This document shows, one piece after another, positions 1 through 64,000 of a stretch of DNA of 64,000 bases. The position numbers were made by a program, and so were the translations under genes. The stretch spans positions 217,659 through 281,658 of IMG/VR virus record IMGVR_UViG_3300042907_001080; one strand, 5' to 3'. Every line of letters starts with the position of its first letter. Position 1 is the stretch's first letter. A model generated the notes under the pieces. That model ran no database searches. It was not told where the DNA came from and worked only from the letters and a program-made list of their open reading frames with translations. Source of the DNA: a virus.

Positions 1-200
1 CCAGCTTCGTTGAAATCGTCATCACCTTCGCCCTTGTTGTAGCGATCAACATAGGCTTTGTATAATGTTCCGTAGTGATAATCTATGGTTTCTTTGGATT
101 TCACGGGATCGAGATCTTCGCGATCGTATGGCAGTGTCAACTGTATGAGTTTGTCTTTTTTGCCTTCAACAATGAACTTTTGAATGAAATTGTATGCCAT
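1..200 (-). CDS. Superoxide dismutase (Fe/Mn type), N-terminal part, truncated by window edge
   Basis: Only the first 66 codons are in the window; the rest lies beyond position 1. The peptide runs from MAYNFIQKF through LPYDREDLDPV to HYGTLYKAYVDRYN. This matches the N-terminal helical hairpin of Fe/Mn superoxide dismutases (LPY..., SKET, YHYG), including the histidine of YHYG that is the first metal ligand in the family. The second half of the usual HYGKHH motif is changed to HYGTLY. The enzyme would convert superoxide to peroxide and oxygen. A late-type TAAATA motif ends 5 nt before the ATG, so the mRNA may be leaderless. Family call is good; activity cannot be judged without the C-terminal ligands. 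Confidence 0.72.
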   Translation of the reverse strand, partial: MAYNFIQKFIVEGKKDKLIQLTLPYDREDLDPVKSKETIDYHYGTLYKAYVDRYNKGEGDDDFNEA

Positions 201-205
201 ACATG

Positions 206-213
206 TATTTACC
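206..213 (-). promoter_or_regulatory. Late-type promoter motif GGTAAATA, leaderless configuration
   Basis: Read on the minus strand the motif is GGTAAATA, then CATGT, then the ATG at 200. In T4 late promoters the TATAAATA box ends at -6, which would place +1 on the A of the start codon. Confidence 0.55.
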
Positions 214-214
214 G

Positions 215-222
215 CATAAATA
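215..222 (+). promoter_or_regulatory. Late-type promoter motif CATAAATA
   Basis: CATAAATA lies back to back with the divergent motif at 206-213. Predicted +1 is near 228, giving a short leader that contains the ribosome-binding site AAGGAG (229-234) in front of the ATG at 243. Confidence 0.55.
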
Positions 223-242
223 ACCGACAAGGAGATTTTAAT

Positions 243-482
243 ATGCTAGGATTAATCAAGAAACTTTTTGGCAGTAAGCCAGCCGAACCTGTTGCAGTTC
301 CCTACAAGGTAGAAACTCCACCAGTCGAAGTCGCACAACCTTCAGTCGAGCCAACAGCAGCAGAAGTTTCTGCTGAAAACAAAGCAGTGGCAGTGGCAAA
401 AGCCAAACGAGCACCAGCGAAAAAAGCGCCTATTAAGAAAGTAGCAGCGCCGAAGACTCCGCGAAAGCCAAAGGCTCCGTAA
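243..482 (+). CDS. Small Ala/Pro/Lys-rich protein with basic tail
   Basis: 79-residue protein beginning MLGLIKKLFGSKPAEP. The start is set by AAGGAG eight bases upstream of the ATG and by a late-type promoter at 215-222. An in-frame ATG at 75 is rejected because it lies inside the opposite gene. The N-terminus is a short amphipathic basic segment, the middle is rich in Glu, Val and Pro, and the C-terminus is a repetitive AKxAPxKK stretch resembling histone-H1 or nucleoid-protein tails. It probably binds nucleic acid or a membrane surface, but no domain is recognised. Its 3' end overlaps the convergent UV-endonuclease gene by 50 bp. Confidence 0.6.
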   Translation: MLGLIKKLFGSKPAEPVAVPYKVETPPVEVAQPSVEPTAAEVSAENKAVAVAKAKRAPAKKAPIKKVAAPKTPRKPKAP

Positions 483-1503
483 CTTTTTTATCCTGCTCGT
501 AAAGGGCAAATGAGGCTAAATTCTTGGCCTTGCTTTCACACATGATGTCTGCCCACGGCCTATGTGTCAACGCCCACTCATTGACCGCGGTATTCCAATA
601 AAAGCCACTGTGTGCTCTTAGTTTGGCTTTTTTGTAACCTGCTTCTAGGAGGGACGGAAGATCGGGGCGGATGTGTCTGGGATGGTCAATAAGACAGTCT
701 TCCCGTGAAACACTATAATGTATGACAGGGCGCACACCACGCCAGCTATCGATAACCCTTTTAACACGATCATCATTTGCTTCAATGTATTCTCCAGTTT
801 TAATCCAGTGATGATGAATGTCTAGCACCAAGGCACAGTCTTTGACCAATTCAATGCTAGATTCAATACCCCAGGTCATTTCGTCATTTTCAATGGTAAG
901 GCAGTTGCGAGCCTCGGGTGTCATTTTGCTAAGAGCGTCACGAATACCTTGTGGTCCCAGCTTGCCGGAGATATGCACATTGATCTTGAAGTCTTGGAAT
1001 GTTTGACCATATCCCATCCATCGAGCCATGTCCACATGATACTCGAACTCTTCTATACTGCGTTCTACTATGCCCGGGTTAATAGACGCCAACACGCAAA
1101 ACTGGCCAGGATGAAAGCTGAGCCTAACATTATTCTTCCTAGCCACATCACCCACACGGGCAAATCCTCTTTCTGCAAAGGCTCTAACATCGGGCTGCCG
1201 CCAAAACCACTTCCAACTAGGCTCAGTGTATACAGGAAGTATATCACTTGAGAGTCGTACCATTCTAAGATCTTCATCTAATGTTCCTACCCTGCTGACT
1301 AATTTATAGCAGGCTTCTATGTTTCGTTCCATTAACTCCCAAAGACGCTGTTCTGCTTCTTGAGGATGTTCACGCAACCACCTAACTGTGGTAGAGCCTG
1401 TATTTAAGTCACGATCAACAGCATTGATTTTCATGCCGTTGACTTCGGAAGGATCGTTGATCCATTTGCAGGCAAAGCCTAGACGTCTGAGTGTAGTGTT
1501 CAT
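433..1503 (-). CDS. uvsE: UV damage endonuclease UvsE/UvdE
   Basis: 356 residues, the usual length for the UvdE family. These are TIM-barrel metal-dependent endonucleases that nick 5' of UV photoproducts and start alternative excision repair. Visible signatures: N-terminal LRRLGFACKWI, the LSFHPGQFCVLAS motif near residue 130, VHISGK near 175, IENDEMTWG near 205, LDIHHHW near 228 and VIHYSVS near 258. These supply the family's His/Glu/Asp metal ligands. A consensus sigma70 promoter (1510-1538) lies directly upstream. An early DNA-repair enzyme makes sense for a phage in sunlit surface water. The last 50 bp overlap the convergent gene at 243-482. Confidence 0.93.
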   Translation of the reverse strand: MNTTLRRLGFACKWINDPSEVNGMKINAVDRDLNTGSTTVRWLREHPQEAEQRLWELMERNIEACYKLVSRVGTLDEDLRMVRLSSDILPVYTEPSWKWFWRQPDVRAFAERGFARVGDVARKNNVRLSFHPGQFCVLASINPGIVERSIEEFEYHVDMARWMGYGQTFQDFKINVHISGKLGPQGIRDALSKMTPEARNCLTIENDEMTWGIESSIELVKDCALVLDIHHHWIKTGEYIEANDDRVKRVIDSWRGVRPVIHYSVSREDCLIDHPRHIRPDLPSLLEAGYKKAKLRAHSGFYWNTAVNEWALTHRPWADIMCESKAKNLASFALYEQDKKVTEPLAFAESSALLLS

Positions 1504-1509
1504 ACTATA

Positions 1510-1538
1510 AGTATAACATCATCACTGCCAGTTGTCAA
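1510..1538 (-). promoter_or_regulatory. Sigma70 promoter upstream of uvsE
   Basis: On the minus strand: TTGACA, 17-bp spacer ending in TGT (extended -10), then TATACT, seven bases upstream of the uvsE ATG. The very short leader is notable. Confidence 0.75.
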
Positions 1539-2328
1539 CTACAAATTTGTCCTGAACATCCTGTGGATTTGGTTCTCCGTGAAACACAGCTATACTACAA
1601 TCTGGAGGAGGTCGCACATCGTGTTTCACTGTTTTGAATCGCCGTCCGCCATGTGCAACAGTGAGTTCATCTCTGCTGCGTATTTCCCATTTGTAACTCA
1701 TAATCCATTCTTTGGGCCAAAATATCATTCTATCTTTGGCTATCTTCCAAATCCAATCTTGATCTCCTTGCAGCCGTTGTGCCTCCGACGGTTTCGATTT
1801 GAATTGATCGTATATATGACCTTGTGTGCCGTGTGTCCATGCCAACACCGAACTGTTGAGATAATTCCAACTGGGGAAAAATTTTCTATTGAAATCATGG
1901 ATACCTATAAAACTGGTAGGATGATATCCAGTGAGCTTATTCATGTTGGCATGTATGACTACATCTAGATCCAGATATAATATTCTTCCCCTGAGAGGTA
2001 ATGCAGAATCAAACATGTGAACCTTGTGCCACCAACCTCTAGCATAATTGGCGTTGGGTTGATATATTTTACGAACTCCGGCAATATCATGTTGATCGTC
2101 GGTGAGACAGGCAAACTCATAAGGCACTGTGAGATGTCTAGACACCATATTACGTAGACGCTCTACATATTCACGACCATATTTGTTACCGAATCTCACA
2201 CACAGCACAGTGATAGGTTCGTTGAGATCCGAAGGCACTACAAGATCGGGATATTCTCCACGTGCTGCCATTTTGGCAGCTCGCTTTTCAGCCTTGGCTT
2301 GTATGCGTTGTTCTTTTGACAATTCCAT
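1522..2328 (-). CDS. Glycosyltransferase-like protein with DxD motif
   Basis: 268 residues. The N-terminal 20 residues are charged (KEQRIQAKAEKRAAKMAAR). A GT-A-type fold is suggested by ITVLCVRFGNKYG, a central region with YEFACLTDD, and ILYLDLDVVI near residue 120, which carries the DxD that binds metal and nucleotide sugar in many GT-A enzymes. The sequence resembles phage and bacterial proteins often annotated as GT8-like or hypothetical. It overlaps kdsA by 41 bp and is transcribed with it, so a role in surface-sugar or virion glycosylation is plausible. Donor and acceptor cannot be inferred. Confidence 0.6.
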   Translation of the reverse strand: MELSKEQRIQAKAEKRAAKMAARGEYPDLVVPSDLNEPITVLCVRFGNKYGREYVERLRNMVSRHLTVPYEFACLTDDQHDIAGVRKIYQPNANYARGWWHKVHMFDSALPLRGRILYLDLDVVIHANMNKLTGYHPTSFIGIHDFNRKFFPSWNYLNSSVLAWTHGTQGHIYDQFKSKPSEAQRLQGDQDWIWKIAKDRMIFWPKEWIMSYKWEIRSRDELTVAHGGRRFKTVKHDVRPPPDCSIAVFHGEPNPQDVQDKFVVDNWQ

Positions 2329-3133
2329 CTATGGCTACCAAGTCTTTTAAAATATCACCCAGGTCGTCTAGTTTGATCATATTTGGACCATCGCTAGGAG
2401 CACTATCAGGATCTTCGTGACATTCCATAAAGACAGCTGCCACTGAACCTGTGGCTATAGCAGCTCTCGCCAGGTATGGGACCATGGTCCTATCTCCGCC
2501 AGATCTTTCTCCCATTCCTCCAGGCTGTTGAACAGAATGTGTGGCATCAAAGACCACTGGATAGCCAGTGCTTGCCATAATAGGTAGGCTGCGCATATCA
2601 ACCACAAGATTATTGTATCCATGAGTGTATCCTCTTTCGCATAACATAATGCGTTCGTTTCCAGTTGAAGCAATCTTTGATGCGACGTTTTTCATATCGT
2701 GGGGAGCAAGAAATTGTCCCTTCTTGACATTTATAGCACAGCCTGTAGCACCCGCGGCCAACAATAAGTCAGTTTGTCTACATAAAAATGCTGGAATCTG
2801 TAGTATGTCAATGCCAGCATCTGCACATTCCTTTGCCTGCCAGCTTTCATGAATGTCTGTCAAAACAGGCACTCCGAACGTATGTTTAATCGCATTAAGA
2901 ACATCAAGTCCTTCTTTGATTCCTACACCACGTTTGGTAGAAATACTAGAACGATTGGCTTTGTCAAAACTGCTTTTGTATATCAAAGGAATACCTAATA
3001 ATGCTGTGATAGCAATTAATCTTGCACAAGTATCTTCTGCATGATCTTGACTTTCAATTTGGCAAGGTCCAGCAATTAATACGAACGGAAGATTGTTACT
3101 AACAGAGAGAGAATTAATATTAAATGTATGCAT
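2288..3133 (-). CDS. kdsA: 3-deoxy-D-manno-octulosonate 8-phosphate synthase (KdsA)
   Basis: 281 residues from the preferred start (MHTFNINSL). KdsA condenses arabinose-5-phosphate and phosphoenolpyruvate to KDO-8-phosphate for lipopolysaccharide inner core. The family pattern is complete: LIAGPCQIES near residue 20, YKSSFDKANRSS, VLTDIHE, LQIPAFLCRQTDLL, NVKKGQFLAPHDM, FDATHSVQQPGG, GGDR and ECHEDPD...SDGPNM. An alternative ATG lies five codons upstream (3148), but the TAAATA late motif ends exactly 5 nt before 3133, favouring the shorter leaderless form. It may support host LPS synthesis during infection or modify phage receptors. Confidence 0.92.
   Translation of the reverse strand: MHTFNINSLSVSNNLPFVLIAGPCQIESQDHAEDTCARLIAITALLGIPLIYKSSFDKANRSSISTKRGVGIKEGLDVLNAIKHTFGVPVLTDIHESWQAKECADAGIDILQIPAFLCRQTDLLLAAGATGCAINVKKGQFLAPHDMKNVASKIASTGNERIMLCERGYTHGYNNLVVDMRSLPIMASTGYPVVFDATHSVQQPGGMGERSGGDRTMVPYLARAAIATGSVAAVFMECHEDPDSAPSDGPNMIKLDDLGDILKDLVAIDGIVKRTTHTSQG
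3039..3046 (-). other. No additional feature: internal kdsA segment checked for an alternative start
   Basis: I looked here for an internal ribosome-binding site or start that could shorten kdsA and saw none. The N-terminal motif AGPCQIES requires the upstream start. Confidence 0.2.
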
Positions 3134-3138
3134 ATAAT

Positions 3139-3146
3139 TATTTACC
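3139..3146 (-). promoter_or_regulatory. Late-type promoter motif GGTAAATA before kdsA, leaderless configuration
   Basis: Minus strand reads GGTAAATA, ATTAT, ATG. The five-base gap puts the predicted +1 at the A of the ATG at 3133. The motif overlaps the stop-codon region of the upstream 63-residue gene. Confidence 0.55.
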
Positions 3147-3333
3147 AATGCCTAATGGTGTTGGCAACAATAAAGCAACAGGTTATAACGTGAATGACTA
3201 CCCAAAAAGTTTTTAAGAATAAAACAATTCGAGCTTCACGTAGAGTGAGGATAGGCACATCTGGCCTATCCTCATCAGTTTGTCCCATTCTGTGCCCGGT
3301 TGCCCGAGCCCATATTTTTTCAAAACTATTCAT
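3142..3333 (-). CDS. Small single-span membrane protein
   Basis: 63 residues. A charged N-terminal half (KIWARATGHRMGQTDEDRPD) is followed by one hydrophobic segment at about residues 37-58 (VLFLKTFWVVIHVITCCFIV), giving a likely tail-anchored inner-membrane protein. Its start overlaps the stop of the QueD-like gene (3330) in an ATGA-type junction, so the two are probably co-translated. No function recognised; small membrane proteins of this kind are common in T4-like marine phages. Confidence 0.65.
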   Translation of the reverse strand: MNSFEKIWARATGHRMGQTDEDRPDVPILTLREARIVLFLKTFWVVIHVITCCFIVANTIRHW

Positions 3334-3857
3334 CCTTCGTATATTGCAGAATTACCTGCGTGTTCGAATACTTCGGCAGATTTTAGTTTAACGCCTACGC
3401 CAACAGGATAACGTGCTTCAAAAACACGACCATCAGGATGTGTCCAGCCACGGCCTTCTTGATAAGCAGTTAGAATTTCGTTCATAGTCTTGTAAACTAG
3501 TTCGGCAAACATTTCACAGCCTACACCATCTACAATACGTAGATCGATGATGCCCATGTTTTTAAAACCACCTTGGATTTTGTTTAATTCTACAAATGTG
3601 CCACGTTCTGGATCGTCTTTGCCAATAACTAGTGTATGATCAAATTGCCATTCACTCCATTCTTTGAATGCTTTGAGTCCACCAAAGTCCATGACCCAGT
3701 TGCGATCATCTAAGGTTTCTGATTCAAAGATTAGTTTAATGCCAATGGAGTAACCATGTAGCATAGAACAATGTGAGTGCGTTGAACGCCATTGTCTAAA
3801 ACAGCATGACAGCCCTCTGTCGTTGCCGTAAGTTTTTGTTGAAAGATATTTTGCCAT
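3330..3857 (-). CDS. queD: 6-carboxy-tetrahydropterin synthase-like protein (QueD/PTPS family)
   Basis: 175 residues. The family converts dihydroneopterin triphosphate to 6-carboxytetrahydropterin, the second step toward queuosine and 7-deazaguanine derivatives. Diagnostic parts: N-terminal CCFRQWRSTHSHCSMLHGYS with the zinc histidines and catalytic cysteine region (LHGYS replaces the usual HGHxY), VMDFGGLK (the V.DF motif), FDHTLV, and the C-terminal VKLKSAEVFEHAGNSA. The good ribosome-binding site AAGGAGA fixes the start. A perfect T4-type late box (TATAAATA, 3966-3973) lies upstream. A QueC-like PP-loop protein elsewhere in the window (25615-26328) may belong to the same pathway. Confidence 0.82.
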   Translation of the reverse strand: MAKYLSTKTYGNDRGLSCCFRQWRSTHSHCSMLHGYSIGIKLIFESETLDDRNWVMDFGGLKAFKEWSEWQFDHTLVIGKDDPERGTFVELNKIQGGFKNMGIIDLRIVDGVGCEMFAELVYKTMNEILTAYQEGRGWTHPDGRVFEARYPVGVGVKLKSAEVFEHAGNSAIYEG

Positions 3858-3965
3858 CTCTAGTCTCCTTTATATAGGTAGCAAGTTTGATGACTGCAGA
3901 GTGTTTATAGAGGGATGATGCCATAGAGTCCTCTTTGTGTGTATTGTAATATTATATTACATTTC

Positions 3966-3973
3966 TATTTATA
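3966..3973 (-). promoter_or_regulatory. Perfect T4-type late promoter box TATAAATA
   Basis: The minus strand has an exact TATAAATA. Predicted +1 is near 3960, about 100 nt before the QueD-like gene, leaving a leader that contains the AT-rich palindrome GTAATATAATATTAC. The box lies just inside the 3' end of the upstream gene. Confidence 0.6.
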
Positions 3974-4562
3974 ATGCAATGAATTTCACATTATTTTTCT
4001 GCCATTCCGGTGGCATCTGCCAGTCTGGTCTATTATAGATCACAAATGTTGTATCGGGATAATACATGAATACTGCGGCAATTTGATAGACCCAATAGCT
4101 GGGATCTACTGCCTGTGATCCCACTCTAGCATAGTTCACGGTGCCTTTGTAGATATTATTCACACTGTGATCGATCGGATACAGATCAAATCCGATCATT
4201 ACAACTTCTTCGTGTCCTAACATCGCTGACAATAGCACAGCATAACCGCCACTGCCCCAATGTTCAGCTTGATCCTTTTTCGATTCACCTCGGGTAGGCA
4301 CCTCAGGTAGAAGATTGATGTTTTTGTTTTTTCTTATTTTTCTGAAGTAGTGATGCCAATGGTCCCGCACATAGATTTCTGTGTCTTTGGTATTGGGATT
4401 ATTTACAGCTTCGTCAGCCATTCTGCGATCGCAACAGACCAAATGATTGACATTTAGATCTCGATGTATGGCATTACATCCTATAAGAACATGATCGGTG
4501 TATGCGCTGATATCAACGCGGCGTCTACTTTCGCCATTGCCAATTACCAATGCTCGAGGCAT
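3969..4562 (-). CDS. Conserved phage protein, Rossmann-like (DUF115/MptE-like)
   Basis: 197 residues. The N-terminus ALVIGNGESRRRVDIS has the glycine-rich turn after a hydrophobic strand seen in MptE-like/DUF115 and some glycosyltransferase-like proteins. VCCDRRMADEAV and the later EEVVMIGFDLYPIDHS also look like strands of a nucleotide- or pterin-binding fold. The neighbourhood (QueD-like enzyme, fibre proteins) does not decide between a pterin and a glycan role. Its start overlaps the stop of the upstream fibre gene by one base. Confidence 0.5.
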   Translation of the reverse strand: MPRALVIGNGESRRRVDISAYTDHVLIGCNAIHRDLNVNHLVCCDRRMADEAVNNPNTKDTEIYVRDHWHHYFRKIRKNKNINLLPEVPTRGESKKDQAEHWGSGGYAVLLSAMLGHEEVVMIGFDLYPIDHSVNNIYKGTVNYARVGSQAVDPSYWVYQIAAVFMYYPDTTFVIYNRPDWQMPPEWQKNNVKFIAL

Positions 4563-5404
4563 TATTCGATTCTACCGAATCCGTTCCATATTCCAGGGTT
4601 GCCTGGCTGAACACATACCCAACCAATTGACTTTCCTGCTTGAGGTGAACTGTTCCATACGATATCGCCTTCGTTAAACGAACCGCTACTAGGAGGTTCA
4701 TTCCCACTAAGATGCAACTTGTCGTTGAATTTTAATGCACCATTTACGTGTAATGTACTACGAGGATCAGGATTGTTGACATTGATGCCCAGGGAACCTA
4801 TGATTGTGACCTTGGTATCGCCCACCGTCGGATTGCCTATGATAACATTACCGCCAGCTTTGATTTGGATCCTAGCTGTGTTATCGGTTCCTAGTTCTAG
4901 GTCAGTGTAATTATAAGTGCCAATTCTTGCAGTGTTGGTACCTTCTGCACCTATTACTATATCCACATTTTGATCTATGATATTAACAGCAGCTTTGGGT
5001 TGATCTGTTCCAAGCCCTAATCGATCAGATATACTGTCATAAACTAGATATTGATTTACACTTAATCCGCCATCTACTATCAATCCCTTGAGACGACCAA
5101 CTTCTCTTAAACTGCTTTTGGTTACGGTAGGACCTAATTCTTTCTCATCAATTAATTTGATGTTGTTGGTGCTTAGATATTTTCCTTTGGCAAGATCTAT
5201 ATTTTCAGATATAAAAAATCTATCTGGATCGGAATTAAAAATGAACTGTTTATTATGTCCCTGTCCATTCCACAGTATGCCTTTGCCATTGATATCGCCT
5301 TTGATGATGATGTAAGGGAATTCAGCAGAGTCAATTTCTTGACCTTCTTGAAATACTTCTTGCAATAGGGTAGTTAGGGCATTTAATTTTTCTTGGCTTG
5401 CCAT
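4562..5404 (-). CDS. Fibre-like structural protein, shorter paralogue
   Basis: 280 residues from MASQEKLNALTTLL; longer forms would run back into the upstream gene. The protein shares long blocks with its neighbour at 5406-6500, including ITKS/VTKS-SLREVGRL, GLIVDGGLSV, LGLGTDQPKAAV, LELGTDNTARI, a DLHVNGA-type motif and a C-terminal GWVCVQPGNPG. The low-complexity beta-rich make-up (G, N, T, D, V) and the LGIGT/HVNG motifs are typical of phage tail-fibre and collar proteins ending in a trimerising beta domain. It lacks the first 100 or so residues of the paralogue, suggesting duplication followed by N-terminal replacement. Confidence 0.65.
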   Translation of the reverse strand: MASQEKLNALTTLLQEVFQEGQEIDSAEFPYIIIKGDINGKGILWNGQGHNKQFIFNSDPDRFFISENIDLAKGKYLSTNNIKLIDEKELGPTVTKSSLREVGRLKGLIVDGGLSVNQYLVYDSISDRLGLGTDQPKAAVNIIDQNVDIVIGAEGTNTARIGTYNYTDLELGTDNTARIQIKAGGNVIIGNPTVGDTKVTIIGSLGINVNNPDPRSTLHVNGALKFNDKLHLSGNEPPSSGSFNEGDIVWNSSPQAGKSIGWVCVQPGNPGIWNGFGRIE

Positions 5405-5405
5405 G

Positions 5406-6500
5406 TTATGAATTTCCAATTTTACCGAAAGGCGACCATATCCCAGGAGATCCGGTTTGAATGCACACCCAACCCACATAAGAGTTCATTCTCGGTTGGA
5501 TGTTCCATATAATGTCACCTTCGTTATACGATCCATTTGTTGGATAAGTGCTGTCGTATTTTTGCAGTCTATTGTTGAATCTCACTGCGCCATTTACATG
5601 CAGATCAACTTCTGGATCCGGAGTCGAAACCCTTACTGAAAGTTTACCATGTACATGTATTTGGGTAGGAGCCAGTTTGGGATTACCTAATATAATATTG
5701 CCACTCGACGAGATGATTATTCTTGCAGTGTTGTCAGTGCCTAATTCTAAATTATTACTGGCGTAAGTGCCAATGAATGCTTTTACGGTGTCTTTGGTGC
5801 CGAGAACTATCTCTACTCCGTCATCTAGGATGCTGACAGCTGCGTTAGGATTTTCAGTGCCTAGTCCTAGTCTGCTAGTGTTGGCATCGAATACCATAAA
5901 CTGACCCACCGATAATCCGCCATCTACTATCAGTCCATTAAGCCGACCAACTTCTCTGAGATTGCTTTTGGTTATAGTAGGACCTAATTCTTTCTCATCA
6001 ATTACTTTGATGTTGTTGACAGTGATGCTTTTGCCTTTGGCAAGATCGATGGATTCAGATGAAAAGAATCTATCCGGACTGGAGTTAAATATAAACTGTT
6101 TGGTATATCCTTGGCCACTCCAAAGCAGTCCTTTGCCGTCGATGGTATCACCTGAAAACACAATAGGCACATCTTTCTCAAATTTGATATCTGCACGTAT
6201 CTCATCCACCTCTAGAATCTTGGTTTTTAGGGTGCCTGCGACTGTGAGATTATCGATGTTTTCTACGAACAGATTAGTGACAGTGACACCATCATTGTTC
6301 ACTGTTAATTGAGTTTTTACAGCGGTATCTGTGATACCGGTGCTGGCAAAGTTATGTATTTTGCCTCCGGAAATATGATCCCCCGATAGAGATCGAAATG
6401 GCATTTTTCTTGCGATTTCTTTGACATCTGGGGCAGCGGTTTGTGCGATCGAGTTGATCTCATCGCCTAGTGCGGCTAATAAATTATTGACATTACTCAT
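5406..6500 (-). CDS. Fibre-like structural protein, longer paralogue
   Basis: 364 residues from MSNVNNLLAALGDEI. The N-terminal helical part (about 1-40) may attach to the virion. Beta-rich repeats follow (SGGKIHNFASTGI, LTVNNDGVTVTN), then the block shared with the adjacent paralogue (LREVGRLNGLIVDGGLSV, LGLGTENPNAAVSI, LELGTDNTARI, VDLHVNGAVRFN, GWVCIQTGSPGIW). A late-type GGATAAATAC motif lies seven bases before the ATG. It is the distal or proximal member of a two-gene fibre module with the next gene 1 bp away. A structural role is inferred from composition and promoter class, not from a recognised domain. Confidence 0.65.
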   Translation of the reverse strand: MSNVNNLLAALGDEINSIAQTAAPDVKEIARKMPFRSLSGDHISGGKIHNFASTGITDTAVKTQLTVNNDGVTVTNLFVENIDNLTVAGTLKTKILEVDEIRADIKFEKDVPIVFSGDTIDGKGLLWSGQGYTKQFIFNSSPDRFFSSESIDLAKGKSITVNNIKVIDEKELGPTITKSNLREVGRLNGLIVDGGLSVGQFMVFDANTSRLGLGTENPNAAVSILDDGVEIVLGTKDTVKAFIGTYASNNLELGTDNTARIIISSSGNIILGNPKLAPTQIHVHGKLSVRVSTPDPEVDLHVNGAVRFNNRLQKYDSTYPTNGSYNEGDIIWNIQPRMNSYVGWVCIQTGSPGIWSPFGKIGNS

Positions 6501-6505
6501 AGTAA

Positions 6506-6515
6506 TGTATTTATC
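6506..6515 (-). promoter_or_regulatory. Late-type promoter motif GGATAAATAC
   Basis: GATAAATA on the minus strand ends seven bases before the ATG at 6500, so only a two-base leader would be made. This is close to the leaderless pattern seen elsewhere in the window. Confidence 0.5.
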
Positions 6516-6522
6516 CGCCAAC

Positions 6523-6550
6523 AAAAAAGCGGACCAAAGCCCGCTTTTTA
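6523..6550. terminator. Bidirectional hairpin terminator
   Basis: AAAAAGCGG, loop, CCGCTTTTT: an 8-9 bp stem with T-runs on both strands. It ends the minus-strand transcript of the 6567-7742 gene before the late fibre promoter. Confidence 0.75.
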
Positions 6551-6566
6551 CTGAGAATCTACTTTG

Positions 6567-7742
6567 TTATTGCACTTTAAGTAGCACAGTATCTTCGTTG
6601 ATACGACCGTTGAGTTTGATATCTACGGCCTTGATATCGTCTAGAAACTTGCGTAACTGCACTTTACCTGCAGCCTTGAACTCTTTGAGCTGTTCTTCGG
6701 GCTTGCGCAGAGTTTTCTGCACACTTTTTATTGGATCAAATCCAATAACTGTGGTGCCTTTGACTGCAAGATCGCTGAATTCAGCAGCCATATATTTGCC
6801 CAATTTGCGTGTTTTGACATTAAAGATCCACAGTTCCTTGGCTCCGATGATGTCTTGTGGGTTGATAGACACTAATTTAAGTTTTTCATCCTGCTTGAGA
6901 TACTTCATCTTGGCCACAACTTTGGCCTTGTCAGTGGGCTTTTTAGCACGAGGCTTTTTATTAACCTTAGCCTCTTGTGCTAGCATATCACAGGCTGCAA
7001 GAATTTCGCTATAGAACAGCGTGATCTTCTTTAGATTGGCCTTGCTCAAATGACTATAACCTTCTTTCAATTGCTCGTCTTTGGTAGTGGCTGCTTCCAC
7101 TAATTCGTCATAGTTTCGACTGTATAGTGTTTTAATGATTCGAGCGTGAGCGGCCTTGGCTTGGCGTCCACGTAGAAGATTTAGAAGTTTAAATGCTTTT
7201 GGATCAAATGCATCTGGATCTGTTTGAAAAGCTTCAATAGCATCTTCAATCTCTTCAGTCATGCCTATTGCAACTTCACGCAGTCGTTCTTGGATGCTAG
7301 GAGTACACACTGCGGGTTTGACCTCCACTGCACCTTCTTCGAGTTCAACTTCGTCATGTTTACCTTCTTCGATGATCTTAGCAATGGCTTTGCTTAACCA
7401 TTCTGCGGTATTACGGCCCTCGTTGAAGTCTGCTCTTACTGCTGGCATACCTTTGAGTAAGTTGGCAGCAATGGCACCTACGGTCGTGCCGCATCGATTG
7501 TCTTTGGTATCTTTGAATGCTTTAATAACATCTTTTGGATAGTTCTGGCTGCTCATCCAATTAATAACTTTGGGTTTGAGTTCTTTGCCGCTGGTTTCCA
7601 AACGATAATAACTCATAGCCATCCGGAAATGTCGACTGAACTGGTCAGCAGTCATGATCTCGTGGTCGTCCCATTTTGGACTTAGATCACGTCCTTTGTT
7701 TTGGCGGATATCGATACTTGCTTTTTTCAGTTTGGTTACCAT
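6567..7742 (-). CDS. Conserved phage protein of unknown function, basic and helical
   Basis: 391 residues from MVTKLKKASIDIRQN. The start is fixed by AGGAGTG nine bases upstream and by a perfect sigma70 promoter (7774-7802). No catalytic motif stands out. The middle has acidic helices (EEIEDAIEAF), then a Lys-rich segment (KVNKKPRAKKPTDKAK), then a beta-rich C-terminal part containing LWIFNVKTRKLGKY and a late LRKPEEQLKEF helix. It looks like a nucleic-acid-associated or scaffold protein expressed early. A strong terminator follows, so it forms a single-gene transcription unit, unusual in this compact genome. Confidence 0.6.
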   Translation of the reverse strand: MVTKLKKASIDIRQNKGRDLSPKWDDHEIMTADQFSRHFRMAMSYYRLETSGKELKPKVINWMSSQNYPKDVIKAFKDTKDNRCGTTVGAIAANLLKGMPAVRADFNEGRNTAEWLSKAIAKIIEEGKHDEVELEEGAVEVKPAVCTPSIQERLREVAIGMTEEIEDAIEAFQTDPDAFDPKAFKLLNLLRGRQAKAAHARIIKTLYSRNYDELVEAATTKDEQLKEGYSHLSKANLKKITLFYSEILAACDMLAQEAKVNKKPRAKKPTDKAKVVAKMKYLKQDEKLKLVSINPQDIIGAKELWIFNVKTRKLGKYMAAEFSDLAVKGTTVIGFDPIKSVQKTLRKPEEQLKEFKAAGKVQLRKFLDDIKAVDIKLNGRINEDTVLLKVQ

Positions 7743-7773
7743 AGAGTCACTCCTGTTGTTAAACAATACATAT

Positions 7774-7802
7774 ATTATAGCACCAAATGATGAACATGTC
7801 AA
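7774..7802 (-). promoter_or_regulatory. Perfect sigma70 promoter with extended -10
   Basis: TTGACA, 17 bp, TATAAT with TGC immediately before the -10 box. Drives the gene starting at 7742. It overlaps the 3' end of the 64-residue gene upstream. Confidence 0.85.
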
Positions 7803-7993
7803 CCATGATTAAATCGTTTGATTTCATGTAGGTCTCCGTTTTCATCTTCTTGGTAGACCACAGCTTCTGTAATTCCTAATCCAAGATTGGCTTCTGCTAT
7901 TTCCAATGCTTCTTTTCTACTGCTGGTGGTTTCTACCAATTCTTCGTGACCGGCCTCATCCACTGCCCAAACTTCGTAAAGTTCAAAGTTCAT
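7799..7993 (-). CDS. Small acidic phage protein
   Basis: 64 residues, strongly acidic (many Glu and Asp), beginning MNFELYEVWAVDEAGHEELV. The pattern strand-helix-strand (YEVWAVD..., RKEALEIAEANL, EAVVYQEDENGDL) suggests a small alpha/beta fold. AAGGAG lies about 15 bases upstream, a rather long spacing. No function recognised. It ends where the next promoter begins. Confidence 0.6.
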   Translation of the reverse strand: MNFELYEVWAVDEAGHEELVETTSSRKEALEIAEANLGLGITEAVVYQEDENGDLHEIKRFNHG

Positions 7994-8011
7994 GATACTA
8001 ACACAATCTCC

Positions 8012-8593
8012 TTAAGTAAATTTTTCCCAGTCCCCACCAGGCGCCACCACCCAGCCAAGCTGTTGAAGATCATTCCGGATCTCGTCGGTTATACAGCCTT
8101 CCGGCACATATTTCTCTACTACTGCCTTCCGAGCTTCTTGTTCTTCGGTCAGCTGTTCGTTTTCTTTTGCAGGTGCATAGACGCCAATATCACGAATACC
8201 TGAACAGTACCAATCTATGTAGTCGCCTTTTTGTTGCATGTCAGCAATGATGCCACCAGCACTGCGCCAACTACAACCCCATTCCTCTTGTTTAAGGATA
8301 GGAATAACATCTAATTTAATAAACCCGTTGTTGCACATGGCCGCATATAAGTTTTGGGCGTAGTCATCTCTGGCTCGAACTTTCTCTAAAATCCAATCGG
8401 TGGTTAAGAGATCGTACTCCATATTGTTTACACGGCGTTGGGGATCGTCAAACTTATGATCGTGTTCGTTGATTATCTTTTCAAAAAGATCTAGATAATC
8501 TTCATTGACGGGTTCGCCTTGTTCAGCCTGACGCTTGACATATCCTTGCTTTTGGAAAGAATGCCGTTCAGGGCTGCTTGAAATTTTTGACAT
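8012..8593 (-). CDS. Conserved phage protein of unknown function
   Basis: 193 residues. The central block (TTDWILEKVRARDDYAQNLY, then MCNNGF, EEWGCSWRSAGGIIADM and DYIDWYCSG) resembles a family of uncharacterised proteins often found in T4-like and related phages. The C-terminus ends with VPEGCITDEIRNDLQQLGW, a helical segment. No catalytic residues can be assigned. It overlaps the upstream 121-residue gene by 26 bp and is part of the early run 8012-9958 behind the sigma70 promoter at 9968. Confidence 0.6.
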   Translation of the reverse strand: MSKISSSPERHSFQKQGYVKRQAEQGEPVNEDYLDLFEKIINEHDHKFDDPQRRVNNMEYDLLTTDWILEKVRARDDYAQNLYAAMCNNGFIKLDVIPILKQEEWGCSWRSAGGIIADMQQKGDYIDWYCSGIRDIGVYAPAKENEQLTEEQEARKAVVEKYVPEGCITDEIRNDLQQLGWVVAPGGDWEKFT

Positions 8594-8933
8594 CTTGTAT
8601 TGCTTTCTTTAGTGTTTCTGCGTAGTTAACTGCCTGTTGTTCGGTCATTATGATGCTGGCTTCGTATTTGACATAGCCTTTAGTTAACAAGATCCAAATG
8701 GTCTGCCAGCGATTGAGCTTCCACCATTCTGATTTTTGTGTGGTATAGGTAGTAACCGTAACATAATGATCGTCAGCTTCAACCCAAACATTGTGATCGT
8801 GATTGGCATCTTGACATTCGCAAACAACTTGATAGGTAATAGCATCGCCCCAGTCGCTGCGTTTCAATACGCCTTCTGCTGGAGTTTGTGGTTTAAGTGT
8901 CGTTAAAGGTTCGGACATCATTTCTTCTTTCAT
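8568..8933 (-). CDS. Conserved phage protein with paired cysteine motif
   Basis: 121 residues from the first of three nearby ATGs; MSEPLTTL (start near 8918) is equally possible. The core VVCECQDANHDHNVWVEADD followed by VTVTTYTTQKSEWWKLNRW and a C-terminal helix (TEQQAVNYAETLKKAIQDV) is a recognisable small phage family without assigned function. The CxC...H.H arrangement could bind metal. It overlaps both neighbours, indicating translational coupling. Confidence 0.6.
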   Translation of the reverse strand: MKEEMMSEPLTTLKPQTPAEGVLKRSDWGDAITYQVVCECQDANHDHNVWVEADDHYVTVTTYTTQKSEWWKLNRWQTIWILLTKGYVKYEASIIMTEQQAVNYAETLKKAIQDVKNFKQP

Positions 8934-9120
8934 ATATGCTTTTTACCATACGTTGATAGTCTTCTTCCGGCAACACAGTTCTATACATGCTGAGAGCCTG
9001 TGTGACCATGATACCGGCTATCTCTATGTCTTTATATTCTTCCATCATCACGCTAGTAAACTGTAGATACTTGGTATATAGGTCTTCAATACTGTGTTGA
9101 TTTTTATCAGATATACTCAT
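8893..9120 (-). CDS. Small helical phage protein
   Basis: 75 residues, predicted mostly helical: IEDLYTKYLQFTSVMMEEY, then IEIAGIMVTQALSMYRTVL and a basic C-terminal helix. Similar short proteins occur in cyanophage-like genomes next to uncharacterised genes. No function recognised. It starts one base after the upstream stop (9122) and overlaps the next gene by 41 bp. Confidence 0.6.
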   Translation of the reverse strand: MSISDKNQHSIEDLYTKYLQFTSVMMEEYKDIEIAGIMVTQALSMYRTVLPEEDYQRMVKSIYERRNDVRTFNDT

Positions 9121-9121
9121 A

Positions 9122-9958
9122 TTATGTCCATAGACTATCTCGGGCTTTGATAAGGCGGATCATCATAGCTTCATCTTCGGCCGCATATTCTTCTTCAATC
9201 TTCTGTAGCAGTTCGTGTGATCGTGTGCTGAGTTCTTCAAGTTCGGGAGTCTTCTTGCTGCCAAAAAGTCTGCCATCGTTGAGGAGTCGTGCCTTTTCAC
9301 AGTATTCAGTCCAGCCGCTGACATCATAAGGATCAGGACGATTACGATAAGTCACAGTCCACCATAGGTAAAGTTCTTTGATCTCTTTTGCACGAAGAGC
9401 CTGTCCTGTAGGTTTGCCGTAGTCTAGATGATCTGGTTCACACCAATCAGTGTTAGTAAGAGTCATAGCCCAATCTAAATGATCAATGCCTGCTTGAGGA
9501 CAGCGCCAAGTGCGCCAACGGAACCAACCTGTAGCCCAGAAAGGTGCCTTATACTTTGCCTTATCTTCTTCGCTACCCCAAGCAATATGACTCCATGCTT
9601 GTTCTATTTCAACAAAGTCTACAAGTTCGTTGAAGAGGCAAGGAAGGAACCGGTTGCCCACGTCGCACCAGTTACCGGGCTTAATATCGCGAGGGTGAGC
9701 GGTAAGACTATGAGTGCGACTAACCCAACGGTTATTAATGTAATACTTAACATCGTAAATCTTTCTAACAGGCCAGGTGACAAAATCTTGGATATAGCTT
9801 AGGCCTTCTTCAGCTAGCCAATAACGGACAGGATGATAGCGTTTGGCTTCATCTTCCCATTCGGCCCAGCCGTCCGAGGTTAGCGCACCCTTTTTAGGTG
9901 TGCCTCGAACCCAATCTGCGAACGGGGAGCATGACCAGTAGTTTGTGTGTTGTGCCAT
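9122..9958 (-). CDS. Conserved Trp-rich phage protein
   Basis: 278 residues with unusually many Trp and Tyr (NYWSCSPFADWVRG, WFRWRTWRCPQAG, ELYLWWTVTYRNRPDPYD). The family is common in T4-like phages of Gram-negative bacteria and has no assigned function that I know of. The C-terminal 60 residues are a charged helical segment (ELEELSTRSHELLQKIEEEY). It is the first gene after a perfect sigma70 promoter (9968-9996), so it is an early gene. Confidence 0.65.
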   Translation of the reverse strand: MAQHTNYWSCSPFADWVRGTPKKGALTSDGWAEWEDEAKRYHPVRYWLAEEGLSYIQDFVTWPVRKIYDVKYYINNRWVSRTHSLTAHPRDIKPGNWCDVGNRFLPCLFNELVDFVEIEQAWSHIAWGSEEDKAKYKAPFWATGWFRWRTWRCPQAGIDHLDWAMTLTNTDWCEPDHLDYGKPTGQALRAKEIKELYLWWTVTYRNRPDPYDVSGWTEYCEKARLLNDGRLFGSKKTPELEELSTRSHELLQKIEEEYAAEDEAMMIRLIKARDSLWT

Positions 9959-9967
9959 AATAAAGTA

Positions 9968-9996
9968 ATTATACAGTCTTTCTAGAAACTTGTCAA
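9968..9996 (-). promoter_or_regulatory. Perfect sigma70 promoter
   Basis: TTGACA, 17 bp, TATAAT on the minus strand, ten bases upstream of the ATG at 9958. It heads the 9958-to-8012 early run. Confidence 0.85.
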
Positions 9997-10013
9997 TAAG
10001 AATCTTTTTTGAC

Positions 10014-10397
10014 TCAAATTTTTCTTTGGTATCCGGCTAGATTGAGCATGATACTATACTGCTCGTAGGCTTTTTGGACAGCAGTATTGGATTGACGATA
10101 CCAACTTTCCTCACGTTCCTTTTCCATAAGCATGGAAAACATGTCGGCATCGCTGTAGCCGTGGGTATGATTGCCAAAAAATCTTTGTTCCATTTCTACA
10201 AGAGCTCGAAATCTGCTTTCAGGTATTTGAACTGTGAATACTTTTTCTGTTTCAAATTTTACAAAATCTCTGTTTACAATATCTGCTCGCAGAGGATCTG
10301 TAAAATATTTGGGAGGGTGGTATCTGGCCCTACGTTTTTGATCATCTACAATTTGTATTTCGTAGTTTTTACAAAACTGATCAACTTTTTCTTTCAT
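10014..10397 (-). CDS. Phage protein of unknown function
   Basis: 127 residues, mixed charge, with basic KRRARYHPPKYFTDPL near residue 22 and a C-terminal helical half (DADMFSMLMEKEREESWYRQ) ending QAYEQYSIMLNLAGYQ-like. The terminal helix resembles the AYEHYxxM motif found in two other proteins of the window (ends at 11618 and 60489). This suggests a shared short C-terminal module. The start overlaps thyX by 4 bp (ATGA junction). Confidence 0.55.
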   Translation of the reverse strand: MKEKVDQFCKNYEIQIVDDQKRRARYHPPKYFTDPLRADIVNRDFVKFETEKVFTVQIPESRFRALVEMEQRFFGNHTHGYSDADMFSMLMEKEREESWYRQSNTAVQKAYEQYSIMLNLAGYQRKI

Positions 10398-11059
10398 TGT
10401 ACTAGGCTTTCTGCTAGAGGAAATATTTCTGCAATTACTTTTGCACAGGCTTTAGCAATTTCTTGATGCTCTTTCTGGGTGCCATTGGCCGAGCGTAGTT
10501 CAATAAAATGCACCCATGACCGCAATGTTCCATTCATATACAAGCGACTTTCTATAAGACCTTCTGGTAATACAGCCCGAGCCTGTTCCTTGGCTATGCC
10601 ATTAGCGATAGCCCATTCATACTCTCGTTTGGCAGCATAGATGACTCGCTGTTGAGCACGGTACCATTCATTTTGTAACAATTGATCATCGACGTCGACG
10701 CTATTCTGTCTGTTCTTAGGGTCTTGAAGTCTAGCTTCCCTTGTAACAAAATTGAGATCTTTCGTTGGGTCAGCATAGCGTTGAGAGAACTCTTGGAAAC
10801 TGAAACTTCTGTGTCGCAAGATTTGCCGGGCAATGTCTCTTGTTGTGGTAATTTCGATACAGGCGGAGACCATTTCGAGCGGTGACCAGTGTTGGTGTTT
10901 AACCAAGTATCGGATAAGTTTATCTGATGTCTCTGTATTAAGCTGGTTGCTGGGATTGCTGACACGGGCGCAATACGCAATGAGTTCCTGTGCATCTGCA
11001 ATACCCATAAGTTTAAATTCGCCTGTGGGTTGGCTGTAGGATAAAAGTTTAACATTCAT
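10394..11059 (-). CDS. thyX: FAD-dependent thymidylate synthase ThyX
   Basis: 221 residues. ThyX makes dTMP from dUMP using methylene-tetrahydrofolate and NADPH through FAD. The signature RHRX7S is present as RHRSFSFQEFS with R82, H83, R84 and S92, followed by QRY. Other family features are the N-terminal CARVSNP, HWSPLEMVS (FAD/nucleotide contacts) and the C-terminal LPEGLIESRLYMNGTLRSW with the arginine and asparagine that bind dUMP. Phages commonly carry thyX to support DNA synthesis. Overlap with the upstream gene (11056) indicates coupling. Confidence 0.95.
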   Translation of the reverse strand: MNVKLLSYSQPTGEFKLMGIADAQELIAYCARVSNPSNQLNTETSDKLIRYLVKHQHWSPLEMVSACIEITTTRDIARQILRHRSFSFQEFSQRYADPTKDLNFVTREARLQDPKNRQNSVDVDDQLLQNEWYRAQQRVIYAAKREYEWAIANGIAKEQARAVLPEGLIESRLYMNGTLRSWVHFIELRSANGTQKEHQEIAKACAKVIAEIFPLAESLVQ

Positions 11060-11613
11060 TTATAATTCCTTAGTAATTCTATAATTTCTTCTTCTGAATA
11101 AAGTTTAATCGTTTTGATAAAAGAATCAAACTCTTCAAAATCTATATTAGCATATTTTTCCGGAGGAGCAATCTGTGCTGCAGGCATTTTAACTAGAGTC
11201 AAACCAAATTCGCAGTTCATAGGATAAACTAAAAAATCTGTTTCTTTAATAAAATACATTAACAGTTTGTACGAATCCGAACAATATTTTGACTGTGACC
11301 AAAATTTTGTTGGAGGAATCATGTCATGTATTAATATCCAGTGGTTGCAATGATTTACAGAATTATTAAAGTCTTTTAATACAAAATCATAATCGTGATT
11401 TGCATCTATAAAAATTATATCAAACGACACTTCTTTGTCTAGAATTAAAAAAAAATCATCAGTCGTTGATTTTATAAGAGCGTTGTTGTTAGTGTCTACT
11501 GATAACTTTACATTGCATTTTATTTGATCAAAGTTTTTATTTTGATCAATGCCTAACTCTAGATACACAAGATCTTTAATATTTGAAATATTGTTTATTA
11601 TAGAACAAGACAT
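11056..11613 (-). CDS. Probable class I methyltransferase-like protein
   Basis: 185 residues from MSCSIINNISNI; an upstream in-frame ATG would overlap the previous gene and give a Lys/Asn-rich non-conserved extension. The order VYLELGID (motif I region), KLSVDTNN (acidic loop), FDIIFIDANHDYDFVLKDF and HWILIHDMIP follows the Rossmann methyltransferase pattern of the Methyltransf_24 type. The usual GxGxG glycines are weak (LELGIDQNKNF), so cofactor binding is uncertain. A+T content is higher than in the neighbouring genes, suggesting later acquisition. Confidence 0.6.
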   Translation of the reverse strand: MSCSIINNISNIKDLVYLELGIDQNKNFDQIKCNVKLSVDTNNNALIKSTTDDFFLILDKEVSFDIIFIDANHDYDFVLKDFNNSVNHCNHWILIHDMIPPTKFWSQSKYCSDSYKLLMYFIKETDFLVYPMNCEFGLTLVKMPAAQIAPPEKYANIDFEEFDSFIKTIKLYSEEEIIELLRNYK

Positions 11614-11617
11614 TTTG

Positions 11618-12109
11618 TTATTTCTGTTCTTGTTCTTTTTCAGGAAAACACAATGATTCCATGGTTTTGTAATGTTCGTAGGCTTTTTTAAGAGCTTCGA
11701 ATCTTTCAAGTTTTGCCGGATCAGGCACTAGTATGGACAGTCTTTGTTCCATTTTCTTCATGAACTCTTTGAGGCTCTTACCATCTATTTTAATATCAGT
11801 GCCCGCAGCCATGTCAATACCATCGCCGGTAATACTCACAGTCTGTGGAACAGCAGCGTTGGTAAATGTATATCCACTAGTTCCTGTAGCCCACTGACTG
11901 TTATTGCTAATGTTATTAATAGTTGTAATACCGCCTACTGTTGCTCCGTAATTGTAAGAATACGCAGATGATGGCAGAGTAATTGTTGAAACTCCGGAGC
12001 CAAGTGTAATTGTATCTAATGTATCAGTCATGGTGCTTGCTTGAGCAGCACCATAACTGCTTAGATCAATTTCAATATCATCAAGTGTGATACTGTCCTT
12101 GTCGTTCAT
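11618..12109 (-). CDS. Phage structural-type protein with C-terminal helical module
   Basis: 163 residues. The first 115 are a low-complexity beta region (Thr, Ser, Gly, Asn) like fibre or neck decorations. From GDGIDMAAGTDIKIDGKSL onward comes a conserved helical tail, FMKKMEQRLSILVPDPAKLE followed by RFEALKKAYEHYKTMESLC. This tail is widespread in small T4-like phage proteins next to structural genes. It may attach a beta-rich head domain to the virion. It shares the AYEHYxxM ending with two other window proteins. Confidence 0.55.
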   Translation of the reverse strand: MNDKDSITLDDIEIDLSSYGAAQASTMTDTLDTITLGSGVSTITLPSSAYSYNYGATVGGITTINNISNNSQWATGTSGYTFTNAAVPQTVSITGDGIDMAAGTDIKIDGKSLKEFMKKMEQRLSILVPDPAKLERFEALKKAYEHYKTMESLCFPEKEQEQK

Positions 12110-12111
12110 GA

Positions 12112-12303
12112 TTAGGCCTTGGCTTCTTTGCGGGCGTTTTTTTCTTCTGTGATTTCATTGCGACGAGCTTTAACTGCTTTGCCTACTTCTTGTAATGCTT
12201 TGCGAGCACGGGTGCCTGCGGCATTGTTACCTGCTGCAAATTTTGCGTCTTCTGCCAAGAATGCTTCCATTGCTGCTTTTAATTGTTCTACTGTGTTTGA
12301 CAT
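12112..12303 (-). CDS. Histone H1-like basic protein
   Basis: 63 residues. The core AGNNAAGTRARKALQEVGKA matches the GNxAAGTRARKAL signature of bacterial and phage histone-H1-like (Hc1-type) proteins, with a basic end (RRNEITEEKNARKEAKA). It probably binds DNA non-specifically, possibly in genome compaction or host nucleoid effects. Two bases separate it from the next gene. A weak AAGGAAAA ribosome-binding site precedes the ATG. Confidence 0.7.
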   Translation of the reverse strand: MSNTVEQLKAAMEAFLAEDAKFAAGNNAAGTRARKALQEVGKAVKARRNEITEEKNARKEAKA

Positions 12304-12345
12304 AATGTTTTCCTTAAGTTATGTTCTACTACTTATAATAGTAAT

Positions 12346-12454
12346 TGGTGTGGTCGGTAGGATTCGAACCTACAAAGCGATGTCTAAGACGTTGCCCTTG
12401 CCCAAATGCGTTTCACAACGGACCGGAGGTATACCAAGTTCCACTCACGACCAC
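12346..12454 (-). tRNA. Atypical 109-nt tRNA-like gene with encoded CCA, identity uncertain
   Basis: The acceptor arms GTGGTCG/CGACCAC, the T-arm (TAGG-TTCGAAT-CCTA) and encoded ACCA are canonical. A D-arm-like GTGGAACTTGGTATACC follows U8-G9. The centre is abnormal: the segment where the anticodon arm should be contains GTT-GTGA-AAC closed by GTCC/GGGC, and a second long hairpin contains GTC-TTA-GAC. Neither gives a clean 5-bp/7-nt anticodon arm. It could be a class II tRNA (Leu-like) with an insertion, or a tRNA-like RNA that is not aminoacylated. It lies apart from the main array. Confidence 0.55.
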
Positions 12455-12501
12455 ACATACAGTATATAACCGCAAACGCAAAAGGTCAAGACTTTTGTAG
12501 T

Positions 12502-12507
12502 TAAATA
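12502..12507 (+). promoter_or_regulatory. Late-type promoter motif TTAAATAC
   Basis: TAAATA ends ten bases before the ATG at 12518. Predicted +1 near 12513 leaves a five-base leader (AGATT) without a ribosome-binding site. It heads the plus-strand block 12518-20764. Confidence 0.5.
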
Positions 12508-12517
12508 CTGTCAGATT

Positions 12518-13498
12518 ATGACACAAGACTTCACAAAGATACCATTCCATAACATAACAAGATTTGGTCAACGCACCATGTTGCATCGCCCGTTATTTTC
12601 TACCAGTTGGATTTTGGGCCGTTTCTGTAATTATAACTGTTCTTACTGTTGGCCCTATGCTAGATCGGACAAGGTAGATCACCAGCCTTTAGAAGTATAT
12701 ACTAATACTGTAGATGAAATCAAACGACAGGCTCGACTAAATGGCTTCAATGAATTCCATTGGAGTTTCAGTGGCGGTGAACCTACTGCTTACCGACAGC
12801 TACATGATTTGATTAAACACCTTGACGAAACAGAAAGCACATACCAAAGTATACACATGACAACCAATTTAAGTCCTGGAAGTAAATGGTGGAATACCTG
12901 GTGTGCCAACACAGCATTACTACAACGCAGAAGTATCACAGCATCATTTCATGATGAGTTTGCTCGAGAGCAGGAATTCGGTGACAAGTGTCTACAGTTA
13001 TTGCATGAGCGTGTGCATGTCACAGTCAATCAAGTAATGGTCCCGGAAAAGTTTTATGAGCTTTATGAACGCATGTCTCGGCTACATGCTCGTGGAATCA
13101 ATGTTACGCTCAAACCGCAAAGTGATCCTACAGCGAGTCGTGTAGTCGATGGCTACACAACAGAAATGATTGATCTATTACAGACTGGATTTCCTCAAAC
13201 ATCACAAGGCGAAGACGTTTATCAAATAGCATTGTATGATACAGACAACAAAGAATATTTGTTCGATCAAGCAGAAAGATTTAATGCTTTTGGTTTTAAC
13301 AAATTCCAAGGTTGGAGTTGCAATAGTGGGTATCAAAGTGTTATAATAAGAGGTAATGAAGTGAAACGATCATATAGCTGTCACGACCGACTATTAGGAA
13401 CACTAGAGAGCTTTGAGCTTTTTAAAAAACCAACAGTTTGTATAACACCTAGTTGTGTCAGCAGTGCTGATTCAAAGATACCAAAATGTATAAACTAG
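12518..13498 (+). CDS. Radical SAM protein 1
   Basis: 326 residues. The radical-SAM [4Fe-4S] motif is C37-N-Y-N-C41-S-Y-C44, followed by the SAM-binding SFSGGEPTAYRQL near residue 88 and THMTTNLS-like strand. C-terminal cysteines (FQGWSCNSGYQSVII, SYSCHDRLLG, VCITPSCVSS) could hold a second cluster as in SPASM/twitch proteins. It resembles, in order of motifs, the minus-strand proteins at 21796 and 22899, so these are likely paralogues. First gene of a coupled plus-strand run; the next gene starts 13 bp before its stop. The substrate is unknown. Confidence 0.85.
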   Translation: MTQDFTKIPFHNITRFGQRTMLHRPLFSTSWILGRFCNYNCSYCWPYARSDKVDHQPLEVYTNTVDEIKRQARLNGFNEFHWSFSGGEPTAYRQLHDLIKHLDETESTYQSIHMTTNLSPGSKWWNTWCANTALLQRRSITASFHDEFAREQEFGDKCLQLLHERVHVTVNQVMVPEKFYELYERMSRLHARGINVTLKPQSDPTASRVVDGYTTEMIDLLQTGFPQTSQGEDVYQIALYDTDNKEYLFDQAERFNAFGFNKFQGWSCNSGYQSVIIRGNEVKRSYSCHDRLLGTLESFELFKKPTVCITPSCVSSADSKIPKCIN

Positions 13499-14463
13499 AA
13501 AACATAAAAGACATACATCTAGAATTAACAAGTAAGTGTCAAGCACGATGCCCAATGTGTCCTCGCCGAGTTAACGGAGGGATACTAAATCCTATTATGT
13601 CGTTAAATGAGATAACACTAGAACAATTTAAAGAATGGTTCTCAGATGAATTTATAAATCAACTGGATAGTCTGTTTATGTGCGGCAATTTAGGTGATCC
13701 TATTATTGCTGAAGATTGTTTAGAGATATTTCAATACTTAAAAGAAACTAATCCTAACATACGATTGAGCATGCATACAAATGGTAGTGCTAGAAATATA
13801 CACTGGTGGAAAAAATTAGCAAAGTATAAAGTTAAAGTTACATTTGGAATAGACGGTTTAGAAGATACACACAAGTTATATCGAATAAGCACTAATTGGA
13901 ACACCATTATAAAAAATGCCGAGTCATTTATAAAAGCTGGCGGCGAAGCAGAATGGCACATGTTAGTGTTTAAGCATAACGAACATCAAATTGAAGAATG
14001 CCGTGCGCTAAGTCACAAACTTGAATTTAAAAAATTCACAACCAAGCATACTAGTCGTTTTAAAGATAACAAATTTCATGTATTGGACGAAACCGGCAAG
14101 ACTGTTAATATTCTTTATCCTACTAAACTTAGCACTTCACATACAGTAAATGTGTTGTCAGTATTACCAGCAGAGATACAATGCAAGGCAAAGAAATATA
14201 GTCAACTATACATAAGTGCAGACGGAGGAGTTAGTCCGTGTTGCTGGTTGGATTTTTCCTGGCAGTTGCCTAACCAGGACAATAGAATAAATTATATGGA
14301 TAAAATTGGAGTTTATCCTAACCTAAATAAACAGTCGTTAATAGATATATTTAATTCTGGTTTCTTTAGTAAGATTGAAAGTACCTGGTCAGCCGTTCCT
14401 TTAATGGAATGCGGCAAACAATGTGGACATTTTGATAAGCTAGGAGAGCAATTTGTTAGTTGA
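13486..14463 (+). CDS. Radical SAM protein 2 with SPASM-type C-terminus
   Basis: 325 residues. The cluster motif is C18-Q-A-R-C22-P-M-C25, just after LELTSKCQAR. MCGNLGDPI replaces the common GGEP. The C-terminal region CKAKKYSQLYISADGGVSPCCW plus MECGKQCGHFD supplies additional cysteines typical of SPASM domains, which bind auxiliary Fe-S clusters and peptide or small substrates. It overlaps the preceding gene and sits directly before a methyltransferase-like gene. Confidence 0.85.
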   Translation: MYKLENIKDIHLELTSKCQARCPMCPRRVNGGILNPIMSLNEITLEQFKEWFSDEFINQLDSLFMCGNLGDPIIAEDCLEIFQYLKETNPNIRLSMHTNGSARNIHWWKKLAKYKVKVTFGIDGLEDTHKLYRISTNWNTIIKNAESFIKAGGEAEWHMLVFKHNEHQIEECRALSHKLEFKKFTTKHTSRFKDNKFHVLDETGKTVNILYPTKLSTSHTVNVLSVLPAEIQCKAKKYSQLYISADGGVSPCCWLDFSWQLPNQDNRINYMDKIGVYPNLNKQSLIDIFNSGFFSKIESTWSAVPLMECGKQCGHFDKLGEQFVS

Positions 14464-15046
14464 TACAGAACACTTACATCACTGGATGCAAGCCATAAGA
14501 CAAAGCCCAGATCCTATGAGGACCATGGATGCATTCTGGTCTGGACAACTTAAAAGCAAAGAATGGTTGATCTCAAATTTAAGAAAACACATTAATAAAT
14601 TTGTAGGTATTGATATACATGGTGGCTGGGTTGGTGTACTAGCCAGTATGTTGTTCCAAAGTGATATCCCTATTATTAATATTCGTAGTGTTGATATTGA
14701 CCCTACCTGCGAATCTATTGCAGTTAACATGAACAAGATTGAAGAAATGGTTGGCAAGTTTCGTGCTGTCACAGCAGACATGTGTGCTCTTCGCAGTGAT
14801 GCAGATGTCATTATCAACACCAGTTGTGAACACATAACACAAGACCAATATGACATATGGTTAAGCGGAATGCCACATAGCAGCCTACTAGCATTGCAAA
14901 GCAATAATTATAATATAGATGAACATGTTAGGATTGCTAACAGTTTAGAAGAGTTTAAAAAACAATGCCATCTGGACAATATTTTGTATGCCGGGGAACT
15001 TGATTTGCCGTTGTACAAACGATTTATGATTATAGGAAAACAATGA
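14453..15046 (+). CDS. SAM-dependent methyltransferase-like protein (TTG start)
   Basis: 197 residues. A TTG start is chosen because AGGAGA lies six bases upstream and no ATG is suitably placed. The fold shows FVGIDIHGGWVGVLASML (motif I-like), then SVDIDPTCESIA (acidic loop), TADMCAL and INTSCEHIT, a Rossmann methyltransferase order. The combination NTSCEHI resembles a family recurrent in marine T4-like phages. The ATGA overlap couples it to the next gene. Target unknown. Confidence 0.65.
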   Translation: MLVDTEHLHHWMQAIRQSPDPMRTMDAFWSGQLKSKEWLISNLRKHINKFVGIDIHGGWVGVLASMLFQSDIPIINIRSVDIDPTCESIAVNMNKIEEMVGKFRAVTADMCALRSDADVIINTSCEHITQDQYDIWLSGMPHSSLLALQSNNYNIDEHVRIANSLEEFKKQCHLDNILYAGELDLPLYKRFMIIGKQ

Positions 15047-15777
15047 TAGAATTAGGGTTAGTTAAATGGTATAATGACGCAAAGAGATACGGGTTTATTA
15101 AAGCAGACTCGGATGGAGAATCTATTTTGGCACAGAGTCATTCTATTGTGGAAGAACCAAAGACTTTGAGAGAATTTCAACGTGTAACTTTTGAAAGATA
15201 TGTAACTGATAATGGCCTAGAAGCACGTACTATAAATATCGCCATGAACCCAGATTTATCGATTTACGAACACGAAGTTATATCATTGAAAAAACAACGA
15301 CTTCATCTTTCTTCATTTGTAGGACATGTCTTATTAGTGGTTAATACTGCCAGCCGATGCGGACTTACACCTCAGTACGAAGGATTAGAAAAATTATTTC
15401 AAAAATATAAAGATAAAAAATTTACAATCCTGGCATTTCCGACAAACAATTTCGCAGGACAGGAGCCTAATACAAATGCCGAAATTTTAGATTTTTGTGA
15501 GACAAATTATAATGTAAGTTTTTATGTTATGGAAAAATCAAATATTGTAGAACAGGATAGTTCAAGCCCTGCACAATTCGCCGAAACTGCACCTAGAGAA
15601 ATAAATTCTTTTTATAAAGACCTTGCCACCAGAACAAATGTTTTACCGCAGTGGAATTTCCACAAGTATCTAATTAATCGTACGGGTTCTATTATTAAAA
15701 GTTTTGATCATTTGACTCAACCAGACAATGATGTATTAATTAACGCAATCGAAGAATTTTTGGATAGTAACGTATGA
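15043..15777 (+). CDS. Cold-shock-domain / glutathione peroxidase fusion
   Basis: 244 residues in two parts. Residues 1-65 (GLVKWYNDAKRYGFIKAD...) match the RNP-1/RNP-2 region of cold-shock proteins, whose usual form is KWFN...GFGFI. Residues about 85-244 are glutathione-peroxidase-like: VVNTASRCGLTPQYEGLE with the peroxidatic Cys at C106, FPTNNFAGQEPNTNAEI and QWNFHKYLI with W204 and N205. The family's catalytic glutamine in FPCNQF is Asn here (N136). A peroxide reductase tethered to an RNA-binding domain is unusual. It lies between a methyltransferase and an epimerase, coupled to both by ATGA overlaps. Confidence 0.82.
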   Translation: MIELGLVKWYNDAKRYGFIKADSDGESILAQSHSIVEEPKTLREFQRVTFERYVTDNGLEARTINIAMNPDLSIYEHEVISLKKQRLHLSSFVGHVLLVVNTASRCGLTPQYEGLEKLFQKYKDKKFTILAFPTNNFAGQEPNTNAEILDFCETNYNVSFYVMEKSNIVEQDSSSPAQFAETAPREINSFYKDLATRTNVLPQWNFHKYLINRTGSIIKSFDHLTQPDNDVLINAIEEFLDSNV

Positions 15778-16700
15778 AAATATTAATGACTGGATCATCG
15801 GGATTTATCGGATCTCACTTAGCACCACTTTTAGAAAAAGACCACACAGTTCATCATCTCAAAAGCGATCTAACAGATCACAAGAGTGTTCAGCTAGAAG
15901 TAGCTTCTGTACAACCAGATATCATTGTGCACCTAGCTGCACGTACAGAAGTAGAACAAAGCTTCTATGAACAAATTACCTTTAGTGAAATAAACTATAT
16001 AGGAACAGTTAATTTAATTGAAGCAGCCGCCTCTGTTAAAAATTTAAAGAACTTTGTGTTTGCTAGTACTATGGAAGTTTATGGTTGGCAACCTATTAGT
16101 GATACTGTAAAAAATGGCGCCATACCTAAAGTATTTGAAACATTTGATGAGAACACTCAGCCTAACCCCAATGCTCCTTATTCTGTAGCCAAATATGGAT
16201 GTGAGAAATATTTAGAATACGCTTACAGATGTTATGGATTGCCATTTACTGCTATACGTCAAACAAACAGCTATGGTCGTAAAGATAACAAGTTTTTTGT
16301 TACAGAACAAATTATTAGTCAGATGCTAGAAAATTCCAAAGAAGTAAATCTTGGATATGCTGAACCATATAGAAATTTTATTTTTATTGACGACCTATTA
16401 GATGCTTGGATTACAGTTATTACAAATCCTGATAAAGTAAACAGTGGACTAATACTTACTATTGGTCCTGATGCTCCTATAAAGATTAGGGATTATGCAC
16501 AAAAAATTGCCAAAAAATTAAACTGGCAAGGAACGATTAATTGGGATACTAAATTGTTCAGGCCTGGGGAGATTTACTGGCTTAATAGCAATCACAATCT
16601 AATAACTAAATTAACTGGATGGTATCCTAAAGTCAGTTTAGACGAGGGGCTAGATCAAACTATTAAAATCTGGAAAGAAAAATATGATAGTAGAACATAA
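15774..16700 (+). CDS. NAD-dependent epimerase/dehydratase (extended SDR)
   Basis: 308 residues. The NAD-binding MKILMTGSSGFIGSHLAPLL has the GxxGxxG turn at residues 7-13. HLAARTEVEQSF, FASTMEVYGW (the Ser of the triad) and PYSVAKYGCEKYLEY (YxxxK) give the complete Ser-Tyr-Lys catalytic set of sugar-nucleotide epimerases/dehydratases. RQTNSYGRKDNKFFV and the later NFIFIDDLLDAW are family segments for substrate binding. It probably modifies an NDP-sugar for glycan synthesis. The next gene begins 17 bp before its stop. Confidence 0.85.
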   Translation: MKILMTGSSGFIGSHLAPLLEKDHTVHHLKSDLTDHKSVQLEVASVQPDIIVHLAARTEVEQSFYEQITFSEINYIGTVNLIEAAASVKNLKNFVFASTMEVYGWQPISDTVKNGAIPKVFETFDENTQPNPNAPYSVAKYGCEKYLEYAYRCYGLPFTAIRQTNSYGRKDNKFFVTEQIISQMLENSKEVNLGYAEPYRNFIFIDDLLDAWITVITNPDKVNSGLILTIGPDAPIKIRDYAQKIAKKLNWQGTINWDTKLFRPGEIYWLNSNHNLITKLTGWYPKVSLDEGLDQTIKIWKEKYDSRT

Positions 16701-17316
16701 GTTAAACGATGTACCGAGAATATCTGTTTTTGATAATGTACTATCTGCTGAATTTTGTAGAGGTATGATAGAAAAACATTCCAATGCTGGAATGAATTCT
16801 AATTCTGGTTATCAAAGTCGTGTTGAGTCGTATGCCCAAGTTACAGAAGAAGTTGAAAATAGAGGAATTAGTCTAGGTGTTGATCCCTATGATTATGATA
16901 TAATAGCAACAGCTATTGTTAATGTTGCTAAAATTCCATATTCTCACATAGAGGCTATTGATATTTACAACTATCACGAAGGACAGTATCTAGCTTATCA
17001 TCACGATTACTGTTATGACCCTAGACAAATCAACTATTATAAAAACGGTGGCGACAGAGTTGGAACCGGTATTTTTTATTTTAATGATGATTTTGTAGGC
17101 GGAGAAACTTATTTTCCTAAATTTGATGTATCTATTACTCCTAAGACTGGTTCCTTTTTGTATTTTGAACAATGCTATGACGAAGCAACTAATTGGGACA
17201 CAATACACGAAAGCAAACTAATTACCAAAGGAACTAAGTGGATCGCTAGTTGCTTTTTTAGTGATAGGCCTAGAGTAGGATGGTCTAGTAGAGATCATTT
17301 GTATGCTAACGGATAA
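16684..17316 (+). CDS. 2-oxoglutarate/Fe(II) oxygenase, prolyl-4-hydroxylase type
   Basis: 210 residues. Iron ligands H106-H-D108 in YLAYHHDYCYD and H175 in DTIHES, with K185 ten residues on as the 2-oxoglutarate anchor, match the P4Hc family. TGIFYFNDDFVGGETYFPK is the typical double-stranded beta-helix core. The family hydroxylates proline or other residues using O2 and 2-oxoglutarate. It is one of nine such proteins in the island and the one with the most standard motif set. Part of the coupled plus-strand operon. Confidence 0.85.
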   Translation: MIVEHKLNDVPRISVFDNVLSAEFCRGMIEKHSNAGMNSNSGYQSRVESYAQVTEEVENRGISLGVDPYDYDIIATAIVNVAKIPYSHIEAIDIYNYHEGQYLAYHHDYCYDPRQINYYKNGGDRVGTGIFYFNDDFVGGETYFPKFDVSITPKTGSFLYFEQCYDEATNWDTIHESKLITKGTKWIASCFFSDRPRVGWSSRDHLYANG

Positions 17317-18007
17317 TTGGATTCCTTTTTACAAATATAATGATCAAGGTGTGCCTGGATGCATGTCTCAGCAAACCTATGAACCGTTAATAAATCCGGA
17401 AGGAACTGTATACTGTGCCAACTACGATCATAATAATCTGTATCAACGTAAATGGCAACCAGACCGTGTGGGTTACACTCAAGACATTGTTGAATATTTT
17501 TTTAACAAAGAAGTTGGATATGCACACAAATTTAGCAACAAGCTATGGGCGCCGGAAATTATAGATATAGATTATGTTAGCAAACGTATTTTTTATAAAT
17601 GGTATGGGCCCACTTGCAACGAATTAATATATACAGGCAGAACTTTACCATCTGATTGGAAATTACAACTTCGAAATATCATGATGGATTGTTATAATGA
17701 AGGAGTTTACAAACTTACAATGTATCCACATTGTCATTACTATGATAACAGCGGAATTATGCACACGCTAGATATGTATGGGTGCGTTGAAGTAGATGAT
17801 CCGTTTATTGAAGCAAAGTATATGGATGGGATAATTCACGAAACCGCTAAATTTAGACTAGACGAGACCGGACCTAAAAACAATAATAGATATGATTTAG
17901 AAAAAATGTTCTTCAATAGTTTATGCACCCACGTAAAATGGGGAGAATGCGATTTAAATTTTGTCTATCAAAATATAATTGGAGATAGCGATGAAATATA
18001 TAGGTAA
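17303..18007 (+). CDS. Phage protein, possible degenerate kinase-like fold, paralogue of 28592-29287
   Basis: 234 residues. The order of segments (YAHKFSNKLWAPEIIDIDYV, RIFYKWYG, LRNIMMDCYNEGVYKLTMYP and GIMHTLDMYG) parallels the protein at 28592-29287: there NEKWLREVNFI, RKLYLEIDGDD, LGIYKYSLHPSSYFV and QLKSINYFF. The last two resemble the catalytic-loop and metal-binding strands of protein-kinase-like folds without the usual Asp/Asn. I therefore infer a pseudokinase-like paralogous pair, not an active kinase. It sits between two oxygenases. Confidence 0.5.
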   Translation: MLTDNWIPFYKYNDQGVPGCMSQQTYEPLINPEGTVYCANYDHNNLYQRKWQPDRVGYTQDIVEYFFNKEVGYAHKFSNKLWAPEIIDIDYVSKRIFYKWYGPTCNELIYTGRTLPSDWKLQLRNIMMDCYNEGVYKLTMYPHCHYYDNSGIMHTLDMYGCVEVDDPFIEAKYMDGIIHETAKFRLDETGPKNNNRYDLEKMFFNSLCTHVKWGECDLNFVYQNIIGDSDEIYR

Positions 18008-18623
18008 CTGCGCAGATAAAATAGATTGGAATGAAGTAATTAAATTATGCCAAGAGAGCGTAACAGGAGATAGAAACACTGTGGTCTCTGTGGTTGAAAG
18101 ATCCGAAGTTAATTTACAGAATCGAGAACCTATGCAGGCCAAGGTTTTATTGTCGGTAGCAGAACAAATAGCCAACGAACAATTGCTTCAAGAGTATAGA
18201 AAAGTGATAGGAGATTGGCGTGATGCTGGATGTGACCTGGATAAAATTTATTGGTATGATTACTATCCAGGGGATCATTATCCAGAAAGTATATCAGATA
18301 CATTTGCTGCCATACTAGGAATTCGCCCATTAAGAGTTTTTGTAAGTGAAGTATATCCGGGTATTACAGTTCCCTATCACTGGGATGTAGAAGATAAGGG
18401 ACCAGAATGGTTAAAAAAATACGGAATGCTTTATAGATATACCTGCTGTATAGATGTGCCGAGGGTCGGAAGTGTATTAATCGTTGACGATCATTGTTTA
18501 TATGATTTTAAGCAAGGAGACATTTTTGAATGGGATAGTTATAGAAACTATCATTCAGCTGCCAACGGCGGCGAACACATACAGTATTATTTTCACATGT
18601 TAGGATATAAAATAAAATGTTAG
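17991..18623 (+). CDS. 2-oxoglutarate/Fe(II) oxygenase-like protein A (MxxIGNC family)
   Basis: 210 residues; ATG preceded by GGAGAT, while a TTG four codons upstream lies before this site. H130-W-D132 (VPYHWDVED) and H188 (NYHSAANGG) form the 2-His-1-carboxylate triad in a cupin-like core (SVLIVDDHCLYDF, GDIFEWD). The start MKYIGNC recurs as MLERVGNC and MRHIGNY in the proteins at 18617 and 31272, defining a small paralogous family. The aspartyl-hydroxylase type is most similar. Substrate unknown. Confidence 0.72.
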   Translation: MKYIGNCADKIDWNEVIKLCQESVTGDRNTVVSVVERSEVNLQNREPMQAKVLLSVAEQIANEQLLQEYRKVIGDWRDAGCDLDKIYWYDYYPGDHYPESISDTFAAILGIRPLRVFVSEVYPGITVPYHWDVEDKGPEWLKKYGMLYRYTCCIDVPRVGSVLIVDDHCLYDFKQGDIFEWDSYRNYHSAANGGEHIQYYFHMLGYKIKC

Positions 18624-19162
18624 AAAGAGTTGGTAACTGTTCAAAAATTATAGATTGGAACGAAGTTATAAAAGAGATTGCTGAACAACGACCGGCCTAT
18701 ATCGGACCTAGCCACAAGGAAGATGATCCAATTCCGGGCCTTAAAGAAGTAACAGATTTGTGGAAGCGTTCGGGATTCAAAACTGTTGCTGATGGTGGAA
18801 CAGTGGAATGGGACATGTTTTTGCCTCATACAAATTTTAATATTTCTATCGCTGAAAAATTTTGTGAGTTTGTTGGATTGAAAACGTATACAAGCTGCTG
18901 GATTAGTAGAATAAATCCTGCACGTTGCTCACCTTGGCATTGGGATGTCCATGACGATGAAGTAAATTTATCTCAAAGAACAGACATAGTTCGATATCAT
19001 TGTCATATAGGACAACCGACACACGGTCATGTTTTAATAGTAGATAATTTTTGTTTATATAAACAGCCTCAGGGAGAAATATATAAATGGCCATCTAGAA
19101 CAACTTGGCATTGCGGATTAAACAGTGGGCTAACTCCGAAGTATCTTTTTAATATATGGTGA
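18617..19162 (+). CDS. 2-oxoglutarate/Fe(II) oxygenase-like protein B (MxxIGNC family)
   Basis: 181 residues. Ligands H108-W-D110 (SPWHWDVHD) and H165 (TTWHCGLNSG), with core strands GHVLIVDNFCLY and GEIYKWPS. Close in layout to the preceding gene (start MLERVGNCSKIIDWNEVI), so tandem duplication is likely. The 7-bp overlap shows coupling. Confidence 0.72.
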   Translation: MLERVGNCSKIIDWNEVIKEIAEQRPAYIGPSHKEDDPIPGLKEVTDLWKRSGFKTVADGGTVEWDMFLPHTNFNISIAEKFCEFVGLKTYTSCWISRINPARCSPWHWDVHDDEVNLSQRTDIVRYHCHIGQPTHGHVLIVDNFCLYKQPQGEIYKWPSRTTWHCGLNSGLTPKYLFNIW

Positions 19163-19166
19163 TGAT

Positions 19167-19367
19167 ATGATCAATGAAAAATACAGTAATGAAGATGTTC
19201 CTATTCAAGATACATTTTATATGCAAAAGTTTATGGAGATTCAACGTCAAAATGTTGTATTATCAAATAAACTACGAGACTTATATGAAATTCTTGAGAT
19301 CCGTGATGTTGTAGAAATGCATTTTGGGGATAAGTTTTTTAATATCTTAAATGATACACCTGCATGA
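19167..19367 (+). CDS. Short helical protein immediately before a radical SAM gene
   Basis: 66 residues, predicted helical throughout (YMQKFMEIQRQNVVLSNKLR, LYEILEIRDVVEMHF). Its stop overlaps the start of the radical-SAM gene (ATGA). Radical-SAM enzymes of RiPP pathways often follow a short precursor gene, and this is a possible candidate, but there is no obvious core peptide with repeated modifiable residues. It could equally be a small coiled-coil partner. Unknown function. Confidence 0.5.
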   Translation: MINEKYSNEDVPIQDTFYMQKFMEIQRQNVVLSNKLRDLYEILEIRDVVEMHFGDKFFNILNDTPA

Positions 19368-20764
19368 ATAAAATTAAACACTGGCAAGAGAAAATTGAAT
19401 CAGTATCAGGAAGCAAAACTTTTTGCATATTGCCCTGGATACATTTTGCCACACGTCCCAACGGCGACATGCGACTATGTTGTAATGCTAACAGTAGTGG
19501 AGCAGGAACGGATCACGAAATTGGTCTAGTAAAAAACGAAACAGGTCGTCCTGCTAATTTTGGACGGGAAACTCCTATGAGCGCATGGAACAACAAATAC
19601 ATGCGAGATGTACGTTTAACTATGCTAGAAGGAAAGATTCCTTCTAGCTGTAGTAAATGTATTGCTGAAGAGTCTAAAGGTGTTGCTAGCAAACGTATTT
19701 GGGAAACAGGTACTTGGATAGAAGAAGGTCTTGATGTTGAAGAGCTTGTTAAACAAACAGAAGAAAATGGAACAATTCCTGAACGTCTTGTTTATCTAGA
19801 TTTAAGATTAGGACATACTTGTAATCTTAAGTGTGTTATGTGTAGTCCTCATGATAGTAGCATGTGGGTTTCTGATCATAAAAAGATATATCCTCTATTT
19901 CAGACTAAAGAACTTAAAGATCAAATGGCATGGGATCAATCAGAGTTTAACAATAAATGGCACGAAAATCCAGACTTCTGGAAAGAAATGTATACTCAGA
20001 TTCCTAATCTAAAACAAGTATACTTTGCAGGCGGCGAACCTTTGCTTATTAAGGAGCATAAACTGTTCCTTGAAGAAATTGTTAGACAAGGATACGCGGA
20101 CAAGATCCTTGTACGATACAACACAAATGGATTATTAGTAAATGACGAAATTATTGAACTCTGGAAAAAATTCAAAAAAGTTAAAGTAGGGTTTAGCATC
20201 GATGCTGTCGGCGACCGTAATTACTATATACGCTATCCTAGTGATTGGGTTACTATCGAACGTAATCTTCACAAGTTAGATAACACTCCTGGCAACATAC
20301 AAGTTAGCATTGCCACTGCTATACAAATACTAAACATCAAACACTTGCCTGAACTTGCCAAGTGGAAGATACAACAGAATTTTAAGAAAGTAAACTTTGA
20401 AAATATAACTGGTGGAATTGAAGCCGGCGGCGGAATTGTTAACATGCACTTGTTGTATATACCCACGTTCTTAAGTATTAGATGTTTGCCTGAATATGAT
20501 AAAGAACAAGTGCGTAAGAGCTTTGCTGATCTTGCTACATGGTTGTATACTAACTACAGACAAGATGAAGACTTTTGGAAAAACAATCCTTACGGATGGA
20601 AACGCTGGCAGGCAGTATTAGACTTTATGGATGCCGAAGATCACACTGCTCAGTTACCTGCATTTGTTGAATATATTGAAAAGATAGAAGCTATACGTGA
20701 TACAGATTTTGTTAAGACTTTTCCTGAGCTAGCACATTTGCTACAGTCCCCAATCTTATCTTAG
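19364..20764 (+). CDS. Twitch-domain radical SAM protein 3
   Basis: 466 residues. The N-terminal twitch region FCILPWIHFATRPNGDMRLC-C and SSCSKCIAEE bind an auxiliary cluster in this family. The radical-SAM core then has CNLKCVMC near residue 155, VYFAGGEPLLIKEH near 222, VRYNTNGL and VGFSIDAVGDRNYYIR. The C-terminal part contains IPTFLSIRCLP, also seen as variants in the proteins at 30130 and 31759. Highly similar proteins recur in marine T4-like phages with no known substrate. It ends in a 53-bp overlap with the convergent gene. Confidence 0.88.
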   Translation: MNKIKHWQEKIESVSGSKTFCILPWIHFATRPNGDMRLCCNANSSGAGTDHEIGLVKNETGRPANFGRETPMSAWNNKYMRDVRLTMLEGKIPSSCSKCIAEESKGVASKRIWETGTWIEEGLDVEELVKQTEENGTIPERLVYLDLRLGHTCNLKCVMCSPHDSSMWVSDHKKIYPLFQTKELKDQMAWDQSEFNNKWHENPDFWKEMYTQIPNLKQVYFAGGEPLLIKEHKLFLEEIVRQGYADKILVRYNTNGLLVNDEIIELWKKFKKVKVGFSIDAVGDRNYYIRYPSDWVTIERNLHKLDNTPGNIQVSIATAIQILNIKHLPELAKWKIQQNFKKVNFENITGGIEAGGGIVNMHLLYIPTFLSIRCLPEYDKEQVRKSFADLATWLYTNYRQDEDFWKNNPYGWKRWQAVLDFMDAEDHTAQLPAFVEYIEKIEAIRDTDFVKTFPELAHLLQSPILS

Positions 20765-21806
20765 GATTTTTAAAAATAGGATCAGCAAGCATTTTCTGAA
20801 ACTCTGCGTATTCAGGATGAGTTGTCTTCCAAATGGTGCGCTGTTCATACGTGGTCTTATCCCAAGTATTCCAATCAATAACCAATTGAAAATCTACACT
20901 ATAGAAATTTGGAAATCTGTCCAGGACTAATTGTGCGTAATCTTTCATTTCTTTGTAGTTTAGATCTTGAACCACATATTGTGTTAGGACATAGATATTA
21001 GGATTATTAGATATCTCATTGTTTATATAATCACAATTGTCTAACAATGTTGGCCAGTGTCCTCCACGGCGAACAACATCATATGTTTCTTCACGAGCTG
21101 CATCAAAGCTGATGCGTATAGCTCTAATTTTACTGTGCCATTTAGATATTCTGCGCCAATACGCAGGTGTAAGCATTACGCCGTTTGTCTGTAAGTCTAA
21201 TATTAAATTGGGCCAAGGTGTTGGATCAAAGTTAACTAAAAAGTCTCGGAATATCTTAGAACCAAACGGATCACCACTGCCAGTGATATCTAGTGTAATA
21301 TGTTTGTCATGCGGTTTGTCAAATACAGCATTAATAATTTTGTAGTGTAATTCTAGTTTACGTTCGTAATCAACACCTTCGTAATCGTATATCTTTTCAG
21401 TGCGACAACTAGGACAAGTTAAATTACAACTAGCATCGTTCTCAAACATAATATGTGTTGGAAATTCTGCTGGCTTAGGTGTATCTTCTATGTTGGGTAA
21501 TCGATTGTCAGATATGTCGCCGCACACTGTATGATTACAATACCTAAAACTTCCATCTAGTATAGACTCACGAATTATAGTTGCTACTTCCCCGTGCCAT
21601 ATTTCTTCAAACGATTGTTCATTTAAATTACCAATACTATAAGGCAACCAGCTTGTGCAGCACATCCAACAACTACCATCGTCCCTAATAGACAACGTTT
21701 CAAAAGGTTTATTACAAAATTTGCCTTGTAAATTTTTTTGTTTAACTTTAAGATTAGCTAAATCATGCCCGCTATCTATTTTAAGCATTATAGTTTTATT
21801 TTTCAT
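20712..21806 (-). CDS. Radical SAM protein 4 with twitch-type N-terminus
   Basis: 364 residues. N-terminal GKFCNKPFETLSIRDDGSC-WMCC is twitch/SPASM-like; ...CNHTVCGD gives further cysteines. The core motif is CNLTCPSC near residue 127, with DITGSGDPFGSK in place of GGEP and LQTNGVML and RISFDAAREETYD after it. GSGDP instead of GGEP is a recurrent variant in SPASM proteins of unknown function. The overlap with the next upstream gene (21796) indicates a coupled minus-strand run from 26328 to 20712. Confidence 0.85.
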   Translation of the reverse strand: MKNKTIMLKIDSGHDLANLKVKQKNLQGKFCNKPFETLSIRDDGSCWMCCTSWLPYSIGNLNEQSFEEIWHGEVATIIRESILDGSFRYCNHTVCGDISDNRLPNIEDTPKPAEFPTHIMFENDASCNLTCPSCRTEKIYDYEGVDYERKLELHYKIINAVFDKPHDKHITLDITGSGDPFGSKIFRDFLVNFDPTPWPNLILDLQTNGVMLTPAYWRRISKWHSKIRAIRISFDAAREETYDVVRRGGHWPTLLDNCDYINNEISNNPNIYVLTQYVVQDLNYKEMKDYAQLVLDRFPNFYSVDFQLVIDWNTWDKTTYEQRTIWKTTHPEYAEFQKMLADPIFKNPKIRLGTVANVLAQEKS

Positions 21807-22902
21807 ATATAGGAATTATAGTTGTTGCTTTCCACAGGTCTTCAAAGTCTGTGAACTCTTTGGCTTTAGGCACACACATACCACATCCGCATCTTTGGTT
21901 AGGGCAAATAATTGGCGTTACCGGTTTAGATAACATATCTTTAACTTGCGAGATAATAGTTTCAGTATCTCGCAAATTTCCAATAGGACCCCGGCCTGTG
22001 TGTGTTGCCTGACATGTTTGATGATGGAACACATTGCCTGTATGCTGCTCAACATGCATAAAAAACCAGTTAACTGTGCAATACCAGTCTTTAAACCAGT
22101 TGTTCACTAATTTGATATCTTGCCATTCATCTTCAACTTTACCCTGTGTGCATCTGCTACCACAACATGCACGACCTACGTTTGTACCCTCGGCAGATGT
22201 AGATGCACTACGAGGTTGCCCCATCCATTCAAAGAACCAGTTCTGTTGTTCTTCTGTGTATTCGTGGCTTGTTCTACGTTGATTGCCGTCGGCATCTTGA
22301 AACCATCCCTTTCGAACAATATTTCCATCTCCGATTGGCACAGGATTCAGTCGTGAAATTCCTTTAGATTTGAGTAGATTACATACTTCAACCGCCTCGT
22401 CAAAATAGTCGCAATGTAGCATTACATTTGCCTGAACACTCATCCCGGCATCATGCAGGCCTATAATATTTTTAATGCTTCTATCTTTTAATTTCTGATC
22501 AGCTTCACTATGCCAACTAACAGTAACGTGAACAAAATTATCTAAAATTCTTTTAGTAAATTGAGGCCCCCAAGAGCCGTTAGTAGTCAACCCTAACGCA
22601 AAATTTCCTTGTGTTTTTATATATTCTATCAATGGCCAAAAATTAGGATTGGCGGTAGGTTCGCCACCGGTAAAATCTATGCTGGTTATATCACCATATA
22701 GTCTTTTTGAATTGTACAGATCTGCATAGCTCTTGATAAAATCAAAAGTAGTTTTTAATTCTTCAAAGCTAGGATACGGACTATAGTTGTTATGACGTGT
22801 ACTTTCACAGTAAGAACAGTCGTAATTACATCTGCGTAACATTTCCCAGGTTACAATAAATGGTGTGGGATTTTTTAATTTAATTGCTGTTGTTTTTATC
22901 AT
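21796..22902 (-). CDS. Radical SAM protein 5
   Basis: 368 residues. Cluster motif C25-N-Y-D-C29-S-Y-C32, SIDFTGGEPTANPNF, LGLTTNGS and VTVSWHSEA, then a long C-terminal section with many cysteines (RACCGSRCTQG, HHQTCQATH, IICPNQRCGCGMC) that could hold auxiliary clusters. Similar motif order to the proteins at 12518 and 22899, which also modify an unknown substrate. Start overlaps the upstream stop by 4 bp. Confidence 0.85.
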   Translation of the reverse strand: MIKTTAIKLKNPTPFIVTWEMLRRCNYDCSYCESTRHNNYSPYPSFEELKTTFDFIKSYADLYNSKRLYGDITSIDFTGGEPTANPNFWPLIEYIKTQGNFALGLTTNGSWGPQFTKRILDNFVHVTVSWHSEADQKLKDRSIKNIIGLHDAGMSVQANVMLHCDYFDEAVEVCNLLKSKGISRLNPVPIGDGNIVRKGWFQDADGNQRRTSHEYTEEQQNWFFEWMGQPRSASTSAEGTNVGRACCGSRCTQGKVEDEWQDIKLVNNWFKDWYCTVNWFFMHVEQHTGNVFHHQTCQATHTGRGPIGNLRDTETIISQVKDMLSKPVTPIICPNQRCGCGMCVPKAKEFTDFEDLWKATTIIPIYEK

Positions 22903-23792
22903 TGTTTTATCTTTGTTAACGGAATGTCTGCTGCGCAGGTGCAGTAATTCCTATCGCATATAATAGGGTTTATAGGTATTGAAAATGTACCTGCATATAT
23001 GTTACCAAGACTACCACCGACTCTACAAGTCGCTCGGTGCACATCGCCGTCCCAATTTATCATTAGGCTTTCTATGCCTGCGTTGCAAGTCCAGCCCTTG
23101 AATTTGTTTAGATGCAATTTTATTACGTCGTTGGCATGCATAATTTCTACATCGTCTATTCTACAGTTAGCCTTTGCCGTGGCATTCTGTGAGAGAATCC
23201 ATTCTAAGTCGTTACCATCATACCGCATATCGTCAAACACATTATGATCGCCCTCAGTCCAGCGTATTCTACGCACAGCAAATCTAATCCCTTTTTCTCG
23301 GAACTCTTTGACTACTTTGCGAACACTGTCCATATGATCGTAGTGAGCCATTATGTTAACAAAAAAGTCTGTTTGAGTTTTGTCATAGAACTCGTTAATT
23401 GTTCTCATCACACGCTGCCAGTCATATTCAAAATGCAGACTAAACACTAGGTGATTAAAATACATTTCGTTTTGCAAATACCAGTTAGCAGATCGAGTTC
23501 CGTTGGTTGTTAAGTTGACCCAGAATATATCCTTGCGTTTAAAGTAGTCTAGTAGATCTTCTATATCGGGATGCACACAAGGTTCGCCACCTGTTAAACT
23601 AATACGTAACGGTTTTCCAATTTCGCATAGTTTATCAACAGTTGTTTCTAGGATGTTAATATCTGTATGCGAACTAAAATTATCATGTATGCTTGAAGGG
23701 CAATATGTACAGTCGTAGTTGCAACGTTTGCCTAAATTCCATTCAACTTTTATTTGATCTTGATGCGGCCAAGAACTGGTTATTTTATACAT
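22899..23792 (-). CDS. Radical SAM protein 6
   Basis: 297 residues. Cluster motif C24-N-Y-D-C28-T-Y-C31, ISLTGGEPCVHPDI, VNLTTNGTRS, LVFSLHFEYDW, and a C-terminal FKGWTCNAGIESLMI parallel to FQGWSCNSGYQS in the protein at 12518. RATCRVGGS and CDRNYCTCAAD supply extra cysteines. This supports three paralogues (12518, 21796, 22899) in one island. The start overlaps the upstream stop by 8 bp. Confidence 0.85.
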   Translation of the reverse strand: MYKITSSWPHQDQIKVEWNLGKRCNYDCTYCPSSIHDNFSSHTDINILETTVDKLCEIGKPLRISLTGGEPCVHPDIEDLLDYFKRKDIFWVNLTTNGTRSANWYLQNEMYFNHLVFSLHFEYDWQRVMRTINEFYDKTQTDFFVNIMAHYDHMDSVRKVVKEFREKGIRFAVRRIRWTEGDHNVFDDMRYDGNDLEWILSQNATAKANCRIDDVEIMHANDVIKLHLNKFKGWTCNAGIESLMINWDGDVHRATCRVGGSLGNIYAGTFSIPINPIICDRNYCTCAADIPLTKIKQ

Positions 23793-25032
23793 ACTGTTTA
23801 AATTCTGGTATAACTGCTAACAAATCTTGATTGCGAGTAGAGTCTAATGCAAAATTAAAATCTAAAAAGTCTTGCCACAAATTATTTTGATCCTTTGCTT
23901 GTAGATAGTTAATGTTATCTTGTATTTGTTGATGCGTAACTGTGCCTAACAGCGGGTTCTTTTTAACTGCGCTCCATGTATCTACTTGTGACTTAACTGC
24001 TAGAAGTTTTGTAATTGCTAGTGCTTTTAATTCTTGTGGTAACACTTGTGCTGACAGACAGTTGGGATAACTAACACGGTGGCTATAAAATATAATGTCC
24101 ATGGTGTTAATAAAATAATCAATACATTCTGCGGCTTGTAGTATGTTGCCAGCTTGTGCTGTAAATGCCCCAACTACACGACTCACGTTAGGAATTTTTT
24201 TTATTTCTTTAATGTTTGCTTCAACTTGATTAAAGTCGCTGTTACCGCGAATGTAATTGTAAACATCGTGAATGCCATCAAGGCTGACATTAACGGCAAT
24301 GCTTCTAAAATATGGCCAGTAGTCATGTATAGTCCTTCCTTTGCTAATTCCTAGCGTTGTGCCATTTGTGGCGTATTTTAATTCAATGTTAGCACCATAA
24401 GGCTTTAACATGTCTAAAATTTTATAATGTTGAGGATCCATTAGAGGCTCTCCACCTGCAAACTCTACTCGTCTAAAATGAGGTAGAAGTTTTTCAAAAC
24501 TGGTCCACCAGTTGTCGCTATCGTCAAACTCTCCGATATACTTTCCGGGATTATCTACAAGCTCTGTAATAGTGTGTACTAGGAAATTATTTTCTTTCTT
24601 ATAGAACGGAGTTACTTTGTCCCAGTCTTTCCAGTTAGTGCTATCTAACGGATTACACATGCGACACTTCAAGTTACACAAGTTGTTAAGTTTAATCTCC
24701 ATTGTAGGAAATTCAAACGGCATAATTTCTTGTAGCGGTGTATCGGGATATAAGTTAATACGTGCTTCTGGAATAACTCCGTTAATATGACGTTGGCGCA
24801 AACTTTCTACACCCTGGTCTTCTAAGTCAAAGCAAGGTTTACAAACCTCAGGCCGTTCTCCGCATAAGACTTGTTTGCGAACAAGTTGCATGGTTTCATT
24901 ATTCCATATTTCTTCTAGTGTATTATTTTGTATGAACCCAACCGGCGCACTACGACAACAGACTTTGACGGCTCCGTCTTCGCGTGTTGCTAACCCTGTA
25001 AAAGGGTGCATACAAAATGTTTTACTTTGCAT
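23785..25032 (-). CDS. Twitch-domain radical SAM protein 7
   Basis: 415 residues from MQSKTFCMHPFTGLA. Twitch N-terminus (FCMHPFTGLATREDGAVKVC-C, CKPCFDLEDQG), then the core CNLKCRMCNP near residue 141, VEFAGGEPLMDPQHY, LKYATNGTT and VNVSLDGIHDVYNYIRG. Long helical C-terminus. The start chosen matches the family's short lead before FC.hPf. It overlaps the upstream SGNH gene by 11 bp. Confidence 0.86.
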   Translation of the reverse strand: MQSKTFCMHPFTGLATREDGAVKVCCRSAPVGFIQNNTLEEIWNNETMQLVRKQVLCGERPEVCKPCFDLEDQGVESLRQRHINGVIPEARINLYPDTPLQEIMPFEFPTMEIKLNNLCNLKCRMCNPLDSTNWKDWDKVTPFYKKENNFLVHTITELVDNPGKYIGEFDDSDNWWTSFEKLLPHFRRVEFAGGEPLMDPQHYKILDMLKPYGANIELKYATNGTTLGISKGRTIHDYWPYFRSIAVNVSLDGIHDVYNYIRGNSDFNQVEANIKEIKKIPNVSRVVGAFTAQAGNILQAAECIDYFINTMDIIFYSHRVSYPNCLSAQVLPQELKALAITKLLAVKSQVDTWSAVKKNPLLGTVTHQQIQDNINYLQAKDQNNLWQDFLDFNFALDSTRNQDLLAVIPEFKQYV

Positions 25033-25630
25033 TGATAATATTGTAAAGTTTTTTGGCCGCAATGCTATGTGCTATTGGGCCGGGATGGTTATTGTCGGAC
25101 GCTAAATCTTCTGTATTCAAAATGTTATCACGTAACGCATTATTGATAAATTTGGGAATACTACCAAAGTATTCGCCAATGGTGACATCAATTACTCGAT
25201 CTATCAACATCTCCGGTTTCGGTGGAGCCCAAAAAGGATAATAACGGAGTCCTAAACTATTAATATATAATTCTGCATGATTAATATAGATACCTGACCT
25301 AACATTGTTGTCGTAATTAGAATGAACCTCAGACCATTTCTTAAACAATTCGTCGTCCTGCCACGGTCCTATTTTTTTGTTCTTTTCTACTATATTAAAA
25401 ATTACATCTCTATGAGAATAGGTCCAACCCACTACAACCAAGTCATCTTTCTTAAACCTAAACGACAAGATACGGGATAGTATCTCTAGATTACTACTAC
25501 CCGGATCTCCGTTATTAATAGTTGTTCTGCCAGTTAATTTTCCTAACACTGCCGGCCATGATTGACTAGACGGATCATCTAATGCTAATCCAAGGGTAAA
25601 TGAACAACCGAATGTTATAAGTCTTGACAT
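25022..25630 (-). CDS. SGNH/GDSL hydrolase-like protein
   Basis: 202 residues from MSRLITFGCSFTLGLALDD, where FGCSFT is the block I serine motif (GDSx variant). GDPGSSNLEI resembles block II-III with Gly and Asn, and DNNHPGPIAHSIAAKKLY near the C-terminus has the DxxH block V. This suggests an esterase or acyl-transfer enzyme on carbohydrates or lipids. A start four codons upstream is possible. Similar proteins appear in phage carbohydrate-modification clusters. Coupled to the PP-loop gene by overlap. Confidence 0.65.
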   Translation of the reverse strand: MSRLITFGCSFTLGLALDDPSSQSWPAVLGKLTGRTTINNGDPGSSNLEILSRILSFRFKKDDLVVVGWTYSHRDVIFNIVEKNKKIGPWQDDELFKKWSEVHSNYDNNVRSGIYINHAELYINSLGLRYYPFWAPPKPEMLIDRVIDVTIGEYFGSIPKFINNALRDNILNTEDLASDNNHPGPIAHSIAAKKLYNIINAK

Positions 25631-26328
25631 GATATTGCCCATTGTCTTTCTTTACACCAAAAGCATTCGTTACAAACTGGAACGTATTGACCCGGTATAT
25701 AGTTTTTATAATCAATGCCTACTATCTCGCCTTCACAACTGCGGGTAATTTCAAACAGATCCGTGAGGCCAAGCTCACTATACATTTTAACAATTTCTGA
25801 CTTGTCTGTGAAGCGGAATGGATGATAAACCATAAAGCCCATGTGTTCCATTTCTGCCAAATGCTTGTTGTCCTCTGTAGGGTCAATGTCACGTTCACTC
25901 ATACCATTGAATTGTGCTAATCTTGGGTTACGGGTTACTCCGTTGTAAAACGCATCTATGTTATATTTCTTACAAATATACTCTGCGTAAGCTCTTGCTT
26001 GAATGTTGTCACCGCTCACTTGCTTACCATACTCGTCGGTTAAGTTTGGTCCTACATTGCCGTACTCTAAATCGGGCGCAATAAAGTTAATATGCCGTTT
26101 AAATGTTGTATGATAGAAATTTTGAAATAACCATTTACACACAGTATCTGCATTGTCTTGTTGCCAAGGTTTGGTTTTCCAGCAACGTATATGATTAATG
26201 ATATGTATAGTTATATTATGTTCTTTGGCTTTTTGGCAAACCATATAGGCAAGTAATGCGCTATCGGCACCGCCACTAACGGCAATGGCAATGTTTTTCC
26301 ATTTTGGATTGAAGGGTACCTTGAACAT
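25615..26328 (-). CDS. PP-loop ATPase, QueC-like
   Basis: 237 residues from MFKVPFNPKW. The PP-loop SGGADSALLAY is at residues 18-28, binding ATP pyrophosphate. TRNPRLAQF, FRFTDKSEIVKMY and FEITRSCEGE follow, and the end has VCNECFWCKERQWA, a cysteine set like QueC's zinc site. QueC converts CDG to preQ0; with the QueD-like gene at 3330 it may support deazaguanine synthesis. The sequence is distant from canonical QueC, so an asparagine-synthase-like or other AMP-forming ligase is possible. A leaderless-type late motif precedes the ATG by 5 nt. Confidence 0.65.
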   Translation of the reverse strand: MFKVPFNPKWKNIAIAVSGGADSALLAYMVCQKAKEHNITIHIINHIRCWKTKPWQQDNADTVCKWLFQNFYHTTFKRHINFIAPDLEYGNVGPNLTDEYGKQVSGDNIQARAYAEYICKKYNIDAFYNGVTRNPRLAQFNGMSERDIDPTEDNKHLAEMEHMGFMVYHPFRFTDKSEIVKMYSELGLTDLFEITRSCEGEIVGIDYKNYIPGQYVPVCNECFWCKERQWAISCQDL

Positions 26329-26333
26329 GGATA

Positions 26334-26341
26334 TATTTACA
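26334..26341 (-). promoter_or_regulatory. Late-type promoter motif GTAAATA, leaderless configuration
   Basis: On the minus strand TGTAAATA is followed by TATCC and the ATG at 26328: a five-base gap. It faces the plus-strand motif at 26357. Confidence 0.55.
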
Positions 26342-26356
26342 CGAGTTATACTAGCA

Positions 26357-26364
26357 CATAAATA
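26357..26364 (+). promoter_or_regulatory. Late-type promoter motif CATAAATA
   Basis: CATAAATA, TTTC, ATG (26369): a four-base gap. If translation uses the next ATG at 26384 instead, a short leader remains. Confidence 0.5.
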
Positions 26365-26383
26365 TTTCATGATTAACATAACC

Positions 26384-27037
26384 ATGTGGCAATGCCCAAA
26401 AGGACTAATAGAACAAGCATTATCAGAGTGCCCAATTGAAGGTAGTCGCACTGCCTTGAATACTCCAACCGGTGACTTCTTCTATGACAGTTGGCAAATC
26501 AAAGATGAGTTTAAAGGTACAGCGTGGGAAGAACTACTATCTACTTTACCTTACACAATTGGAGAAGCTCGTGTTATTACACTTGATCCCAATCAAAGTT
26601 ACATGTCCCACGCTGACATTGATAATCGTTGGCATTTAAACTTGTCGGGCGAGCAGTCATATTTGATAGATTTAGATAATCAAAAAATGTATAAACAACG
26701 TGTAGACAATCATTGGTGTTATATGTTTGCTAATAAAATACATACTGCTAGTAATTACGGTAGTGTACCACGTAAACAACTTGTAGTTCGCGAACCGTTA
26801 AAACGTAGCCACCACAAAAATTTAATCAACGTTGAAATTACTCCAGCATACGAACAGTTTGACTATCGTTATCAGTTTGACAATATTATTAGCCCGTGGC
26901 TGAATCGTAAGAATCAAGAAGGCGTTCTTGACAACTTTGTTTACAAAGATACGGTTGTATCCTTTAGTATAGCAGAAGATGTCCAAGGACAACTTGACGC
27001 AATTATTTCTAATAAGTTTAAAGTTATCTATGTTTAA
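26384..27037 (+). CDS. 2-oxoglutarate/Fe(II) oxygenase-like protein (AspH-like)
   Basis: 217 residues from MWQCPKGLI; an in-frame ATG at 26369 (MINITMWQC) is an alternative start suggested by the promoter spacing. Lig­ands H76-A-D78 (YMSHADIDN) and H120 (FANKIHTASNYG), then R-containing strand RKQLVVRE, fit the aspartyl/asparaginyl hydroxylase-type cupin. The second half may be helical (EQFDYRYQFDNII). Followed with 8-bp overlap by a short dehydrogenase. Confidence 0.68.
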   Translation: MWQCPKGLIEQALSECPIEGSRTALNTPTGDFFYDSWQIKDEFKGTAWEELLSTLPYTIGEARVITLDPNQSYMSHADIDNRWHLNLSGEQSYLIDLDNQKMYKQRVDNHWCYMFANKIHTASNYGSVPRKQLVVREPLKRSHHKNLINVEITPAYEQFDYRYQFDNIISPWLNRKNQEGVLDNFVYKDTVVSFSIAEDVQGQLDAIISNKFKVIYV

Positions 27038-27476
27038 AGTTGGAATTACTGGAACTACTCGCGGCCTCGGCCAAGCACTACATGACCACTTTGTCAATAA
27101 GGGCTATCATGTAACGGCCTTTAATAGAGGATCAGACATGAGTGCCGCGGTTGGATGTGATTTGTTTATCAACAATGCCTACGGCATACAAATGGATATA
27201 CTTAACCAACTTTATGCGAGTGTTGGCAAGATGATTGTCATGGGCAGTATAGTTACAGATTTTCCCGATGTAGAAATGCCAGACTACACCGCACAAAAAA
27301 CAAAATTAGAAGAACGTGTGTTAGAGCTTAACCTTCCTAACATATTGTTATTAAAGCTATCTAGCACTGCTTACAACGATTCGCAAGTTGTAATTGACGC
27401 TATTGAGTATTGGCTAGCAAACCCGTTGGTTAATATTATATCTTTTAGAGCAATAGGCGGTCCAAATCGTGGATAA
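27030..27476 (+). CDS. Short-chain dehydrogenase-like protein, short form
   Basis: 148 residues from MFKVGITGTTRGLGQALHDH, an SDR nucleotide-binding TGxxxGxG turn at residues 8-14. LFINNAYG corresponds to the NNAG strand. MIVMGSIVTDFPDVEMPDYT-AQK has the Ser and YxxxK-like (YTAQK) catalytic residues. At 148 residues it is shorter than classic SDRs (about 250), lacking much of the C-terminal substrate domain. The next gene, a paralogue, starts with GTG before its stop. Confidence 0.72.
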   Translation: MFKVGITGTTRGLGQALHDHFVNKGYHVTAFNRGSDMSAAVGCDLFINNAYGIQMDILNQLYASVGKMIVMGSIVTDFPDVEMPDYTAQKTKLEERVLELNLPNILLLKLSSTAYNDSQVVIDAIEYWLANPLVNIISFRAIGGPNRG

Positions 27477-28068
27477 AAAAATTATTGTAACCGGTCACAC
27501 AAGCGGTGTTGGTAAAGCAATTTACGACAAGTTTAAAGAAATAAGTTGTAGAGAAATTGTGGGAATGAGCCGTAGCAATGGATATGATATAGATAAAGAC
27601 TTTGATAAGATTGTAGAAGAATCTACAGGCTGTGAACTGTTTATTAATAATGCTTACAGAGACAGTCAGCAATTAAAATTAGTTGAAGCACTTAAAGACA
27701 AAGTAGACATGATGGTTGTTATGGGCAGTGTTAGTAGATTCTATCCAGAACTTATTCCTACACAGTATGTACACGATAAACAAGCACTAGCGGAAGCCTG
27801 TAGACTTATTAGTTTAAATCCCAACGGTATTCCACTGCTACATTTAGATTTAGGATTTATAGAAGGTACAACAGTAGAAGAAAACGACCCAACAGCCTTT
27901 GTTAGTGACTACACTACGTCCAAGGCCGACATTGTTGATACAATTATCTTCTGGGCACAAAAGCCCTCTATTAGACAGATCGAGTTTAGATGGAAACTAA
28001 CTCCGCAGGTCATGTCTGAATTAAAAAGAATTAATCCCGATTTAGATCCATCTAGGATAACGTTCTAG
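27469..28068 (+). CDS. Short-chain dehydrogenase-like protein, long form (GTG start)
   Basis: 199 residues from a GTG codon that overlaps the previous stop. KKIIVTGHTSGVGKAIYDKF is the SDR turn, LFINNAYRDSQQ parallels the neighbour, VMGSVSRFYPEL and YVHDKQALAEAC (Tyr-xxx-Lys) supply the catalytic set. The two tandem genes probably arose by duplication. The 3' end overlaps the convergent gene by 27 bp. Confidence 0.72.
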   Translation: MDKKIIVTGHTSGVGKAIYDKFKEISCREIVGMSRSNGYDIDKDFDKIVEESTGCELFINNAYRDSQQLKLVEALKDKVDMMVVMGSVSRFYPELIPTQYVHDKQALAEACRLISLNPNGIPLLHLDLGFIEGTTVEENDPTAFVSDYTTSKADIVDTIIFWAQKPSIRQIEFRWKLTPQVMSELKRINPDLDPSRITF

Positions 28069-28599
28069 ATTCTCTAAAAATCTATCTCCGTATATTTTCC
28101 ACACAGTTTGATCTGTGTACCTGTAATGAACTTCTTTAACACGTTCCACTATGCCTATCTTTTCTAATGTGGGAAAATAATATCTGTGTACTAGCCTTTG
28201 ACTCGCTACCTTGCTGTCATTAGATGTGGCATATATGTTTTCTTCTCCGACCCATGCTATACAGGCAGGTAATAAAAATTGGTCAGTTAGATTTTGATGT
28301 TCTGCAATTAGACGTTGGGGAGTTATTAATCCACCGTGTGGTCTTGCCGCACCAAACGTGCAGGTACGTGCTAACACCCTATAACTATCAGGCCCCATGA
28401 CATCATCAAATGAGTGAGCTACTACACTACCGATGGCTTTATTGTCCTGATACAGTATCCATGCTTTCCAGGATTTTTCATTGTGAAAACAATCTATCAT
28501 GGATTTTTGACTGGAATTGTTTTCGAACCCTTTTTCTTTTGCTTCTTTATAAAACTCGGAAAGATCTAGATCAGAAGACCAATCTACAATATTATACAT
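28042..28599 (-). CDS. Possible GNAT-fold acyltransferase-like protein
   Basis: 185 residues from MYNIVDWSSDLDLSEFY; the upstream in-frame start would run into the previous gene. The strands KAWILYQDNKAIGSVVAHSF resemble the central beta strands of GNAT acetyltransferases, but the acetyl-CoA loop (Q/RxxGxG/A) is not clear (TCTFGAARPHGG). C-terminal half is ordered (EKIGIVERVKEVHYRYTD). Function unproven; it forms a minus-strand pair with the kinase-like gene. Confidence 0.45.
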   Translation of the reverse strand: MYNIVDWSSDLDLSEFYKEAKEKGFENNSSQKSMIDCFHNEKSWKAWILYQDNKAIGSVVAHSFDDVMGPDSYRVLARTCTFGAARPHGGLITPQRLIAEHQNLTDQFLLPACIAWVGEENIYATSNDSKVASQRLVHRYYFPTLEKIGIVERVKEVHYRYTDQTVWKIYGDRFLENLERYPRWI

Positions 28600-29287
28600 A
28601 AAGTTTTTTACACTCGTCCATAAAATCAGAAGGGAAGTTTGTTTTAAAACTTTCAAATGCTAACAGTTGTATGTCTTTAAAGGGAGTCGGCTTATCCACG
28701 TCTATTCCCATAGCAGACATTTTAGGAAATAGATCTGCTTGCCTATCTTCACTGATATGGCTCATTACGCTACGTAAACTAATAGCAGGATCGTGATCAC
28801 GATAACAGAAAAAATAATTGATACTTTTAAGTTGACCGTTGACAACAAAATAACTACTGGGATGTAGACTGTATTTGTAGATACCTAATGCTTTGTGTGC
28901 TTTAAATATTTCTAACATCTGTTCTCGCCAATTGGGCAGTACACTATCGTAGTCTTGTTTAATAGGATCAGATTGTTGCCAAAAGTCATCACCATCTATT
29001 TCAAGATAGAGTTTTCTTTTTTCTAAATCTATATTAATAATGTTGGGAACTAGGTGCGGAAATATATTACGCATTTGAGTAATAAAATTTACTTCGCGCA
29101 ACCATTTTTCATTCATTAGACTAGGGTCTACTACTTGATTCTGACCTTTATGATAATCAGTATCGTTGTGGTACCATTGACAAAATGTTTTTTTATCTTT
29201 GCTAATTAAGCTGGTATAAATTAGGTTATTTCGGCAAAGGCCTTTTCCTGGAACATCGTTATAATAGTATTCATATTCTGCAGTCAT
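28592..29287 (-). CDS. Phage protein, possible degenerate kinase-like fold, paralogue of 17303-18007
   Basis: 231 residues. Segments NEKWLREVNFITQM, HLVPNIINIDLEKRKLYLEI, MLEIFKAHKALGIYKYSLHP and QLKSINYFFCY line up with the protein at 17303. The pattern 'helix - Leu-Gly-Ile-Tyr-Lys - His - strand' resembles the catalytic loop area of kinase-like folds without conserved Asp. A leaderless-type motif (TAAGTA, five bases, ATG) lies upstream, in a 27-bp divergent region. Confidence 0.5.
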   Translation of the reverse strand: MTAEYEYYYNDVPGKGLCRNNLIYTSLISKDKKTFCQWYHNDTDYHKGQNQVVDPSLMNEKWLREVNFITQMRNIFPHLVPNIINIDLEKRKLYLEIDGDDFWQQSDPIKQDYDSVLPNWREQMLEIFKAHKALGIYKYSLHPSSYFVVNGQLKSINYFFCYRDHDPAISLRSVMSHISEDRQADLFPKMSAMGIDVDKPTPFKDIQLLAFESFKTNFPSDFMDECKKLYV

Positions 29288-29314
29288 ACAAATACTTATC
29301 AGCTAAGTATTAAC
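29288..29314. promoter_or_regulatory. Compact palindromic divergent promoter
   Basis: The 27 bp between the two start codons contain AATACTTA-TCAGC-TAAGTATT, an exact 8-bp inverted repeat. Each arm carries TAAGTA five bases before an ATG (29287 on the minus, 29315 on the plus strand). Both predicted transcripts would begin at the start codon. Confidence 0.6.
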
Positions 29315-30130
29315 ATGATTAGAGGAATTGGCGGCAAGCCTTACATTAATTTAGATCCATTTTTGGATGTAAAAGGGTTTACAGAGTTACATCCAGAAAT
29401 CTGTAAAGGTTTTGCTTTAGCAAGGGATTATGCCAAAGAAGGCACATGGATGGCTCCAGGCTTTGATCAAAGTCGAGGCAGTTATCAGTGGAACTGGAAA
29501 CCGATATACAAAGCACATGAAGAATATCTTGCCTTGTCGAATGATCATCCCATTAAAATTCAAGGTCAAGAAATATATCCTACAGATTTTAAAGACTACA
29601 AACAACGCAATTTATTCACACGTTATCTTAAAAGTGTATTAGGTGCTAACGATCCTTATACCTATTATTTTCTATGGAACGAAGGCGACTGGAATGAACG
29701 CAATGCTGAAAGACAAAAGACTGAGGAAAGCAACTTCTTTCCCGGTGTTGTTCAGTGGGTAGAAAATCTACAAGAACAAGGTATAATAGATCGCATAGGG
29801 CGTGTTATATTTTTTCTTTGCGATCATAACGGCAAAGCATTTGAACATCGAGACCTAGATGCTAAAAACGGTGTGTTTGAAAATGATTACTATACTCCGC
29901 ATAATAACGAATTCATACATATAAGATATCGCACCAAGCGAGGTTTCTATATATGGGATCCCGACACACAAGACAAACACTATATTAATAGCCATGCTGC
30001 TATGTGGAACGATCAAGACTGGCACGGTGGGGAATCTAGCCTAGAACAAGAATACGGACTTAGAATTGACTGTAAGTTTACACAAGAATTCCGTAAACAA
30101 ATTGGAATAGATCATTTAGAGAATTATTAA
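29315..30130 (+). CDS. 2-oxoglutarate/Fe(II) oxygenase-like protein
   Basis: 271 residues. FEHRDLDAKNG (H178-R-D180) with FIHIRYRTKRGFYIWDPDTQ and INSHAAMWNDQDWHGGES (H227 or H237 as distal ligand) and the strand YGLRIDCKFTQEF form a cupin-type 2-oxoglutarate-dependent oxygenase pattern. The N-terminal half is a specific domain (PFLDVKGFTELHPEICKGF) with no match that I recognise. It precedes a twitch radical SAM gene with a stop/start overlap (TAATG). Confidence 0.62.
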   Translation: MIRGIGGKPYINLDPFLDVKGFTELHPEICKGFALARDYAKEGTWMAPGFDQSRGSYQWNWKPIYKAHEEYLALSNDHPIKIQGQEIYPTDFKDYKQRNLFTRYLKSVLGANDPYTYYFLWNEGDWNERNAERQKTEESNFFPGVVQWVENLQEQGIIDRIGRVIFFLCDHNGKAFEHRDLDAKNGVFENDYYTPHNNEFIHIRYRTKRGFYIWDPDTQDKHYINSHAAMWNDQDWHGGESSLEQEYGLRIDCKFTQEFRKQIGIDHLENY

Positions 30131-31284
30131 TGTCTAATACATATTGCCCACTAGCCTGGATTGGCAGAAACATTTTACCTACTAGCATTCAACCTTGTTG
30201 TGAATGGTACGGTATTGGAGACCCGGTTGACAGTGCAGAAAATATCGGACATAGTCCTGTATTTTTAAATGCTCGAGAAAAAATGAGTAAAGGAGAAAAA
30301 GTAGCCGGTTGTAAACAATGTTACTTAGCAGAAGAATCTGGTATTAAATCTAGACGGCTACAGGCATTGGAACAATATGGGGTTGTAGATACTGTTGAAA
30401 GTAGAGTATTAGATGTTAGTTTTGACAATATATGTAACTTAAAATGTAGAGGATGTGCTTCGTCGAGCAGTCATCTTTGGTTTTCAGATGAAAAAGAAAT
30501 ATACAGTCACACTATTTTTGGTTCAAAATATGTTGAAAATAATACTAATATAGATATTTCAGGATTGGAGTATGTCGGAGTTAGTGGAGGCGAACCGTTT
30601 TTAAGTAAAAAGTTTAACTCGTTTGCGGAAAAACTATTATCGACACAAACGGCAAAAAATATATGTTTAACAATTAATACTAATGCAACTGTTAAACCTT
30701 CTCCTGCGGTATATGATCTAATTTTAACATGTAAAAATTTAAGTTTACAATTTAGCATAGACGGTATTGGGCACTTAAATTCTTATTTTAGAAGTGGCGC
30801 AACGTTTGAAGAATGTGAGAAAAATTTAAATTTCTTTAGAAATCTAAAGACTCTAAGACAAGAAAAATCTACAAGTTTGGTCATACATACTACTGTTAGT
30901 TTATACAATGTAAATCTTCTTAAAGATATGGAAGACTACTTTCAAACAAATTATCCCGAATATGCGCTTACACATAGAAACTTATATTGGCCACCTCAAC
31001 TATCAATTAGAAATCTTCCCCAACCGTATAAAGAAATTTTAATTCCGATTGTTGAAAATTTTGGGGATAACTATAAAGATGTTTTATACGAATTAATATT
31101 AAATGAGCAGGATTATTTTAACCATTTTTTAAATTTTCATGTCAAGTTAGATTTATTAAGAAAAGAAAGTTTAAAAGATAGTAATCCATTGTTATCTGAA
31201 TTTATAAAAAACTATCCTAGAGAATTAATAGATAGTAAAATCTTTTTTATTGAGCAAATGGATAAACTAAAATGCGGCACATAG
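30130..31284 (+). CDS. Twitch-domain radical SAM protein 8
   Basis: 384 residues. Twitch N-terminus (TYCPLAWIGRNILP, QPCCEWYGIG, GCKQCYLAEESG), then CNLKCRGCASS near residue 102, VGVSGGEPFLSKKF, LTINTNATVKPS, LQFSIDGIGHLNSYFRSG. The C-terminal half is helical. Very similar in order to 31759 and 39937, with which it shares FDNICN and SxDGxGHxNxYxRSG, so these three are paralogues. AT-rich codon use. Confidence 0.87.
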   Translation: MSNTYCPLAWIGRNILPTSIQPCCEWYGIGDPVDSAENIGHSPVFLNAREKMSKGEKVAGCKQCYLAEESGIKSRRLQALEQYGVVDTVESRVLDVSFDNICNLKCRGCASSSSHLWFSDEKEIYSHTIFGSKYVENNTNIDISGLEYVGVSGGEPFLSKKFNSFAEKLLSTQTAKNICLTINTNATVKPSPAVYDLILTCKNLSLQFSIDGIGHLNSYFRSGATFEECEKNLNFFRNLKTLRQEKSTSLVIHTTVSLYNVNLLKDMEDYFQTNYPEYALTHRNLYWPPQLSIRNLPQPYKEILIPIVENFGDNYKDVLYELILNEQDYFNHFLNFHVKLDLLRKESLKDSNPLLSEFIKNYPRELIDSKIFFIEQMDKLKCGT

Positions 31285-31769
31285 GTAATTACAAACATTG
31301 GGTAAATCCGCTATGGGAACACTTGGTGTTAACTAGGACAGGACAGGCAAGGCCCCGCGACTGGCCGGCATCAACTGCGGTTGAAGCAACTGAATACAAA
31401 ACATATAAAGAAGCAGGCTATGATTTAAATGCAGTTAATTGGTGGGTCTATGAAGAACGCGATTTAAATATAGATATCTCTCCTCCTTGGACAACCGGTC
31501 AATTACACTGGTGGATCACTAAACTATTACCAGGGCAATACATGCCCATGCACACCGATCCTCATACACATGATACTAATTGTTCTCGTTATTGGATCCC
31601 GTTGCAGGATTATCATCCCGGACACATATTTGTATACAAGGATGAAATGATTACTAATTACAAAAAAGGTGATGTATATGCTTACACTAGTTCTACAGAT
31701 TTACATGGCGCAGCAAATATAGGTCATATACCTCGACTTGTTTTACAAATTACAGAATATGATATCTAA
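31272..31769 (+). CDS. 2-oxoglutarate/Fe(II) oxygenase-like protein C (MxxIGNC family)
   Basis: 165 residues, starting MRHIGNYKHWVNPLW. Ligands H94-T-D96 (MPMHTDPHTHD) and H145 (DLHGAANIG), core strands GHIFVYKDEMITNY and GDVYAYTSS. The start motif and size relate it to 17991 and 18617. It lies between two twitch radical SAM genes with overlaps at both ends, so the three are probably one functional unit. Confidence 0.7.
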   Translation: MRHIGNYKHWVNPLWEHLVLTRTGQARPRDWPASTAVEATEYKTYKEAGYDLNAVNWWVYEERDLNIDISPPWTTGQLHWWITKLLPGQYMPMHTDPHTHDTNCSRYWIPLQDYHPGHIFVYKDEMITNYKKGDVYAYTSSTDLHGAANIGHIPRLVLQITEYDI

Positions 31770-32913
31770 AACATACTGTGTGTATCCTTTTATAAGTTCT
31801 AGTCTGCAAGCAGATAACACAGTTCTGCCCTGCGGACAGTTTATGAAATCTACCTTGTTTCAAAATATTATTCCAATTAATGACGTAAGACAAGGTTCTG
31901 TAATGCAAGAAATGCGTAGAAAAATGTTAAACGGCGAACGAGTAGAAGGGTGCCAATGCTACGCCGAAGAAGAAATAGGCATTTCGTCAATGCGGCAAAG
32001 CGGCCTTAACAAATATGAATTTACTACTGACACCACAATAAAAAAATTAGAATTAGTTATGGATAACATCTGTAACATAAAATGCAGAAGTTGTGGATCA
32101 CCTAATAGTCATACCTGGCACGAGGATGAAATAAAAATTTATGGGGAATCTTTTTCTAAGAAAAAATACATTAAAAATACTCTATATAAAGATCTCGAGT
32201 TAGATAGCTTAGTTGAAATAGAAGTTCTTGGTGGCGAACCAATGTACAGTCCTGGAACTAAAGATTTTTTTAAACTATTAAAGAATAAAGGAATTTTAGA
32301 AAATCTTTCTATACAGCTAAGTACAAACGGAACTGTAGAACCAACTGACGCTGTATTAGACAGTTTATTAAGTTGTAAAGAGTTAAGTTTAAATATTAGT
32401 ATAGATGGGTTTGGACATTATAACAATTACATTAGAAGCGGTTCTAACTGGGATACAATAGAACAGAATTTAAAGTTTTACGATAATCTAATTGATTTAA
32501 GAAAAGATAAAAAAACATCAATGAATGTGCATACAGCAGTAAGCATTTATAATGTAAACCAGCTTGATTTATTAGATAATTACATTAAAGAATATTTTCC
32601 TAGATTTTCTAAAACATTTCAACTAGTACAATATCCAGTGTTTTTATCTATTAAAAATACTCCATTAGAATATAAAAAACTAGTCTCTAAATATATCAAT
32701 AACAATAGTATTACTGAGTATCTTAATTCAGAGGGCAATGACTATTTTCAACATTTTATAAACTATTCCCAACAACTTGATGAAATTAGATCTGAAGACA
32801 TGGCAGATTTTAATCCGCTGTTAAAACAATATATTGAAAAGTATACTTCTAAGGTAACTAGAGCAGAAAGTAAAGTTTTTTTAATAAAAGAATTCAAAAA
32901 ACTACAAAATTAA
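31759..32913 (+). CDS. Twitch-domain radical SAM protein 9
   Basis: 384 residues from MISKTYCVYPFISSSL. Twitch region (TVLPCGQF, EGCQCYAEEE), core CNIKCRSCGSP near residue 105, EIEVLGGEPMYSP, LSTNGTVEP and LNISIDGFGHYNNYIRSG. Close paralogue of 30130 with the FDNICN/MDNICN signature. It meets the convergent gene at 32910 with a 4-bp overlap. Confidence 0.86.
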   Translation: MISKTYCVYPFISSSLQADNTVLPCGQFMKSTLFQNIIPINDVRQGSVMQEMRRKMLNGERVEGCQCYAEEEIGISSMRQSGLNKYEFTTDTTIKKLELVMDNICNIKCRSCGSPNSHTWHEDEIKIYGESFSKKKYIKNTLYKDLELDSLVEIEVLGGEPMYSPGTKDFFKLLKNKGILENLSIQLSTNGTVEPTDAVLDSLLSCKELSLNISIDGFGHYNNYIRSGSNWDTIEQNLKFYDNLIDLRKDKKTSMNVHTAVSIYNVNQLDLLDNYIKEYFPRFSKTFQLVQYPVFLSIKNTPLEYKKLVSKYINNNSITEYLNSEGNDYFQHFINYSQQLDEIRSEDMADFNPLLKQYIEKYTSKVTRAESKVFLIKEFKKLQN

Positions 32914-34136
32914 ACCCAGTCTAAGTTATAATGCCAGGACGGTTTCTTTAAAGTTCCTATATCAGTAATTTCAAAATCTTTACTAATGCCTGATGTTTTT
33001 AAATTTTCTATAAATCCACCTGCGGCTCTAATATTAAAATTAATTGTACATTCTGGAACTTTTTCTTTTAGCGCATTAATGATTTCATTTTCCTTGTATA
33101 CTCTGTAATACAGCGGCGACAAACATGCGGTGCCTTCATAGCAAAAAATATTCGATAAATTGATTAATGTAGTTGAATTATGTTCTACATCAATATAGTT
33201 TATAAGATTATTTTCTAAAAGTAAATCAGCTTTTACAAATTCATAAGTAATATTACTTTTACGTTGAATATTATTTTTCCAATAATTTAAAGCATTATCA
33301 TTATAATCATAAATGATAATTCTGCCTTCGTCGATTAAGTCAGTATAGAGTGATCCACTAGCAGGAATAATTAATTGTGTAAATTTTTTATCAATATTAC
33401 TGTTGTTAGCTTCAGTATTTTCTTTGTGAATAAATTCGGCGGATGCATACTTTTCACGAAAATAAATCCAATTAAGATTTTGTAAAAAGTCTTTTTTAGA
33501 TTCTGGATAAAGATGTTTTTTATTATACCTAATATTGTTATCAAATACTTTAACAGGCAAATTATGATAGAATGCCAAACTTAATATATTCCATCCGTGG
33601 CATTTATGATCATATACTTTGACTTGATGACCAGATCTAACCCAAGTGGGAGTATAGTTATCGTGTATATTATTTAAACTTCTTACTGGAATTGTCTGTG
33701 CATGTGAAGCACCTAATTCCATCTGACCTATTAATGGGCAGTTTAATTTACGATACATTTCTAAATTTATTAGATAACACTGATGATGAAGTTCGTAATA
33801 CGCGGTGCCTCTATCTAAAACGTGTCCGTAGATAAAAAAATCGTCTTTAACTAAGTTTTCTAAAGAGTTAAAAAATTCACGCCCATTAATAAATTCTGAT
33901 CCTGTGCTAAAAACAAGGGCATGCGTATAATCTAAATTTGCAACATGTTGTAATACAATATCTTCGTTCAGCGATTGATATACATCATATTTTTTTGTTA
34001 GCACATTTGATAATGTATAGTCAGACTGATTTTTTATAATTTCTTTGCAAAAATTATCTTGTATACAATTAGTATTATCAATAAAACAAAATGCGATTTT
34101 ATTGGAAAGATTATAGTTATATTCAACTACATTCAT
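32910..34136 (-). CDS. Two-part phage protein: glycosyltransferase-like N-half, methyltransferase-like C-half
   Basis: 408 residues. The N-half (YTHALVFSTGSEFINGREFF, DDFFIYGHVLDRGTAYY, HHQCYLINLEMYRKL) has a pattern recalling sugar transferases. The C-half has TQLIIPASGSLYTDLIDEG, IIIYDYNDNALNYWKNN and FVKADLLLENN, an order like motifs I-III of Rossmann methyltransferases, with degenerate glycines. Both assignments are inferences. Coupled by 4-bp overlap with the radical SAM gene upstream, whose product may share its substrate. Confidence 0.45.
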   Translation of the reverse strand: MNVVEYNYNLSNKIAFCFIDNTNCIQDNFCKEIIKNQSDYTLSNVLTKKYDVYQSLNEDIVLQHVANLDYTHALVFSTGSEFINGREFFNSLENLVKDDFFIYGHVLDRGTAYYELHHQCYLINLEMYRKLNCPLIGQMELGASHAQTIPVRSLNNIHDNYTPTWVRSGHQVKVYDHKCHGWNILSLAFYHNLPVKVFDNNIRYNKKHLYPESKKDFLQNLNWIYFREKYASAEFIHKENTEANNSNIDKKFTQLIIPASGSLYTDLIDEGRIIIYDYNDNALNYWKNNIQRKSNITYEFVKADLLLENNLINYIDVEHNSTTLINLSNIFCYEGTACLSPLYYRVYKENEIINALKEKVPECTINFNIRAAGGFIENLKTSGISKDFEITDIGTLKKPSWHYNLDWV

Positions 34137-35143
34137 TTTTTATAAATTTTTATAGGTAAAACAGTTTCTTCTTTTAAAAAAATCTCATTTGAATTCGACG
34201 GACACATAGAACATTCAGTAATTGGTTTATATTTAGACACAGAAAAATTTTCTATATCTTCATCTGTGCATTTTGTTAAATCTAAATTTTTATAAGATAA
34301 AAATTTGGCCCAGTCCGGATCATCTAGAGATTGATGTTTGTTGAGAAACTGGGTCAATGTTCCTAGAGCTGCGCATTTATAAAGTTTTTTATCTAACATA
34401 AAGGTGCAATAACAACTTGGACAATTTCCGAAATATGACTTATTGATATCTACAGAATTGAATGGTTTGGGTTTAGTTTCTCTGTAGTAATAATGTTGCA
34501 AATGAGAAGTCTGATCATGTAAAAAAATTCCGTATTTCTCATTCCACCACAGAGTATTATCTGTCGAAGACAATACTTTATTGTCTTTAGCAGAGTAATT
34601 TACATCTTTGTAATTTTTAACTTCTTCCCAGTAATTTTTCCAGCCATCGTCGTTGGGTCGTTGATGCATAATTTCTGTCCAAAACACGTTGTTATCTATG
34701 ATGTTTAAGTTAACATTTTGAGCCAGTATATTAATTGACTTTTTTATTTCTAAGGATCTTTTTTGGTTTTCGAATAATTTAAAATGATCGCTTACCATCA
34801 ATAATATTTTGTAGTTGGACAGGATTTCGGATAAAAAGTCTATATTTTTTCCAATTAGTTCACCGTTGGTTGGCAAGAATATTAAAGTTTCTTTATCTAT
34901 ACTTCTTATAAATTCTAAGATATCTTTAATTTTGTCTTTATAAAGAAGTGGTTCTCCTCCTAGCAAACTAAAAATTTCTATGTCAAAATTATTTTTTGCT
35001 AATAGTATACCTTCTTTGATCGATTCAACAGTGGGATCAAATTCACCTTTTCTTATAGTATCACTTCTTGTATCGCACTGAGCACACGCCAATTGACATC
35101 GGCCGCCGTAAAAGATATCAAGAATTTTTATTTTGGGTTTCAT
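34133..35143 (-). CDS. Radical SAM protein 10
   Basis: 336 residues from MKPKIKILDIFYGGRCQLAC. Core motif CQLACAQC at the N-terminus (residues about 16-23), FSLLGGEPLLYKD, IFLPTNGELI, and a C-terminal FGNCPSCYCTFMLDKKLYKC with CTDEDIENF and TECSMCPSN. This resembles the layout of the protein at 35916 (shared GGEPLL, C-terminal ...YKCSPLAY..., CGMCPS), so the two divergent genes encode paralogues. The ATG is inside the upstream gene's end; no ribosome-binding site is evident. Confidence 0.84.
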   Translation of the reverse strand: MKPKIKILDIFYGGRCQLACAQCDTRSDTIRKGEFDPTVESIKEGILLAKNNFDIEIFSLLGGEPLLYKDKIKDILEFIRSIDKETLIFLPTNGELIGKNIDFLSEILSNYKILLMVSDHFKLFENQKRSLEIKKSINILAQNVNLNIIDNNVFWTEIMHQRPNDDGWKNYWEEVKNYKDVNYSAKDNKVLSSTDNTLWWNEKYGIFLHDQTSHLQHYYYRETKPKPFNSVDINKSYFGNCPSCYCTFMLDKKLYKCAALGTLTQFLNKHQSLDDPDWAKFLSYKNLDLTKCTDEDIENFSVSKYKPITECSMCPSNSNEIFLKEETVLPIKIYKK

Positions 35144-35876
35144 AAGATTTTTTATAACTCTTTGCAATTAATTTAACAAAATCATTTATCCGGGTCCCGG
35201 GTATTCCGTGAGCTATTAAATGTATTCTTGAAATGTTGTTAAAATTTATAACACTGTGATAATTTCTAATATTAATGATAAAAACTTTACCTTCTTCCCA
35301 TGGAATACACCCGTATTCTTTAAGAGTCATATGACAATCGAGAGGATGTAATATAGCAACATTGATAGGGACTCCGAACTCTAATGCATCGAAATTTTCT
35401 TCGCCCGGGAGTTTTCCGGGCATATCACTATGCGGTGTAATAGCACTATTTGACTCTAATTCCATAAAACGAATTCGTCTATATGATTCATACGGAAAAT
35501 TTTCCCAAAAAGATTTTATTGTTGGTGTATCCTGCGATAGTGTGGTCCAATGATATGGAACGTCGATTTCTTTTGTATATCCGTATTTTGTCCAAGCACC
35601 AGTTTTTTCAATATCAATCCCGTGTATGCAACAGCTATTCCAACCTGTGTTATTTTCTTCTCTGTGTGGAACTAGATATTTTAAAGATTGAGAAGCTTCT
35701 CGTTTCCATGAATCTAGATTTATCTCAATATCCAATTCTAACCAACCGAAGTCACTTTCGTTTAATAACCAATTTGAAATTTCAAAATCAGTTACAACGT
35801 TATCAGGCAGACTGGGCAAAACGCTGGTATAGTTTTTATTTTCATTATAGAAATTGAGAGAATCAGAGTTTATCAT
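35118..35876 (-). CDS. 2-oxoglutarate/Fe(II) oxygenase, aspartyl hydroxylase-like
   Basis: 252 residues from MINSDSLNFYN. The end half has RRIRFMELESNSAITPHSD (HxD), ILHPLDCHMTLKEYG, GKVFIINIRNYHSVINF (distal His) and SRIHLIAHG (Arg for 2-oxoglutarate), which is the Asp/Asn hydroxylase cupin. The N-half is specific. An in-frame ATG five codons upstream exists; GATAATTA followed by TTAAT and the internal ATG fits a degenerate leaderless motif. Confidence 0.68.
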   Translation of the reverse strand: MINSDSLNFYNENKNYTSVLPSLPDNVVTDFEISNWLLNESDFGWLELDIEINLDSWKREASQSLKYLVPHREENNTGWNSCCIHGIDIEKTGAWTKYGYTKEIDVPYHWTTLSQDTPTIKSFWENFPYESYRRIRFMELESNSAITPHSDMPGKLPGEENFDALEFGVPINVAILHPLDCHMTLKEYGCIPWEEGKVFIINIRNYHSVINFNNISRIHLIAHGIPGTRINDFVKLIAKSYKKSYETQNKNS

Positions 35877-35904
35877 ATTAATAATTATCATAAAAAAATT
35901 CAGT

Positions 35905-35910
35905 TAAATA
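35905..35910 (+). promoter_or_regulatory. Late-type promoter motif TTAAATA, leaderless configuration
   Basis: TTAAATA, CAGAT, ATG (35916): exact five-base gap. Heads the long plus-strand run 35916-44886. Confidence 0.55.
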
Positions 35911-35915
35911 CAGAT

Positions 35916-36737
35916 ATGGCAAAATTAGCAATACCTCACATCGAATGGCACATTTCTCACTCTTGTAATTTTACCTGCGAATCCTGTGCCCATTTTTCTA
36001 ATCATGGGCATTCTGGAGTGGTATCTAAAAATACCTTAGTTGAATGGTATTCAAATTGGAATCAACGGTTACTTCCAAGAGAAATAGATCTATTAGGAGG
36101 AGAACCGTTACTTAATAAAGAAATACTAGACATTGTCTTAACAACTAGACAGATGTGGCCAGACAGTCAAATACGGTTAGTAACCAATGGTGTATTATTA
36201 TCAAAGTTCCCAAATCTTCCAAAAGTATTAAAAGAAACAAACACAGCACTAGTAATATCAATGCACAGTGACCAAGAAGATTATTTAAGTAAAATGTCTA
36301 AAGTTTTTGATCTTGTCGATGATTGGAAGAGAGAATTTAATATAGATGTAAAGACTGTTGATTCTTACACCAACTGGTCAAAATTATACAAAGGATACGG
36401 AAATAATATCGAACCTTATACTGACAACGATCCCAATCAGAGTTGGAACAATTGTATAACAGGGCAGGATTGTTTTCAATTATATCAAGGCAACATTTAT
36501 AAATGCTCACCGTTGGCATATTTAAAACTACAAAAACAAAAATACAAATTATCTAATAAATGGGATCCATATTTAAATTACGAACCGTTGCGACCCACAG
36601 CTTCTAACGAAGAAGTAGAAGAATTTTTCAACAGAAAATCTGAACAATATTGCGGAATGTGTCCCAGTCGTCCCGTAAGTTTTTTAAAAAATAATCCTCT
36701 GCTGCCTAGGAAATTTTACAGGATAACACCACAATGA
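35916..36737 (+). CDS. Radical SAM protein 11
   Basis: 273 residues. Core motif CNFTCESC near residue 17 (HISHSCNFTCESCAHF), EIDLLGGEPLLNKE, RLVTNGVLL, LVISMHSDQEDY, and C-terminal CFQLYQGNIYKCSPL plus CGMCPSRPV. Shorter than average for the family. The C-terminal CGMCPS resembles 34133, whose gene is divergent. First gene of the coupled run; the next gene starts inside its stop (ATGA). Confidence 0.85.
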   Translation: MAKLAIPHIEWHISHSCNFTCESCAHFSNHGHSGVVSKNTLVEWYSNWNQRLLPREIDLLGGEPLLNKEILDIVLTTRQMWPDSQIRLVTNGVLLSKFPNLPKVLKETNTALVISMHSDQEDYLSKMSKVFDLVDDWKREFNIDVKTVDSYTNWSKLYKGYGNNIEPYTDNDPNQSWNNCITGQDCFQLYQGNIYKCSPLAYLKLQKQKYKLSNKWDPYLNYEPLRPTASNEEVEEFFNRKSEQYCGMCPSRPVSFLKNNPLLPRKFYRITPQ

Positions 36738-37594
36738 TCGATCTACCTTATAAAAACGCAGGACCTATTAATGATCCTGAAGTGATTGATTTTCTAAAAA
36801 AATGTCTGACAGACGGAGTTTCTTCTTTATATGATGATCAGGTACATAATAATTTTTTATCTAATTATGTGAATTGGATTAAATCGACAAAAAATAATCA
36901 AATCACAGGTATCGATTCTTTCACTAAATTTTGTTTTTCCAATGGAACATCGGAATCTTTTGACAAGTTTTATATGAGAAATAAAAATAAAAGATTTAGA
37001 TGTTTCAAAGCAGAATATATCTATCATAGATTGGCCTGGAGAAATAGTTGGCCTGACTGGCAATACATCGAAGATTCACCGTTATCAGAAAACGATGCTG
37101 TGATAATAAGCCTGCCTTTTTCAGATACCGGTGACGAACATTATGGTATGAAAAATATTTTGAATCAATGTGATAAACTAGGAATTCCTGTCCTAATTGA
37201 TTGTGCATATTTTGGTGTCTGTAACAATATAATATTTGATTTCAATCACGACTGTATCACTGATGTGGTTTTCAGCCTATCAAAAACTTTTCCTGTTGCT
37301 CATCTTAGAATAGGGATGAGACTAACAAGAACAGATGACGACGATACTTTATTTGTACATAACAAGATAGGATATGTTTCAAGATTATCGTCTTTTATAG
37401 GTAATCAATTAGTTACAAAATTTACTCCTGATCATATCTATAACAAATATCAAAACAAACAGTTTGATCTTTGTAATGATCTTGCTATAACACCTAGCAA
37501 GTGTGTATTGTTTGGCATTGGGGACGATTCTTGGAATCAATATAATAGAGGCGGCCCAACAAATAGAGTGTGTCTAAATTCACACCTTACTTAA
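36734..37594 (+). CDS. PLP-dependent aminotransferase-like protein (fold type I)
   Basis: 286 residues. FSNGTSESFDKFYMR resembles the phosphate-binding loop, VLIDCAYFGVC has the cofactor-binding Asp, and VVFSLSKTFPVAHLRIGMRL has the Schiff-base lysine (SLSKTF) and a following Arg/Gly as in aminotransferases. At 286 residues the protein is shorter than typical (about 370-400), so a domain may be reduced. Possible role: amination of a keto sugar or of a radical-SAM product. Confidence is moderate because the C-terminal domain is not well defined. Confidence 0.6.
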   Translation: MIDLPYKNAGPINDPEVIDFLKKCLTDGVSSLYDDQVHNNFLSNYVNWIKSTKNNQITGIDSFTKFCFSNGTSESFDKFYMRNKNKRFRCFKAEYIYHRLAWRNSWPDWQYIEDSPLSENDAVIISLPFSDTGDEHYGMKNILNQCDKLGIPVLIDCAYFGVCNNIIFDFNHDCITDVVFSLSKTFPVAHLRIGMRLTRTDDDDTLFVHNKIGYVSRLSSFIGNQLVTKFTPDHIYNKYQNKQFDLCNDLAITPSKCVLFGIGDDSWNQYNRGGPTNRVCLNSHLT

Positions 37595-37606
37595 GATACG
37601 TATATT

Positions 37607-38773
37607 ATGAAAAAAGGCAAGATTATAAATTTTGAGTTGTTATGGGATATACAAGATGATCCCTGGCCGATCAAACTAAAAATAATATCTAAAGAAATGG
37701 AGGAAGCCGCCAGTAGAGGTTTTAATTTAATTATTGGAATAATGTTAGTGGAAGGCATAAGACCAATAGATACCCCAGAATTTCTTTCGTTTATGCATTC
37801 TCTCGAATCTCGAAGAAAAGAAATAGGCATCGATGAAATTATACTAGTAACCGGTTCTTCGGAAAATTTTAAAAATATTACTGTGCCCTACAAATTATAT
37901 CACTGCAATGTAAACTCTATCATTGCATATAATAGTTACAAAAATCTTTTAACACATCTTCCCACTTACCAACAACACAATAAAAAATTCTTATTTCTAA
38001 CTGGAATAGCAACCCGACCAAATAGAATAGGTCTATTGAGTAAATTTTATGATAACAAATTATTAGATAATGCTGTTTGGTCATTTTTTTACCCAGCCAC
38101 ACCGGGTGATAGACAATGGTGTCGAGATTATCTCGATCACTATGATGATTCGGAATTTGAAAAATTTATTACCGATTGCCAGCGATCAGTTGACAATAGA
38201 TATACTGAATACAACAAATTTCAAAGAGATGATTTCCAAAATCAAACAGACATAAATTGGCTAGACATAAGACACACAGAATTTTGTAAAAATGAAACCT
38301 TTATGGATTCTAAAATATTTCAAGACACAGCTTTTAGTATAATAAGTGAAAGCACAAACTATTGGGATAGAAATTTTGATTTTGTTACAGAAAAAACCTG
38401 GAGAACAGTCTTACATAGCCATCCTTTTATATTTGCAGGTGACCCAGATCAATTTGTATATTTGAAAAACTTAGGACTTAGAACTTTTGAAAATTATATG
38501 AAAATTAAAAATTATGCATATATCGAAGATGAAAATCTAAGATTAGATGCCATAGTAGAAAATACTAAAGATTTTTTAATTAACCATTCGAAATATTCTG
38601 AAAATATACAAAAAGACGTTCAGTATAATTTTTCCTTATTTTTAAATACAGTCGATGACGAATTAAAAAAACTTAAAAATTTAATGGCAGCGTATGGCGT
38701 TGATACGCTGGATGTCGATTATTACTTTGACCGTACAGGATTTGATCATTTGATAAGGATTCCAAATGGATAA
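37607..38773 (+). CDS. Glycosyltransferase-like protein, fucosyltransferase-type C-domain, paralogue 1
   Basis: 388 residues. The C-half FDFVTEKTWRTVLHSHPFIF followed by GDPDQFVYLKNLGLRTFENY matches the FVTEKTW-R..-PFI...LGF-TF motif of GT10-like and related transferases. N-half is a Rossmann-like region (FNLIIGIMLVEGI, IILVTGSSENF). FLTGIATRPNRIGLLSKF is shared almost verbatim in form with the adjacent paralogue (LLLGGNSARPNRIGLFSKF). The pair may fucosylate or otherwise glycosylate a phage or host surface target. Confidence 0.6.
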   Translation: MKKGKIINFELLWDIQDDPWPIKLKIISKEMEEAASRGFNLIIGIMLVEGIRPIDTPEFLSFMHSLESRRKEIGIDEIILVTGSSENFKNITVPYKLYHCNVNSIIAYNSYKNLLTHLPTYQQHNKKFLFLTGIATRPNRIGLLSKFYDNKLLDNAVWSFFYPATPGDRQWCRDYLDHYDDSEFEKFITDCQRSVDNRYTEYNKFQRDDFQNQTDINWLDIRHTEFCKNETFMDSKIFQDTAFSIISESTNYWDRNFDFVTEKTWRTVLHSHPFIFAGDPDQFVYLKNLGLRTFENYMKIKNYAYIEDENLRLDAIVENTKDFLINHSKYSENIQKDVQYNFSLFLNTVDDELKKLKNLMAAYGVDTLDVDYYFDRTGFDHLIRIPNG

Positions 38774-39947
38774 AGGTGCAATAATCAATTTTGAATGGTT
38801 GCGAGACTGCAATTACTATGCGGAAGATGAATTCAAAAATCTAAAATTACAACTGATAGAAAAAGAAATTCAAAAAGCAAGTAAAGATGGATGCAATGTA
38901 ATTGTCGGAATTTATCTCATGGATGGGTTCTTGCCCTATAGTAAAGAACAATTTTCATTGGAAATGAGAGAAATACAAGATATTTTAGAAAAATATAATA
39001 TTAAAAAGATATTAATTATATCCGGGCACGGTGAAACAATAGGGGATATAGGATTGCCTTATTGTTATTTTGATTACACTTTAAGAATGACTTATAACGG
39101 ATATAGAGACATTTTTTCCGAGATACCGAAATATGAAAGTAAAAAAAATAAAAATTTTTTATTGTTAGGAGGAAATTCTGCCAGACCTAACCGAATTGGT
39201 TTATTCAGTAAATTTTACGAAGAAAAAATGTTTAACAGAGGTGTATGGACTTTTTTCCCTCCAGATACAGAGAGTGACAAAAAATATTGTAGAAATTATC
39301 TTTCTCATTGGAGTGATAATCAATATCAAGAATTTTTAGATTTCTGTCACCGATCTCTAGATGACAAATATTCAAATGCATCGTGTTATTTGGGAGATCA
39401 AAATAATCAAAAAGAAGATAAAATTTTTTACGATTTAGTCAATGAGGAATGGACTAAAAATATGGTTTATTTAGATCCGTTGATTTTTTCTGAAACAAGT
39501 TTTAGTGTGATTACAGAAGGTCCAAATCATTGGAGAGATAACCATTATTTTGTTACAGAAAAAACCTGGAGAACGATTCTTCATCAACATCCTTTTATCT
39601 TGGTAGGACACTCGGAACAACTTTTATATTTAGAAAAATTGGGATTTAAAACTTTTTTAAATTACATGAAAGTACCCGACTACGCCTGGATACAATCAGA
39701 CGAGGAAAAATTTCAAGCGGTTGTAGAAAATACCAAACATTTTTTAGACATTCAAGATGAATTTAATGATCAAATAAAGAGGGACGTCATACATAATTAT
39801 AATCTCCTTTTAGAAAAAATCAAAGATCAAGAAATATTTTTTAATTTTTTAAAAACTGAATATTATGTTTCGACAGAAGATATAGAGTATTATCTTGATC
39901 GAAAAGGTTATGATCAACTTATAAGGAATCCTGCCAATGGAATCTAA
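38766..39947 (+). CDS. Glycosyltransferase-like protein, fucosyltransferase-type C-domain, paralogue 2
   Basis: 393 residues. Tandem paralogue of the preceding gene: MDKGAIINFEWLRD versus MKKGKIINFELLWD at the start, SARPNRIGLFSKFYEEKMF, FVTEKTWRTILHQHPFIL and LGFKTFLNYMKVPDYAW. Overlap with the upstream gene by 8 bp. Recent duplication is likely since the layouts are co-linear; divergence suggests different acceptors. Confidence 0.6.
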   Translation: MDKGAIINFEWLRDCNYYAEDEFKNLKLQLIEKEIQKASKDGCNVIVGIYLMDGFLPYSKEQFSLEMREIQDILEKYNIKKILIISGHGETIGDIGLPYCYFDYTLRMTYNGYRDIFSEIPKYESKKNKNFLLLGGNSARPNRIGLFSKFYEEKMFNRGVWTFFPPDTESDKKYCRNYLSHWSDNQYQEFLDFCHRSLDDKYSNASCYLGDQNNQKEDKIFYDLVNEEWTKNMVYLDPLIFSETSFSVITEGPNHWRDNHYFVTEKTWRTILHQHPFILVGHSEQLLYLEKLGFKTFLNYMKVPDYAWIQSDEEKFQAVVENTKHFLDIQDEFNDQIKRDVIHNYNLLLEKIKDQEIFFNFLKTEYYVSTEDIEYYLDRKGYDQLIRNPANGI

Positions 39948-40863
39948 ATGTGCAGCTTTCTGGCACCATACCAATATTCGCAGCGATGACAGGATTTTTC
40001 CTTGTTGTAGATTTAAAAATCCTATTGCTAAATTTGATGGGAATATTTCACAGGTATTATTTTTAAAAGAATATGATGAACTAAGAAAACAAAGTATTGA
40101 TAACATACCCATCAAAGGTTGTGAAAAATGTTATCACGAAGAGAAGATAGGAAAAAAAAGCCTTAGACAAGAGTTCAATGAGATTTACGATTTTGAAACA
40201 ATTTCTATGGAATATTTAGAAATAGGCTTCGACAATATCTGTAATTTAACCTGTGATGGGTGTTATGAAGAATTCAGCTCTGCTTGGGGTAAATTAAAAT
40301 ATCCCAGAGCGGAAAAAACGATACACATTAAATCTACTCAAGAAATCATCGAACTTCCCAATTCGTTAAAGAAAGTTTTGTTTTTGGGAGGTGAACCATT
40401 GATGACTAATCGACATCAAAAATTTCTAAATATTGTAAAAGATAAATCTAACGTAGAAATTGTATATAACACTAATGGTACTTTTTTACTAGATAAAAAT
40501 ACAATAGATCTTCTCGAACAATTTAAAACAGTTTTGTTTATTGTCAGTATAGATGGTTTTAAAGATTTAAATGAACAGGTTCGAGGCGGAAGTAAATGGG
40601 GACAAATTGTTGAATTTATTCGGCAGATTAAAACAACAAAATTTAATCTTTCCGTAAATACAGTTGTACATACTAATAATTGGTTTGGATTGAAAGAATT
40701 AGAACAATACATAGAAGAAATAAATGTGCCTTGGACAATAAATTTTGTAACATATCCTACGCATTTAGACCTTATCAATGTTAAAGAAAAACACGATCTT
40801 ATTAACTTATTGAAATCAATAAAGACTGTAAATCTTGAATATATTATAAATCATGTTAATTGA
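39937..40863 (+). CDS. Twitch-domain radical SAM protein 12 (short)
   Basis: 308 residues. N-terminal CAAFWHHTNIRSDDRIFPCC and KGCEKCYHEE are twitch-like. Core motif CNLTCDGCYEE near residue 103, VLFLGGEPLMTNRH, IVYNTNGTFLL, FIVSIDGFKDLNEQVRGG. Related to 30130 and 31759 (IGFDNICN). About 75 residues shorter than those, missing their helical C-terminal extension; the tiny open frame that overlaps its stop (40853-40951) may be a remnant. Confidence 0.84.
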   Translation: MESKCAAFWHHTNIRSDDRIFPCCRFKNPIAKFDGNISQVLFLKEYDELRKQSIDNIPIKGCEKCYHEEKIGKKSLRQEFNEIYDFETISMEYLEIGFDNICNLTCDGCYEEFSSAWGKLKYPRAEKTIHIKSTQEIIELPNSLKKVLFLGGEPLMTNRHQKFLNIVKDKSNVEIVYNTNGTFLLDKNTIDLLEQFKTVLFIVSIDGFKDLNEQVRGGSKWGQIVEFIRQIKTTKFNLSVNTVVHTNNWFGLKELEQYIEEINVPWTINFVTYPTHLDLINVKEKHDLINLLKSIKTVNLEYIINHVN

Positions 40864-40951
40864 AATAGAACGATACACCGATTTTAGAAATCTTGAAGAT
40901 TTGCACAAAACTGCACAAACCCTTATATCTAATACCAATTATGAGAATTGA
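40853..40951 (+). CDS. Very short reading frame after radical SAM 12, possible remnant
   Basis: 32 codons (MLIEIERYTDFRNLEDLHKT...), starting inside the previous stop (ATG TTA ATT GA) in a translational-coupling arrangement. Helical, charged. It could be the start of a decayed gene, a short peptide substrate for the neighbouring enzymes, or a chance frame. The next gene has its own ribosome-binding site (AAGGATT). Confidence 0.3.
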   Translation: MLIEIERYTDFRNLEDLHKTAQTLISNTNYEN

Positions 40952-40966
40952 TAAGGATTTTATTAA

Positions 40967-41560
40967 ATGAAAAAAGCAATATCGCAAGATTGTTATACTG
41001 CACCACAGATGATTACGGAATGCGTAAAAATTTTTAAGGATGAGATGAAAAATTTTCAGAACATCAGTGAGCATTTAATAAATGTTTTAGATTTTGATGA
41101 TTCTCCCGACCTTACTGAAATCCTACCAAGAGATAGAACTAATATCTCAATATATGTTATTTTTTTATACGATCACTCACATATTACTACAGATGAAATA
41201 CAAAGAAAATTTCCCAAAACTAGAGAATATGTTCAAACCATGCCCGGAGTTAGTACGTTAAAATGTATAGCTATAGGCCCGAATTCTATAGTTCCGTTGC
41301 ATCTAGATGATATGAGTCGAGCACCTTACGATTTAAACAACTGGTATAGTGTATTCACCGGAGTAACTGTTCCTAGTGAGAGTGCAGATTTAATTGGTGT
41401 CAAGGTAGATAATGATATATACAATCATGCCGAAGCGGAATCTATTGTTTTTGATACACAGATTCCACACTGCGCCTGGAATAACACTGATCAATGGTGG
41501 ATCAGTTTAAGATTTAGCACAAATAAAGAAAATTTTCAAAATGTTAATATCGTCAAATAA
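40967..41560 (+). CDS. 2-oxoglutarate/Fe(II) oxygenase-like protein (AspH-like)
   Basis: 197 residues. Ligands H112-L-D114 (VPLHLDDMSRAP) and H168 (QIPHCAWNNTD), and LRFST as the arginine strand. The start is supported by AAGGATT about 8 bases upstream. The gene overlaps the amidinotransferase by 20 bp, so the oxygenase and amidinotransferase are probably made together. Substrate unknown. Confidence 0.68.
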   Translation: MKKAISQDCYTAPQMITECVKIFKDEMKNFQNISEHLINVLDFDDSPDLTEILPRDRTNISIYVIFLYDHSHITTDEIQRKFPKTREYVQTMPGVSTLKCIAIGPNSIVPLHLDDMSRAPYDLNNWYSVFTGVTVPSESADLIGVKVDNDIYNHAEAESIVFDTQIPHCAWNNTDQWWISLRFSTNKENFQNVNIVK

Positions 41561-42602
41561 TCATTGGGACCAATTAGAAGAAATAGTTGTTGGGATAGCA
41601 ACCAACGCTAGAGTTCCGACTGTAGATGTAAGTACCATGAATATGTGTTATAGTAATTATTCTGTGGATCAAATAAAAAATCTAGAGGGACAATATCCTC
41701 AATGGTTAATAGATGAAGCCAATGAAGATATGCAAGTATTATCGGATACACTTTCTTCTCTTGGAATCAAAGTTCATCGGCCAAAAATAATTGATCATAG
41801 TAAAAAATTCAGCACTCCGGAATGGCAAACCACAGGATGGTATACTTGGTGTCCAAGAGACTTGTTGTTACCTCTCAATAATTTAATGATAGAAACCCCA
41901 AGTCCTTGTAGGGCCAGATATTTTGAAACTCGTGCGTATCACGATATCATGATAGAAGCAGTAAATGATGGAGTCGAATGGATCGCTGCTCCAAAGCCTA
42001 TATTGTCAGATGACAGCTATCAGTTTATAGATATAAAAGAAAAACCAAGTCTTCTTAATTTAGAACCAGTTTTTGATGCTCCTAATTGTATACGATTAGG
42101 CAAAGACATTCTTTTTCAAATTAGCAATACTGGAAATCATCTAGGAATGAAATGGTTAAAAAATGTATTAGAAAGAAGAGGATACAGAGTTCACGCAGCG
42201 GAGCATATATACAGCTTCGCTCACATGGACAGCACCATAATTCCGTTAAGACCTGGATTGGTTTTATTGAATAGCACTAGAGTTACTCCAGAAAACTGTC
42301 CTAAATTATTCGATAAGTGGGATAAAATTTATTTCCAAGATGTAGCCCAGACCGCTGTCCCAACGAGCGGCCCTGGCTCAGTGAGTCCCTGCAGCCCTTA
42401 TATAGGAATGAACATATTAAGTGTAAATCCCAATACTGTGATAGTAGGAAAAGACCAAATATCTCTAATAAAAGTTTTAGAATCAAAAGGGTTTACTGTA
42501 ATTCCAATGCCTATGAGACACGCTCGAACACTCAGTGGAGGATTTCATTGTGCCACATTAGACCTTAGAAGAAAAGGTTCCTTAGAGGATTACTTTCAAT
42601 GA
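41541..42602 (+). CDS. Amidinotransferase (glycine/inosamine-phosphate type)
   Basis: 353 residues. The family transfers an amidino group from arginine to an amine via a cysteine intermediate. Seen: WDQLEEIVVGIATNA, DEANEDMQVLSDTLSSLGI, WCPRDLLL, HMDSTIIPLRPGLVLLN (catalytic His/Asp region) and LSGGFHCATLDLRR with the nucleophile C337. Relatives make guanidinoacetate, streptomycin intermediates and cyanobacterial toxin precursors. Finding it in a phage next to two AspH-like oxygenases and a B12-type radical SAM protein suggests a guanidino-modified product. It is coupled to the next gene by ATGA overlap. Confidence 0.85.
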   Translation: MLISSNNHWDQLEEIVVGIATNARVPTVDVSTMNMCYSNYSVDQIKNLEGQYPQWLIDEANEDMQVLSDTLSSLGIKVHRPKIIDHSKKFSTPEWQTTGWYTWCPRDLLLPLNNLMIETPSPCRARYFETRAYHDIMIEAVNDGVEWIAAPKPILSDDSYQFIDIKEKPSLLNLEPVFDAPNCIRLGKDILFQISNTGNHLGMKWLKNVLERRGYRVHAAEHIYSFAHMDSTIIPLRPGLVLLNSTRVTPENCPKLFDKWDKIYFQDVAQTAVPTSGPGSVSPCSPYIGMNILSVNPNTVIVGKDQISLIKVLESKGFTVIPMPMRHARTLSGGFHCATLDLRRKGSLEDYFQ

Positions 42603-43081
42603 AAGGATATCATGGACAAATAGAAGATTTTTGGTCTGACTATTTACAAAATTTTGTTTATAAGCAACAAATACCTTACTCAGGAATGAGAGAATCTTGG
42701 CACGAAAATTTTGGTAATGGGCATCTCTTGCAGAGTTTTGATGATCAGTTACCACCAATATGGAAAAACTTTCAGTCTTCTCTAAGTGTATCTAACGGTA
42801 CTGTGGGTTGGATCAACATTCGACCTAACCAAATCATTGCACCACATTTTGATCATTTTTATACTTTAAAACAAAAATTAGGAACCACTATCGAACATTG
42901 TGTAAGATATTTAATATTTTTAGAAGATTGGAAATTTGGTCAGTATATAGAATTTGAAGATCTTTCTATTAGAAAATGGAAAAAAGGTGACGTTTGGTAT
43001 TTCGATCATACTGAAGAGCATTGGGCCGTCAATGCAAGTAACTTTGATTTTCACACTTGTCAGGTCAACACAATAAAATGA
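42599..43081 (+). CDS. 2-oxoglutarate/Fe(II) oxygenase-like protein (AspH-like)
   Basis: 160 residues. H83-F-D85 (IIAPHFDHFYTL) and H137 or H141 (YFDHTEEHWAVNAS) are the likely iron ligands in a cupin core (YLIFLEDWKFGQYIEFED, KGDVWYFD). Small compared with typical AspH domains, lacking the usual N-terminal part. It overlaps both the amidinotransferase and the radical SAM gene. Confidence 0.66.
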   Translation: MKGYHGQIEDFWSDYLQNFVYKQQIPYSGMRESWHENFGNGHLLQSFDDQLPPIWKNFQSSLSVSNGTVGWINIRPNQIIAPHFDHFYTLKQKLGTTIEHCVRYLIFLEDWKFGQYIEFEDLSIRKWKKGDVWYFDHTEEHWAVNASNFDFHTCQVNTIK

Positions 43082-44886
43082 AATCCATATACTTTTTTCA
43101 ATGTAATTATTCCGCTAAATTTGGCGAAAAAACGCAGTACTGGCTTCCGTATTCAGTTGGGTGTCTTTGGGCGTATGCTCAACAGTTTGATGATATAAAA
43201 TTAAATTGGGAAGTAAAAGGAAAAATTTATAGAAGAGACCCTATTGATTCTGTATTGAAAAAAATAGAAAATCCTACGGTGTGTGTTTTTAGTTGTTACT
43301 GCTGGAATGAACAGTATAATTTAAACATCGCAAAAAAAATTAAAGAATTGTGGCCTGATACTTGGATTGTGTTTGGAGGTCCCCAATCAGGAAGTAACCA
43401 CTTGAAATACAACTTTATCGATTCTATTGTGTTTGGAGAGGGAGAAGAAAGTTTCTTAGAAATTCTTAGAACTATAGATGCAGATAAAATACCTCAAGAG
43501 TTATATACGAAAAAAAGATTAGACAATTTAGAAATTCCTAGCCCTTATCTTATTGGATTTTTTGATGACATTATTGCTGAATCCCCCGGAGATTATTTCC
43601 AGGGCGTATTAGAAACTAACCGGGGATGTCCGTATTCCTGTACATTTTGCGACTGGGGTAGTACGACATATGGAAAGGTAAAACGTTTTAATTTAGAACG
43701 GGTGCAAGATGAAATAAAATGGGTGGTAGAAAATCCTATCACTACTTTGTTTATCACTGATGCAAATTTTGGAGCATTTAAAGAAAGAGATTTAGAAATC
43801 GCTACTATGTTAGAAAAATACAGTAGAGATTCTTGTTTAGAGTATGTAAATGTTACCTATGCAAAAAACAGCAACGAGCATATATTTAAAGTTGCCAAGG
43901 CTTTGGGTTCTCTAGGGAGAGGAGTTACATTGAGTGTGCAAAGTATGAATACAAAAACTCTAAAAACAATAAAAAGAGATAATATGGCCAGTAACGATTT
44001 AAAAAATATGTATGCGTTAAGTCACCAATACGGAGTTACAACATATACTGAAGTAATACTGGGATTGCCTGAAGAAACACTAGAAACTTTTATAGATGGA
44101 ATATCTGAACTTTTAGAGCTCGGACAACATACTCAATGTGAAATGTATCTTGCTAATGTTATGGAAAATACTGAATTAAATCAAACTCAAAAATTTCAGT
44201 ACGGAATAAAAACAATTAGATGCGAAAACTATCAACCATTCTCTTTCAATGACTTGAGCAGCATTCCAGAATATACCGATCTAGTATGTGAAACCAATAC
44301 AATGAGTAAAAATGATCTAACTGACGCTTATATGTTTCACTGGGTTGTGCAAAATTTTCATTATCAAGGGTGGAGTCAAATAATTTCTAAATATTGTAGA
44401 CACGTATTAGGCATACCCTACAAAGAATTCTATATCAAATTTTTAAATTTTTTGAAACAAGATACTGGTATCTTGGGAGATGAATACAGAGAAGTAGAAA
44501 AAAATATTAAGCACCTATTCAATACAGGATCGTTACTGGTTGATATTCCTGTGCATCATTTCAACGGTAAAAGTCATGCGTTGATCTATGACAATTTTGA
44601 AACAGTTTTGCTTTTTATAATTGATTTTTCTAAATCATTTGGTCATATAGATTCTACAATAATTGAAATTCAAAAAAGATTCGTTGCGAATCTTAAATAT
44701 TTGCCTCTTGAATATATTGAATCGAATTATAATTTAGAAAACTGGGAAAAAACAAAGATGGCCTATAAAATAGAATGCCAAGTAAAGGATTTTATTCCTA
44801 CATACACAAACATTTGGATTTTAAGAAGATCAGGCAAGTTAAAAAATAAAATTACAGAACTTGCTGCAGAGACACTTACAAAATAA
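43078..44886 (+). CDS. B12-binding-type radical SAM protein 13
   Basis: 602 residues from MKSIYFFQCNYSAKFGE (a TTG seven codons upstream is not needed). The N-terminal 170 residues resemble the B12-binding Rossmann domain (CVFSCYCWNEQYN, IVFGGPQSG, IVFGEGEESFLEIL) although no DxHxxG is seen, as in many class-B-like members that lost cobalamin. The core is C184-P-Y-S-C188-T-F-C191, followed by FITDANFGA, and VTLSVQSMNTKTL, YTEVILGLPEETLETF (the ILGLPGET motif). Its C-terminus is family-specific. Final gene of the island; a strong terminator follows. Confidence 0.86.
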   Translation: MKSIYFFQCNYSAKFGEKTQYWLPYSVGCLWAYAQQFDDIKLNWEVKGKIYRRDPIDSVLKKIENPTVCVFSCYCWNEQYNLNIAKKIKELWPDTWIVFGGPQSGSNHLKYNFIDSIVFGEGEESFLEILRTIDADKIPQELYTKKRLDNLEIPSPYLIGFFDDIIAESPGDYFQGVLETNRGCPYSCTFCDWGSTTYGKVKRFNLERVQDEIKWVVENPITTLFITDANFGAFKERDLEIATMLEKYSRDSCLEYVNVTYAKNSNEHIFKVAKALGSLGRGVTLSVQSMNTKTLKTIKRDNMASNDLKNMYALSHQYGVTTYTEVILGLPEETLETFIDGISELLELGQHTQCEMYLANVMENTELNQTQKFQYGIKTIRCENYQPFSFNDLSSIPEYTDLVCETNTMSKNDLTDAYMFHWVVQNFHYQGWSQIISKYCRHVLGIPYKEFYIKFLNFLKQDTGILGDEYREVEKNIKHLFNTGSLLVDIPVHHFNGKSHALIYDNFETVLLFIIDFSKSFGHIDSTIIEIQKRFVANLKYLPLEYIESNYNLENWEKTKMAYKIECQVKDFIPTYTNIWILRRSGKLKNKITELAAETLTK

Positions 44887-44908
44887 AAGCCCTCAGGGGC
44901 TTTTATTT
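44881..44908. terminator. Bidirectional hairpin terminator
   Basis: AAATAAAAGCCC-TCAG-GGGCTTTTATTT: a near-perfect 12-bp stem between convergent gene ends (44886 and 44908), with A/T runs on both sides. Confidence 0.85.
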
Positions 44909-46380
44909 TAAGGATTCAATCCGTAATATGGAACAGCATAATTTGTTCCGCCGATATTCATTTTAAGATAACCAACTACTCCGCCGCCAAGATTAACCTG
45001 TCCTGACGCACCACCAGCAACTACACTGTTATTCGCTACGTGAAGTAATTGTGTATGGTCTACTTTAAACGCTGATACTAAAGTTCCGGCATTATTAAGT
45101 GTTGATATCTCATAAGCTCCCGGAACAGCTCCGCCTGAAGTAACAGTTCCACTAGCTTTTGCTGTAACGATTACCGCAGGGATATGTGTGGTACCGTTAT
45201 GTCCCAGATAATAATCTGCAGCAATTGTGTCACCGGATAGCACTATAGTTCGGCTATCTATAGTTCCTCTAGACCTAAGTTGTAATTTAGGAGACCCGTC
45301 GACTTCATTGTTAGCTAGATCAATGAGGAATAGATTATAAGAATCATTTATATCACCTTCTGATTGTATTACAAACTCGCCTAGATCTTTGTTTATAGTA
45401 ATAGAATTCGTTTGTATAGGCCCTACGATTTTTCCGGTCCCAGTTCCATCTACAAGCATTGTAGAATCTTGTCCAAATACAGAACCTCTTATATCCCCCT
45501 CGACATTACCTGTGACGTTACCAATTAATGATGATCCGGCTGTACCAGTAACAATGCCGTTAACGTTGCCTGTAACGTTACCTGTGACGTTACCAGTTAA
45601 TGATGATCCAGCTGTACCAGTAACAATGCCGTTAACGTTGCCTGTGACGTTACCTATGACGTTACCAGTTAATGATGATCCAGCTGTACCAGTAACAATG
45701 CCGTTAACGTTGCCTGTGACGTTACCTACAAATCCGCCCTGTGCAGTTACAACTTCTGTGGTGGTATTTACAATAATCGTGCTGTCGTCAGCCACGATAT
45801 TAACATTTAAATCACCGCCGGGTATTCCGATCGCTGATCCACCAATGGTAGATCCTGCTGGTAGATTTACCGCTGTACCGGTAGCTGTAATGGTTGCGGC
45901 ACCTAGTTTAATACTTGATCCGCTGAGATATAAATCTCTAAATCTAAATGTTGGACTACCTAGATCGTATACAACATCTGCGTCTGGTATAATGTCGGTA
46001 CTAACACTGCCAGATAAATTAAATTTTCCTGTGTTTCCGTCTATCAAAAGACTACTGTCGTTGGCAACCACAGACCCGTTGAATGCTGCTGCTTTGATCA
46101 CGCCCTGGTAATCTGATAAATCTACAGTGGCATTTACTTTATTCAAAGCATCGTCGTAGGCAAATGTTATTGAATTATGTGTGCCAGTAACAAACATGGC
46201 TGCTGATGCATCTCTGGCGTTTTCGTCAGTGTATTCTGTGACAGCAACACCTCCAAGGGTAGTGCCATTACCTATCCATAATCTATTGGTGTTTGTGACA
46301 AATATAAGCTCGCCCGCGGCCAAGGGCTGGGTCATGGCTGTTCTTTCAGCGTCAGTGCCTCTGCGAATCTGTAACGGCAT
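44908..46380 (-). CDS. Tail fibre/adhesin-like protein with 24-residue repeats
   Basis: 490 residues. The start MPLQIRRGTDAERTAM..., LAAGELIFVTNTNRLWIGNG is the N-terminal domain found in phage receptor-binding proteins (Mtd-N-like, IRRGT...GELxxxTDTxxLxIGDG). The middle has three 24-residue repeats of GNVTGNVNGIVTGTAGSSLT type, coded by 72-bp units (from about 45,527 to 45,740), giving a beta-solenoid or shaft. The C-terminal third is variable-looking with a terminal GYLKMNIGGTNYAVPYYGLNP tip motif. It is preceded by AGGAGT and a late-type CATAAATATATA motif. A role in receptor binding is inferred. Confidence 0.75.
   Translation of the reverse strand: MPLQIRRGTDAERTAMTQPLAAGELIFVTNTNRLWIGNGTTLGGVAVTEYTDENARDASAAMFVTGTHNSITFAYDDALNKVNATVDLSDYQGVIKAAAFNGSVVANDSSLLIDGNTGKFNLSGSVSTDIIPDADVVYDLGSPTFRFRDLYLSGSSIKLGAATITATGTAVNLPAGSTIGGSAIGIPGGDLNVNIVADDSTIIVNTTTEVVTAQGGFVGNVTGNVNGIVTGTAGSSLTGNVIGNVTGNVNGIVTGTAGSSLTGNVTGNVTGNVNGIVTGTAGSSLIGNVTGNVEGDIRGSVFGQDSTMLVDGTGTGKIVGPIQTNSITINKDLGEFVIQSEGDINDSYNLFLIDLANNEVDGSPKLQLRSRGTIDSRTIVLSGDTIAADYYLGHNGTTHIPAVIVTAKASGTVTSGGAVPGAYEISTLNNAGTLVSAFKVDHTQLLHVANNSVVAGGASGQVNLGGGVVGYLKMNIGGTNYAVPYYGLNP
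45527..45742 (-). repeat. Three tandem 72-bp repeats in tail-fibre gene
   Basis: The marker AATGATGATCC recurs at 45527, 45599 and 45671, a constant 72-bp period equal to 24 codons, with only a few substitutions. Recombination between units could change shaft length. Confidence 0.85.
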
Positions 46381-46413
46381 ATTTTTCTACTCCTGGAATT
46401 TATCTACCATATA

Positions 46414-46421
46414 TATTTATG
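46414..46421 (-). promoter_or_regulatory. Late-type promoter CATAAATA before the tail-fibre gene
   Basis: CATAAATATATATGG on the minus strand, about 34 bases upstream of the ATG at 46380, followed by AGGAGT as ribosome-binding site. A conventional leader, in contrast with the leaderless cases. Confidence 0.6.
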
Positions 46422-46432
46422 CCAGCCAAAAA

Positions 46433-46456
46433 AATAGGGCTCCGAAGAGCCCTATT
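46433..46456 (-). terminator. Strong intrinsic terminator with UUCG loop
   Basis: On the minus strand AATAGGGCTC-TTCG-GAGCCCTATT followed by seven Ts. The C(UUCG)G loop and 10-bp stem end the early transcript that starts at 47287. Confidence 0.9.
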
Positions 46457-46471
46457 AAACTGCGTAGTTTA

Positions 46472-47077
46472 TTACATTGTGGGTCCGTTTCCGTTCTTAA
46501 ACCCTATGCTACCGCCTTCTGCTTCGATGTTCTTTATAACATCTTCAAACAAGATAGGAGCAAAGTCCGGAGTCTGCTCTACACAGACGCAATGATAACG
46601 CACATCGTTCTCATCGCTGTATAATACTTCTCCAGTCCTTGCATCTACACCACGAGCCTTACGCACACGATTTGCATGAGTGTGTCCGTGGATGTTAACA
46701 CCAAACCGGCCCAAGCTGTCGCTGTGTACAGGAATATGGCTTAAGATCATTCCGTTCATAACATGGTAGGCACGTAATTCACGAAAGTATTCACGATACT
46801 CGTCATCACGGAAAATATCGTGATTGCCACGGATAAGCACCTTGTCTCCATTCAAACGAGATAAGGTTTTTAGCGCCTTGCGGTTTATAACCACATCGCC
46901 AAGATGATATACCTTGTCAGTGGGTTTTACCCGTTCGTTCCACGCCTTGACCATTGCTTCGTCCATTTCCTCAGGCGAGTCCCATGGGCGAAGTTTTGTA
47001 ACACCATCGTTACGTGTGAAGCGGCATACACCAGTGTGTCCAAAGTGCGTGTCGCTTACTAAGAATACACTTGGCAT
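46472..47077 (-). CDS. Metallophosphoesterase (calcineurin-like), 201 residues
   Basis: Motifs in order: SDTHFGHTG at the N-terminus, YHLGDVV near residue 59, VLIRGNHD near 82, ILSHIPVHSD and NIHGHTHANR, the classic five-block metallophosphoesterase arrangement binding two metals. Small phage members may act on cyclic nucleotides or RNA ends. AAGGAGG six bases before the ATG fixes the start and overlaps the end of the upstream small gene. Confidence 0.88.
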   Translation of the reverse strand: MPSVFLVSDTHFGHTGVCRFTRNDGVTKLRPWDSPEEMDEAMVKAWNERVKPTDKVYHLGDVVINRKALKTLSRLNGDKVLIRGNHDIFRDDEYREYFRELRAYHVMNGMILSHIPVHSDSLGRFGVNIHGHTHANRVRKARGVDARTGEVLYSDENDVRYHCVCVEQTPDFAPILFEDVIKNIEAEGGSIGFKNGNGPTM

Positions 47078-47088
47078 ACTGCCTCCTT

Positions 47089-47259
47089 TTAGTAAGTTTC
47101 TTTTATAATTTTAAATTCCGTTGTCGGATACTTTGCTTTAAATTCATCAGTTTTAACAAACGCATTAAATTCGGTTGCATTGAAAAACATGCGATGAAAA
47201 ACTGATTTGTGGTCCAATGTAGTTACTGTGAGGTAAATCGATTTCGCTTTGCCGGCCAT
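47089..47259 (-). CDS. Small basic phage protein
   Basis: 56 residues (MAGKAKSIYLTVTTLDHK..., ending EFKIIKETY). AAAGGGA lies six bases upstream, and a perfect sigma70 promoter lies 28 bases upstream, so expression is well supported. Strand-helix pattern with TEFNAFVKTDEFKAKYP. Function unknown. Its stop is inside the ribosome-binding site of the metallophosphoesterase. Confidence 0.65.
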   Translation of the reverse strand: MAGKAKSIYLTVTTLDHKSVFHRMFFNATEFNAFVKTDEFKAKYPTTEFKIIKETY

Positions 47260-47286
47260 GTGATCCCTTTCACTGTTTAAGTATAT

Positions 47287-47315
47287 ATTATACTATCAAC
47301 ACAGAGATTTGTCAA
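47287..47315 (-). promoter_or_regulatory. Perfect sigma70 promoter
   Basis: TTGACA, 17 bp, TATAAT on the minus strand. Drives the 47259 small gene and the metallophosphoesterase up to the terminator at 46433. Confidence 0.85.
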
Positions 47316-47339
47316 TCGGAATTTACCAGGTCTCCACAT

Positions 47340-47567
47340 CTAGATCATCATGTCTATTTGATTTGGTTGATTGTGTTTAGTTACAACTGCTCGACTGTCA
47401 TAGACTTCGATAATGTGGTGATAAATGTTGGTGACTTTAGAACCATTAGGGTAAGTAGTCTGTTGCCAGATTTCTTGTTTGATAAAACCACGACCCACAG
47501 TACCAGCGGGTAATACTCCTGTGAAGCTGGTATCGACTAGAGTTACTGGTCTAATAGAATTAGTCAT
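47340..47567 (-). CDS. Small phage protein of unknown function
   Basis: 75 residues beginning MTNSIRPVTLVDTSFTGVLP. Beta-rich with aromatic residues (KQEIWQQTTYPNGSKVTNIY). It ends near the next promoter and is three bases downstream of the IF-1 gene, so it is co-transcribed. No domain recognised. Confidence 0.55.
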   Translation of the reverse strand: MTNSIRPVTLVDTSFTGVLPAGTVGRGFIKQEIWQQTTYPNGSKVTNIYHHIIEVYDSRAVVTKHNQPNQIDMMI

Positions 47568-47570
47568 TCG

Positions 47571-47789
47571 TTACAATCTATAAGTTACACGACCTTTGGT
47601 AAGATCATATGGGCTGACTTCAATTTTAACACGATCGCCTAAGATAATTTTTATCTTGTGCTGTTTCAATTTGCCGCTGGTATAGCATACAAGTATGTTG
47701 GGCAGATTATCCACCTTGACTCTGAACATGTTGCCAGGCAACACTTCTTCAATAGCACCAGTTAATTCGATTAGATCACTTTTTGACAT
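47571..47789 (-). CDS. infA: Translation initiation factor IF-1
   Basis: 72 residues, the length of bacterial IF-1. Alignment to the known protein: [20 protein letters not shown] corresponds to [39 protein letters not shown] to [20 protein letters not shown], and [15 protein letters not shown] to LTPYDLSKGRIVFRSR. The OB-fold and its Gly-Lys loop are preserved. IF-1 binds the ribosomal A site during initiation. A phage copy may act with the initiator-like tRNA(CAT) at 49363 and the leaderless messages. Overlaps the zincin gene by 14 bp. Confidence 0.93.
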
Positions 47790-48237
47790 TTTTCTTTGAT
47801 TTTAGTTGAGCGTCTGCCTTGTCTATGATTTGAAAAACCTTGTTGGCTAACACTCGTTCTTTACTAAAGGCTTCCACTTCCCAAGGCAGATCATAATAGT
47901 GTCCCTTGAATTTTTTCCCCATCCACAGTCTGCTGTTGAGATTCTTTCCGTGTTTGATCTGCCCTCGAGCATACTGTTTGACATGCACCATTTCGTGTGC
48001 CAGAGCAATGATCAACCTTTCGATATCGAGAGCGGTATCTATGCTCATGCCTATCACAGTCGGCCCCAATTTAAACACACTGCCTCGCACCCCTTCTTTG
48101 ACACTCATTCCTCTATCAGGAATCACTATCAGTGAGTATCGACTATTCTGTAATTTCAGTTCATTTCGAAATACTTGTAGACAGGTTTCAACCAACATTT
48201 TGCTGGCGCTTTTCCTCGCTAACACTTGAATTTCCAT
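47776..48237 (-). CDS. Zinc-metallopeptidase-like protein (HExxH)
   Basis: 153 residues. [18 protein letters not shown] has HExxH at residues about 85-89, and [11 protein letters not shown] provides a likely third ligand (Glu) about 40 residues later. Related to SprT-like/zincin phage proteins. Could cleave a host or virion protein or a DNA-protein crosslink. A ribosome-binding site AAGGAG lies in front of the ATG and a perfect sigma70 promoter (48259-48287) upstream. Confidence 0.72.
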
Positions 48238-48258
48238 AAGAGCTCCTTGTATATATCA

Positions 48259-48287
48259 ATTATACAATCTTATTTGAATGTTGTCAA
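48259..48287 (-). promoter_or_regulatory. Perfect sigma70 promoter
   Basis: TTGACA, 17 bp, TATAAT on the minus strand, 22 bases upstream of the zincin ATG and immediately downstream of tRNA-Thr. It starts the zincin/IF-1/75-aa transcript. Confidence 0.85.
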
Positions 48288-48288
48288 G

Positions 48289-48362
48289 TGGTGCTCCAAC
48301 CAAGAATCGAACTTGAAATACATCCTTACCAAGGATGCGTTATGCCATTTAACTATAGGAGC
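48289..48362 (-). tRNA. tRNA-Thr (GGT)
   Basis: 74 nt with encoded CCA. Anticodon loop TTGGTAA on stem GCATCC/GGATG. Acceptor GCTCCTA/TTGGAGC. It overlaps the 3' end of the oxygenase gene by 14 bp. Confidence 0.9.
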
Positions 48363-48927
48363 ATTCTATGTCTGCTGCCAATACAAATCGATATTGGTTG
48401 CTCTGTACAATGCCCGGACGGTGCCATGTGTCACTGGGATATATGATCCAGTGGCCTTGAGTGGGAGTGATGAAATACTTGCCATCTTGTTCTGCACCGT
48501 TGGGTGCTATTTCTGTGCCGCAATAGTCTCGATCCTTGACATCGCTGGGAATGTGCAGATAGTATATTCCGCTGAACATTTTATTATTGGGATTTTTTGG
48601 ATGCCAATGATTGTGCCATAGTTTTTCTCGATTTTCGGCACTCTGAAGATTGGTCATAAAACTCCAAGCCATCATCTCTGATACTTTGACTTCACGACCT
48701 AGATACATGAACACAGAGAACATAAAACTCATTCTGTATTTCAGCCATACGGGTTCTGGTCTGGAAAAAATATTTTCTTTGGTTTGAAACTTGGGACTGT
48801 TTGTAAAATAATTGCCGTCGGCAATAATGTTCTTGATAATTTTGCAGGCCATAGCGTCATCTTCAGCAGTGATTACACTGCTAAAATTAAATTTGCGAAC
48901 AAGCTCTGTTTGATCTACTACCTGCAT
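48349..48927 (-). CDS. 2-oxoglutarate/Fe(II) oxygenase-like protein (TIGR02466/P4H-like)
   Basis: 192 residues. HNHWHPKNPNNKMFSGIYYL, then HIPSDVKD, and GHWIIYPSDTWHRPGIVQSN followed by an Arg-containing strand (RFVLAADIEC) match a family of putative 2-oxoglutarate oxygenases with PSWLxHxVxP-type end. It lacks a clean HxD, so the iron ligands are uncertain. This tenth oxygenase-like protein lies outside the island. The end overlaps tRNA-Thr, an unusual mRNA/tRNA overlap. Confidence 0.62.
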   Translation of the reverse strand: MQVVDQTELVRKFNFSSVITAEDDAMACKIIKNIIADGNYFTNSPKFQTKENIFSRPEPVWLKYRMSFMFSVFMYLGREVKVSEMMAWSFMTNLQSAENREKLWHNHWHPKNPNNKMFSGIYYLHIPSDVKDRDYCGTEIAPNGAEQDGKYFITPTQGHWIIYPSDTWHRPGIVQSNQYRFVLAADIECSYS

Positions 48928-48935
48928 GGTATCCT

Positions 48936-49009
48936 TGGAGCGGGATGAGAGAATCGAACTCTCGACCGAAGATTGGAAATCTGCTGTTTTGCCATTAAAC
49001 TAATCCCGC
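48936..49009 (-). tRNA. tRNA-Gly (TCC)
   Basis: 74 nt with CCA. Loop TTTCCAA on AGATT/AATCT. U73 discriminator as expected for Gly. Confidence 0.92.
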
Positions 49010-49034
49010 ATTGTCTTTACTTATCAACTAACTT

Positions 49035-49111
49035 TGGTCGGAGTACAAGGATTCGAACCTTGGACCCCCTGGTCCCAAACCAGGTGCGCTACCAGACTGC
49101 GCCACACTCCG
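49035..49111 (-). tRNA. tRNA-Pro (TGG)
   Basis: 77 nt with CCA. Anticodon stem CCTGG/CCAGG, loop TTTGGGA. Acceptor CGGAGTG/TACTCCG. Confidence 0.92.
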
Positions 49112-49114
49112 AAT

Positions 49115-49342
49115 TTATTCTACTTTTTTAAGATATTCTCGACCTATCTTGCCTTCTTGGACATCTAATAGAGCACTCACCGGAGAGTTGATTTGAGTAG
49201 TCAGCCCTGCTGTTTTGTGTCTACGAGACAATTCTCTGGCTCTTACTGTAGCGATTAGCACAAGATCAAATCTGTTGCCTCCCGCTTGTTCTACACATTG
49301 TTGTGTATCTACGGTAGGTCCACGACTATCAGATAATTTCAT
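49115..49342 (-). CDS. rpoZ: RNA polymerase omega subunit
   Basis: 75 residues. CVEQAGGNRFDLVLIATVRA matches the conserved omega helix IGNRFDLVLVAARRARQM, and SALLDVQEGKIGREYLKK corresponds to the second conserved helix. Omega (host about 90 residues) latches the beta' subunit and stabilises core RNA polymerase; here the C-terminal variable tail is absent. A phage-encoded omega could replace or compete with the host one and redirect promoter choice. It lies between tRNA-Pro and the initiator-like tRNA. The start codon has a weak AAAGGC ribosome-binding site. Confidence 0.9.
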   Translation of the reverse strand: MKLSDSRGPTVDTQQCVEQAGGNRFDLVLIATVRARELSRRHKTAGLTTQINSPVSALLDVQEGKIGREYLKKVE

Positions 49343-49362
49343 TTTTTGCCTTTGTAAAAAAA

Positions 49363-49436
49363 TGGTTGCGGGACCTGGAATCGAACCAGGATCTAGAGCT
49401 TATGAGACTCTTGAGTTACCGTTTCTCTATCCCGCG
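49363..49436 (-). tRNA. tRNA-Met (CAT), initiator-like (C1xA72)
   Basis: 74 nt with CCA. With U8 and A9 in their standard places, position 1 is C and position 72 is A, the mismatch diagnostic of bacterial initiator tRNA. A11-U24 in the D stem is another initiator feature. The anticodon stem AGAGT/GCTCT lacks the GGG/CCC triple of standard fMet tRNAs. An alternative alignment restoring a 1-72 pair breaks U8 and leaves an extra 3' A. Confidence 0.82.
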
Positions 49437-49451
49437 ATAAACTTTATAGAG

Positions 49452-49566
49452 GCTCTCTGTTGGAATCGAACCAAACTGTTTAACTCCGTATCTTCCTGGC
49501 ACTTTCGGTGGTTAGTCGACTTAGCACCTAACTCGTGTGATCCAGTGTAGTTAAACTTCAAAGAGC
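49452..49566 (-). ncRNA. tRNA-like structured RNA, 115 nt, unidentified
   Basis: A canonical T-arm (TTTGG-TTCGATT-CCAAC) and 7-bp acceptor (GCTCTTT/AGAGAGC, with a G.U pair that forms only in the minus-strand RNA) enclose no normal D or anticodon arm. Instead there is a long-range stem GTTTAACT/AGTTAAAC and internal stems CTGG/CCAG, GTTAG/CTAAC and CAC/GTG. CCA is not encoded. The layout recalls the tRNA domain of tmRNA, but the tmRNA 5' consensus and a tag reading frame ending in AA codons are missing. Confidence 0.45.
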
Positions 49567-49781
49567 TTTTATAAAGTGTCTAGCTACCTACACCACATAG
49601 GCCCTAGACTGAGCTGTTACTCTGTCCACTAATTTTTTCATCTGGACGGGTTTCGTTCCCGCCCCTAGGTAGTTTTCAGTATCCCCCAACAGGGGCTGTA
49701 AGGTCAGGTCCTAGTGTACCCCCTGGTCTATCGTTACAGGGACGGATTGTTTACTAACGGAAACAATCAAACCGGGGTCTG
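49567..49781 (-). ncRNA. Structured non-coding stretch downstream of the 49782 gene
   Basis: No reading frame. Minus-strand hairpins include GATTGTTT/AAACAATC (8 bp, right after the stop codon), CCCC-TGTT-GGGG, GGCGGG-AACGAAA-CCCGTC (with a G.U pair), and a long GTCTAG...CTAGAC stem containing CCTA-TGTGGTG-TAGG. These continue into the tRNA-like element, so one processed RNA of about 330 nt is possible. Confidence 0.4.
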
Positions 49782-50357
49782 TTAGATCAAGCCTTCTGCC
49801 TGTAGTGTTGCTACTACATCGTCTGCCAGAGGAATCTCTGTGCGGATGTTCAACTCAAGCACTTCATCGTTGAGCTGTTGTTTTTGCTTCTTTAGGTTAA
49901 GCACTTCTGCTTTGGCCTGTGCAATTTGTTCTTTGCTGAGAACGCTGGTGCTCACAGTATCACTATAGCCGTAAAGACTGCGACGAGTGTTTTCGCCCTT
50001 GTCGTTCTTGATCTTTTCCAGCTTGCCTTTAATCACTTCCAAAGAAGTAATCTCTGTGGCTTTAGCCAGTTCTTCTAGCTGACCGATGCGCTTGTCAATG
50101 AACGCTGCCTTGGCTAATGCTGTGTTAATACCACTGGCTGCGTTGGCTGTTCCAATCAATGCACGGATGTTGTACATAGCCATGGTTAACTTTTGTCTGC
50201 GACCATCGTTGGTAACCAATTCAGAATTGGCCTTGGTGATAGCAGCTTCTACGTCTTGAAACTCATTGAGTTCAATAGTGAAATCTACTTTGATACTTTT
50301 GATGGTATCATTGATGCTGTTCTGCACAGCATTTGCTTTTCTCAGTGTGATATTCAT
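49782..50357 (-). CDS. Conserved helical phage protein
   Basis: 191 residues from MNITLRKANAVQNSINDTIK; AAGGAAG seven bases upstream fixes this start. The family (MNITLRKAN..., IELNEFQDVE, LTMAMYNIRALIGTANAASGI, IDKRIGQLEEL, VIKGKLEKIKNDKG, VSTSVLSKEQI, LKKQKQQLNDEVLELNIRTE-I) is common in phages of Gram-negative bacteria and is predicted to be coiled coil. Function unknown. It follows a strong promoter and a 280-nt structured leader. Confidence 0.68.
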   Translation of the reverse strand: MNITLRKANAVQNSINDTIKSIKVDFTIELNEFQDVEAAITKANSELVTNDGRRQKLTMAMYNIRALIGTANAASGINTALAKAAFIDKRIGQLEELAKATEITSLEVIKGKLEKIKNDKGENTRRSLYGYSDTVSTSVLSKEQIAQAKAEVLNLKKQKQQLNDEVLELNIRTEIPLADDVVATLQAEGLI

Positions 50358-50393
50358 TTTTCTTCCTTTTTCAAACAACAATGACGGGTCCAT

Positions 50394-50645
50394 GAAAGGT
50401 CAAGTAATAGACCGGACAATAGACAATGAAGATTTGTATTCTTCGTTGACAATGTGCAATATACAATACACAGAGGTCTATATATTTCCGATTAACAAAT
50501 GACATTCTATTAGGAATCGGATCACATAAACACGTTCCAATTTCAAGTTGGATTGTAAGTTTGGAGTAAGCATGAAGCTCACGCCTTTGTGTCTATTCTC
50601 GTCTACCCTTCACTTCACCGGTTGAAACATTTCTGTTCCAACAAA
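50394..50645 (-). ncRNA. Long multi-hairpin 5' leader or sRNA
   Basis: A perfect sigma70 promoter (50649-50677) predicts a transcript starting near 50642, exactly where the first hairpin (50621-50642, GTTGGAAC/GTTTCAAC) begins. More hairpins: 50566-50582, 50536-50552, TCCGATT/AATCGGA (50487-50521) and 50428-50444. Two contain G.U pairs that work only in minus-strand RNA. No open frame is present. Either a regulatory leader for the 50357 gene or a processed small RNA. Confidence 0.5.
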
Positions 50646-50648
50646 ACT

Positions 50649-50677
50649 ATTATAACATTCTTTTAAGTGTGTGTCAA
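50649..50677 (-). promoter_or_regulatory. Perfect sigma70 promoter with extended -10
   Basis: TTGACA, 17 bp ending TGT, TATAAT on the minus strand, in the gap between tRNA-Thr(TGT) and the multi-hairpin leader. Confidence 0.88.
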
Positions 50678-50684
50678 CATGTTT

Positions 50685-50758
50685 TGGTGCCCCTTGACAG
50701 AATCGAACTGCCAATTGATGATTACAAATCAACTGTTATACCATTTAACTAAAAGGGC
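50685..50758 (-). tRNA. tRNA-Thr (TGT)
   Basis: 74 nt with CCA. Loop TTTGTAA; the anticodon stem has one U.U mismatch. Acceptor GCCCTTT/AAGGGGC. Confidence 0.88.
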
Positions 50759-50774
50759 CTACTACTACTTATCT

Positions 50775-50849
50775 TGGTGGAGGATGGGAGGATCGAACTC
50801 CCGACTGAAGCTTGCAAAGCTACCGTGTTCCCAGCTATACCAATCCCCC
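50775..50849 (-). tRNA. tRNA-Ala (TGC)
   Basis: 75 nt with CCA. Loop TTTGCAA; acceptor GGGGGAT/ATCCTCC contains the G3.U70 pair that identifies alanine tRNAs. Confidence 0.92.
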
Positions 50850-50851
50850 GA

Positions 50852-51067
50852 TTAATCCCTAGTTGATGCTGTGCCAGTGGGATTCTTAGTGTATCCACCT
50901 GGACCAGCAGGTCTCTTTTCTCTCTTGGGCTGAACAGCTGCACATAGCTCAGCATCGATCATTGCACGTTTCCATGCACCTCGCTTGTGCGGATCTAAAA
51001 CTCCACTCAGTGCTAGACTTGCTTTAGTCATTGAACTCATTCTATAATTTGGACCTGGTTTCATCAT
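50852..51067 (-). CDS. Small conserved basic phage protein
   Basis: 71 residues (MMKPGPNYRMSSMTKASLAL..., DPHKRGAWKRAMIDAELCA). It resembles a family of short phage proteins with the pattern KPGPxYxxSKxTK...HKRGxWKRxMIxAxL. AAGGAAAA before ATGATG gives the start. It is embedded in the tRNA array between tRNA-Ala and a GC-rich structured RNA. Function unknown. Confidence 0.68.
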   Translation of the reverse strand: MMKPGPNYRMSSMTKASLALSGVLDPHKRGAWKRAMIDAELCAAVQPKREKRPAGPGGYTKNPTGTASTRD

Positions 51068-51074
51068 TTTTCCT

Positions 51075-51289
51075 TTTTTAAAATCTGGTTGCTCTGCATC
51101 CCCCGGCGGTAATTATATCGCATCAGGCACCGGGAACCCCCAATACCATCACACACGACCTCCACCCGCTCCCCGACAGGGACCGTTCTCGCATTGCTAG
51201 CGGCCTTTCGGTTCGAAGACTACCACCCGTAGCTGTCACGCTACTTCTCATCGTGTGGGTCACACTATCCGGAGACACCCGGAACGTTC
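51075..51289 (-). ncRNA. GC-rich structured RNA of unknown class
   Basis: About 215 nt, GC-rich against AT-rich neighbours. Minus-strand hairpins: a 9-bp stem at 51126-51147 with three G.U pairs (absent in the plus strand), then 51229-51244 (5 bp), 51253-51265 (5 bp, triloop) and 51268-51283 (5 bp). Loops of the first and last of these share TGTC/GACA and could pair. It lies in the leader of the 51067 gene, after tRNA-Ser. Confidence 0.5.
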
Positions 51290-51377
51290 TGGCGGAGCAT
51301 GTAGGAATCGAACCTACTCACCCATTGCTGAATGACAGATTAGCAATCTGTTGCCTTAACCGGTCGGCCAATGCTCC
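51290..51377 (-). tRNA. tRNA-Ser (GCT)
   Basis: 88 nt class II tRNA with CCA and long variable arm. Anticodon loop TTGCTAA on CAGA/TCTG. Confidence 0.92.
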
Positions 51378-51385
51378 GTATTACT

Positions 51386-51461
51386 TGGTGGGTCGTGACA
51401 GTCTCGAACTGCCGACATTCTGCGTGTAAGGCAGACGCTCTACCAACTGAGCTAACGACCC
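51386..51461 (-). tRNA. tRNA-Val (TAC)
   Basis: 76 nt with CCA. Acceptor GGGTCGT/ACGACCC, loop CTTACAC. Confidence 0.92.
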
Positions 51462-51512
51462 TGACCATTAAAAAATAACATTACACCTTATAGGATGAGA
51501 CAAATTTCTGAG

Positions 51513-51539
51513 TGGAGTTCGATTCTCCTCATAAGCCAT
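51513..51539 (+). other. Orphan T-arm-like sequence on the plus strand
   Basis: TGGAG-TTCGATT-CTCCT is a tRNA T-arm oriented opposite to all other tRNAs here; upstream sequence does not give a full cloverleaf. Probably the remnant of an inverted tRNA gene in the 167-bp gap between tRNA-Val and tRNA-Leu. Confidence 0.35.
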
Positions 51540-51628
51540 TGTCCACGGTTATGTCAGAGGAGTAAGATGGCCCTATTCCTCATGAGATTGTGCGTCCACA
51601 AACGATACCCGCTAATGCTATTTTTTAA

Positions 51629-51711
51629 TGGTGCCCTAGGACGGACTCGAACCGTCACGCTTGCGCACTGGCTTCTAAGACCAGCGTGTCTACCAATTCC
51701 ACCACCAGGGC
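51629..51711 (-). tRNA. tRNA-Leu (TAG)
   Basis: 83 nt class II tRNA with CCA. Anticodon loop CTTAGAA, stem CTGGT/GCCAG. Confidence 0.92.
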
Positions 51712-51766
51712 AAAAAATTTACATTTAATTTTTAATGAACGTTTAACTAATTTCTCAGTATGTTAT

Positions 51767-51795
51767 ATTGTAACATCGTTGTTGCATACTGTCAA
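51767..51795 (-). promoter_or_regulatory. Sigma70 promoter inside the tRNA array
   Basis: TTGACA, 17 bp ending TGT, TACAAT. Starts transcription before tRNA-Leu(TAG), in a 92-bp gap. Confidence 0.7.
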
Positions 51796-51803
51796 CCTTT
51801 ATC

Positions 51804-51878
51804 TGGCACCGCCTACAGGAATCGAACCCATATTCAAGAGGTAGAAGCTCTTTGTATTATCCATTATACTAAAGCGGT
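51804..51878 (-). tRNA. tRNA-Arg (TCT)
   Basis: 75 nt with CCA. Loop CTTCTAC, acceptor ACCGCTT/AGGCGGT, G73. Confidence 0.9.
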
Positions 51879-51879
51879 A

Positions 51880-51963
51880 TGGTGCGAGAAACGGGACTCG
51901 AACCCGTATGCCTTGCGGCGGCAGATTTTAAGTCTGCTGTGTATACCATTCCACCACTCTCGC
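51880..51963 (-). tRNA. tRNA-Leu (TAA)
   Basis: 84 nt class II tRNA with CCA. Loop CTTAAAA on GCAGA/TCTGC. One base separates it from tRNA-Arg. Confidence 0.92.
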
Positions 51964-51971
51964 ATTTATAT

Positions 51972-52047
51972 TGGTGCTACCTCTAGGAATCGAACCTAGT
52001 TCAACGGTTCTTCAGACCGCCGCTATGACCACATCAGCTAAAGTAGC
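51972..52047 (-). tRNA. tRNA-Phe (GAA)
   Basis: 76 nt with CCA. Loop CTGAAGA, stem GCGGT/ACCGT. Confidence 0.92.
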
Positions 52048-52049
52048 AT

Positions 52050-52141
52050 TGGTGCCTCCGCCGGGAGTCGAACCCAGATGAACCAATTATCTGTTGCTTA
52101 CGGGATATAAATCCGCCGTTTTACCATTAAACTACAGAGGC
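52050..52141 (-). tRNA. tRNA with anticodon TAT (Ile-AUA?) and long variable arm
   Basis: 92 nt with CCA. Counting from a standard D-arm (GTTT/AAAC) places TAT at 34-36 in loop TTTATAT, with one A.C mismatch at 31-39. The 22-nt variable region is class II length, normally Leu, Ser or Tyr. Reading AUA would suit this AT-rich genome, but identity is uncertain. Confidence 0.65.
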
Positions 52142-52191
52142 AAAAGAAAAACTTTACAGCATCAACTATGTTAAACGAGTAAAGCCATGTT

Positions 52192-52265
52192 TGGGGTGAA
52201 AGCGGGAATCGAACCCTGCCTTACTGTTTCACAGACAGCCGTGCAGCCATTACACTACTAACACC
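52192..52265 (-). tRNA. tRNA-His (GTG)
   Basis: 74 nt including the G-1 and C73 typical of histidine tRNAs, with CCA. Loop CTGTGAA. Two U.U mismatches in the acceptor stem. Confidence 0.88.
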
Positions 52266-52271
52266 ATTGTT

Positions 52272-52346
52272 TGGCCGGTCCGGAGAGATTCGAACTCCCG
52301 ACAGCTGGTTTCGAAGACCAGAACTCTTCCACTGAGCTACGGACCG
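52272..52346 (-). tRNA. tRNA-Arg (TCG)
   Basis: 75 nt with CCA. Loop CTTCGAA on TGGT/ACCA, acceptor CGGTCCG/CGGACCG. Confidence 0.92.
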
Positions 52347-52352
52347 ATTGAT

Positions 52353-52426
52353 TGGCAGAGGGTAAAGGAATCGAACCTTTAATGACGGAATCAAAATCCG
52401 TAGTTATACCATTTAACTAACCCCCA
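52353..52426 (-). tRNA. tRNA-Gln (TTG)
   Basis: 74 nt with CCA. Loop TTTTGAT on ACGGA/TCCGT; weak 1-72 pair as usual for Gln; G73. Confidence 0.9.
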
Positions 52427-52432
52427 ACAATT

Positions 52433-52508
52433 TGGTGGTAATAGTTGGACTCGAACCAACGATAGGCTGCGTATGAAGCAACTGCATTAGCCACTATGCT
52501 ATATTACC
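52433..52508 (-). tRNA. tRNA-Met (CAT), elongator or Ile2
   Basis: 76 nt with CCA. Loop TTCATAC, stem GTTGC/GCAGC, paired G1-C72. Unlike the CAT tRNA at 49363 it has no initiator mismatch. Confidence 0.85.
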
Positions 52509-52515
52509 ATATAGA

Positions 52516-52593
52516 AACACACTTGGAACTTTCTCATTGAACGGATGGTGTTCTGTCCTTACTATCTAGACTACGTCTAGAATCAAGTATGTT
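52516..52593 (-). ncRNA. Small three-way-junction RNA of unknown class
   Basis: Minus strand: a closing stem AACATACTTG/CAAGTGTGTT (10 bp, one G.U pair only valid on this strand), hairpin TCTAGA-CGTAG-TCTAGA, and GAAC-ACCATCC-GTTC with a 7-nt loop. It has the size of a tRNA and lies between tRNA-Lys and tRNA-Met, but no T-loop or CCA. Possibly a degenerate tRNA or a novel small RNA. Confidence 0.45.
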
Positions 52594-52599
52594 TTTATA

Positions 52600-52673
52600 T
52601 GGTAGGGGCACAGAGAATCGAACTCTGATTTACTGGTTAAAAGCCAGTTACTTTACCATTAAGTTATACCCCC
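52600..52673 (-). tRNA. tRNA-Lys (TTT)
   Basis: 74 nt with CCA. Loop CTTTTAA on CTGG/CCAG, G1.U72 acceptor end. Confidence 0.92.
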
Positions 52674-52800
52674 AACTGTTTATGACATTTGTCACTGTCC
52701 ATAACAGGATCTCCTATTTTAAATTTTTGTCGATAAAATATATCAATACTACCAGCATGAGTAAAACTGCAACCGCCCCATTTTGTTTTCTCCTTATAAG

Positions 52801-52874
52801 TGGTGCCCAGAACAAGAATCGAACTTGTAATAATCGCTTATCAAGCGACCGTTATACCATTTAACTATCCGGGC
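52801..52874 (-). tRNA. tRNA-Ile (GAT)
   Basis: 74 nt with CCA. Loop TTGATAA on GTCGC/GCGAT; acceptor GCCCGGA/TCTGGGC. A 127-bp gap follows before tRNA-Lys. Confidence 0.92.
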
Positions 52875-52878
52875 AATT

Positions 52879-52968
52879 TGGCGGAAGTAGTAGGATTCGA
52901 ACCCACGGCCCCTTTCGGAACTTCAGTTTTCAAGACTGCTGCCTTAAACCATGCTCAGCCATACTTCC
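52879..52968 (-). tRNA. tRNA-Ser (TGA)
   Basis: 90 nt class II tRNA with CCA. Loop CTTGAAA on CAGT/ACTG, long variable arm with CCGAAAGG. Confidence 0.92.
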
Positions 52969-52973
52969 ATAAT

Positions 52974-53054
52974 TGGTACCCCGGGCGGGAGTTGAACCCG
53001 CATTTAAATTTCTCTTTTTGAGAGAGACGACTTTGCCAATTTGTCTACCGGGGC
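52974..53054 (-). tRNA. tRNA-Leu (CAA)
   Basis: 81 nt with CCA. Loop CTCAAAA on TCTCT/AGAGA, Leu-type D arm, rather short variable region; G1.U72. Confidence 0.85.
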
Positions 53055-53060
53055 GTTGTT

Positions 53061-53137
53061 TGGAATAGCGGGTGGGATTCGAACCCACGAACAACAGTTT
53101 TGCAGACTGCGCCATTAGGCCTCTCTGGCACCGCTAT
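53061..53137 (-). tRNA. tRNA-Cys (GCA)
   Basis: 77 nt with CCA. Loop CTGCAAA on CAGT/ACTG; U73 as required for cysteine. Confidence 0.9.
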
Positions 53138-53143
53138 ATAGAA

Positions 53144-53149
53144 TAAATA
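53144..53149 (+). promoter_or_regulatory. Late-type promoter motif AATAAATA
   Basis: TAAATA, TCGA, ATG (53154): a four-base gap, again predicting transcription start at or inside the initiation codon. Confidence 0.5.
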
Positions 53150-53153
53150 TCGA

Positions 53154-54098
53154 ATGCTTATAAAATTACAATTTTCTCACGACAGTTGCTTGACTATCAA
53201 ATTGTTTGATAATTCTGCAGCTCGCAAGTGGTTTTCTTTTTATTCACTTAAAAATAACAATAAATCAGTTCCAATAAATTTCAATGATAATTATAATCAC
53301 ATAAACTATTTTAAGAAACGTAAAAATCGATATGAAAACCAGATTGCTGAAGAATGGGAAAAAATACATCGGAGTCTTAACAATCTCAAAGATCTGGGAT
53401 ACATTTCAAATATAGAATTGCCAGCGATGTTTGATTATCAACAAAGTCGACTTAATCTACTGCACAGATTTTTTACCACAAATGCTATATGGGATCATAA
53501 ATTCAATGATAAACGTATTCATAAGCCAAATCCCATTGACAGTAATTTTTACACTACGGTAGAAAATCGTCAACATTTTAAAAACTGCATTGAACAGATC
53601 AATGCATCAGTGCATTTTCTCGAAAGTTTTACAGACCCGGAGAACAGAAAAATATTAGATACTCTGCCGTTGAATTCTATAATTATTATATCACAGAATA
53701 ATATAGCTAATCACGACACCTGGTGCCAATTTTCTCATGATGAACAACAAGAAAATTACAAATATCTGCAATATCTTGAATGCAATCAACCATTGGTATT
53801 ATTAGATAACTCTATCACTGGTAAAAGCTATCTACAAAATTTTCTAGAGAACGATGATCCTACCAACGAAGACTGCACAGGACGAGAAGGTTCGCACGGT
53901 AATCTCATTATTGATACCAACGATAATAGACAAAAAATATATTCCAGCGACAAGTTCCAAGCCTGGGCAGATCACTACGGGTTAAAAAACATACCATATG
54001 AATTTGCTATCGGTTCTGTTATAGACTGTGACTACAGTGAAATGCACAAATTTCAGAACTGTTCTCAAACTAGACTAACATATCATTCAACACTCTAA
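53154..54098 (+). CDS. Unrecognised late protein inserted antisense in the tRNA array
   Basis: 314 residues, plus strand, between tRNA-Cys and tRNA-Gly(GCC), both minus strand. Asn-, Asp- and Tyr-rich; helical N-half (KKRKNRYENQIAEEWEKIHR), later HDTWCQFSHDEQQENYKYLQ, DNSITGKSYLQNFLENDDP and a C-terminal CDYSEMHKFQNCSQ. No domain or signal peptide recognised. The late-type motif and opposite strand suggest an independent acquisition. Its neighbouring tRNAs would be transcribed early from the other strand. Confidence 0.6.
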   Translation: MLIKLQFSHDSCLTIKLFDNSAARKWFSFYSLKNNNKSVPINFNDNYNHINYFKKRKNRYENQIAEEWEKIHRSLNNLKDLGYISNIELPAMFDYQQSRLNLLHRFFTTNAIWDHKFNDKRIHKPNPIDSNFYTTVENRQHFKNCIEQINASVHFLESFTDPENRKILDTLPLNSIIIISQNNIANHDTWCQFSHDEQQENYKYLQYLECNQPLVLLDNSITGKSYLQNFLENDDPTNEDCTGREGSHGNLIIDTNDNRQKIYSSDKFQAWADHYGLKNIPYEFAIGSVIDCDYSEMHKFQNCSQTRLTYHSTL

Positions 54099-54101
54099 TA
54101 C

Positions 54102-54175
54102 TGGAGCGGGATAGGAGAATCGAACTCCTAACTAAACCTTGGCAAGGTTTCGTTTGACCATTAAACTAATCCCGC
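54102..54175 (-). tRNA. tRNA-Gly (GCC)
   Basis: 74 nt with CCA, U73. Loop TTGCCAA on AACC/GGTT. Acceptor identical to that of tRNA-Gly(TCC), so the two are probably duplicates. Confidence 0.92.
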
Positions 54176-54180
54176 ATATA

Positions 54181-54255
54181 TGGAAGACCGTAGGGGAGTC
54201 GAACCCCTCTTACCAGGATGAAAACCTAGTGTCCTAACCGATAGACGAACGGTCC
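54181..54255 (-). tRNA. tRNA-Glu (TTC)
   Basis: 75 nt with CCA. Loop TTTTCAT on CTAGG/CCTGG. Position 73 is U where Glu tRNAs usually have G, and 1-72 is G.U. Confidence 0.88.
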
Positions 54256-54263
54256 ATAAAACT

Positions 54264-54337
54264 TGGCGTACCTCCAGGGACTCGAACCCCGACGAACAGT
54301 TTTGGAGACTGTGATGCTGCCATTACATTAGAGATAC
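54264..54337 (-). tRNA. tRNA-Trp (CCA)
   Basis: 74 nt with CCA and G73. Loop CTCCAAA on ACAGT/ACTGT; acceptor GTATCTC/GAGGTAC. Confidence 0.92.
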
Positions 54338-54342
54338 ATTAT

Positions 54343-54421
54343 TGGCTCCGAGTAAGAGGATCGAACTCTTCTAACCAGTGATTAACAGTCACGCCCATGC
54401 ACCTTGCTCGGGTTTCTCGGA
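54343..54421 (-). tRNA. tRNA-Asn (GTT)
   Basis: 79 nt with CCA and G73. Loop CTGTTAA on GTGA/TCAC; one A.A mismatch at acceptor position 7-66. Confidence 0.88.
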
Positions 54422-54428
54422 ATAAAAT

Positions 54429-54503
54429 TGGCGGTCTGTGGGGGAATCGAACCCCCGTAAGCGGATAGACAATCCGCAGTAATAACCTCTATACGAACAG
54501 ACC
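54429..54503 (-). tRNA. tRNA-Asp (GTC)
   Basis: 75 nt with CCA and G73. Loop TTGTCTA on GCGGA/TCCGC. Confidence 0.92.
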
Positions 54504-54508
54504 AAATT

Positions 54509-54592
54509 TGGTGGAGACGGCTGGAGTCGAACCAACAGTGCCGAAGCGGCGGATTTACAGTCCACTGGGGATACCAATTTTCCTACATCTCC
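54509..54592 (-). tRNA. tRNA-Tyr (GTA)
   Basis: 84 nt class II tRNA with CCA. Loop CTGTAAA. First tRNA of the array in transcription order. Confidence 0.92.
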
Positions 54593-54615
54593 AAAACACA
54601 CTCTTGCGAATGTGT

Positions 54616-54674
54616 GTATTAAAGAGCACAGTCTGCGACATCTCAGTCCAGGCCAGTTCTATGCTCTTTAATAC
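54616..54674 (-). ncRNA. Long-range 13-bp stem RNA at the head of the tRNA array
   Basis: GTATTAAAGAGCA (54616-54628) and TGCTCTTTAATAC (54662-54674) are exact inverse complements enclosing 33 nt. A second hairpin ACACAC/GTGTGT follows at 54596-54617. It may be an RNase processing site for the tRNA precursor or a separate small RNA. The remaining sequence to 54778 holds no gene that I can support. Confidence 0.45.
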
Positions 54675-54778
54675 GAACTAATTTTTCCTCCCACACAAGG
54701 GATTCCATCCTAGTCGCCGCCCGTTCGTCCATGTTTAAAGTGCAGACTGGGACCTCGTTTCCCTTAACACTTTTGCTA

Positions 54779-54952
54779 TTAGTTTACACTATACATTGGC
54801 GCTTGAGCCAATGCTTCGCGATAAATCCTAGCTCTTTCAAACTTATCTTGAATAAGTTTCTGAAGCTGCTCTTGAGTCATTTCTCCAAAAGCAGTTTCAT
54901 AAGCCTGTTCAACGATTCGTTCGTTTAATTTTTCGTAATCTATCTGTTCCAT
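54779..54952 (-). CDS. Small acidic helical phage protein
   Basis: 57 residues (MEQIDYEKLNERIVEQAYET, then AFGEMTQEQLQKLIQDKFER and a short tail). Entirely helical, two amphipathic helices. AAAGGA precedes the ATG. It lies between a terminator and the tRNA array and is too short to assign a function. Confidence 0.55.
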   Translation of the reverse strand: MEQIDYEKLNERIVEQAYETAFGEMTQEQLQKLIQDKFERARIYREALAQAPMYSVN

Positions 54953-54974
54953 TTTTTCCTTTATAAAAACAAAA

Positions 54975-54999
54975 ACCCCAGGGTGTTTAATCCTGGGGT
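54975..54999 (-). terminator. Minus-strand intrinsic terminator
   Basis: ACCCCAGG/CCTGGGGT with a 9-nt loop, followed on the minus strand by TTTTTGTTTTT. Separates the short 55170 transcript from the gene at 54952; read-through must feed the tRNA array unless another promoter exists. Confidence 0.85.
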
Positions 55000-55026
55000 C
55001 CTTTGAAGTTTAAGTGTATTTTATGT

Positions 55027-55170
55027 TTACACTAACATCTCCACGGACCCCGGCTCTAGCTCTGGTGTGCGATCATATGATAGACTATTAATCGATAACC
55101 AGCAAGAGGCCATTACGCCTACCTGTTTGGGTATTGAATTAAAATGACTAAAAGATGATCTGAGTTTCAT
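55027..55170 (-). CDS. Very small protein behind a strong promoter
   Basis: 47 codons (MKLRSSFSHFNSIPKQVGVM...). An AGGAA-type ribosome-binding site lies 15-19 bases upstream, a poor spacing, but the frame sits immediately behind a perfect sigma70 promoter and ahead of a terminator. Could be a leader peptide or small effector. Low-moderate support. Confidence 0.42.
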   Translation of the reverse strand: MKLRSSFSHFNSIPKQVGVMASCWLSINSLSYDRTPELEPGSVEMLV

Positions 55171-55226
55171 GTTCTTTCTCTTTGTTCCTTGATTTACACG
55201 ACAGCATTTCTGCTGTCTATGTATTA

Positions 55227-55255
55227 ATTATACAGTTATTTAGTCTTGCTGTCAA
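55227..55255 (-). promoter_or_regulatory. Perfect sigma70 promoter upstream of the tRNA region
   Basis: TTGACA, 17 bp, TATAAT on the minus strand. The first strong promoter upstream of the array; the terminator at 54975 would modulate how far transcripts go. Confidence 0.88.
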
Positions 55256-55350
55256 CCTCTATTTGCACATTTGGCAAAATAAATTTTGACGCCTTCCTAA
55301 CCAACTGTATGTATTGTAATGTCTTTTTATTTATATGTCAATAGAAATAT

Positions 55351-55372
55351 AGCCACTTTATGTGGCTTTTTT
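55351..55372 (+). terminator. Plus-strand hairpin terminator
   Basis: AGCCAC-TTTAT-GTGGCT followed by TTTTT on the plus strand. It would stop antisense transcripts coming from the late gene at 53154. The 55171-55350 stretch otherwise holds only the sigma70 promoter. Confidence 0.65.
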
Positions 55373-55380
55373 GCCACAGT

Positions 55381-55647
55381 TTATTCTGTGTCAGAGATGC
55401 CAGTCTCACTTGAGATCAACAGGTGCTTGCCAATCTCAAACAGGCCTATACTGCCAGGTAGGTCCAAGGCACACACATGTATCTGTGTGATACCATCTTC
55501 GTCTATGCTGGCTGCTACAAACTCTGCAATCTCTCCACTCTGAACCATCAACCGCATGGCGTCGATGACATCAAGGAGGTCCTGTTTGCGTTTGGCCTCA
55601 GCTTCTAGTTTTCCACCCAATACAACTACTTTGGAATCTGTTTTCAT
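55381..55647 (-). CDS. Conserved small phage protein
   Basis: 88 residues. Helical N-half (KLEAEAKRKQDLLDVIDAMR) and beta C-half (EFVAASIDEDGITQIHVCAL). The C-half reads like a small alpha/beta domain. Co-transcribed with the ClpP-like gene eight bases upstream. Function unknown. Confidence 0.6.
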   Translation of the reverse strand: MKTDSKVVVLGGKLEAEAKRKQDLLDVIDAMRLMVQSGEIAEFVAASIDEDGITQIHVCALDLPGSIGLFEIGKHLLISSETGISDTE

Positions 55648-55654
55648 ATCGTCC

Positions 55655-56230
55655 TTATTCTAAAATATGATCAGCTATGCCTAGGTCCAACACTTCCTGT
55701 GCTGTGAGATAGACATCTGATGGTGGCAGTAATTTTTTCTTGATCACCGATGGAGCAAGCCCAGTGGCTTCTTTAAGAATATTGATCATCTTATCATTGC
55801 AGATATCATTTTCCTTCATGGTGGCTTTCAGATCATGATATTTGTTTTCCATGTTTTCGGAAAATTGGTGACACATGAAACTGGTGTTTTTGGCAGCATA
55901 TCTTTGTCCTTGATCTGCGGCAGCAAAAATTAAAAAAGCAGCACTCATCACTGAGCCTATGCCAACACAACGTACAATATGAGGGCTGGCTCTCATGATA
56001 TCTATCAGCCCAAAGGCCTGGTAGAGATCACCGCCTGTAGAGTTGATATACAAAGTAAGGATTTTCTCTTTGCTGACATCGAGATTTTCGCAGATCAGCC
56101 ACTTTACTGCAGGACCAATACTGTCTTCATCAATTTCGCCGTTGAGGAAATATGTGTTGTTTTCCAACAGTTTGAGATCAATCCGATCCTCGGCATTAAA
56201 ATCTTCCAGTTTTCTCACTTTTTGCTCCAT
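55655..56230 (-). CDS. clpP: ClpP-like serine protease
   Basis: 191 residues, the normal ClpP length. LYINSTGGDLYQAFGLIDIM is the oxyanion-hole strand region, and the probable triad is S96 (GIGSVMSAAF), H121 (SFMCHQFSE) and D172 (PSDVYLTAQE). ClpP forms tetradecamers with Clp ATPases; a phage version may mature virion proteins or alter host proteolysis. No signal for a fused ATPase. Family certain, catalytic activity likely. Confidence 0.88.
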   Translation of the reverse strand: MEQKVRKLEDFNAEDRIDLKLLENNTYFLNGEIDEDSIGPAVKWLICENLDVSKEKILTLYINSTGGDLYQAFGLIDIMRASPHIVRCVGIGSVMSAAFLIFAAADQGQRYAAKNTSFMCHQFSENMENKYHDLKATMKENDICNDKMINILKEATGLAPSVIKKKLLPPSDVYLTAQEVLDLGIADHILE

Positions 56231-56275
56231 GATATACTCTTACTTATGCTTTATAATATTATACTTTAATTACAA

Positions 56276-56659
56276 TCACAAACCAAAGAATATCCACCAA
56301 ATCAGCATGATATAGGTGAGTTGGTGTGCCAATTGATCAGCACCAAACCATACCCAAAAAGCACGATCTTGTGGTGTCAGCTTGGCGTGAGCATTGATCT
56401 TGGTTTTGGCCCAATCTATGTGATAGTGCAGTAGAAAATCAAAAAATGCAGCTACCAGCCCGATGATTGGGTGCAACCATACAAATGCCAATAGTGTACC
56501 AGCACTGTGCCAAAGACTGTGATATATGCCATGCCTGGCACCGTAGATGCCTTTTTCATGAATCATGCGGGGAGTCTGCAAGACAAAGTCTGCTAGAAAA
56601 TGTTTGATCTGCAGAACTACAAATACCAGCAGTAGTGTGTCTAGGTCTGAGAGTGCCAT
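56276..56659 (-). CDS. DUF3307-like integral membrane protein
   Basis: 127 residues with about four hydrophobic helices (LDTLLLVFVVLQIKHFLADF, GTLLAFVWLHPIIGLVAAFF, and LTYIMLIWWIFF at the end). The pattern KHFLADFVLQT...KG and DQLAHQLTYI is that of the DUF3307 family found in bacteria and phages. Function unknown, inner membrane. Confidence 0.72.
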   Translation of the reverse strand: MALSDLDTLLLVFVVLQIKHFLADFVLQTPRMIHEKGIYGARHGIYHSLWHSAGTLLAFVWLHPIIGLVAAFFDFLLHYHIDWAKTKINAHAKLTPQDRAFWVWFGADQLAHQLTYIMLIWWIFFGL

Positions 56660-56910
56660 TTACCTTCGCTCCAGTGTCTTGAATCGTAGATGTTAAAATC
56701 CACATTGATTCCAAGCAGTCCTAGACACAGTCGCATACCGCTATGGCTTTGTCTTGTGGTAATATCAACGGCAATATCAACAACGTCTGCACTGAAGTAT
56801 ACCTGCAGTTCCCAGAACTTGAAAGGCATTGGCAATGATCCGACCCAACATCGAATATTACGAAATCGATTTACTCCAGGTAATCGGATATTGAAATTAA
56901 AATTAATCAT
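56641..56910 (-). CDS. Conserved phage protein
   Basis: 89 residues. KFWELQVYFSADVVDIAVDI, RQSHSGMRLCLGLLGINVDF and YDSRHWSEGKW correspond to a widespread phage orphan family (FWExQ...HxGxxLxLxLLGxxVxxxFYDxRHW). No function assigned. Overlaps both neighbours by a few bases. Confidence 0.65.
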   Translation of the reverse strand: MINFNFNIRLPGVNRFRNIRCWVGSLPMPFKFWELQVYFSADVVDIAVDITTRQSHSGMRLCLGLLGINVDFNIYDSRHWSEGKWHSQT

Positions 56911-57092
56911 TCCGGCAATGATCTAAATCTGCTCAAAAAACTTTCCTCGTAACAACTGTATTCACGATTGTTATCTTCGGGTGCATTTTCTTTGATATAA
57001 TGAACCCAAGTGTGATCTTCAATTTCGATTACATGAATCACTCGAAATATATGATCCCCGTTACTCACCCATTTAGATCCTTGTTTAATCAT
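56907..57092 (-). CDS. Small phage protein
   Basis: 61 residues with a strand-rich pattern (KWVSNGDHIFRVIHVIEIED, WVHYIKENAPEDN) and a C-terminal helix (CYEESFLSRFRSLPE), resembling small phage proteins with a compact SH3-like barrel. Function not recognised. Confidence 0.58.
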   Translation of the reverse strand: MIKQGSKWVSNGDHIFRVIHVIEIEDHTWVHYIKENAPEDNNREYSCYEESFLSRFRSLPE

Positions 57093-57100
57093 ACGCTCTC

Positions 57101-57508
57101 CTATTGTTTAAAAACCTCTACGGCTTCATTATCGACATTCTCTACCATATGTAGCATAAATCTGTAGGCATCCCAGGCAGACTTGACTGAATGATTTTCA
57201 CTGAGCTCTGTAGGAAACATGTCTACCCACACTGAGTTTTCAGGTTGGCGATGACGATGCAGTCCTTGTCTACGAGGCTGTAGTATTTTATTTGTGCTCC
57301 ACAGTTCTAGAGCCACTGCTTGACACTTGCTCTCGTCAAGACCGTAAAGATAATCGTCATTGCGATGCATGTATTGTTCGATGACGTTGGCCAACTGCGG
57401 TTCATCATGTATAGAAGTGGCAGCAATGATAAATGCCACATCGTCGATGTCAACCGATCCCTTAACAATATCACGGACGCAACGTCCTAGGCTAAATCCC
57501 ATTTTCAT
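57101..57508 (-). CDS. Conserved phage protein
   Basis: 135 residues. N-terminal MGFSLGRCVRDIVKGSVDID, then DVAFIIAATSIHDEPQLANV and a basic HRHRQPENSVWVDMFPTEL region. A family in T4-like marine phages, possibly DNA-metabolism related but unassigned. Confidence 0.58.
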   Translation of the reverse strand: MKMGFSLGRCVRDIVKGSVDIDDVAFIIAATSIHDEPQLANVIEQYMHRNDDYLYGLDESKCQAVALELWSTNKILQPRRQGLHRHRQPENSVWVDMFPTELSENHSVKSAWDAYRFMLHMVENVDNEAVEVFKQ

Positions 57509-57759
57509 TTTATTTCGTCCGATGTTTCAATAAAGTCGTTGATGATTAGATTGAGAGCTTCAATCCTGCGTATATTACCTGTGACATCTTCTGGATGCAA
57601 CCAATAACCATCTGGATTATCTTCTGTCTTGGGATTCTTCTTCCATTCAGCTAATTCTTTTTTCAAATAAGCACGATAGTCTTTGAGATTAAGACTGGTA
57701 ATTCGATCGGCAGTTTCGCCATCAATCCATTGATACTCTTTGTGTTTTTTTTTGCTCAT
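57505..57759 (-). CDS. Small charged phage protein
   Basis: 84 residues, beginning MSKKKHKEYQWIDGETADRI; Lys/Glu-rich helical central segment (RAYLKKELAEWKKNPKTEDN). ATGA overlaps on both sides show coupled translation. Confidence 0.55.
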   Translation of the reverse strand: MSKKKHKEYQWIDGETADRITSLNLKDYRAYLKKELAEWKKNPKTEDNPDGYWLHPEDVTGNIRRIEALNLIINDFIETSDEIK

Positions 57760-57980
57760 ACAACTTTACCTAATCCCATCCAGATAAGTTGATCTAATTC
57801 CGTTTGATAATCTTGTCCCAATCTACGCTTTTCATAGATTACCCGCAGAATTTCTTTGCCATCACCGAACTCAGATTCGACTCCCGCACCACGGCTTTCT
57901 AGTTCTTCAACAAGATCTTCAGTGTCAAATTCTGAGAGATCAACATCGACTTCAACACTGGTATAAATTGTTTTATACAT
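57756..57980 (-). CDS. Small acidic phage protein
   Basis: 74 residues with VEVDVDLSEFDTEDLVEELE, a recurrent acidic segment of unassigned phage proteins, followed by a helical C-terminus (YEKRRLGQDYQTELDQLIW). Function unknown. Confidence 0.58.
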   Translation of the reverse strand: MYKTIYTSVEVDVDLSEFDTEDLVEELESRGAGVESEFGDGKEILRVIYEKRRLGQDYQTELDQLIWMGLGKVV

Positions 57981-58398
57981 GTTCTTCCTTATTGCTATCT
58001 AGGTGTTCGGGTTTGGTGTGTGCATCACAGGCAGTATAAATCCAGCCGCTCCCTCGGCGCTCGCCAGGATTACCACATTCTTCACAAGTGACACCGCTCA
58101 TGCTTTCGGCCATACGCACCATGCCACGGATGTGTTCGTCGCCGCCTGTATAGTAGAATCGCAATGTGCCAAACTTTTCTTTAACTTGATCTAAGGTTAC
58201 TTGCGGAACATCTTCACCCTTTGTCTTTCGCCAATCGATGTGATGCTGAATATTGCCCATAAGTTGATTAAGAATATTATACCAACCGTCACCGCATTCA
58301 AAGCCCCAACACATACAAGTCTCAGTCACTGCTCCGTGGCGGTTGACCATTATCTTTGAATACTTCTCGCACAACAGTGCGTCTAGTTCTTGTCTCAT
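57973..58398 (-). CDS. Conserved zinc-binding phage protein
   Basis: 141 residues. CMCWGFECGDGWYNILNQLM, VKEKFGTLRFYYTGGDEHIR, then CEECGNPGERRGSGWIYTAC-DAH form a C-terminal CxxC...C...H zinc ribbon. A widely distributed phage family, unassigned; zinc ligands suggest nucleic-acid or protein binding. Behind a sigma70 promoter. Confidence 0.65.
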   Translation of the reverse strand: MRQELDALLCEKYSKIMVNRHGAVTETCMCWGFECGDGWYNILNQLMGNIQHHIDWRKTKGEDVPQVTLDQVKEKFGTLRFYYTGGDEHIRGMVRMAESMSGVTCEECGNPGERRGSGWIYTACDAHTKPEHLDSNKEEHV

Positions 58399-58427
58399 CT
58401 CAGTGGCTCCTAGGTTTTACATAACAT

Positions 58428-58456
58428 AGTATAACATCATTTAGCGTAGATGTCAA
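58428..58456 (-). promoter_or_regulatory. Sigma70 promoter with extended -10
   Basis: TTGACA, 17 bp ending TGT, TATACT on the minus strand, 29 bases before the ATG at 58398. Confidence 0.78.
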
Positions 58457-58710
58457 GCCCACTTCATGGCAAACATAGTGGCATCTTGTTCGTTTTGAAA
58501 ATACCATGCTCGCCCATTTGGATCGCTGAGATCACGAAACTTGCTTTGACAGTTTTCAAGACACCATGTAAGTTTCTCTGAAAAGTCATCGTCTTTGAGT
58601 ACGATAGCATGATAGGTGTCCAATAACTGCATCAATCTTTGATCAACCTTGAGATGCTCTTCTGCTCTCTGAGCTCTTAGAATGGTAGGAGTTGGATTTG
58701 GGTCTATCAC
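58453..58710 (-). CDS. Small phage protein, paralogue a
   Basis: 85 residues. Ends WCLENCQSKFRDL...AWYFQNEQDATMFAMKWA. The same arrangement (a C/N-C-containing helix, then a strand ending F..e.DA..F.l.W) is seen in the genes at 59054 and 59311, defining a three-member family in the window. Function unknown. Confidence 0.6.
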   Translation of the reverse strand: MIDPNPTPTILRAQRAEEHLKVDQRLMQLLDTYHAIVLKDDDFSEKLTWCLENCQSKFRDLSDPNGRAWYFQNEQDATMFAMKWA

Positions 58711-59063
58711 TTGCCGTGCCTCAACATGTATTCGGTGAGTCTAGCACCTGACAGTTTGGCTCGCACCTCGAATCGATAGCCATACTGCATTTGATCTGGA
58801 ATTCTATACCAACAGGGAGTTTCTACTGCGTGAGTCATGATCCATTGGCCTTCTTCACTTTGTTGCCATTGCCAAAGTGGTTCTGCAGCATATAGATCGG
58901 GATCGTCTACATCCCCCATGGTAAACTCATGTACCACTACCTCTCGAACTTCTTCTACTCGATCGTTGATCGTCATATATCTATATGCGTGTCCTTTGGG
59001 GCTAGGACCCATGTAACCGCGAGCAGGTTCAAATTGATAACCTTTGATTTTTGTTACTGCCAT
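58707..59063 (-). CDS. Conserved phage protein
   Basis: 118 residues. Aromatic-rich (RYMTINDRVEEVREVVVHEF, PLWQWQQSEEGQWIMTHAVE, CWYRIPDQMQYGYRFEVRAK). Its final residues and the next gene's start overlap (ATGA). Unassigned family. Confidence 0.55.
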   Translation of the reverse strand: MAVTKIKGYQFEPARGYMGPSPKGHAYRYMTINDRVEEVREVVVHEFTMGDVDDPDLYAAEPLWQWQQSEEGQWIMTHAVETPCWYRIPDQMQYGYRFEVRAKLSGARLTEYMLRHGK

Positions 59064-59314
59064 CTTAGAGTAAAATTCACAGCATCTACCTCAGATTCAA
59101 AGATAAAGTCTGCGCCGTTGCGTTCAAAGGGATTTTTACAATTTGCTTCTAACCAATATGTGATATCGACGGCATGATTGTTGTCTGTTAATCTATCTAA
59201 CATGACTCTGCGCCATCCCATGCCTACAAGCATACCCCAGAGTATTTCTCGATCTATTTCACTTTGCATCTTCGTGCCAAGTTCATCTAAGATTTCCTGT
59301 TCTAGATTTTTCAT
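59054..59314 (-). CDS. Small phage protein, paralogue b
   Basis: 86 residues ending YWLEANCKNPFERNGADFIF-ESEVDAVNFTLRWQ. Related to 58453 and 59311 by the EANCK/NCQ motif and the DA..F.LrW ending. Function unknown. Confidence 0.6.
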   Translation of the reverse strand: MKNLEQEILDELGTKMQSEIDREILWGMLVGMGWRRVMLDRLTDNNHAVDITYWLEANCKNPFERNGADFIFESEVDAVNFTLRWQ

Positions 59315-59559
59315 ACGTTACCCCTACCACCAAATTTCAACATAAACATCATGGCATCGTAGTCATCTGTGAACTGAAAATACAATGCATGATAATGTTC
59401 TTCACGCCATAGGTCTTTGCAGTTGTTGATACACCATGTGGCCATTTCTTCAATTTGATTACGTGTGATATTATCAAAGTTCACACGATAGGGATAAACT
59501 GTTCTAACTCGGGTAGTTAGAATCTCACCGAGTGTGACTACAGGTTTGCTCATTTCCAA
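59311..59559 (-). CDS. Small phage protein, paralogue c
   Basis: 82 residues ending WCINNCKDLWREEHYHALYF-QFTDDYDAMMFMLKF. Third member of the 58453/59054 family. Confidence 0.6.
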   Translation of the reverse strand: MEMSKPVVTLGEILTTRVRTVYPYRVNFDNITRNQIEEMATWCINNCKDLWREEHYHALYFQFTDDYDAMMFMLKFGGRGNV

Positions 59560-59879
59560 GTACGGTGATCTTCAGCCACCCATTCTACTCCGTCATACTC
59601 ACCAATGTGCCACAACACATCGCCGGGTATTTCTACTATCTTGAGTTTGGCATGTCCGCCGCTAGCAGCAGAACCGAGTTCTTTGACTACCTTGACCAGA
59701 TAGGGATCGTCTCTAGCCACATCACGATCATACCAACCTGGATCTGTAATACCGGCCAACTGCTTGTATTGTTCACGAGCAAGATCACTAAGGCCGAATC
59801 CGCCATAGCAGTCGTTGATTACAACATGTCGAACACCAGTCTTTAGATCTTGCATGAACTTCTGCGACTCTGTAGTCAT
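59550..59879 (-). CDS. Conserved phage protein
   Basis: 109 residues. HVVINDCYGGFGLSDLAREQ and LKIVEIPGDVLWHIGEYDGV are characteristic of a small-protein family present in many phages and some bacteria with no known role. Co-translated with neighbours by overlaps. Confidence 0.65.
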   Translation of the reverse strand: MTTESQKFMQDLKTGVRHVVINDCYGGFGLSDLAREQYKQLAGITDPGWYDRDVARDDPYLVKVVKELGSAASGGHAKLKIVEIPGDVLWHIGEYDGVEWVAEDHRTWK

Positions 59880-60445
59880 TATCTATCTTTCTTTTTCTTC
59901 TTCTTTTTCTTTTCTACGGAAAACGGAATATCGTTCAACATACGGTGTTGATCAATTGCTTCCTGTAGTGCGATCTCTACAAGCTCGTTGAATGTGATAT
60001 CACGATCGTGTGCAATCTTCATATACTCCAACAATTCTGCATCATCGAAGTTCACTTCAATTTGCACACGAGTGTCGTAGTCTTCACCTTCTCGAATCGC
60101 TAGCCCTTTCTGGAAGAAATCATCGTCTACATCCAAATCGACGTAGTTAACATCGTCCCAAGCCTGATTTTCTAACACACCCCGATCTTTTGATTCGCGA
60201 TCGTGGGCAGATTTAAATTCCGGATTGATCAAACGATATGCACGATTGTGAACATAGTCGTGTGCCTGCACTTCGTAGACAGTCTGTGTCTTGGTGTCAA
60301 AGACAATGCTGAAACTATGACCTTCATGGTCACCATTCCACGAGTCTAGTGTGTAGGCATTGTCACCATAACACTTCCAGCAGTAGTTACTGCCTTCAGT
60401 GATGCGATAGTCTACCAGTTCCATCCATTCTTTAAGCGTGATCAT
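59879..60445 (-). CDS. Conserved phage protein with poly-lysine tail
   Basis: 188 residues. The N-terminal MITLKEWMELVDYRITEGSN (a common start in T4-like marine phage orphan genes), a central SFSIVFDTKTQTVYEVQAHD, acidic patches and a RHH-like helical C-half (ITFNELVEIALQEAIDQHRM) then KKKKKKKKDR. The C-half resembles ribbon-helix-helix proteins, suggesting DNA binding, but this is tentative. Confidence 0.58.
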   Translation of the reverse strand: MITLKEWMELVDYRITEGSNYCWKCYGDNAYTLDSWNGDHEGHSFSIVFDTKTQTVYEVQAHDYVHNRAYRLINPEFKSAHDRESKDRGVLENQAWDDVNYVDLDVDDDFFQKGLAIREGEDYDTRVQIEVNFDDAELLEYMKIAHDRDITFNELVEIALQEAIDQHRMLNDIPFSVEKKKKKKKKDR

Positions 60446-60470
60446 AATAATCCTTTCATTAAGATGCTAT

Positions 60471-60499
60471 AGTATAGCACACATCCGTTTAATTGTCAA
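60471..60499 (-). promoter_or_regulatory. Sigma70 promoter with extended -10
   Basis: TTGACA, 17 bp ending TGC, TATACT. Starts the 60445-to-58453 early run. Confidence 0.78.
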
Positions 60500-60953
60500 G
60501 ATCTTGTTTGGTTAATTTGCACATCAACATAAAATGATCGTAGGCTTTACGAACACTTTCATGCTTCATTAATTTGTCAGCTTCTGCTTGCATGGCCTTT
60601 ACTCCAGCTTCTGCAGCATCTCTAGCACTACCATGAGTAAACATAAAGCGCATGTCATCGGGTAGAACTTTGATAACTTCCTGCCAACGTTTTTGAGTTT
60701 GTTCGTCTATTTCACGATTCATAGGACGTAGATCTGTAGCTTCTCTTATTTTATTAGAGATAGCATCTTCTGCCACACGACCTGCCGCAATCATAGCCGC
60801 ATATGCAGGGTCAATGTTAAATCTACGTGAGGTGCCGCCGGGATAACTCATAACCAAATGATTGCCTTTGGGAAAACTGTCTAGCAGATCGTTGTCGTAT
60901 TCTGCCACAGGCACATACCTGCGCCCACGTTTTTCGTAATAGATTTTTTTCAT
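60489..60953 (-). CDS. Conserved phage protein
   Basis: 154 residues. Starts MKKIYYEKRGRRYVPVAEYD, then helical DPAYAAMIAAGRVAEDAISN. The C-terminal VRKAYDHFMLMCKL resembles the AYEHY module of the proteins at 10014 and 11618. Unassigned T4-like phage family. Overlaps the metallophosphoesterase by 4 bp. Confidence 0.6.
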   Translation of the reverse strand: MKKIYYEKRGRRYVPVAEYDNDLLDSFPKGNHLVMSYPGGTSRRFNIDPAYAAMIAAGRVAEDAISNKIREATDLRPMNREIDEQTQKRWQEVIKVLPDDMRFMFTHGSARDAAEAGVKAMQAEADKLMKHESVRKAYDHFMLMCKLTKQDLDN

Positions 60954-61744
60954 ACTTCAACAACTTTCGTCGGATCCCATCCAGTATCTTCGTAGTTATC
61001 ATATCCACGGGGGTTACAGATAACACGGCATTCGCCTATGACATAATCAAATGGATGATGAGTATGTCCGTGCGTCCACAATTTGATCTGCGGATTGTCT
61101 AACATTATATTTGTTAGATCGCTGTGATACGCACCGTTCATGATATATTCTGACTTGTATTGTTCGTGAACACTTTGAAAGCTGGGACTATGATGTCCAA
61201 CAACCACACACTTCTTATCTTTGTGTTCTGCAACAATCTGTTTGATATAGTCAACGGTTTGTCTATGCCGTTCTACAGTGTCAGCAGGTTTCAATTTACG
61301 ATACCCTGCCTGATCATTTACAGTTGCTCGATAGTCCATCATCATATCTCTAACAGCATGTAGCGTTAGAGGATCAAACTTATTCATGTCAGTCCAAAGT
61401 GTGCCACCTACAAAAACTACGTCGTCAATAATTTTGGTATCACGCTCTAAGAAATACACGTTATCAAACTGCGCACAAGCTGTCCGAAGTTCATCGATGC
61501 CTTGAAAGAATTTACCGTCAATGTAGAATTCGTGATTACCTGCAATATAAATCACATGAGGAAACTGGAAACTGCATCGTTGTAGAAAGTCACGGAACCG
61601 AATGCCGTATTCGCTTTCCAGCTTATTGACTTTTGACGCTACCATGATATCACCAGAAAGAATCAACACATCGGCGTTGTTTTCATTCTTGATCAAAATG
61701 TCTGCAAATTCGAGATGTAGATCGGATACAATCTGTATACGCAT
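60950..61744 (-). CDS. Metallophosphoesterase (calcineurin-like), 264 residues
   Basis: From MRIQIVSDLHLEFAD. Motifs SDLHLEF, LSGDIM, IYIAGNHEFY, VVVGHHSPSFQS and WTHGHTHHPFDY give the complete five-block active site. Longer than the one at 46472 and with a different loop set, so not a recent duplicate. A perfect sigma70 promoter lies upstream. Substrate unknown. Confidence 0.9.
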   Translation of the reverse strand: MRIQIVSDLHLEFADILIKNENNADVLILSGDIMVASKVNKLESEYGIRFRDFLQRCSFQFPHVIYIAGNHEFYIDGKFFQGIDELRTACAQFDNVYFLERDTKIIDDVVFVGGTLWTDMNKFDPLTLHAVRDMMMDYRATVNDQAGYRKLKPADTVERHRQTVDYIKQIVAEHKDKKCVVVGHHSPSFQSVHEQYKSEYIMNGAYHSDLTNIMLDNPQIKLWTHGHTHHPFDYVIGECRVICNPRGYDNYEDTGWDPTKVVEV

Positions 61745-61771
61745 TTTTGCCTTTATTAGAAATATACACAT

Positions 61772-61800
61772 ATTATAGCATCACTTTAAAAATCTGTCAA
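61772..61800 (-). promoter_or_regulatory. Perfect sigma70 promoter with extended -10
   Basis: TTGACA, 17 bp ending TGC, TATAAT. Faces away from the late promoter at 61806, forming the divergence point between early (leftward) and late (rightward) modules. Confidence 0.88.
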
Positions 61801-61805
61801 TTGGT

Positions 61806-61811
61806 TAAATA
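61806..61811 (+). promoter_or_regulatory. Late-type promoter motif GTTAAATA
   Basis: TTAAATA on the plus strand about 30 bases before the ATG at 61841, followed by GGGAGCG as ribosome-binding site. Starts the 61841-63663 cassette. Confidence 0.58.
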
Positions 61812-61840
61812 CTCATATTACACAACCCGGGAGCGAAACA

Positions 61841-62122
61841 ATGGGCGATATTTTCAAGATTATAGGCGATCTGGGCATGCCAGTAGCCGCAGCACTAGCA
61901 GGTGGGTATTTTGTATACTTAACCATTAAACTATTGCTACAGGGCGTATTAGGCTCTATCAAAGGTATGGCGGGCATTATCACAGCCCTAGACAATCGTG
62001 TAAAAACCATGAATCACGATGTTGTCCGTATCGACACCATTGTTTCAAACGCACTAGGACTACGTCCTGACGTAGACCGTATTGCACGAGCAGACGGCAA
62101 AAACGATGCGAGACGTGATTAA
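61841..62122 (+). CDS. Small membrane protein, holin-like layout
   Basis: 93 residues. One hydrophobic segment (PVAAALAGGYFVYLTIKLLL) near the N-terminus followed by a polar helical tail (ITALDNRVKTMNHDVVRIDT). The same layout (short N-term, one TM, coil with LDN.V/LIRL) is seen in the protein at 62621, so the two are paralogues. Location in a late cassette with a spanin-like gene suggests lysis, but no direct proof. Confidence 0.6.
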   Translation: MGDIFKIIGDLGMPVAAALAGGYFVYLTIKLLLQGVLGSIKGMAGIITALDNRVKTMNHDVVRIDTIVSNALGLRPDVDRIARADGKNDARRD

Positions 62123-62316
62123 TGCAATACATTGACTACACGTGGGACTTAGAGCCTAATAGGATTAAGTTTGACCCTGAGTTGAATATAGACAAACTAG
62201 GATGGCGACACGGCGACTGTTTTAAAATAGTCAATGTTGACGGACAAGCTATGTTAGTTAAATTAGATCCAGTAGAACAGTTTGTAAGAGGGTATAAGGT
62301 GAATAGTGATGAGTAA
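62122..62316 (+). CDS. Small soluble phage protein
   Basis: 64 residues, MQYIDYTWDLEPNRIKFDPE then LNIDKLGWRHGDCFKI and MLVKLDPVEQFVRGYKV. Strand-rich; a known type in cyanophage-like genomes without function. ATG overlaps the previous stop. Confidence 0.6.
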   Translation: MQYIDYTWDLEPNRIKFDPELNIDKLGWRHGDCFKIVNVDGQAMLVKLDPVEQFVRGYKVNSDE

Positions 62317-62455
62317 ATTCCAAACATGGTATGACAGTTTACCTGAGCATACTAAAACTTATTTAAAAAGCCAACCAGTATGGCACGATAGGGACATGTG
62401 GAAAGCAGGACTGCTTGGGCTTAGTATAGGATTAATTTTAGGTTTAGCGTTTTAA
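62309..62455 (+). CDS. 48-residue tail-anchored membrane protein
   Basis: MSKFQTWYDSLPEHTKTYLK, basic and Trp-rich, then a C-terminal hydrophobic segment (AGLLGLSIGLILGLAF). The GTGATG junction overlaps the preceding gene by 8 bp. Candidate lysis or membrane accessory protein. Confidence 0.6.
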   Translation: MSKFQTWYDSLPEHTKTYLKSQPVWHDRDMWKAGLLGLSIGLILGLAF

Positions 62456-62482
62456 GTATCAATCAACAAATAGGAGCGAACT

Positions 62483-62617
62483 ATGTTGTTTGAAGCATTT
62501 CTAGTATTTTGGATGCTAGAGGTTTTAGTATTAGTATCTGTAGCAGTTTGGTATTATCATAAACCTAAAGTTCAAGAAAAGAAAATACACGATCCCTGGG
62601 GATTCTGGAAGGAGTAA
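62483..62617 (+). CDS. 44-residue N-terminally anchored membrane protein
   Basis: MLFEAFLVFWMLEVLVLVSV then a short cytoplasmic basic tail. AGGAGCG lies five bases before the ATG. Too short for domain assignment; typical lysis-cassette size. Confidence 0.6.
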   Translation: MLFEAFLVFWMLEVLVLVSVAVWYYHKPKVQEKKIHDPWGFWKE

Positions 62618-62620
62618 TAT

Positions 62621-63001
62621 ATGGATGTAGTAGAGTTAGTCAACAAATATGGTTTTCCCATTGTCATGGCAGTTGGCATGGGGTTCATTATCAAATATGT
62701 TTGGGAATGGGCCACCAAAGAAGTTAAACCTGTTATCTCAGACGCTAATACTGTTCTTATTGCCCTTATTGATCGTATCCGTATGTTGGACAACGATTTA
62801 ATCAGACTCAATCAAAAGGTCAATACAGTTTTACATCTACGTGGCAAGATGATTGAAAGCGATCGCGTTATGGAAACAGCACTGGTAGAAGCACAGGCCA
62901 ACAAGAAGTTTCACGATGCAATGGATGAGGCAGATAAGATCAATGCTAAGCCAAAAATTGATCCATCAGATAAAAAAGAGGCGGCAGGAGGCAGCTCTTA
63001 A
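62621..63001 (+). CDS. Membrane protein with coiled tail, paralogue of 61841
   Basis: 126 residues. MDVVELVNKYGFPIVMAVGM-GFIIKYVWEW is a single transmembrane helix, followed by a long charged helix (LIALIDRIRMLDNDLIRLNQ) and a Lys-rich C-terminus. AAGGAG before the ATG. The resemblance to BhlA/holin-like phage proteins suggests a lysis role. Confidence 0.62.
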   Translation: MDVVELVNKYGFPIVMAVGMGFIIKYVWEWATKEVKPVISDANTVLIALIDRIRMLDNDLIRLNQKVNTVLHLRGKMIESDRVMETALVEAQANKKFHDAMDEADKINAKPKIDPSDKKEAAGGSS

Positions 63002-63025
63002 AGTATTTTAGTAGGAGGAGCGATT

Positions 63026-63184
63026 ATGATAAATGCAGTTGCCTCGTTATTACTAGCAGGCATGTTATCAAACGAGCCTCGGTGTGTTAAATGGACATGG
63101 TCAGGCGATGTTTATAATCGTCGAGTTGTATGCGTAGAATGGTCTAAGCCTCCACCTAAAGATAAGGCGCCTAAGAAAGCATGA
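63026..63184 (+). CDS. Small exported protein, possible spanin or lipoprotein-like
   Basis: 52 residues. N-terminal hydrophobic stretch (INAVASLLLAGML), then RCVKWTWSGDVYNRRVVCVE with two cysteines and a Pro/Lys-rich tail (SKPPPKDKAPKKA). AGGAGG-type ribosome-binding site. A conserved small protein of T4-like marine phages; a spanin-like role is inferred from position only. Confidence 0.55.
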   Translation: MINAVASLLLAGMLSNEPRCVKWTWSGDVYNRRVVCVEWSKPPPKDKAPKKA

Positions 63185-63663
63185 TTGATCCCATCACACT
63201 TGGTATTGCTTTTACAGCCGCACAGCAGTCAGTGGGCTATATCAAAAAAGCCATTGCTCTAGGCAAAGATGTCAACAGCCTCTACGGACAGTTTGCCAAG
63301 TTCTTTGAAAACAGTGACACAATTCATGGTGCTAATGTGGCAGCACAAAACAGCAAAAGTATTCTCACTGACGGTCAGATTAGATCAATGTCTATACAGA
63401 TTGCCATGCAAAGCAAAGCCCTGCGTGATGCTGAGAAACAACTGAAAGAATTATTGATATACTCTGGGAACAGTGATGTGTGGGATCAGATGATGGCCGA
63501 ACGTGTGCGTATGTATAAAGAACGTGCTAAGTTACAAGCAGACTTGACAAACGCTAGGATAAAAGCCAAAGCAGATTTAATAGATAGGGCCTTAATTTTT
63601 ATAAGTTTTTCAGCACTAGCAATACCAGCATTTGCCTTTAGTTTTGCTATACTTGTTCGTTAA
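63181..63663 (+). CDS. Late membrane-associated protein
   Basis: 160 residues. Helical N-half (ITLGIAFTAAQQSVGYIKKA, EKQLKELLIYSGNSDVWDQM) and one C-terminal hydrophobic helix (LIFISFSALAIPAFAFSFAI). ATGA overlap with the preceding gene. A similar protein family accompanies lysis genes in marine myophages. Function unknown. It ends facing the D-Ala-D-Ala carboxypeptidase gene. Confidence 0.58.
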   Translation: MIDPITLGIAFTAAQQSVGYIKKAIALGKDVNSLYGQFAKFFENSDTIHGANVAAQNSKSILTDGQIRSMSIQIAMQSKALRDAEKQLKELLIYSGNSDVWDQMMAERVRMYKERAKLQADLTNARIKAKADLIDRALIFISFSALAIPAFAFSFAILVR

Positions 63664-64000
63664 TTAATTGTAGAAATAAATTCCGCTTCTGGAATACGGG
63701 TATGCGTGTTTTTACTACCCAAAACTACAACAATCTTTCTTCCAACGTCAGTGTCCATCATCAAAACTATGCAACCGCCCGATGCATTAATAAACCCAGT
63801 TTTACTGACTACAAAATCGTGACGCTTGCCTATGATAGGATTGGTGTTTCGAAACACCAGCCATTTCTTTTTAATTTTTATTTTAATATTACTAGTGCGT
63901 GAAGCCAGTATTATTTCTGGATATTTTGCAGCTTCGATAACAATCTTAACTAATTCTTCAGCAGTACTAACATTCATTACACTAAGTCCGCTAGCTTCGA
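63660..64000 (-). CDS. D-alanyl-D-alanine carboxypeptidase (peptidase S11), C-terminal part, truncated by window edge
   Basis: The reading frame is open to position 64000. The ATG at 63977 is not the true start because upstream codons read EASGLSV, matching the SGLS motif of the PBP5/S11 family. Also present: STAEELVKIVIEAA, NTNPIIGK, the KTG triad motif in VSKTGFINASGGCIVLMM, IVVVLGS and an Arg region (HTRIPEAEF). The family trims the pentapeptide of peptidoglycan. Next to a lysis-type cassette it probably acts in cell-wall degradation or remodelling. Confidence 0.82.
   Translation of the reverse strand, partial: EASGLSVMNVSTAEELVKIVIEAAKYPEIILASRTSNIKIKIKKKWLVFRNTNPIIGKRHDFVVSKTGFINASGGCIVLMMDTDVGRKIVVVLGSKNTHTRIPEAEFISTIN

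Follow-up and report, generated by a model that had tools for sequence, protein, structure and literature searches.

A class of late genes in the phage studied here is best explained as being expressed from leaderless mRNAs, a reading that we consider very probable. These genes carry a TAAATA or TAAGTA (TAARTA) box ending 4–5 nt before the start codon, which resembles late promoters of the gp55 type. We infer the promoter function of the box, the exact +1 and leaderless translation; the two spacing classes and their conservation, the lack of Shine-Dalgarno sequences at short spacing, the pyrimidine at position −1 and the presence of a gp55 homologue come from the sequence itself. According to the proposed mechanism, the box would be the gp55-dependent late promoter of the source phage, fixed 4–5 nt upstream of the start codon at approximately 25 genes. 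Transcription would start at the A of the AUG (5-nt sites) or at most one base off (4-nt sites), and the resulting leaderless mRNA would be translated without a Shine-Dalgarno sequence. Other late genes would use the same box placed 14–40 nt upstream and thereby acquire a leader with a Shine-Dalgarno sequence.

The window, i.e. the whole stretch of 64,000 nucleotides under analysis, represents bases 217,659–281,658, the terminal part of a 281,658-bp virus record, the remainder of which was also analysed. Judging by its genes, the source virus is an uncultured jumbo phage of the T4 superfamily. Its terminase large subunit shares 54% identity with that of PA5oct, the nearest named relative, followed by those of Phosso, Atu_ph07 and Rak2-like jumbo phages. 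A gp55 homologue is encoded at 104135–104521(−) of the genome (phrog_234 match, E = 8e-26) and is nearest to the PA5oct 'sigma factor for late transcription' and to Phosso (∼46%). The profile of the gp33 co-activator (phrog_254) had no match in the genome, although a divergent gp33 might escape it, while the gp45 clamp profile (phrog_223) gave no match anywhere, controls included. TAARTA boxes were found upstream of the terminase, sheath, baseplate and neck genes. Late transcription of T4 is a textbook system, in which the mRNAs are leadered. The T4 late box (TATAAATA) spans positions −13 to −6 (PMC1524935); the earlier note had likewise placed its end at −6. The source phage resembles T4 in the TAAATA core, in possessing gp55 and in the placement of the box before virion genes; it differs in accepting TAAGTA and in lacking conservation of the initial T of TATAAATA.

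The eight short-spacing genes singled out in the window by the earlier note are as it described them (Table 1): the box lies 5 nt from the ATG at six and 4 nt at two, 26369(+) and 53154(+), with TAAGTA as its sequence at 29287 and 29315. Also correctly recognized was a ninth, degenerate box at 35876(−), and relatives of this gene often carry the standard box instead of TAATTA. Five genes had been listed as having the box at a longer distance, three of them with a ribosome-binding site, and both statements hold. At 6500(−) the spacing is 5 nt in some relatives. Start codons of 200, 3133, 26328, 26369, 29287, 29315 and 35916 are backed by relatives. Gene 53154 is the weakest of the eight sites, since it has just four near-identical relatives and an A at −1.

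Table 1. Putative late-promoter boxes in the 64-kb window and their distance to the start codon.
Gene	Box	Position	Strand	Distance to ATG (nt)	Product and context	Support
200(−)	TAAATA	206..211	−	5	Fe/Mn superoxide dismutase	orthologues: 34/43 at 4–5 nt
3133(−)	TAAATA	3139..3144	−	5	DAHP/KDO8P-synthase family	74/79 relatives at 4–5 nt
26328(−)	TAAATA	26334..26339	−	5	PP-loop/QueC-like	sequence, relatives
26369(+)	TAAATA	26359..26364	+	4		34/51 relatives at 4–5 nt
29287(−)	TAAGTA	29293..29298	−	5		37/56 relatives at 4–5 nt
29315(+)	TAAGTA	29304..29309	+	5		69/78 relatives at 4–5 nt
35916(+)	TAAATA	35905..35910	+	5	radical SAM	sequence, relatives
53154(+)	TAAATA	53144..53149	+	4	within tRNA array	weakest-supported of eight
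35876(−)	TAATTA (degenerate)	35882..35887	−	5	Asp/Asn hydroxylase-like	family 253549-: 16/37 at 4–5 nt
243(+)		217..222	+	20	leadered (contrast class), Shine-Dalgarno present	
12518(+)		12502..12507	+	10	without Shine-Dalgarno	
6500(−)		6508..6513	−	7	directly after terminator-like hairpin	short leader predicted
46380(−)		46414..46419	−	33	leadered, with Shine-Dalgarno	
61841(+)		61806..61811	+	29	leadered, with Shine-Dalgarno	

Raw pattern counts in the window alone were rejected as proof. TAARTA-N5-ATG occurs 7 times versus 3.3 expected (7 of 100 shuffles were as high) and the N4 form 3 times versus 3.0, which is not significant because TAAATA itself is depleted approximately twofold in the window (44 versus 97 expected from dinucleotide shuffles). 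The depletion looks as if selection acts against stray late promoters. Counting only those ATGs that open an ORF of ≥60 aa gave 9 matches in the window for the spacings of 4 and 5 nt, one of which (15244+) sits within a longer ORF, versus 0.19 for each other spacing; the corresponding genome-wide figures are 29 and 1.04. Genome-wide, TAAATA-N4-ATG and TAAATA-N5-ATG are found 11 and 18 times, respectively, versus ∼3 for each other spacing. Genes were called with a simple caller in which the box earns no credit for the choice of start. The TAAATA/TAAGTA boxes of the genome form two classes, one at 4–5 nt and the other at ∼14–40 nt from the start codon. None of the 23 called genes of the former class has a Shine-Dalgarno sequence (≥4 bases), whereas 26 of the 33 TAAATA genes of the latter do. 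A search for an in-frame downstream start with a Shine-Dalgarno sequence within 40 codons found none at the 27 short-spacing sites. For unfolded 5′ ends at these sites there was a trend only (p = 0.07).

Loss of the box-to-ATG spacing in close relatives had been named in the earlier note as evidence against leaderless transcripts; the spacing is, however, retained, at 3133 (Table 1) as well as at the terminase and 29315. In the terminase relatives (79–100% identity) the box is located at 5 nt (64) or 4 nt (12) in 76 of 76 cases, counts which, like the other numbers of relatives given here, include closely related contigs and do not represent independent events. Despite this constancy, the terminase spacer occurs as 19 different sequences; a T-run, mostly the tail of a terminator-like hairpin, lies directly upstream of the box in 72 of the 76 relatives. 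At 29315 the distance of 4–5 nt is kept in 69 of 78 relatives (70–100% identity), the box alternating between TAAATA and TAAGTA. Among the exceptions are seven relatives in which the box is found at 18–23 nt, most of them with an AGGAG-type Shine-Dalgarno sequence; orthologues therefore swap between the two layouts. In the clade loci as a whole, 828 gene calls have the box at 4–5 nt (19 with a Shine-Dalgarno sequence), with only 14 at 3 nt and 10 at 6 nt, and 25 families have at least one member at 5 nt. The short-spacing pattern is displayed by 16 of 16 relative contigs and exceeds the reversed control in nearly all of them. Orthologues begin at the same ATG, and the start codons of the short-spacing genes are thus the real ones.

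Since the T4 box ends at −6, +1 would be the A of the ATG at 5-nt sites. A pyrimidine at −1 preceding a purine at +1 is the usual initiator preference, and initiation at the A of the AUG should therefore leave an excess of pyrimidines at −1. At 267 distinct 5-nt sites in the clade loci the −1 base is T in 72% and C in 25% of cases (97% pyrimidine), compared to 44% pyrimidine at 3,224 other ATGs; across the 25 families, 435 of 439 members have a pyrimidine at this position. The preference is weaker at 4-nt sites (68%). Here T4 geometry would place +1 on the T of the ATG, which makes this subclass, represented by two of the eight genes in the window, less certain. The boxes of the leadered class show no clear pyrimidine–purine step at the predicted +1, which fits weaker selection where the exact +1 is immaterial and lends no positive support. 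It might be argued that the boxes are late promoters with +1 a few bases off, so that the mRNAs are near-leaderless, either carrying 1–4 nt ahead of the AUG or beginning just within it. The imperfect fit of the 4-nt sites to T4 geometry points in this direction, as do some genes with the box at 6, 7 or 8 nt and no Shine-Dalgarno sequence; the sharp drop in counts once the distance is 3 or 6 nt, together with the nearly invariable pyrimidine at −1 of 5-nt sites, nevertheless makes it improbable.

At approximately 10 of the 27 sites, a co-directional upstream gene ends within 11 nt of the site or overlaps it, the gap being exactly 7–8 nt at four of them, and these genes may therefore also be read from longer mRNAs. 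Translation of the whole class could accordingly be coupled on mRNAs initiated upstream, the TAA of the box being merely the stop codon of the preceding gene. Such coupling is ruled out at the divergent pairs 26328(−)/26369(+) and 29287(−)/29315(+), at 26326–26371 and 29285–29317, which share intergenic regions of 40 bp and 27 bp (5+6+5+6+5), respectively, and at the terminase and 45511(−), where terminators directly precede the box. It would also leave the TAARTA sequence, the fixed spacing and the −1 pyrimidine unexplained, and we judge it very unlikely. The 27-bp region has no space for a ribosome-binding-site leader on either side, and at promoter pairs this compact two polymerases should exclude each other. 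In relatives, the intergenic regions of divergent pairs cluster at 26–27, 38–41 and 53–54 bp. Finally, the box adjoins the start codon in every short-spacing case, as would an A/T-rich translation or DNA element devoid of promoter activity. We find this barely credible, given that the same box stands 14–40 nt upstream with a Shine-Dalgarno sequence elsewhere, that orthologues swap layouts and that T4-type late promoters have the same sequence.

The proposed leaderless class is not confined to one function. The earlier note had assigned it chiefly to an island of enzyme genes; its proposal of leaderless late mRNAs is borne out by spacing, lack of Shine-Dalgarno sequences, conservation, −1 pyrimidine and gp55, as far as sequence can tell, but this assignment is not. 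Although the island holds five of the eight window sites, the class also comprises virion genes, namely those for the terminase large subunit, a terminase-small-like protein, the baseplate wedge, the neck (head-tail adaptor) and a tail-tube-like protein. Its enzymes include a heptose adenylyltransferase-like protein, superoxide dismutase, the DAHP/KDO8P-synthase-family protein, and PP-loop and radical SAM proteins. Leaderless mRNAs seem to be the templates for essential virion proteins, such as the terminase, in a whole clade of aquatic phages, and the box spacing offers a simple rule for finding correct gene starts and late promoters. About ten radical SAM proteins are encoded in the island itself (20712–44886), and some of these have SPASM or B12-binding domains; alongside them are a PP-loop protein and two Asp/Asn hydroxylase-like proteins. 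The nearest cellular relatives of the DAHP/KDO8P-synthase-family protein (2288–3133) are mostly from SAR11 and other Alphaproteobacteria (∼60% identity, with biased sampling), which hints weakly at a host among the Alphaproteobacteria without fixing it.

With the same caller, TAAATA was found 4–5 nt from the start of 19 genes in the source phage, 11 in Pelagibacter phage HTVC008M, 4 in P-SSM2 and 2 in PA5oct; T4, S-PM2 and GAP32 yielded no such gene calls, in contrast to the ∼25 genes with the box at this distance in the source phage. The leadered class is present in all seven genomes (12 genes in HTVC008M, 26–48 in the others), and PA5oct, unlike the source phage, has 48 gene calls at 14–40 nt and only 2 at 4–5 nt. 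The four 5-nt gene calls of P-SSM2 were set aside; most raw matches in that genome have A or G at −1. KVP40 has two isolated 4–5 nt matches, neither of them on an annotated start. The cultured phage HTVC008M, whose host Pelagibacter is an ocean bacterium, has 13 annotated starts with a short-spaced box (12 at 5 nt, one at 4 nt), among them those at 19456, 31132 and 49760; for the gene at 19456 the 5-nt distance is kept in 47 of 47 alignable orthologues, down to 47% identity. The −1 base is mostly a pyrimidine, as in the source phage; the spacer, unlike in the source phage, usually starts with GT. Annotated short-spacing starts are also found in Pelagibacter phage Mosig (60328-, 60990+, 92381-, 92996-, 94129+ and 106670-) and Methylophilales phage Melnitz (54825+ and 62263-), not all of them with a pyrimidine at −1. 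HTVC008M belongs to a distant lineage (Kyanoviridae), and its cyanophage kin are largely without the class. As the class is mostly absent from the closest kin of either lineage, an independent gain in the jumbo clade and in the HTVC008M lineage is the simpler reading.

The cI gene of phage lambda, when transcribed from PRM, gives an mRNA that begins at the AUG and has no Shine-Dalgarno sequence. Known leaderless cases in phages are single genes of this kind, whereas in the source phage leaderlessness is predicted to recur throughout a class of late promoters. Bacteria, too, have leaderless genes (surveyed in PMC3160421), and those with the −10 box next to the start codon share with the source phage a fixed distance between core promoter and ATG; there, however, the adjoining element is the −10 box of the host sigma-70, rather than a late sigma box. 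Translation of leaderless mRNAs resists kasugamycin (PMC5230787). Selected passages of the literature on AR9, CBB and T4-like cyanophages contain no description of a leaderless late class, and an earlier description elsewhere is possible. In pelagimyophages, late promoters could not be found by the methods used for cyanophages (PMC7029224), and short spacing may help to explain this failure. More speculatively, there might be a single late-sigma promoter type with two exchangeable translational classes set by spacing, evolved at least twice in the T4 superfamily (in the jumbo clade and in Pelagibacter/Methylophilales phages), with the phage favouring one class through the state of host ribosomes or initiation factors late in infection; we regard this scheme as possible but doubtful. 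Ribosomal protein S21 was searched for in the phage and not found. Leaderlessness of the host was also considered and dropped, as a peak seen in redundant SAR11 loci was absent genome-wide.

Two further features of the window concern genes listed in Table 1. The product of gene 46380(−) (44908–46380) has a major tropism determinant N-terminal domain and is a possible receptor-binding protein or diversity-generating target. Gene 53154(+) (53154–54098) breaks an array of 27 minus-strand tRNA genes that extends over 48289–54592.
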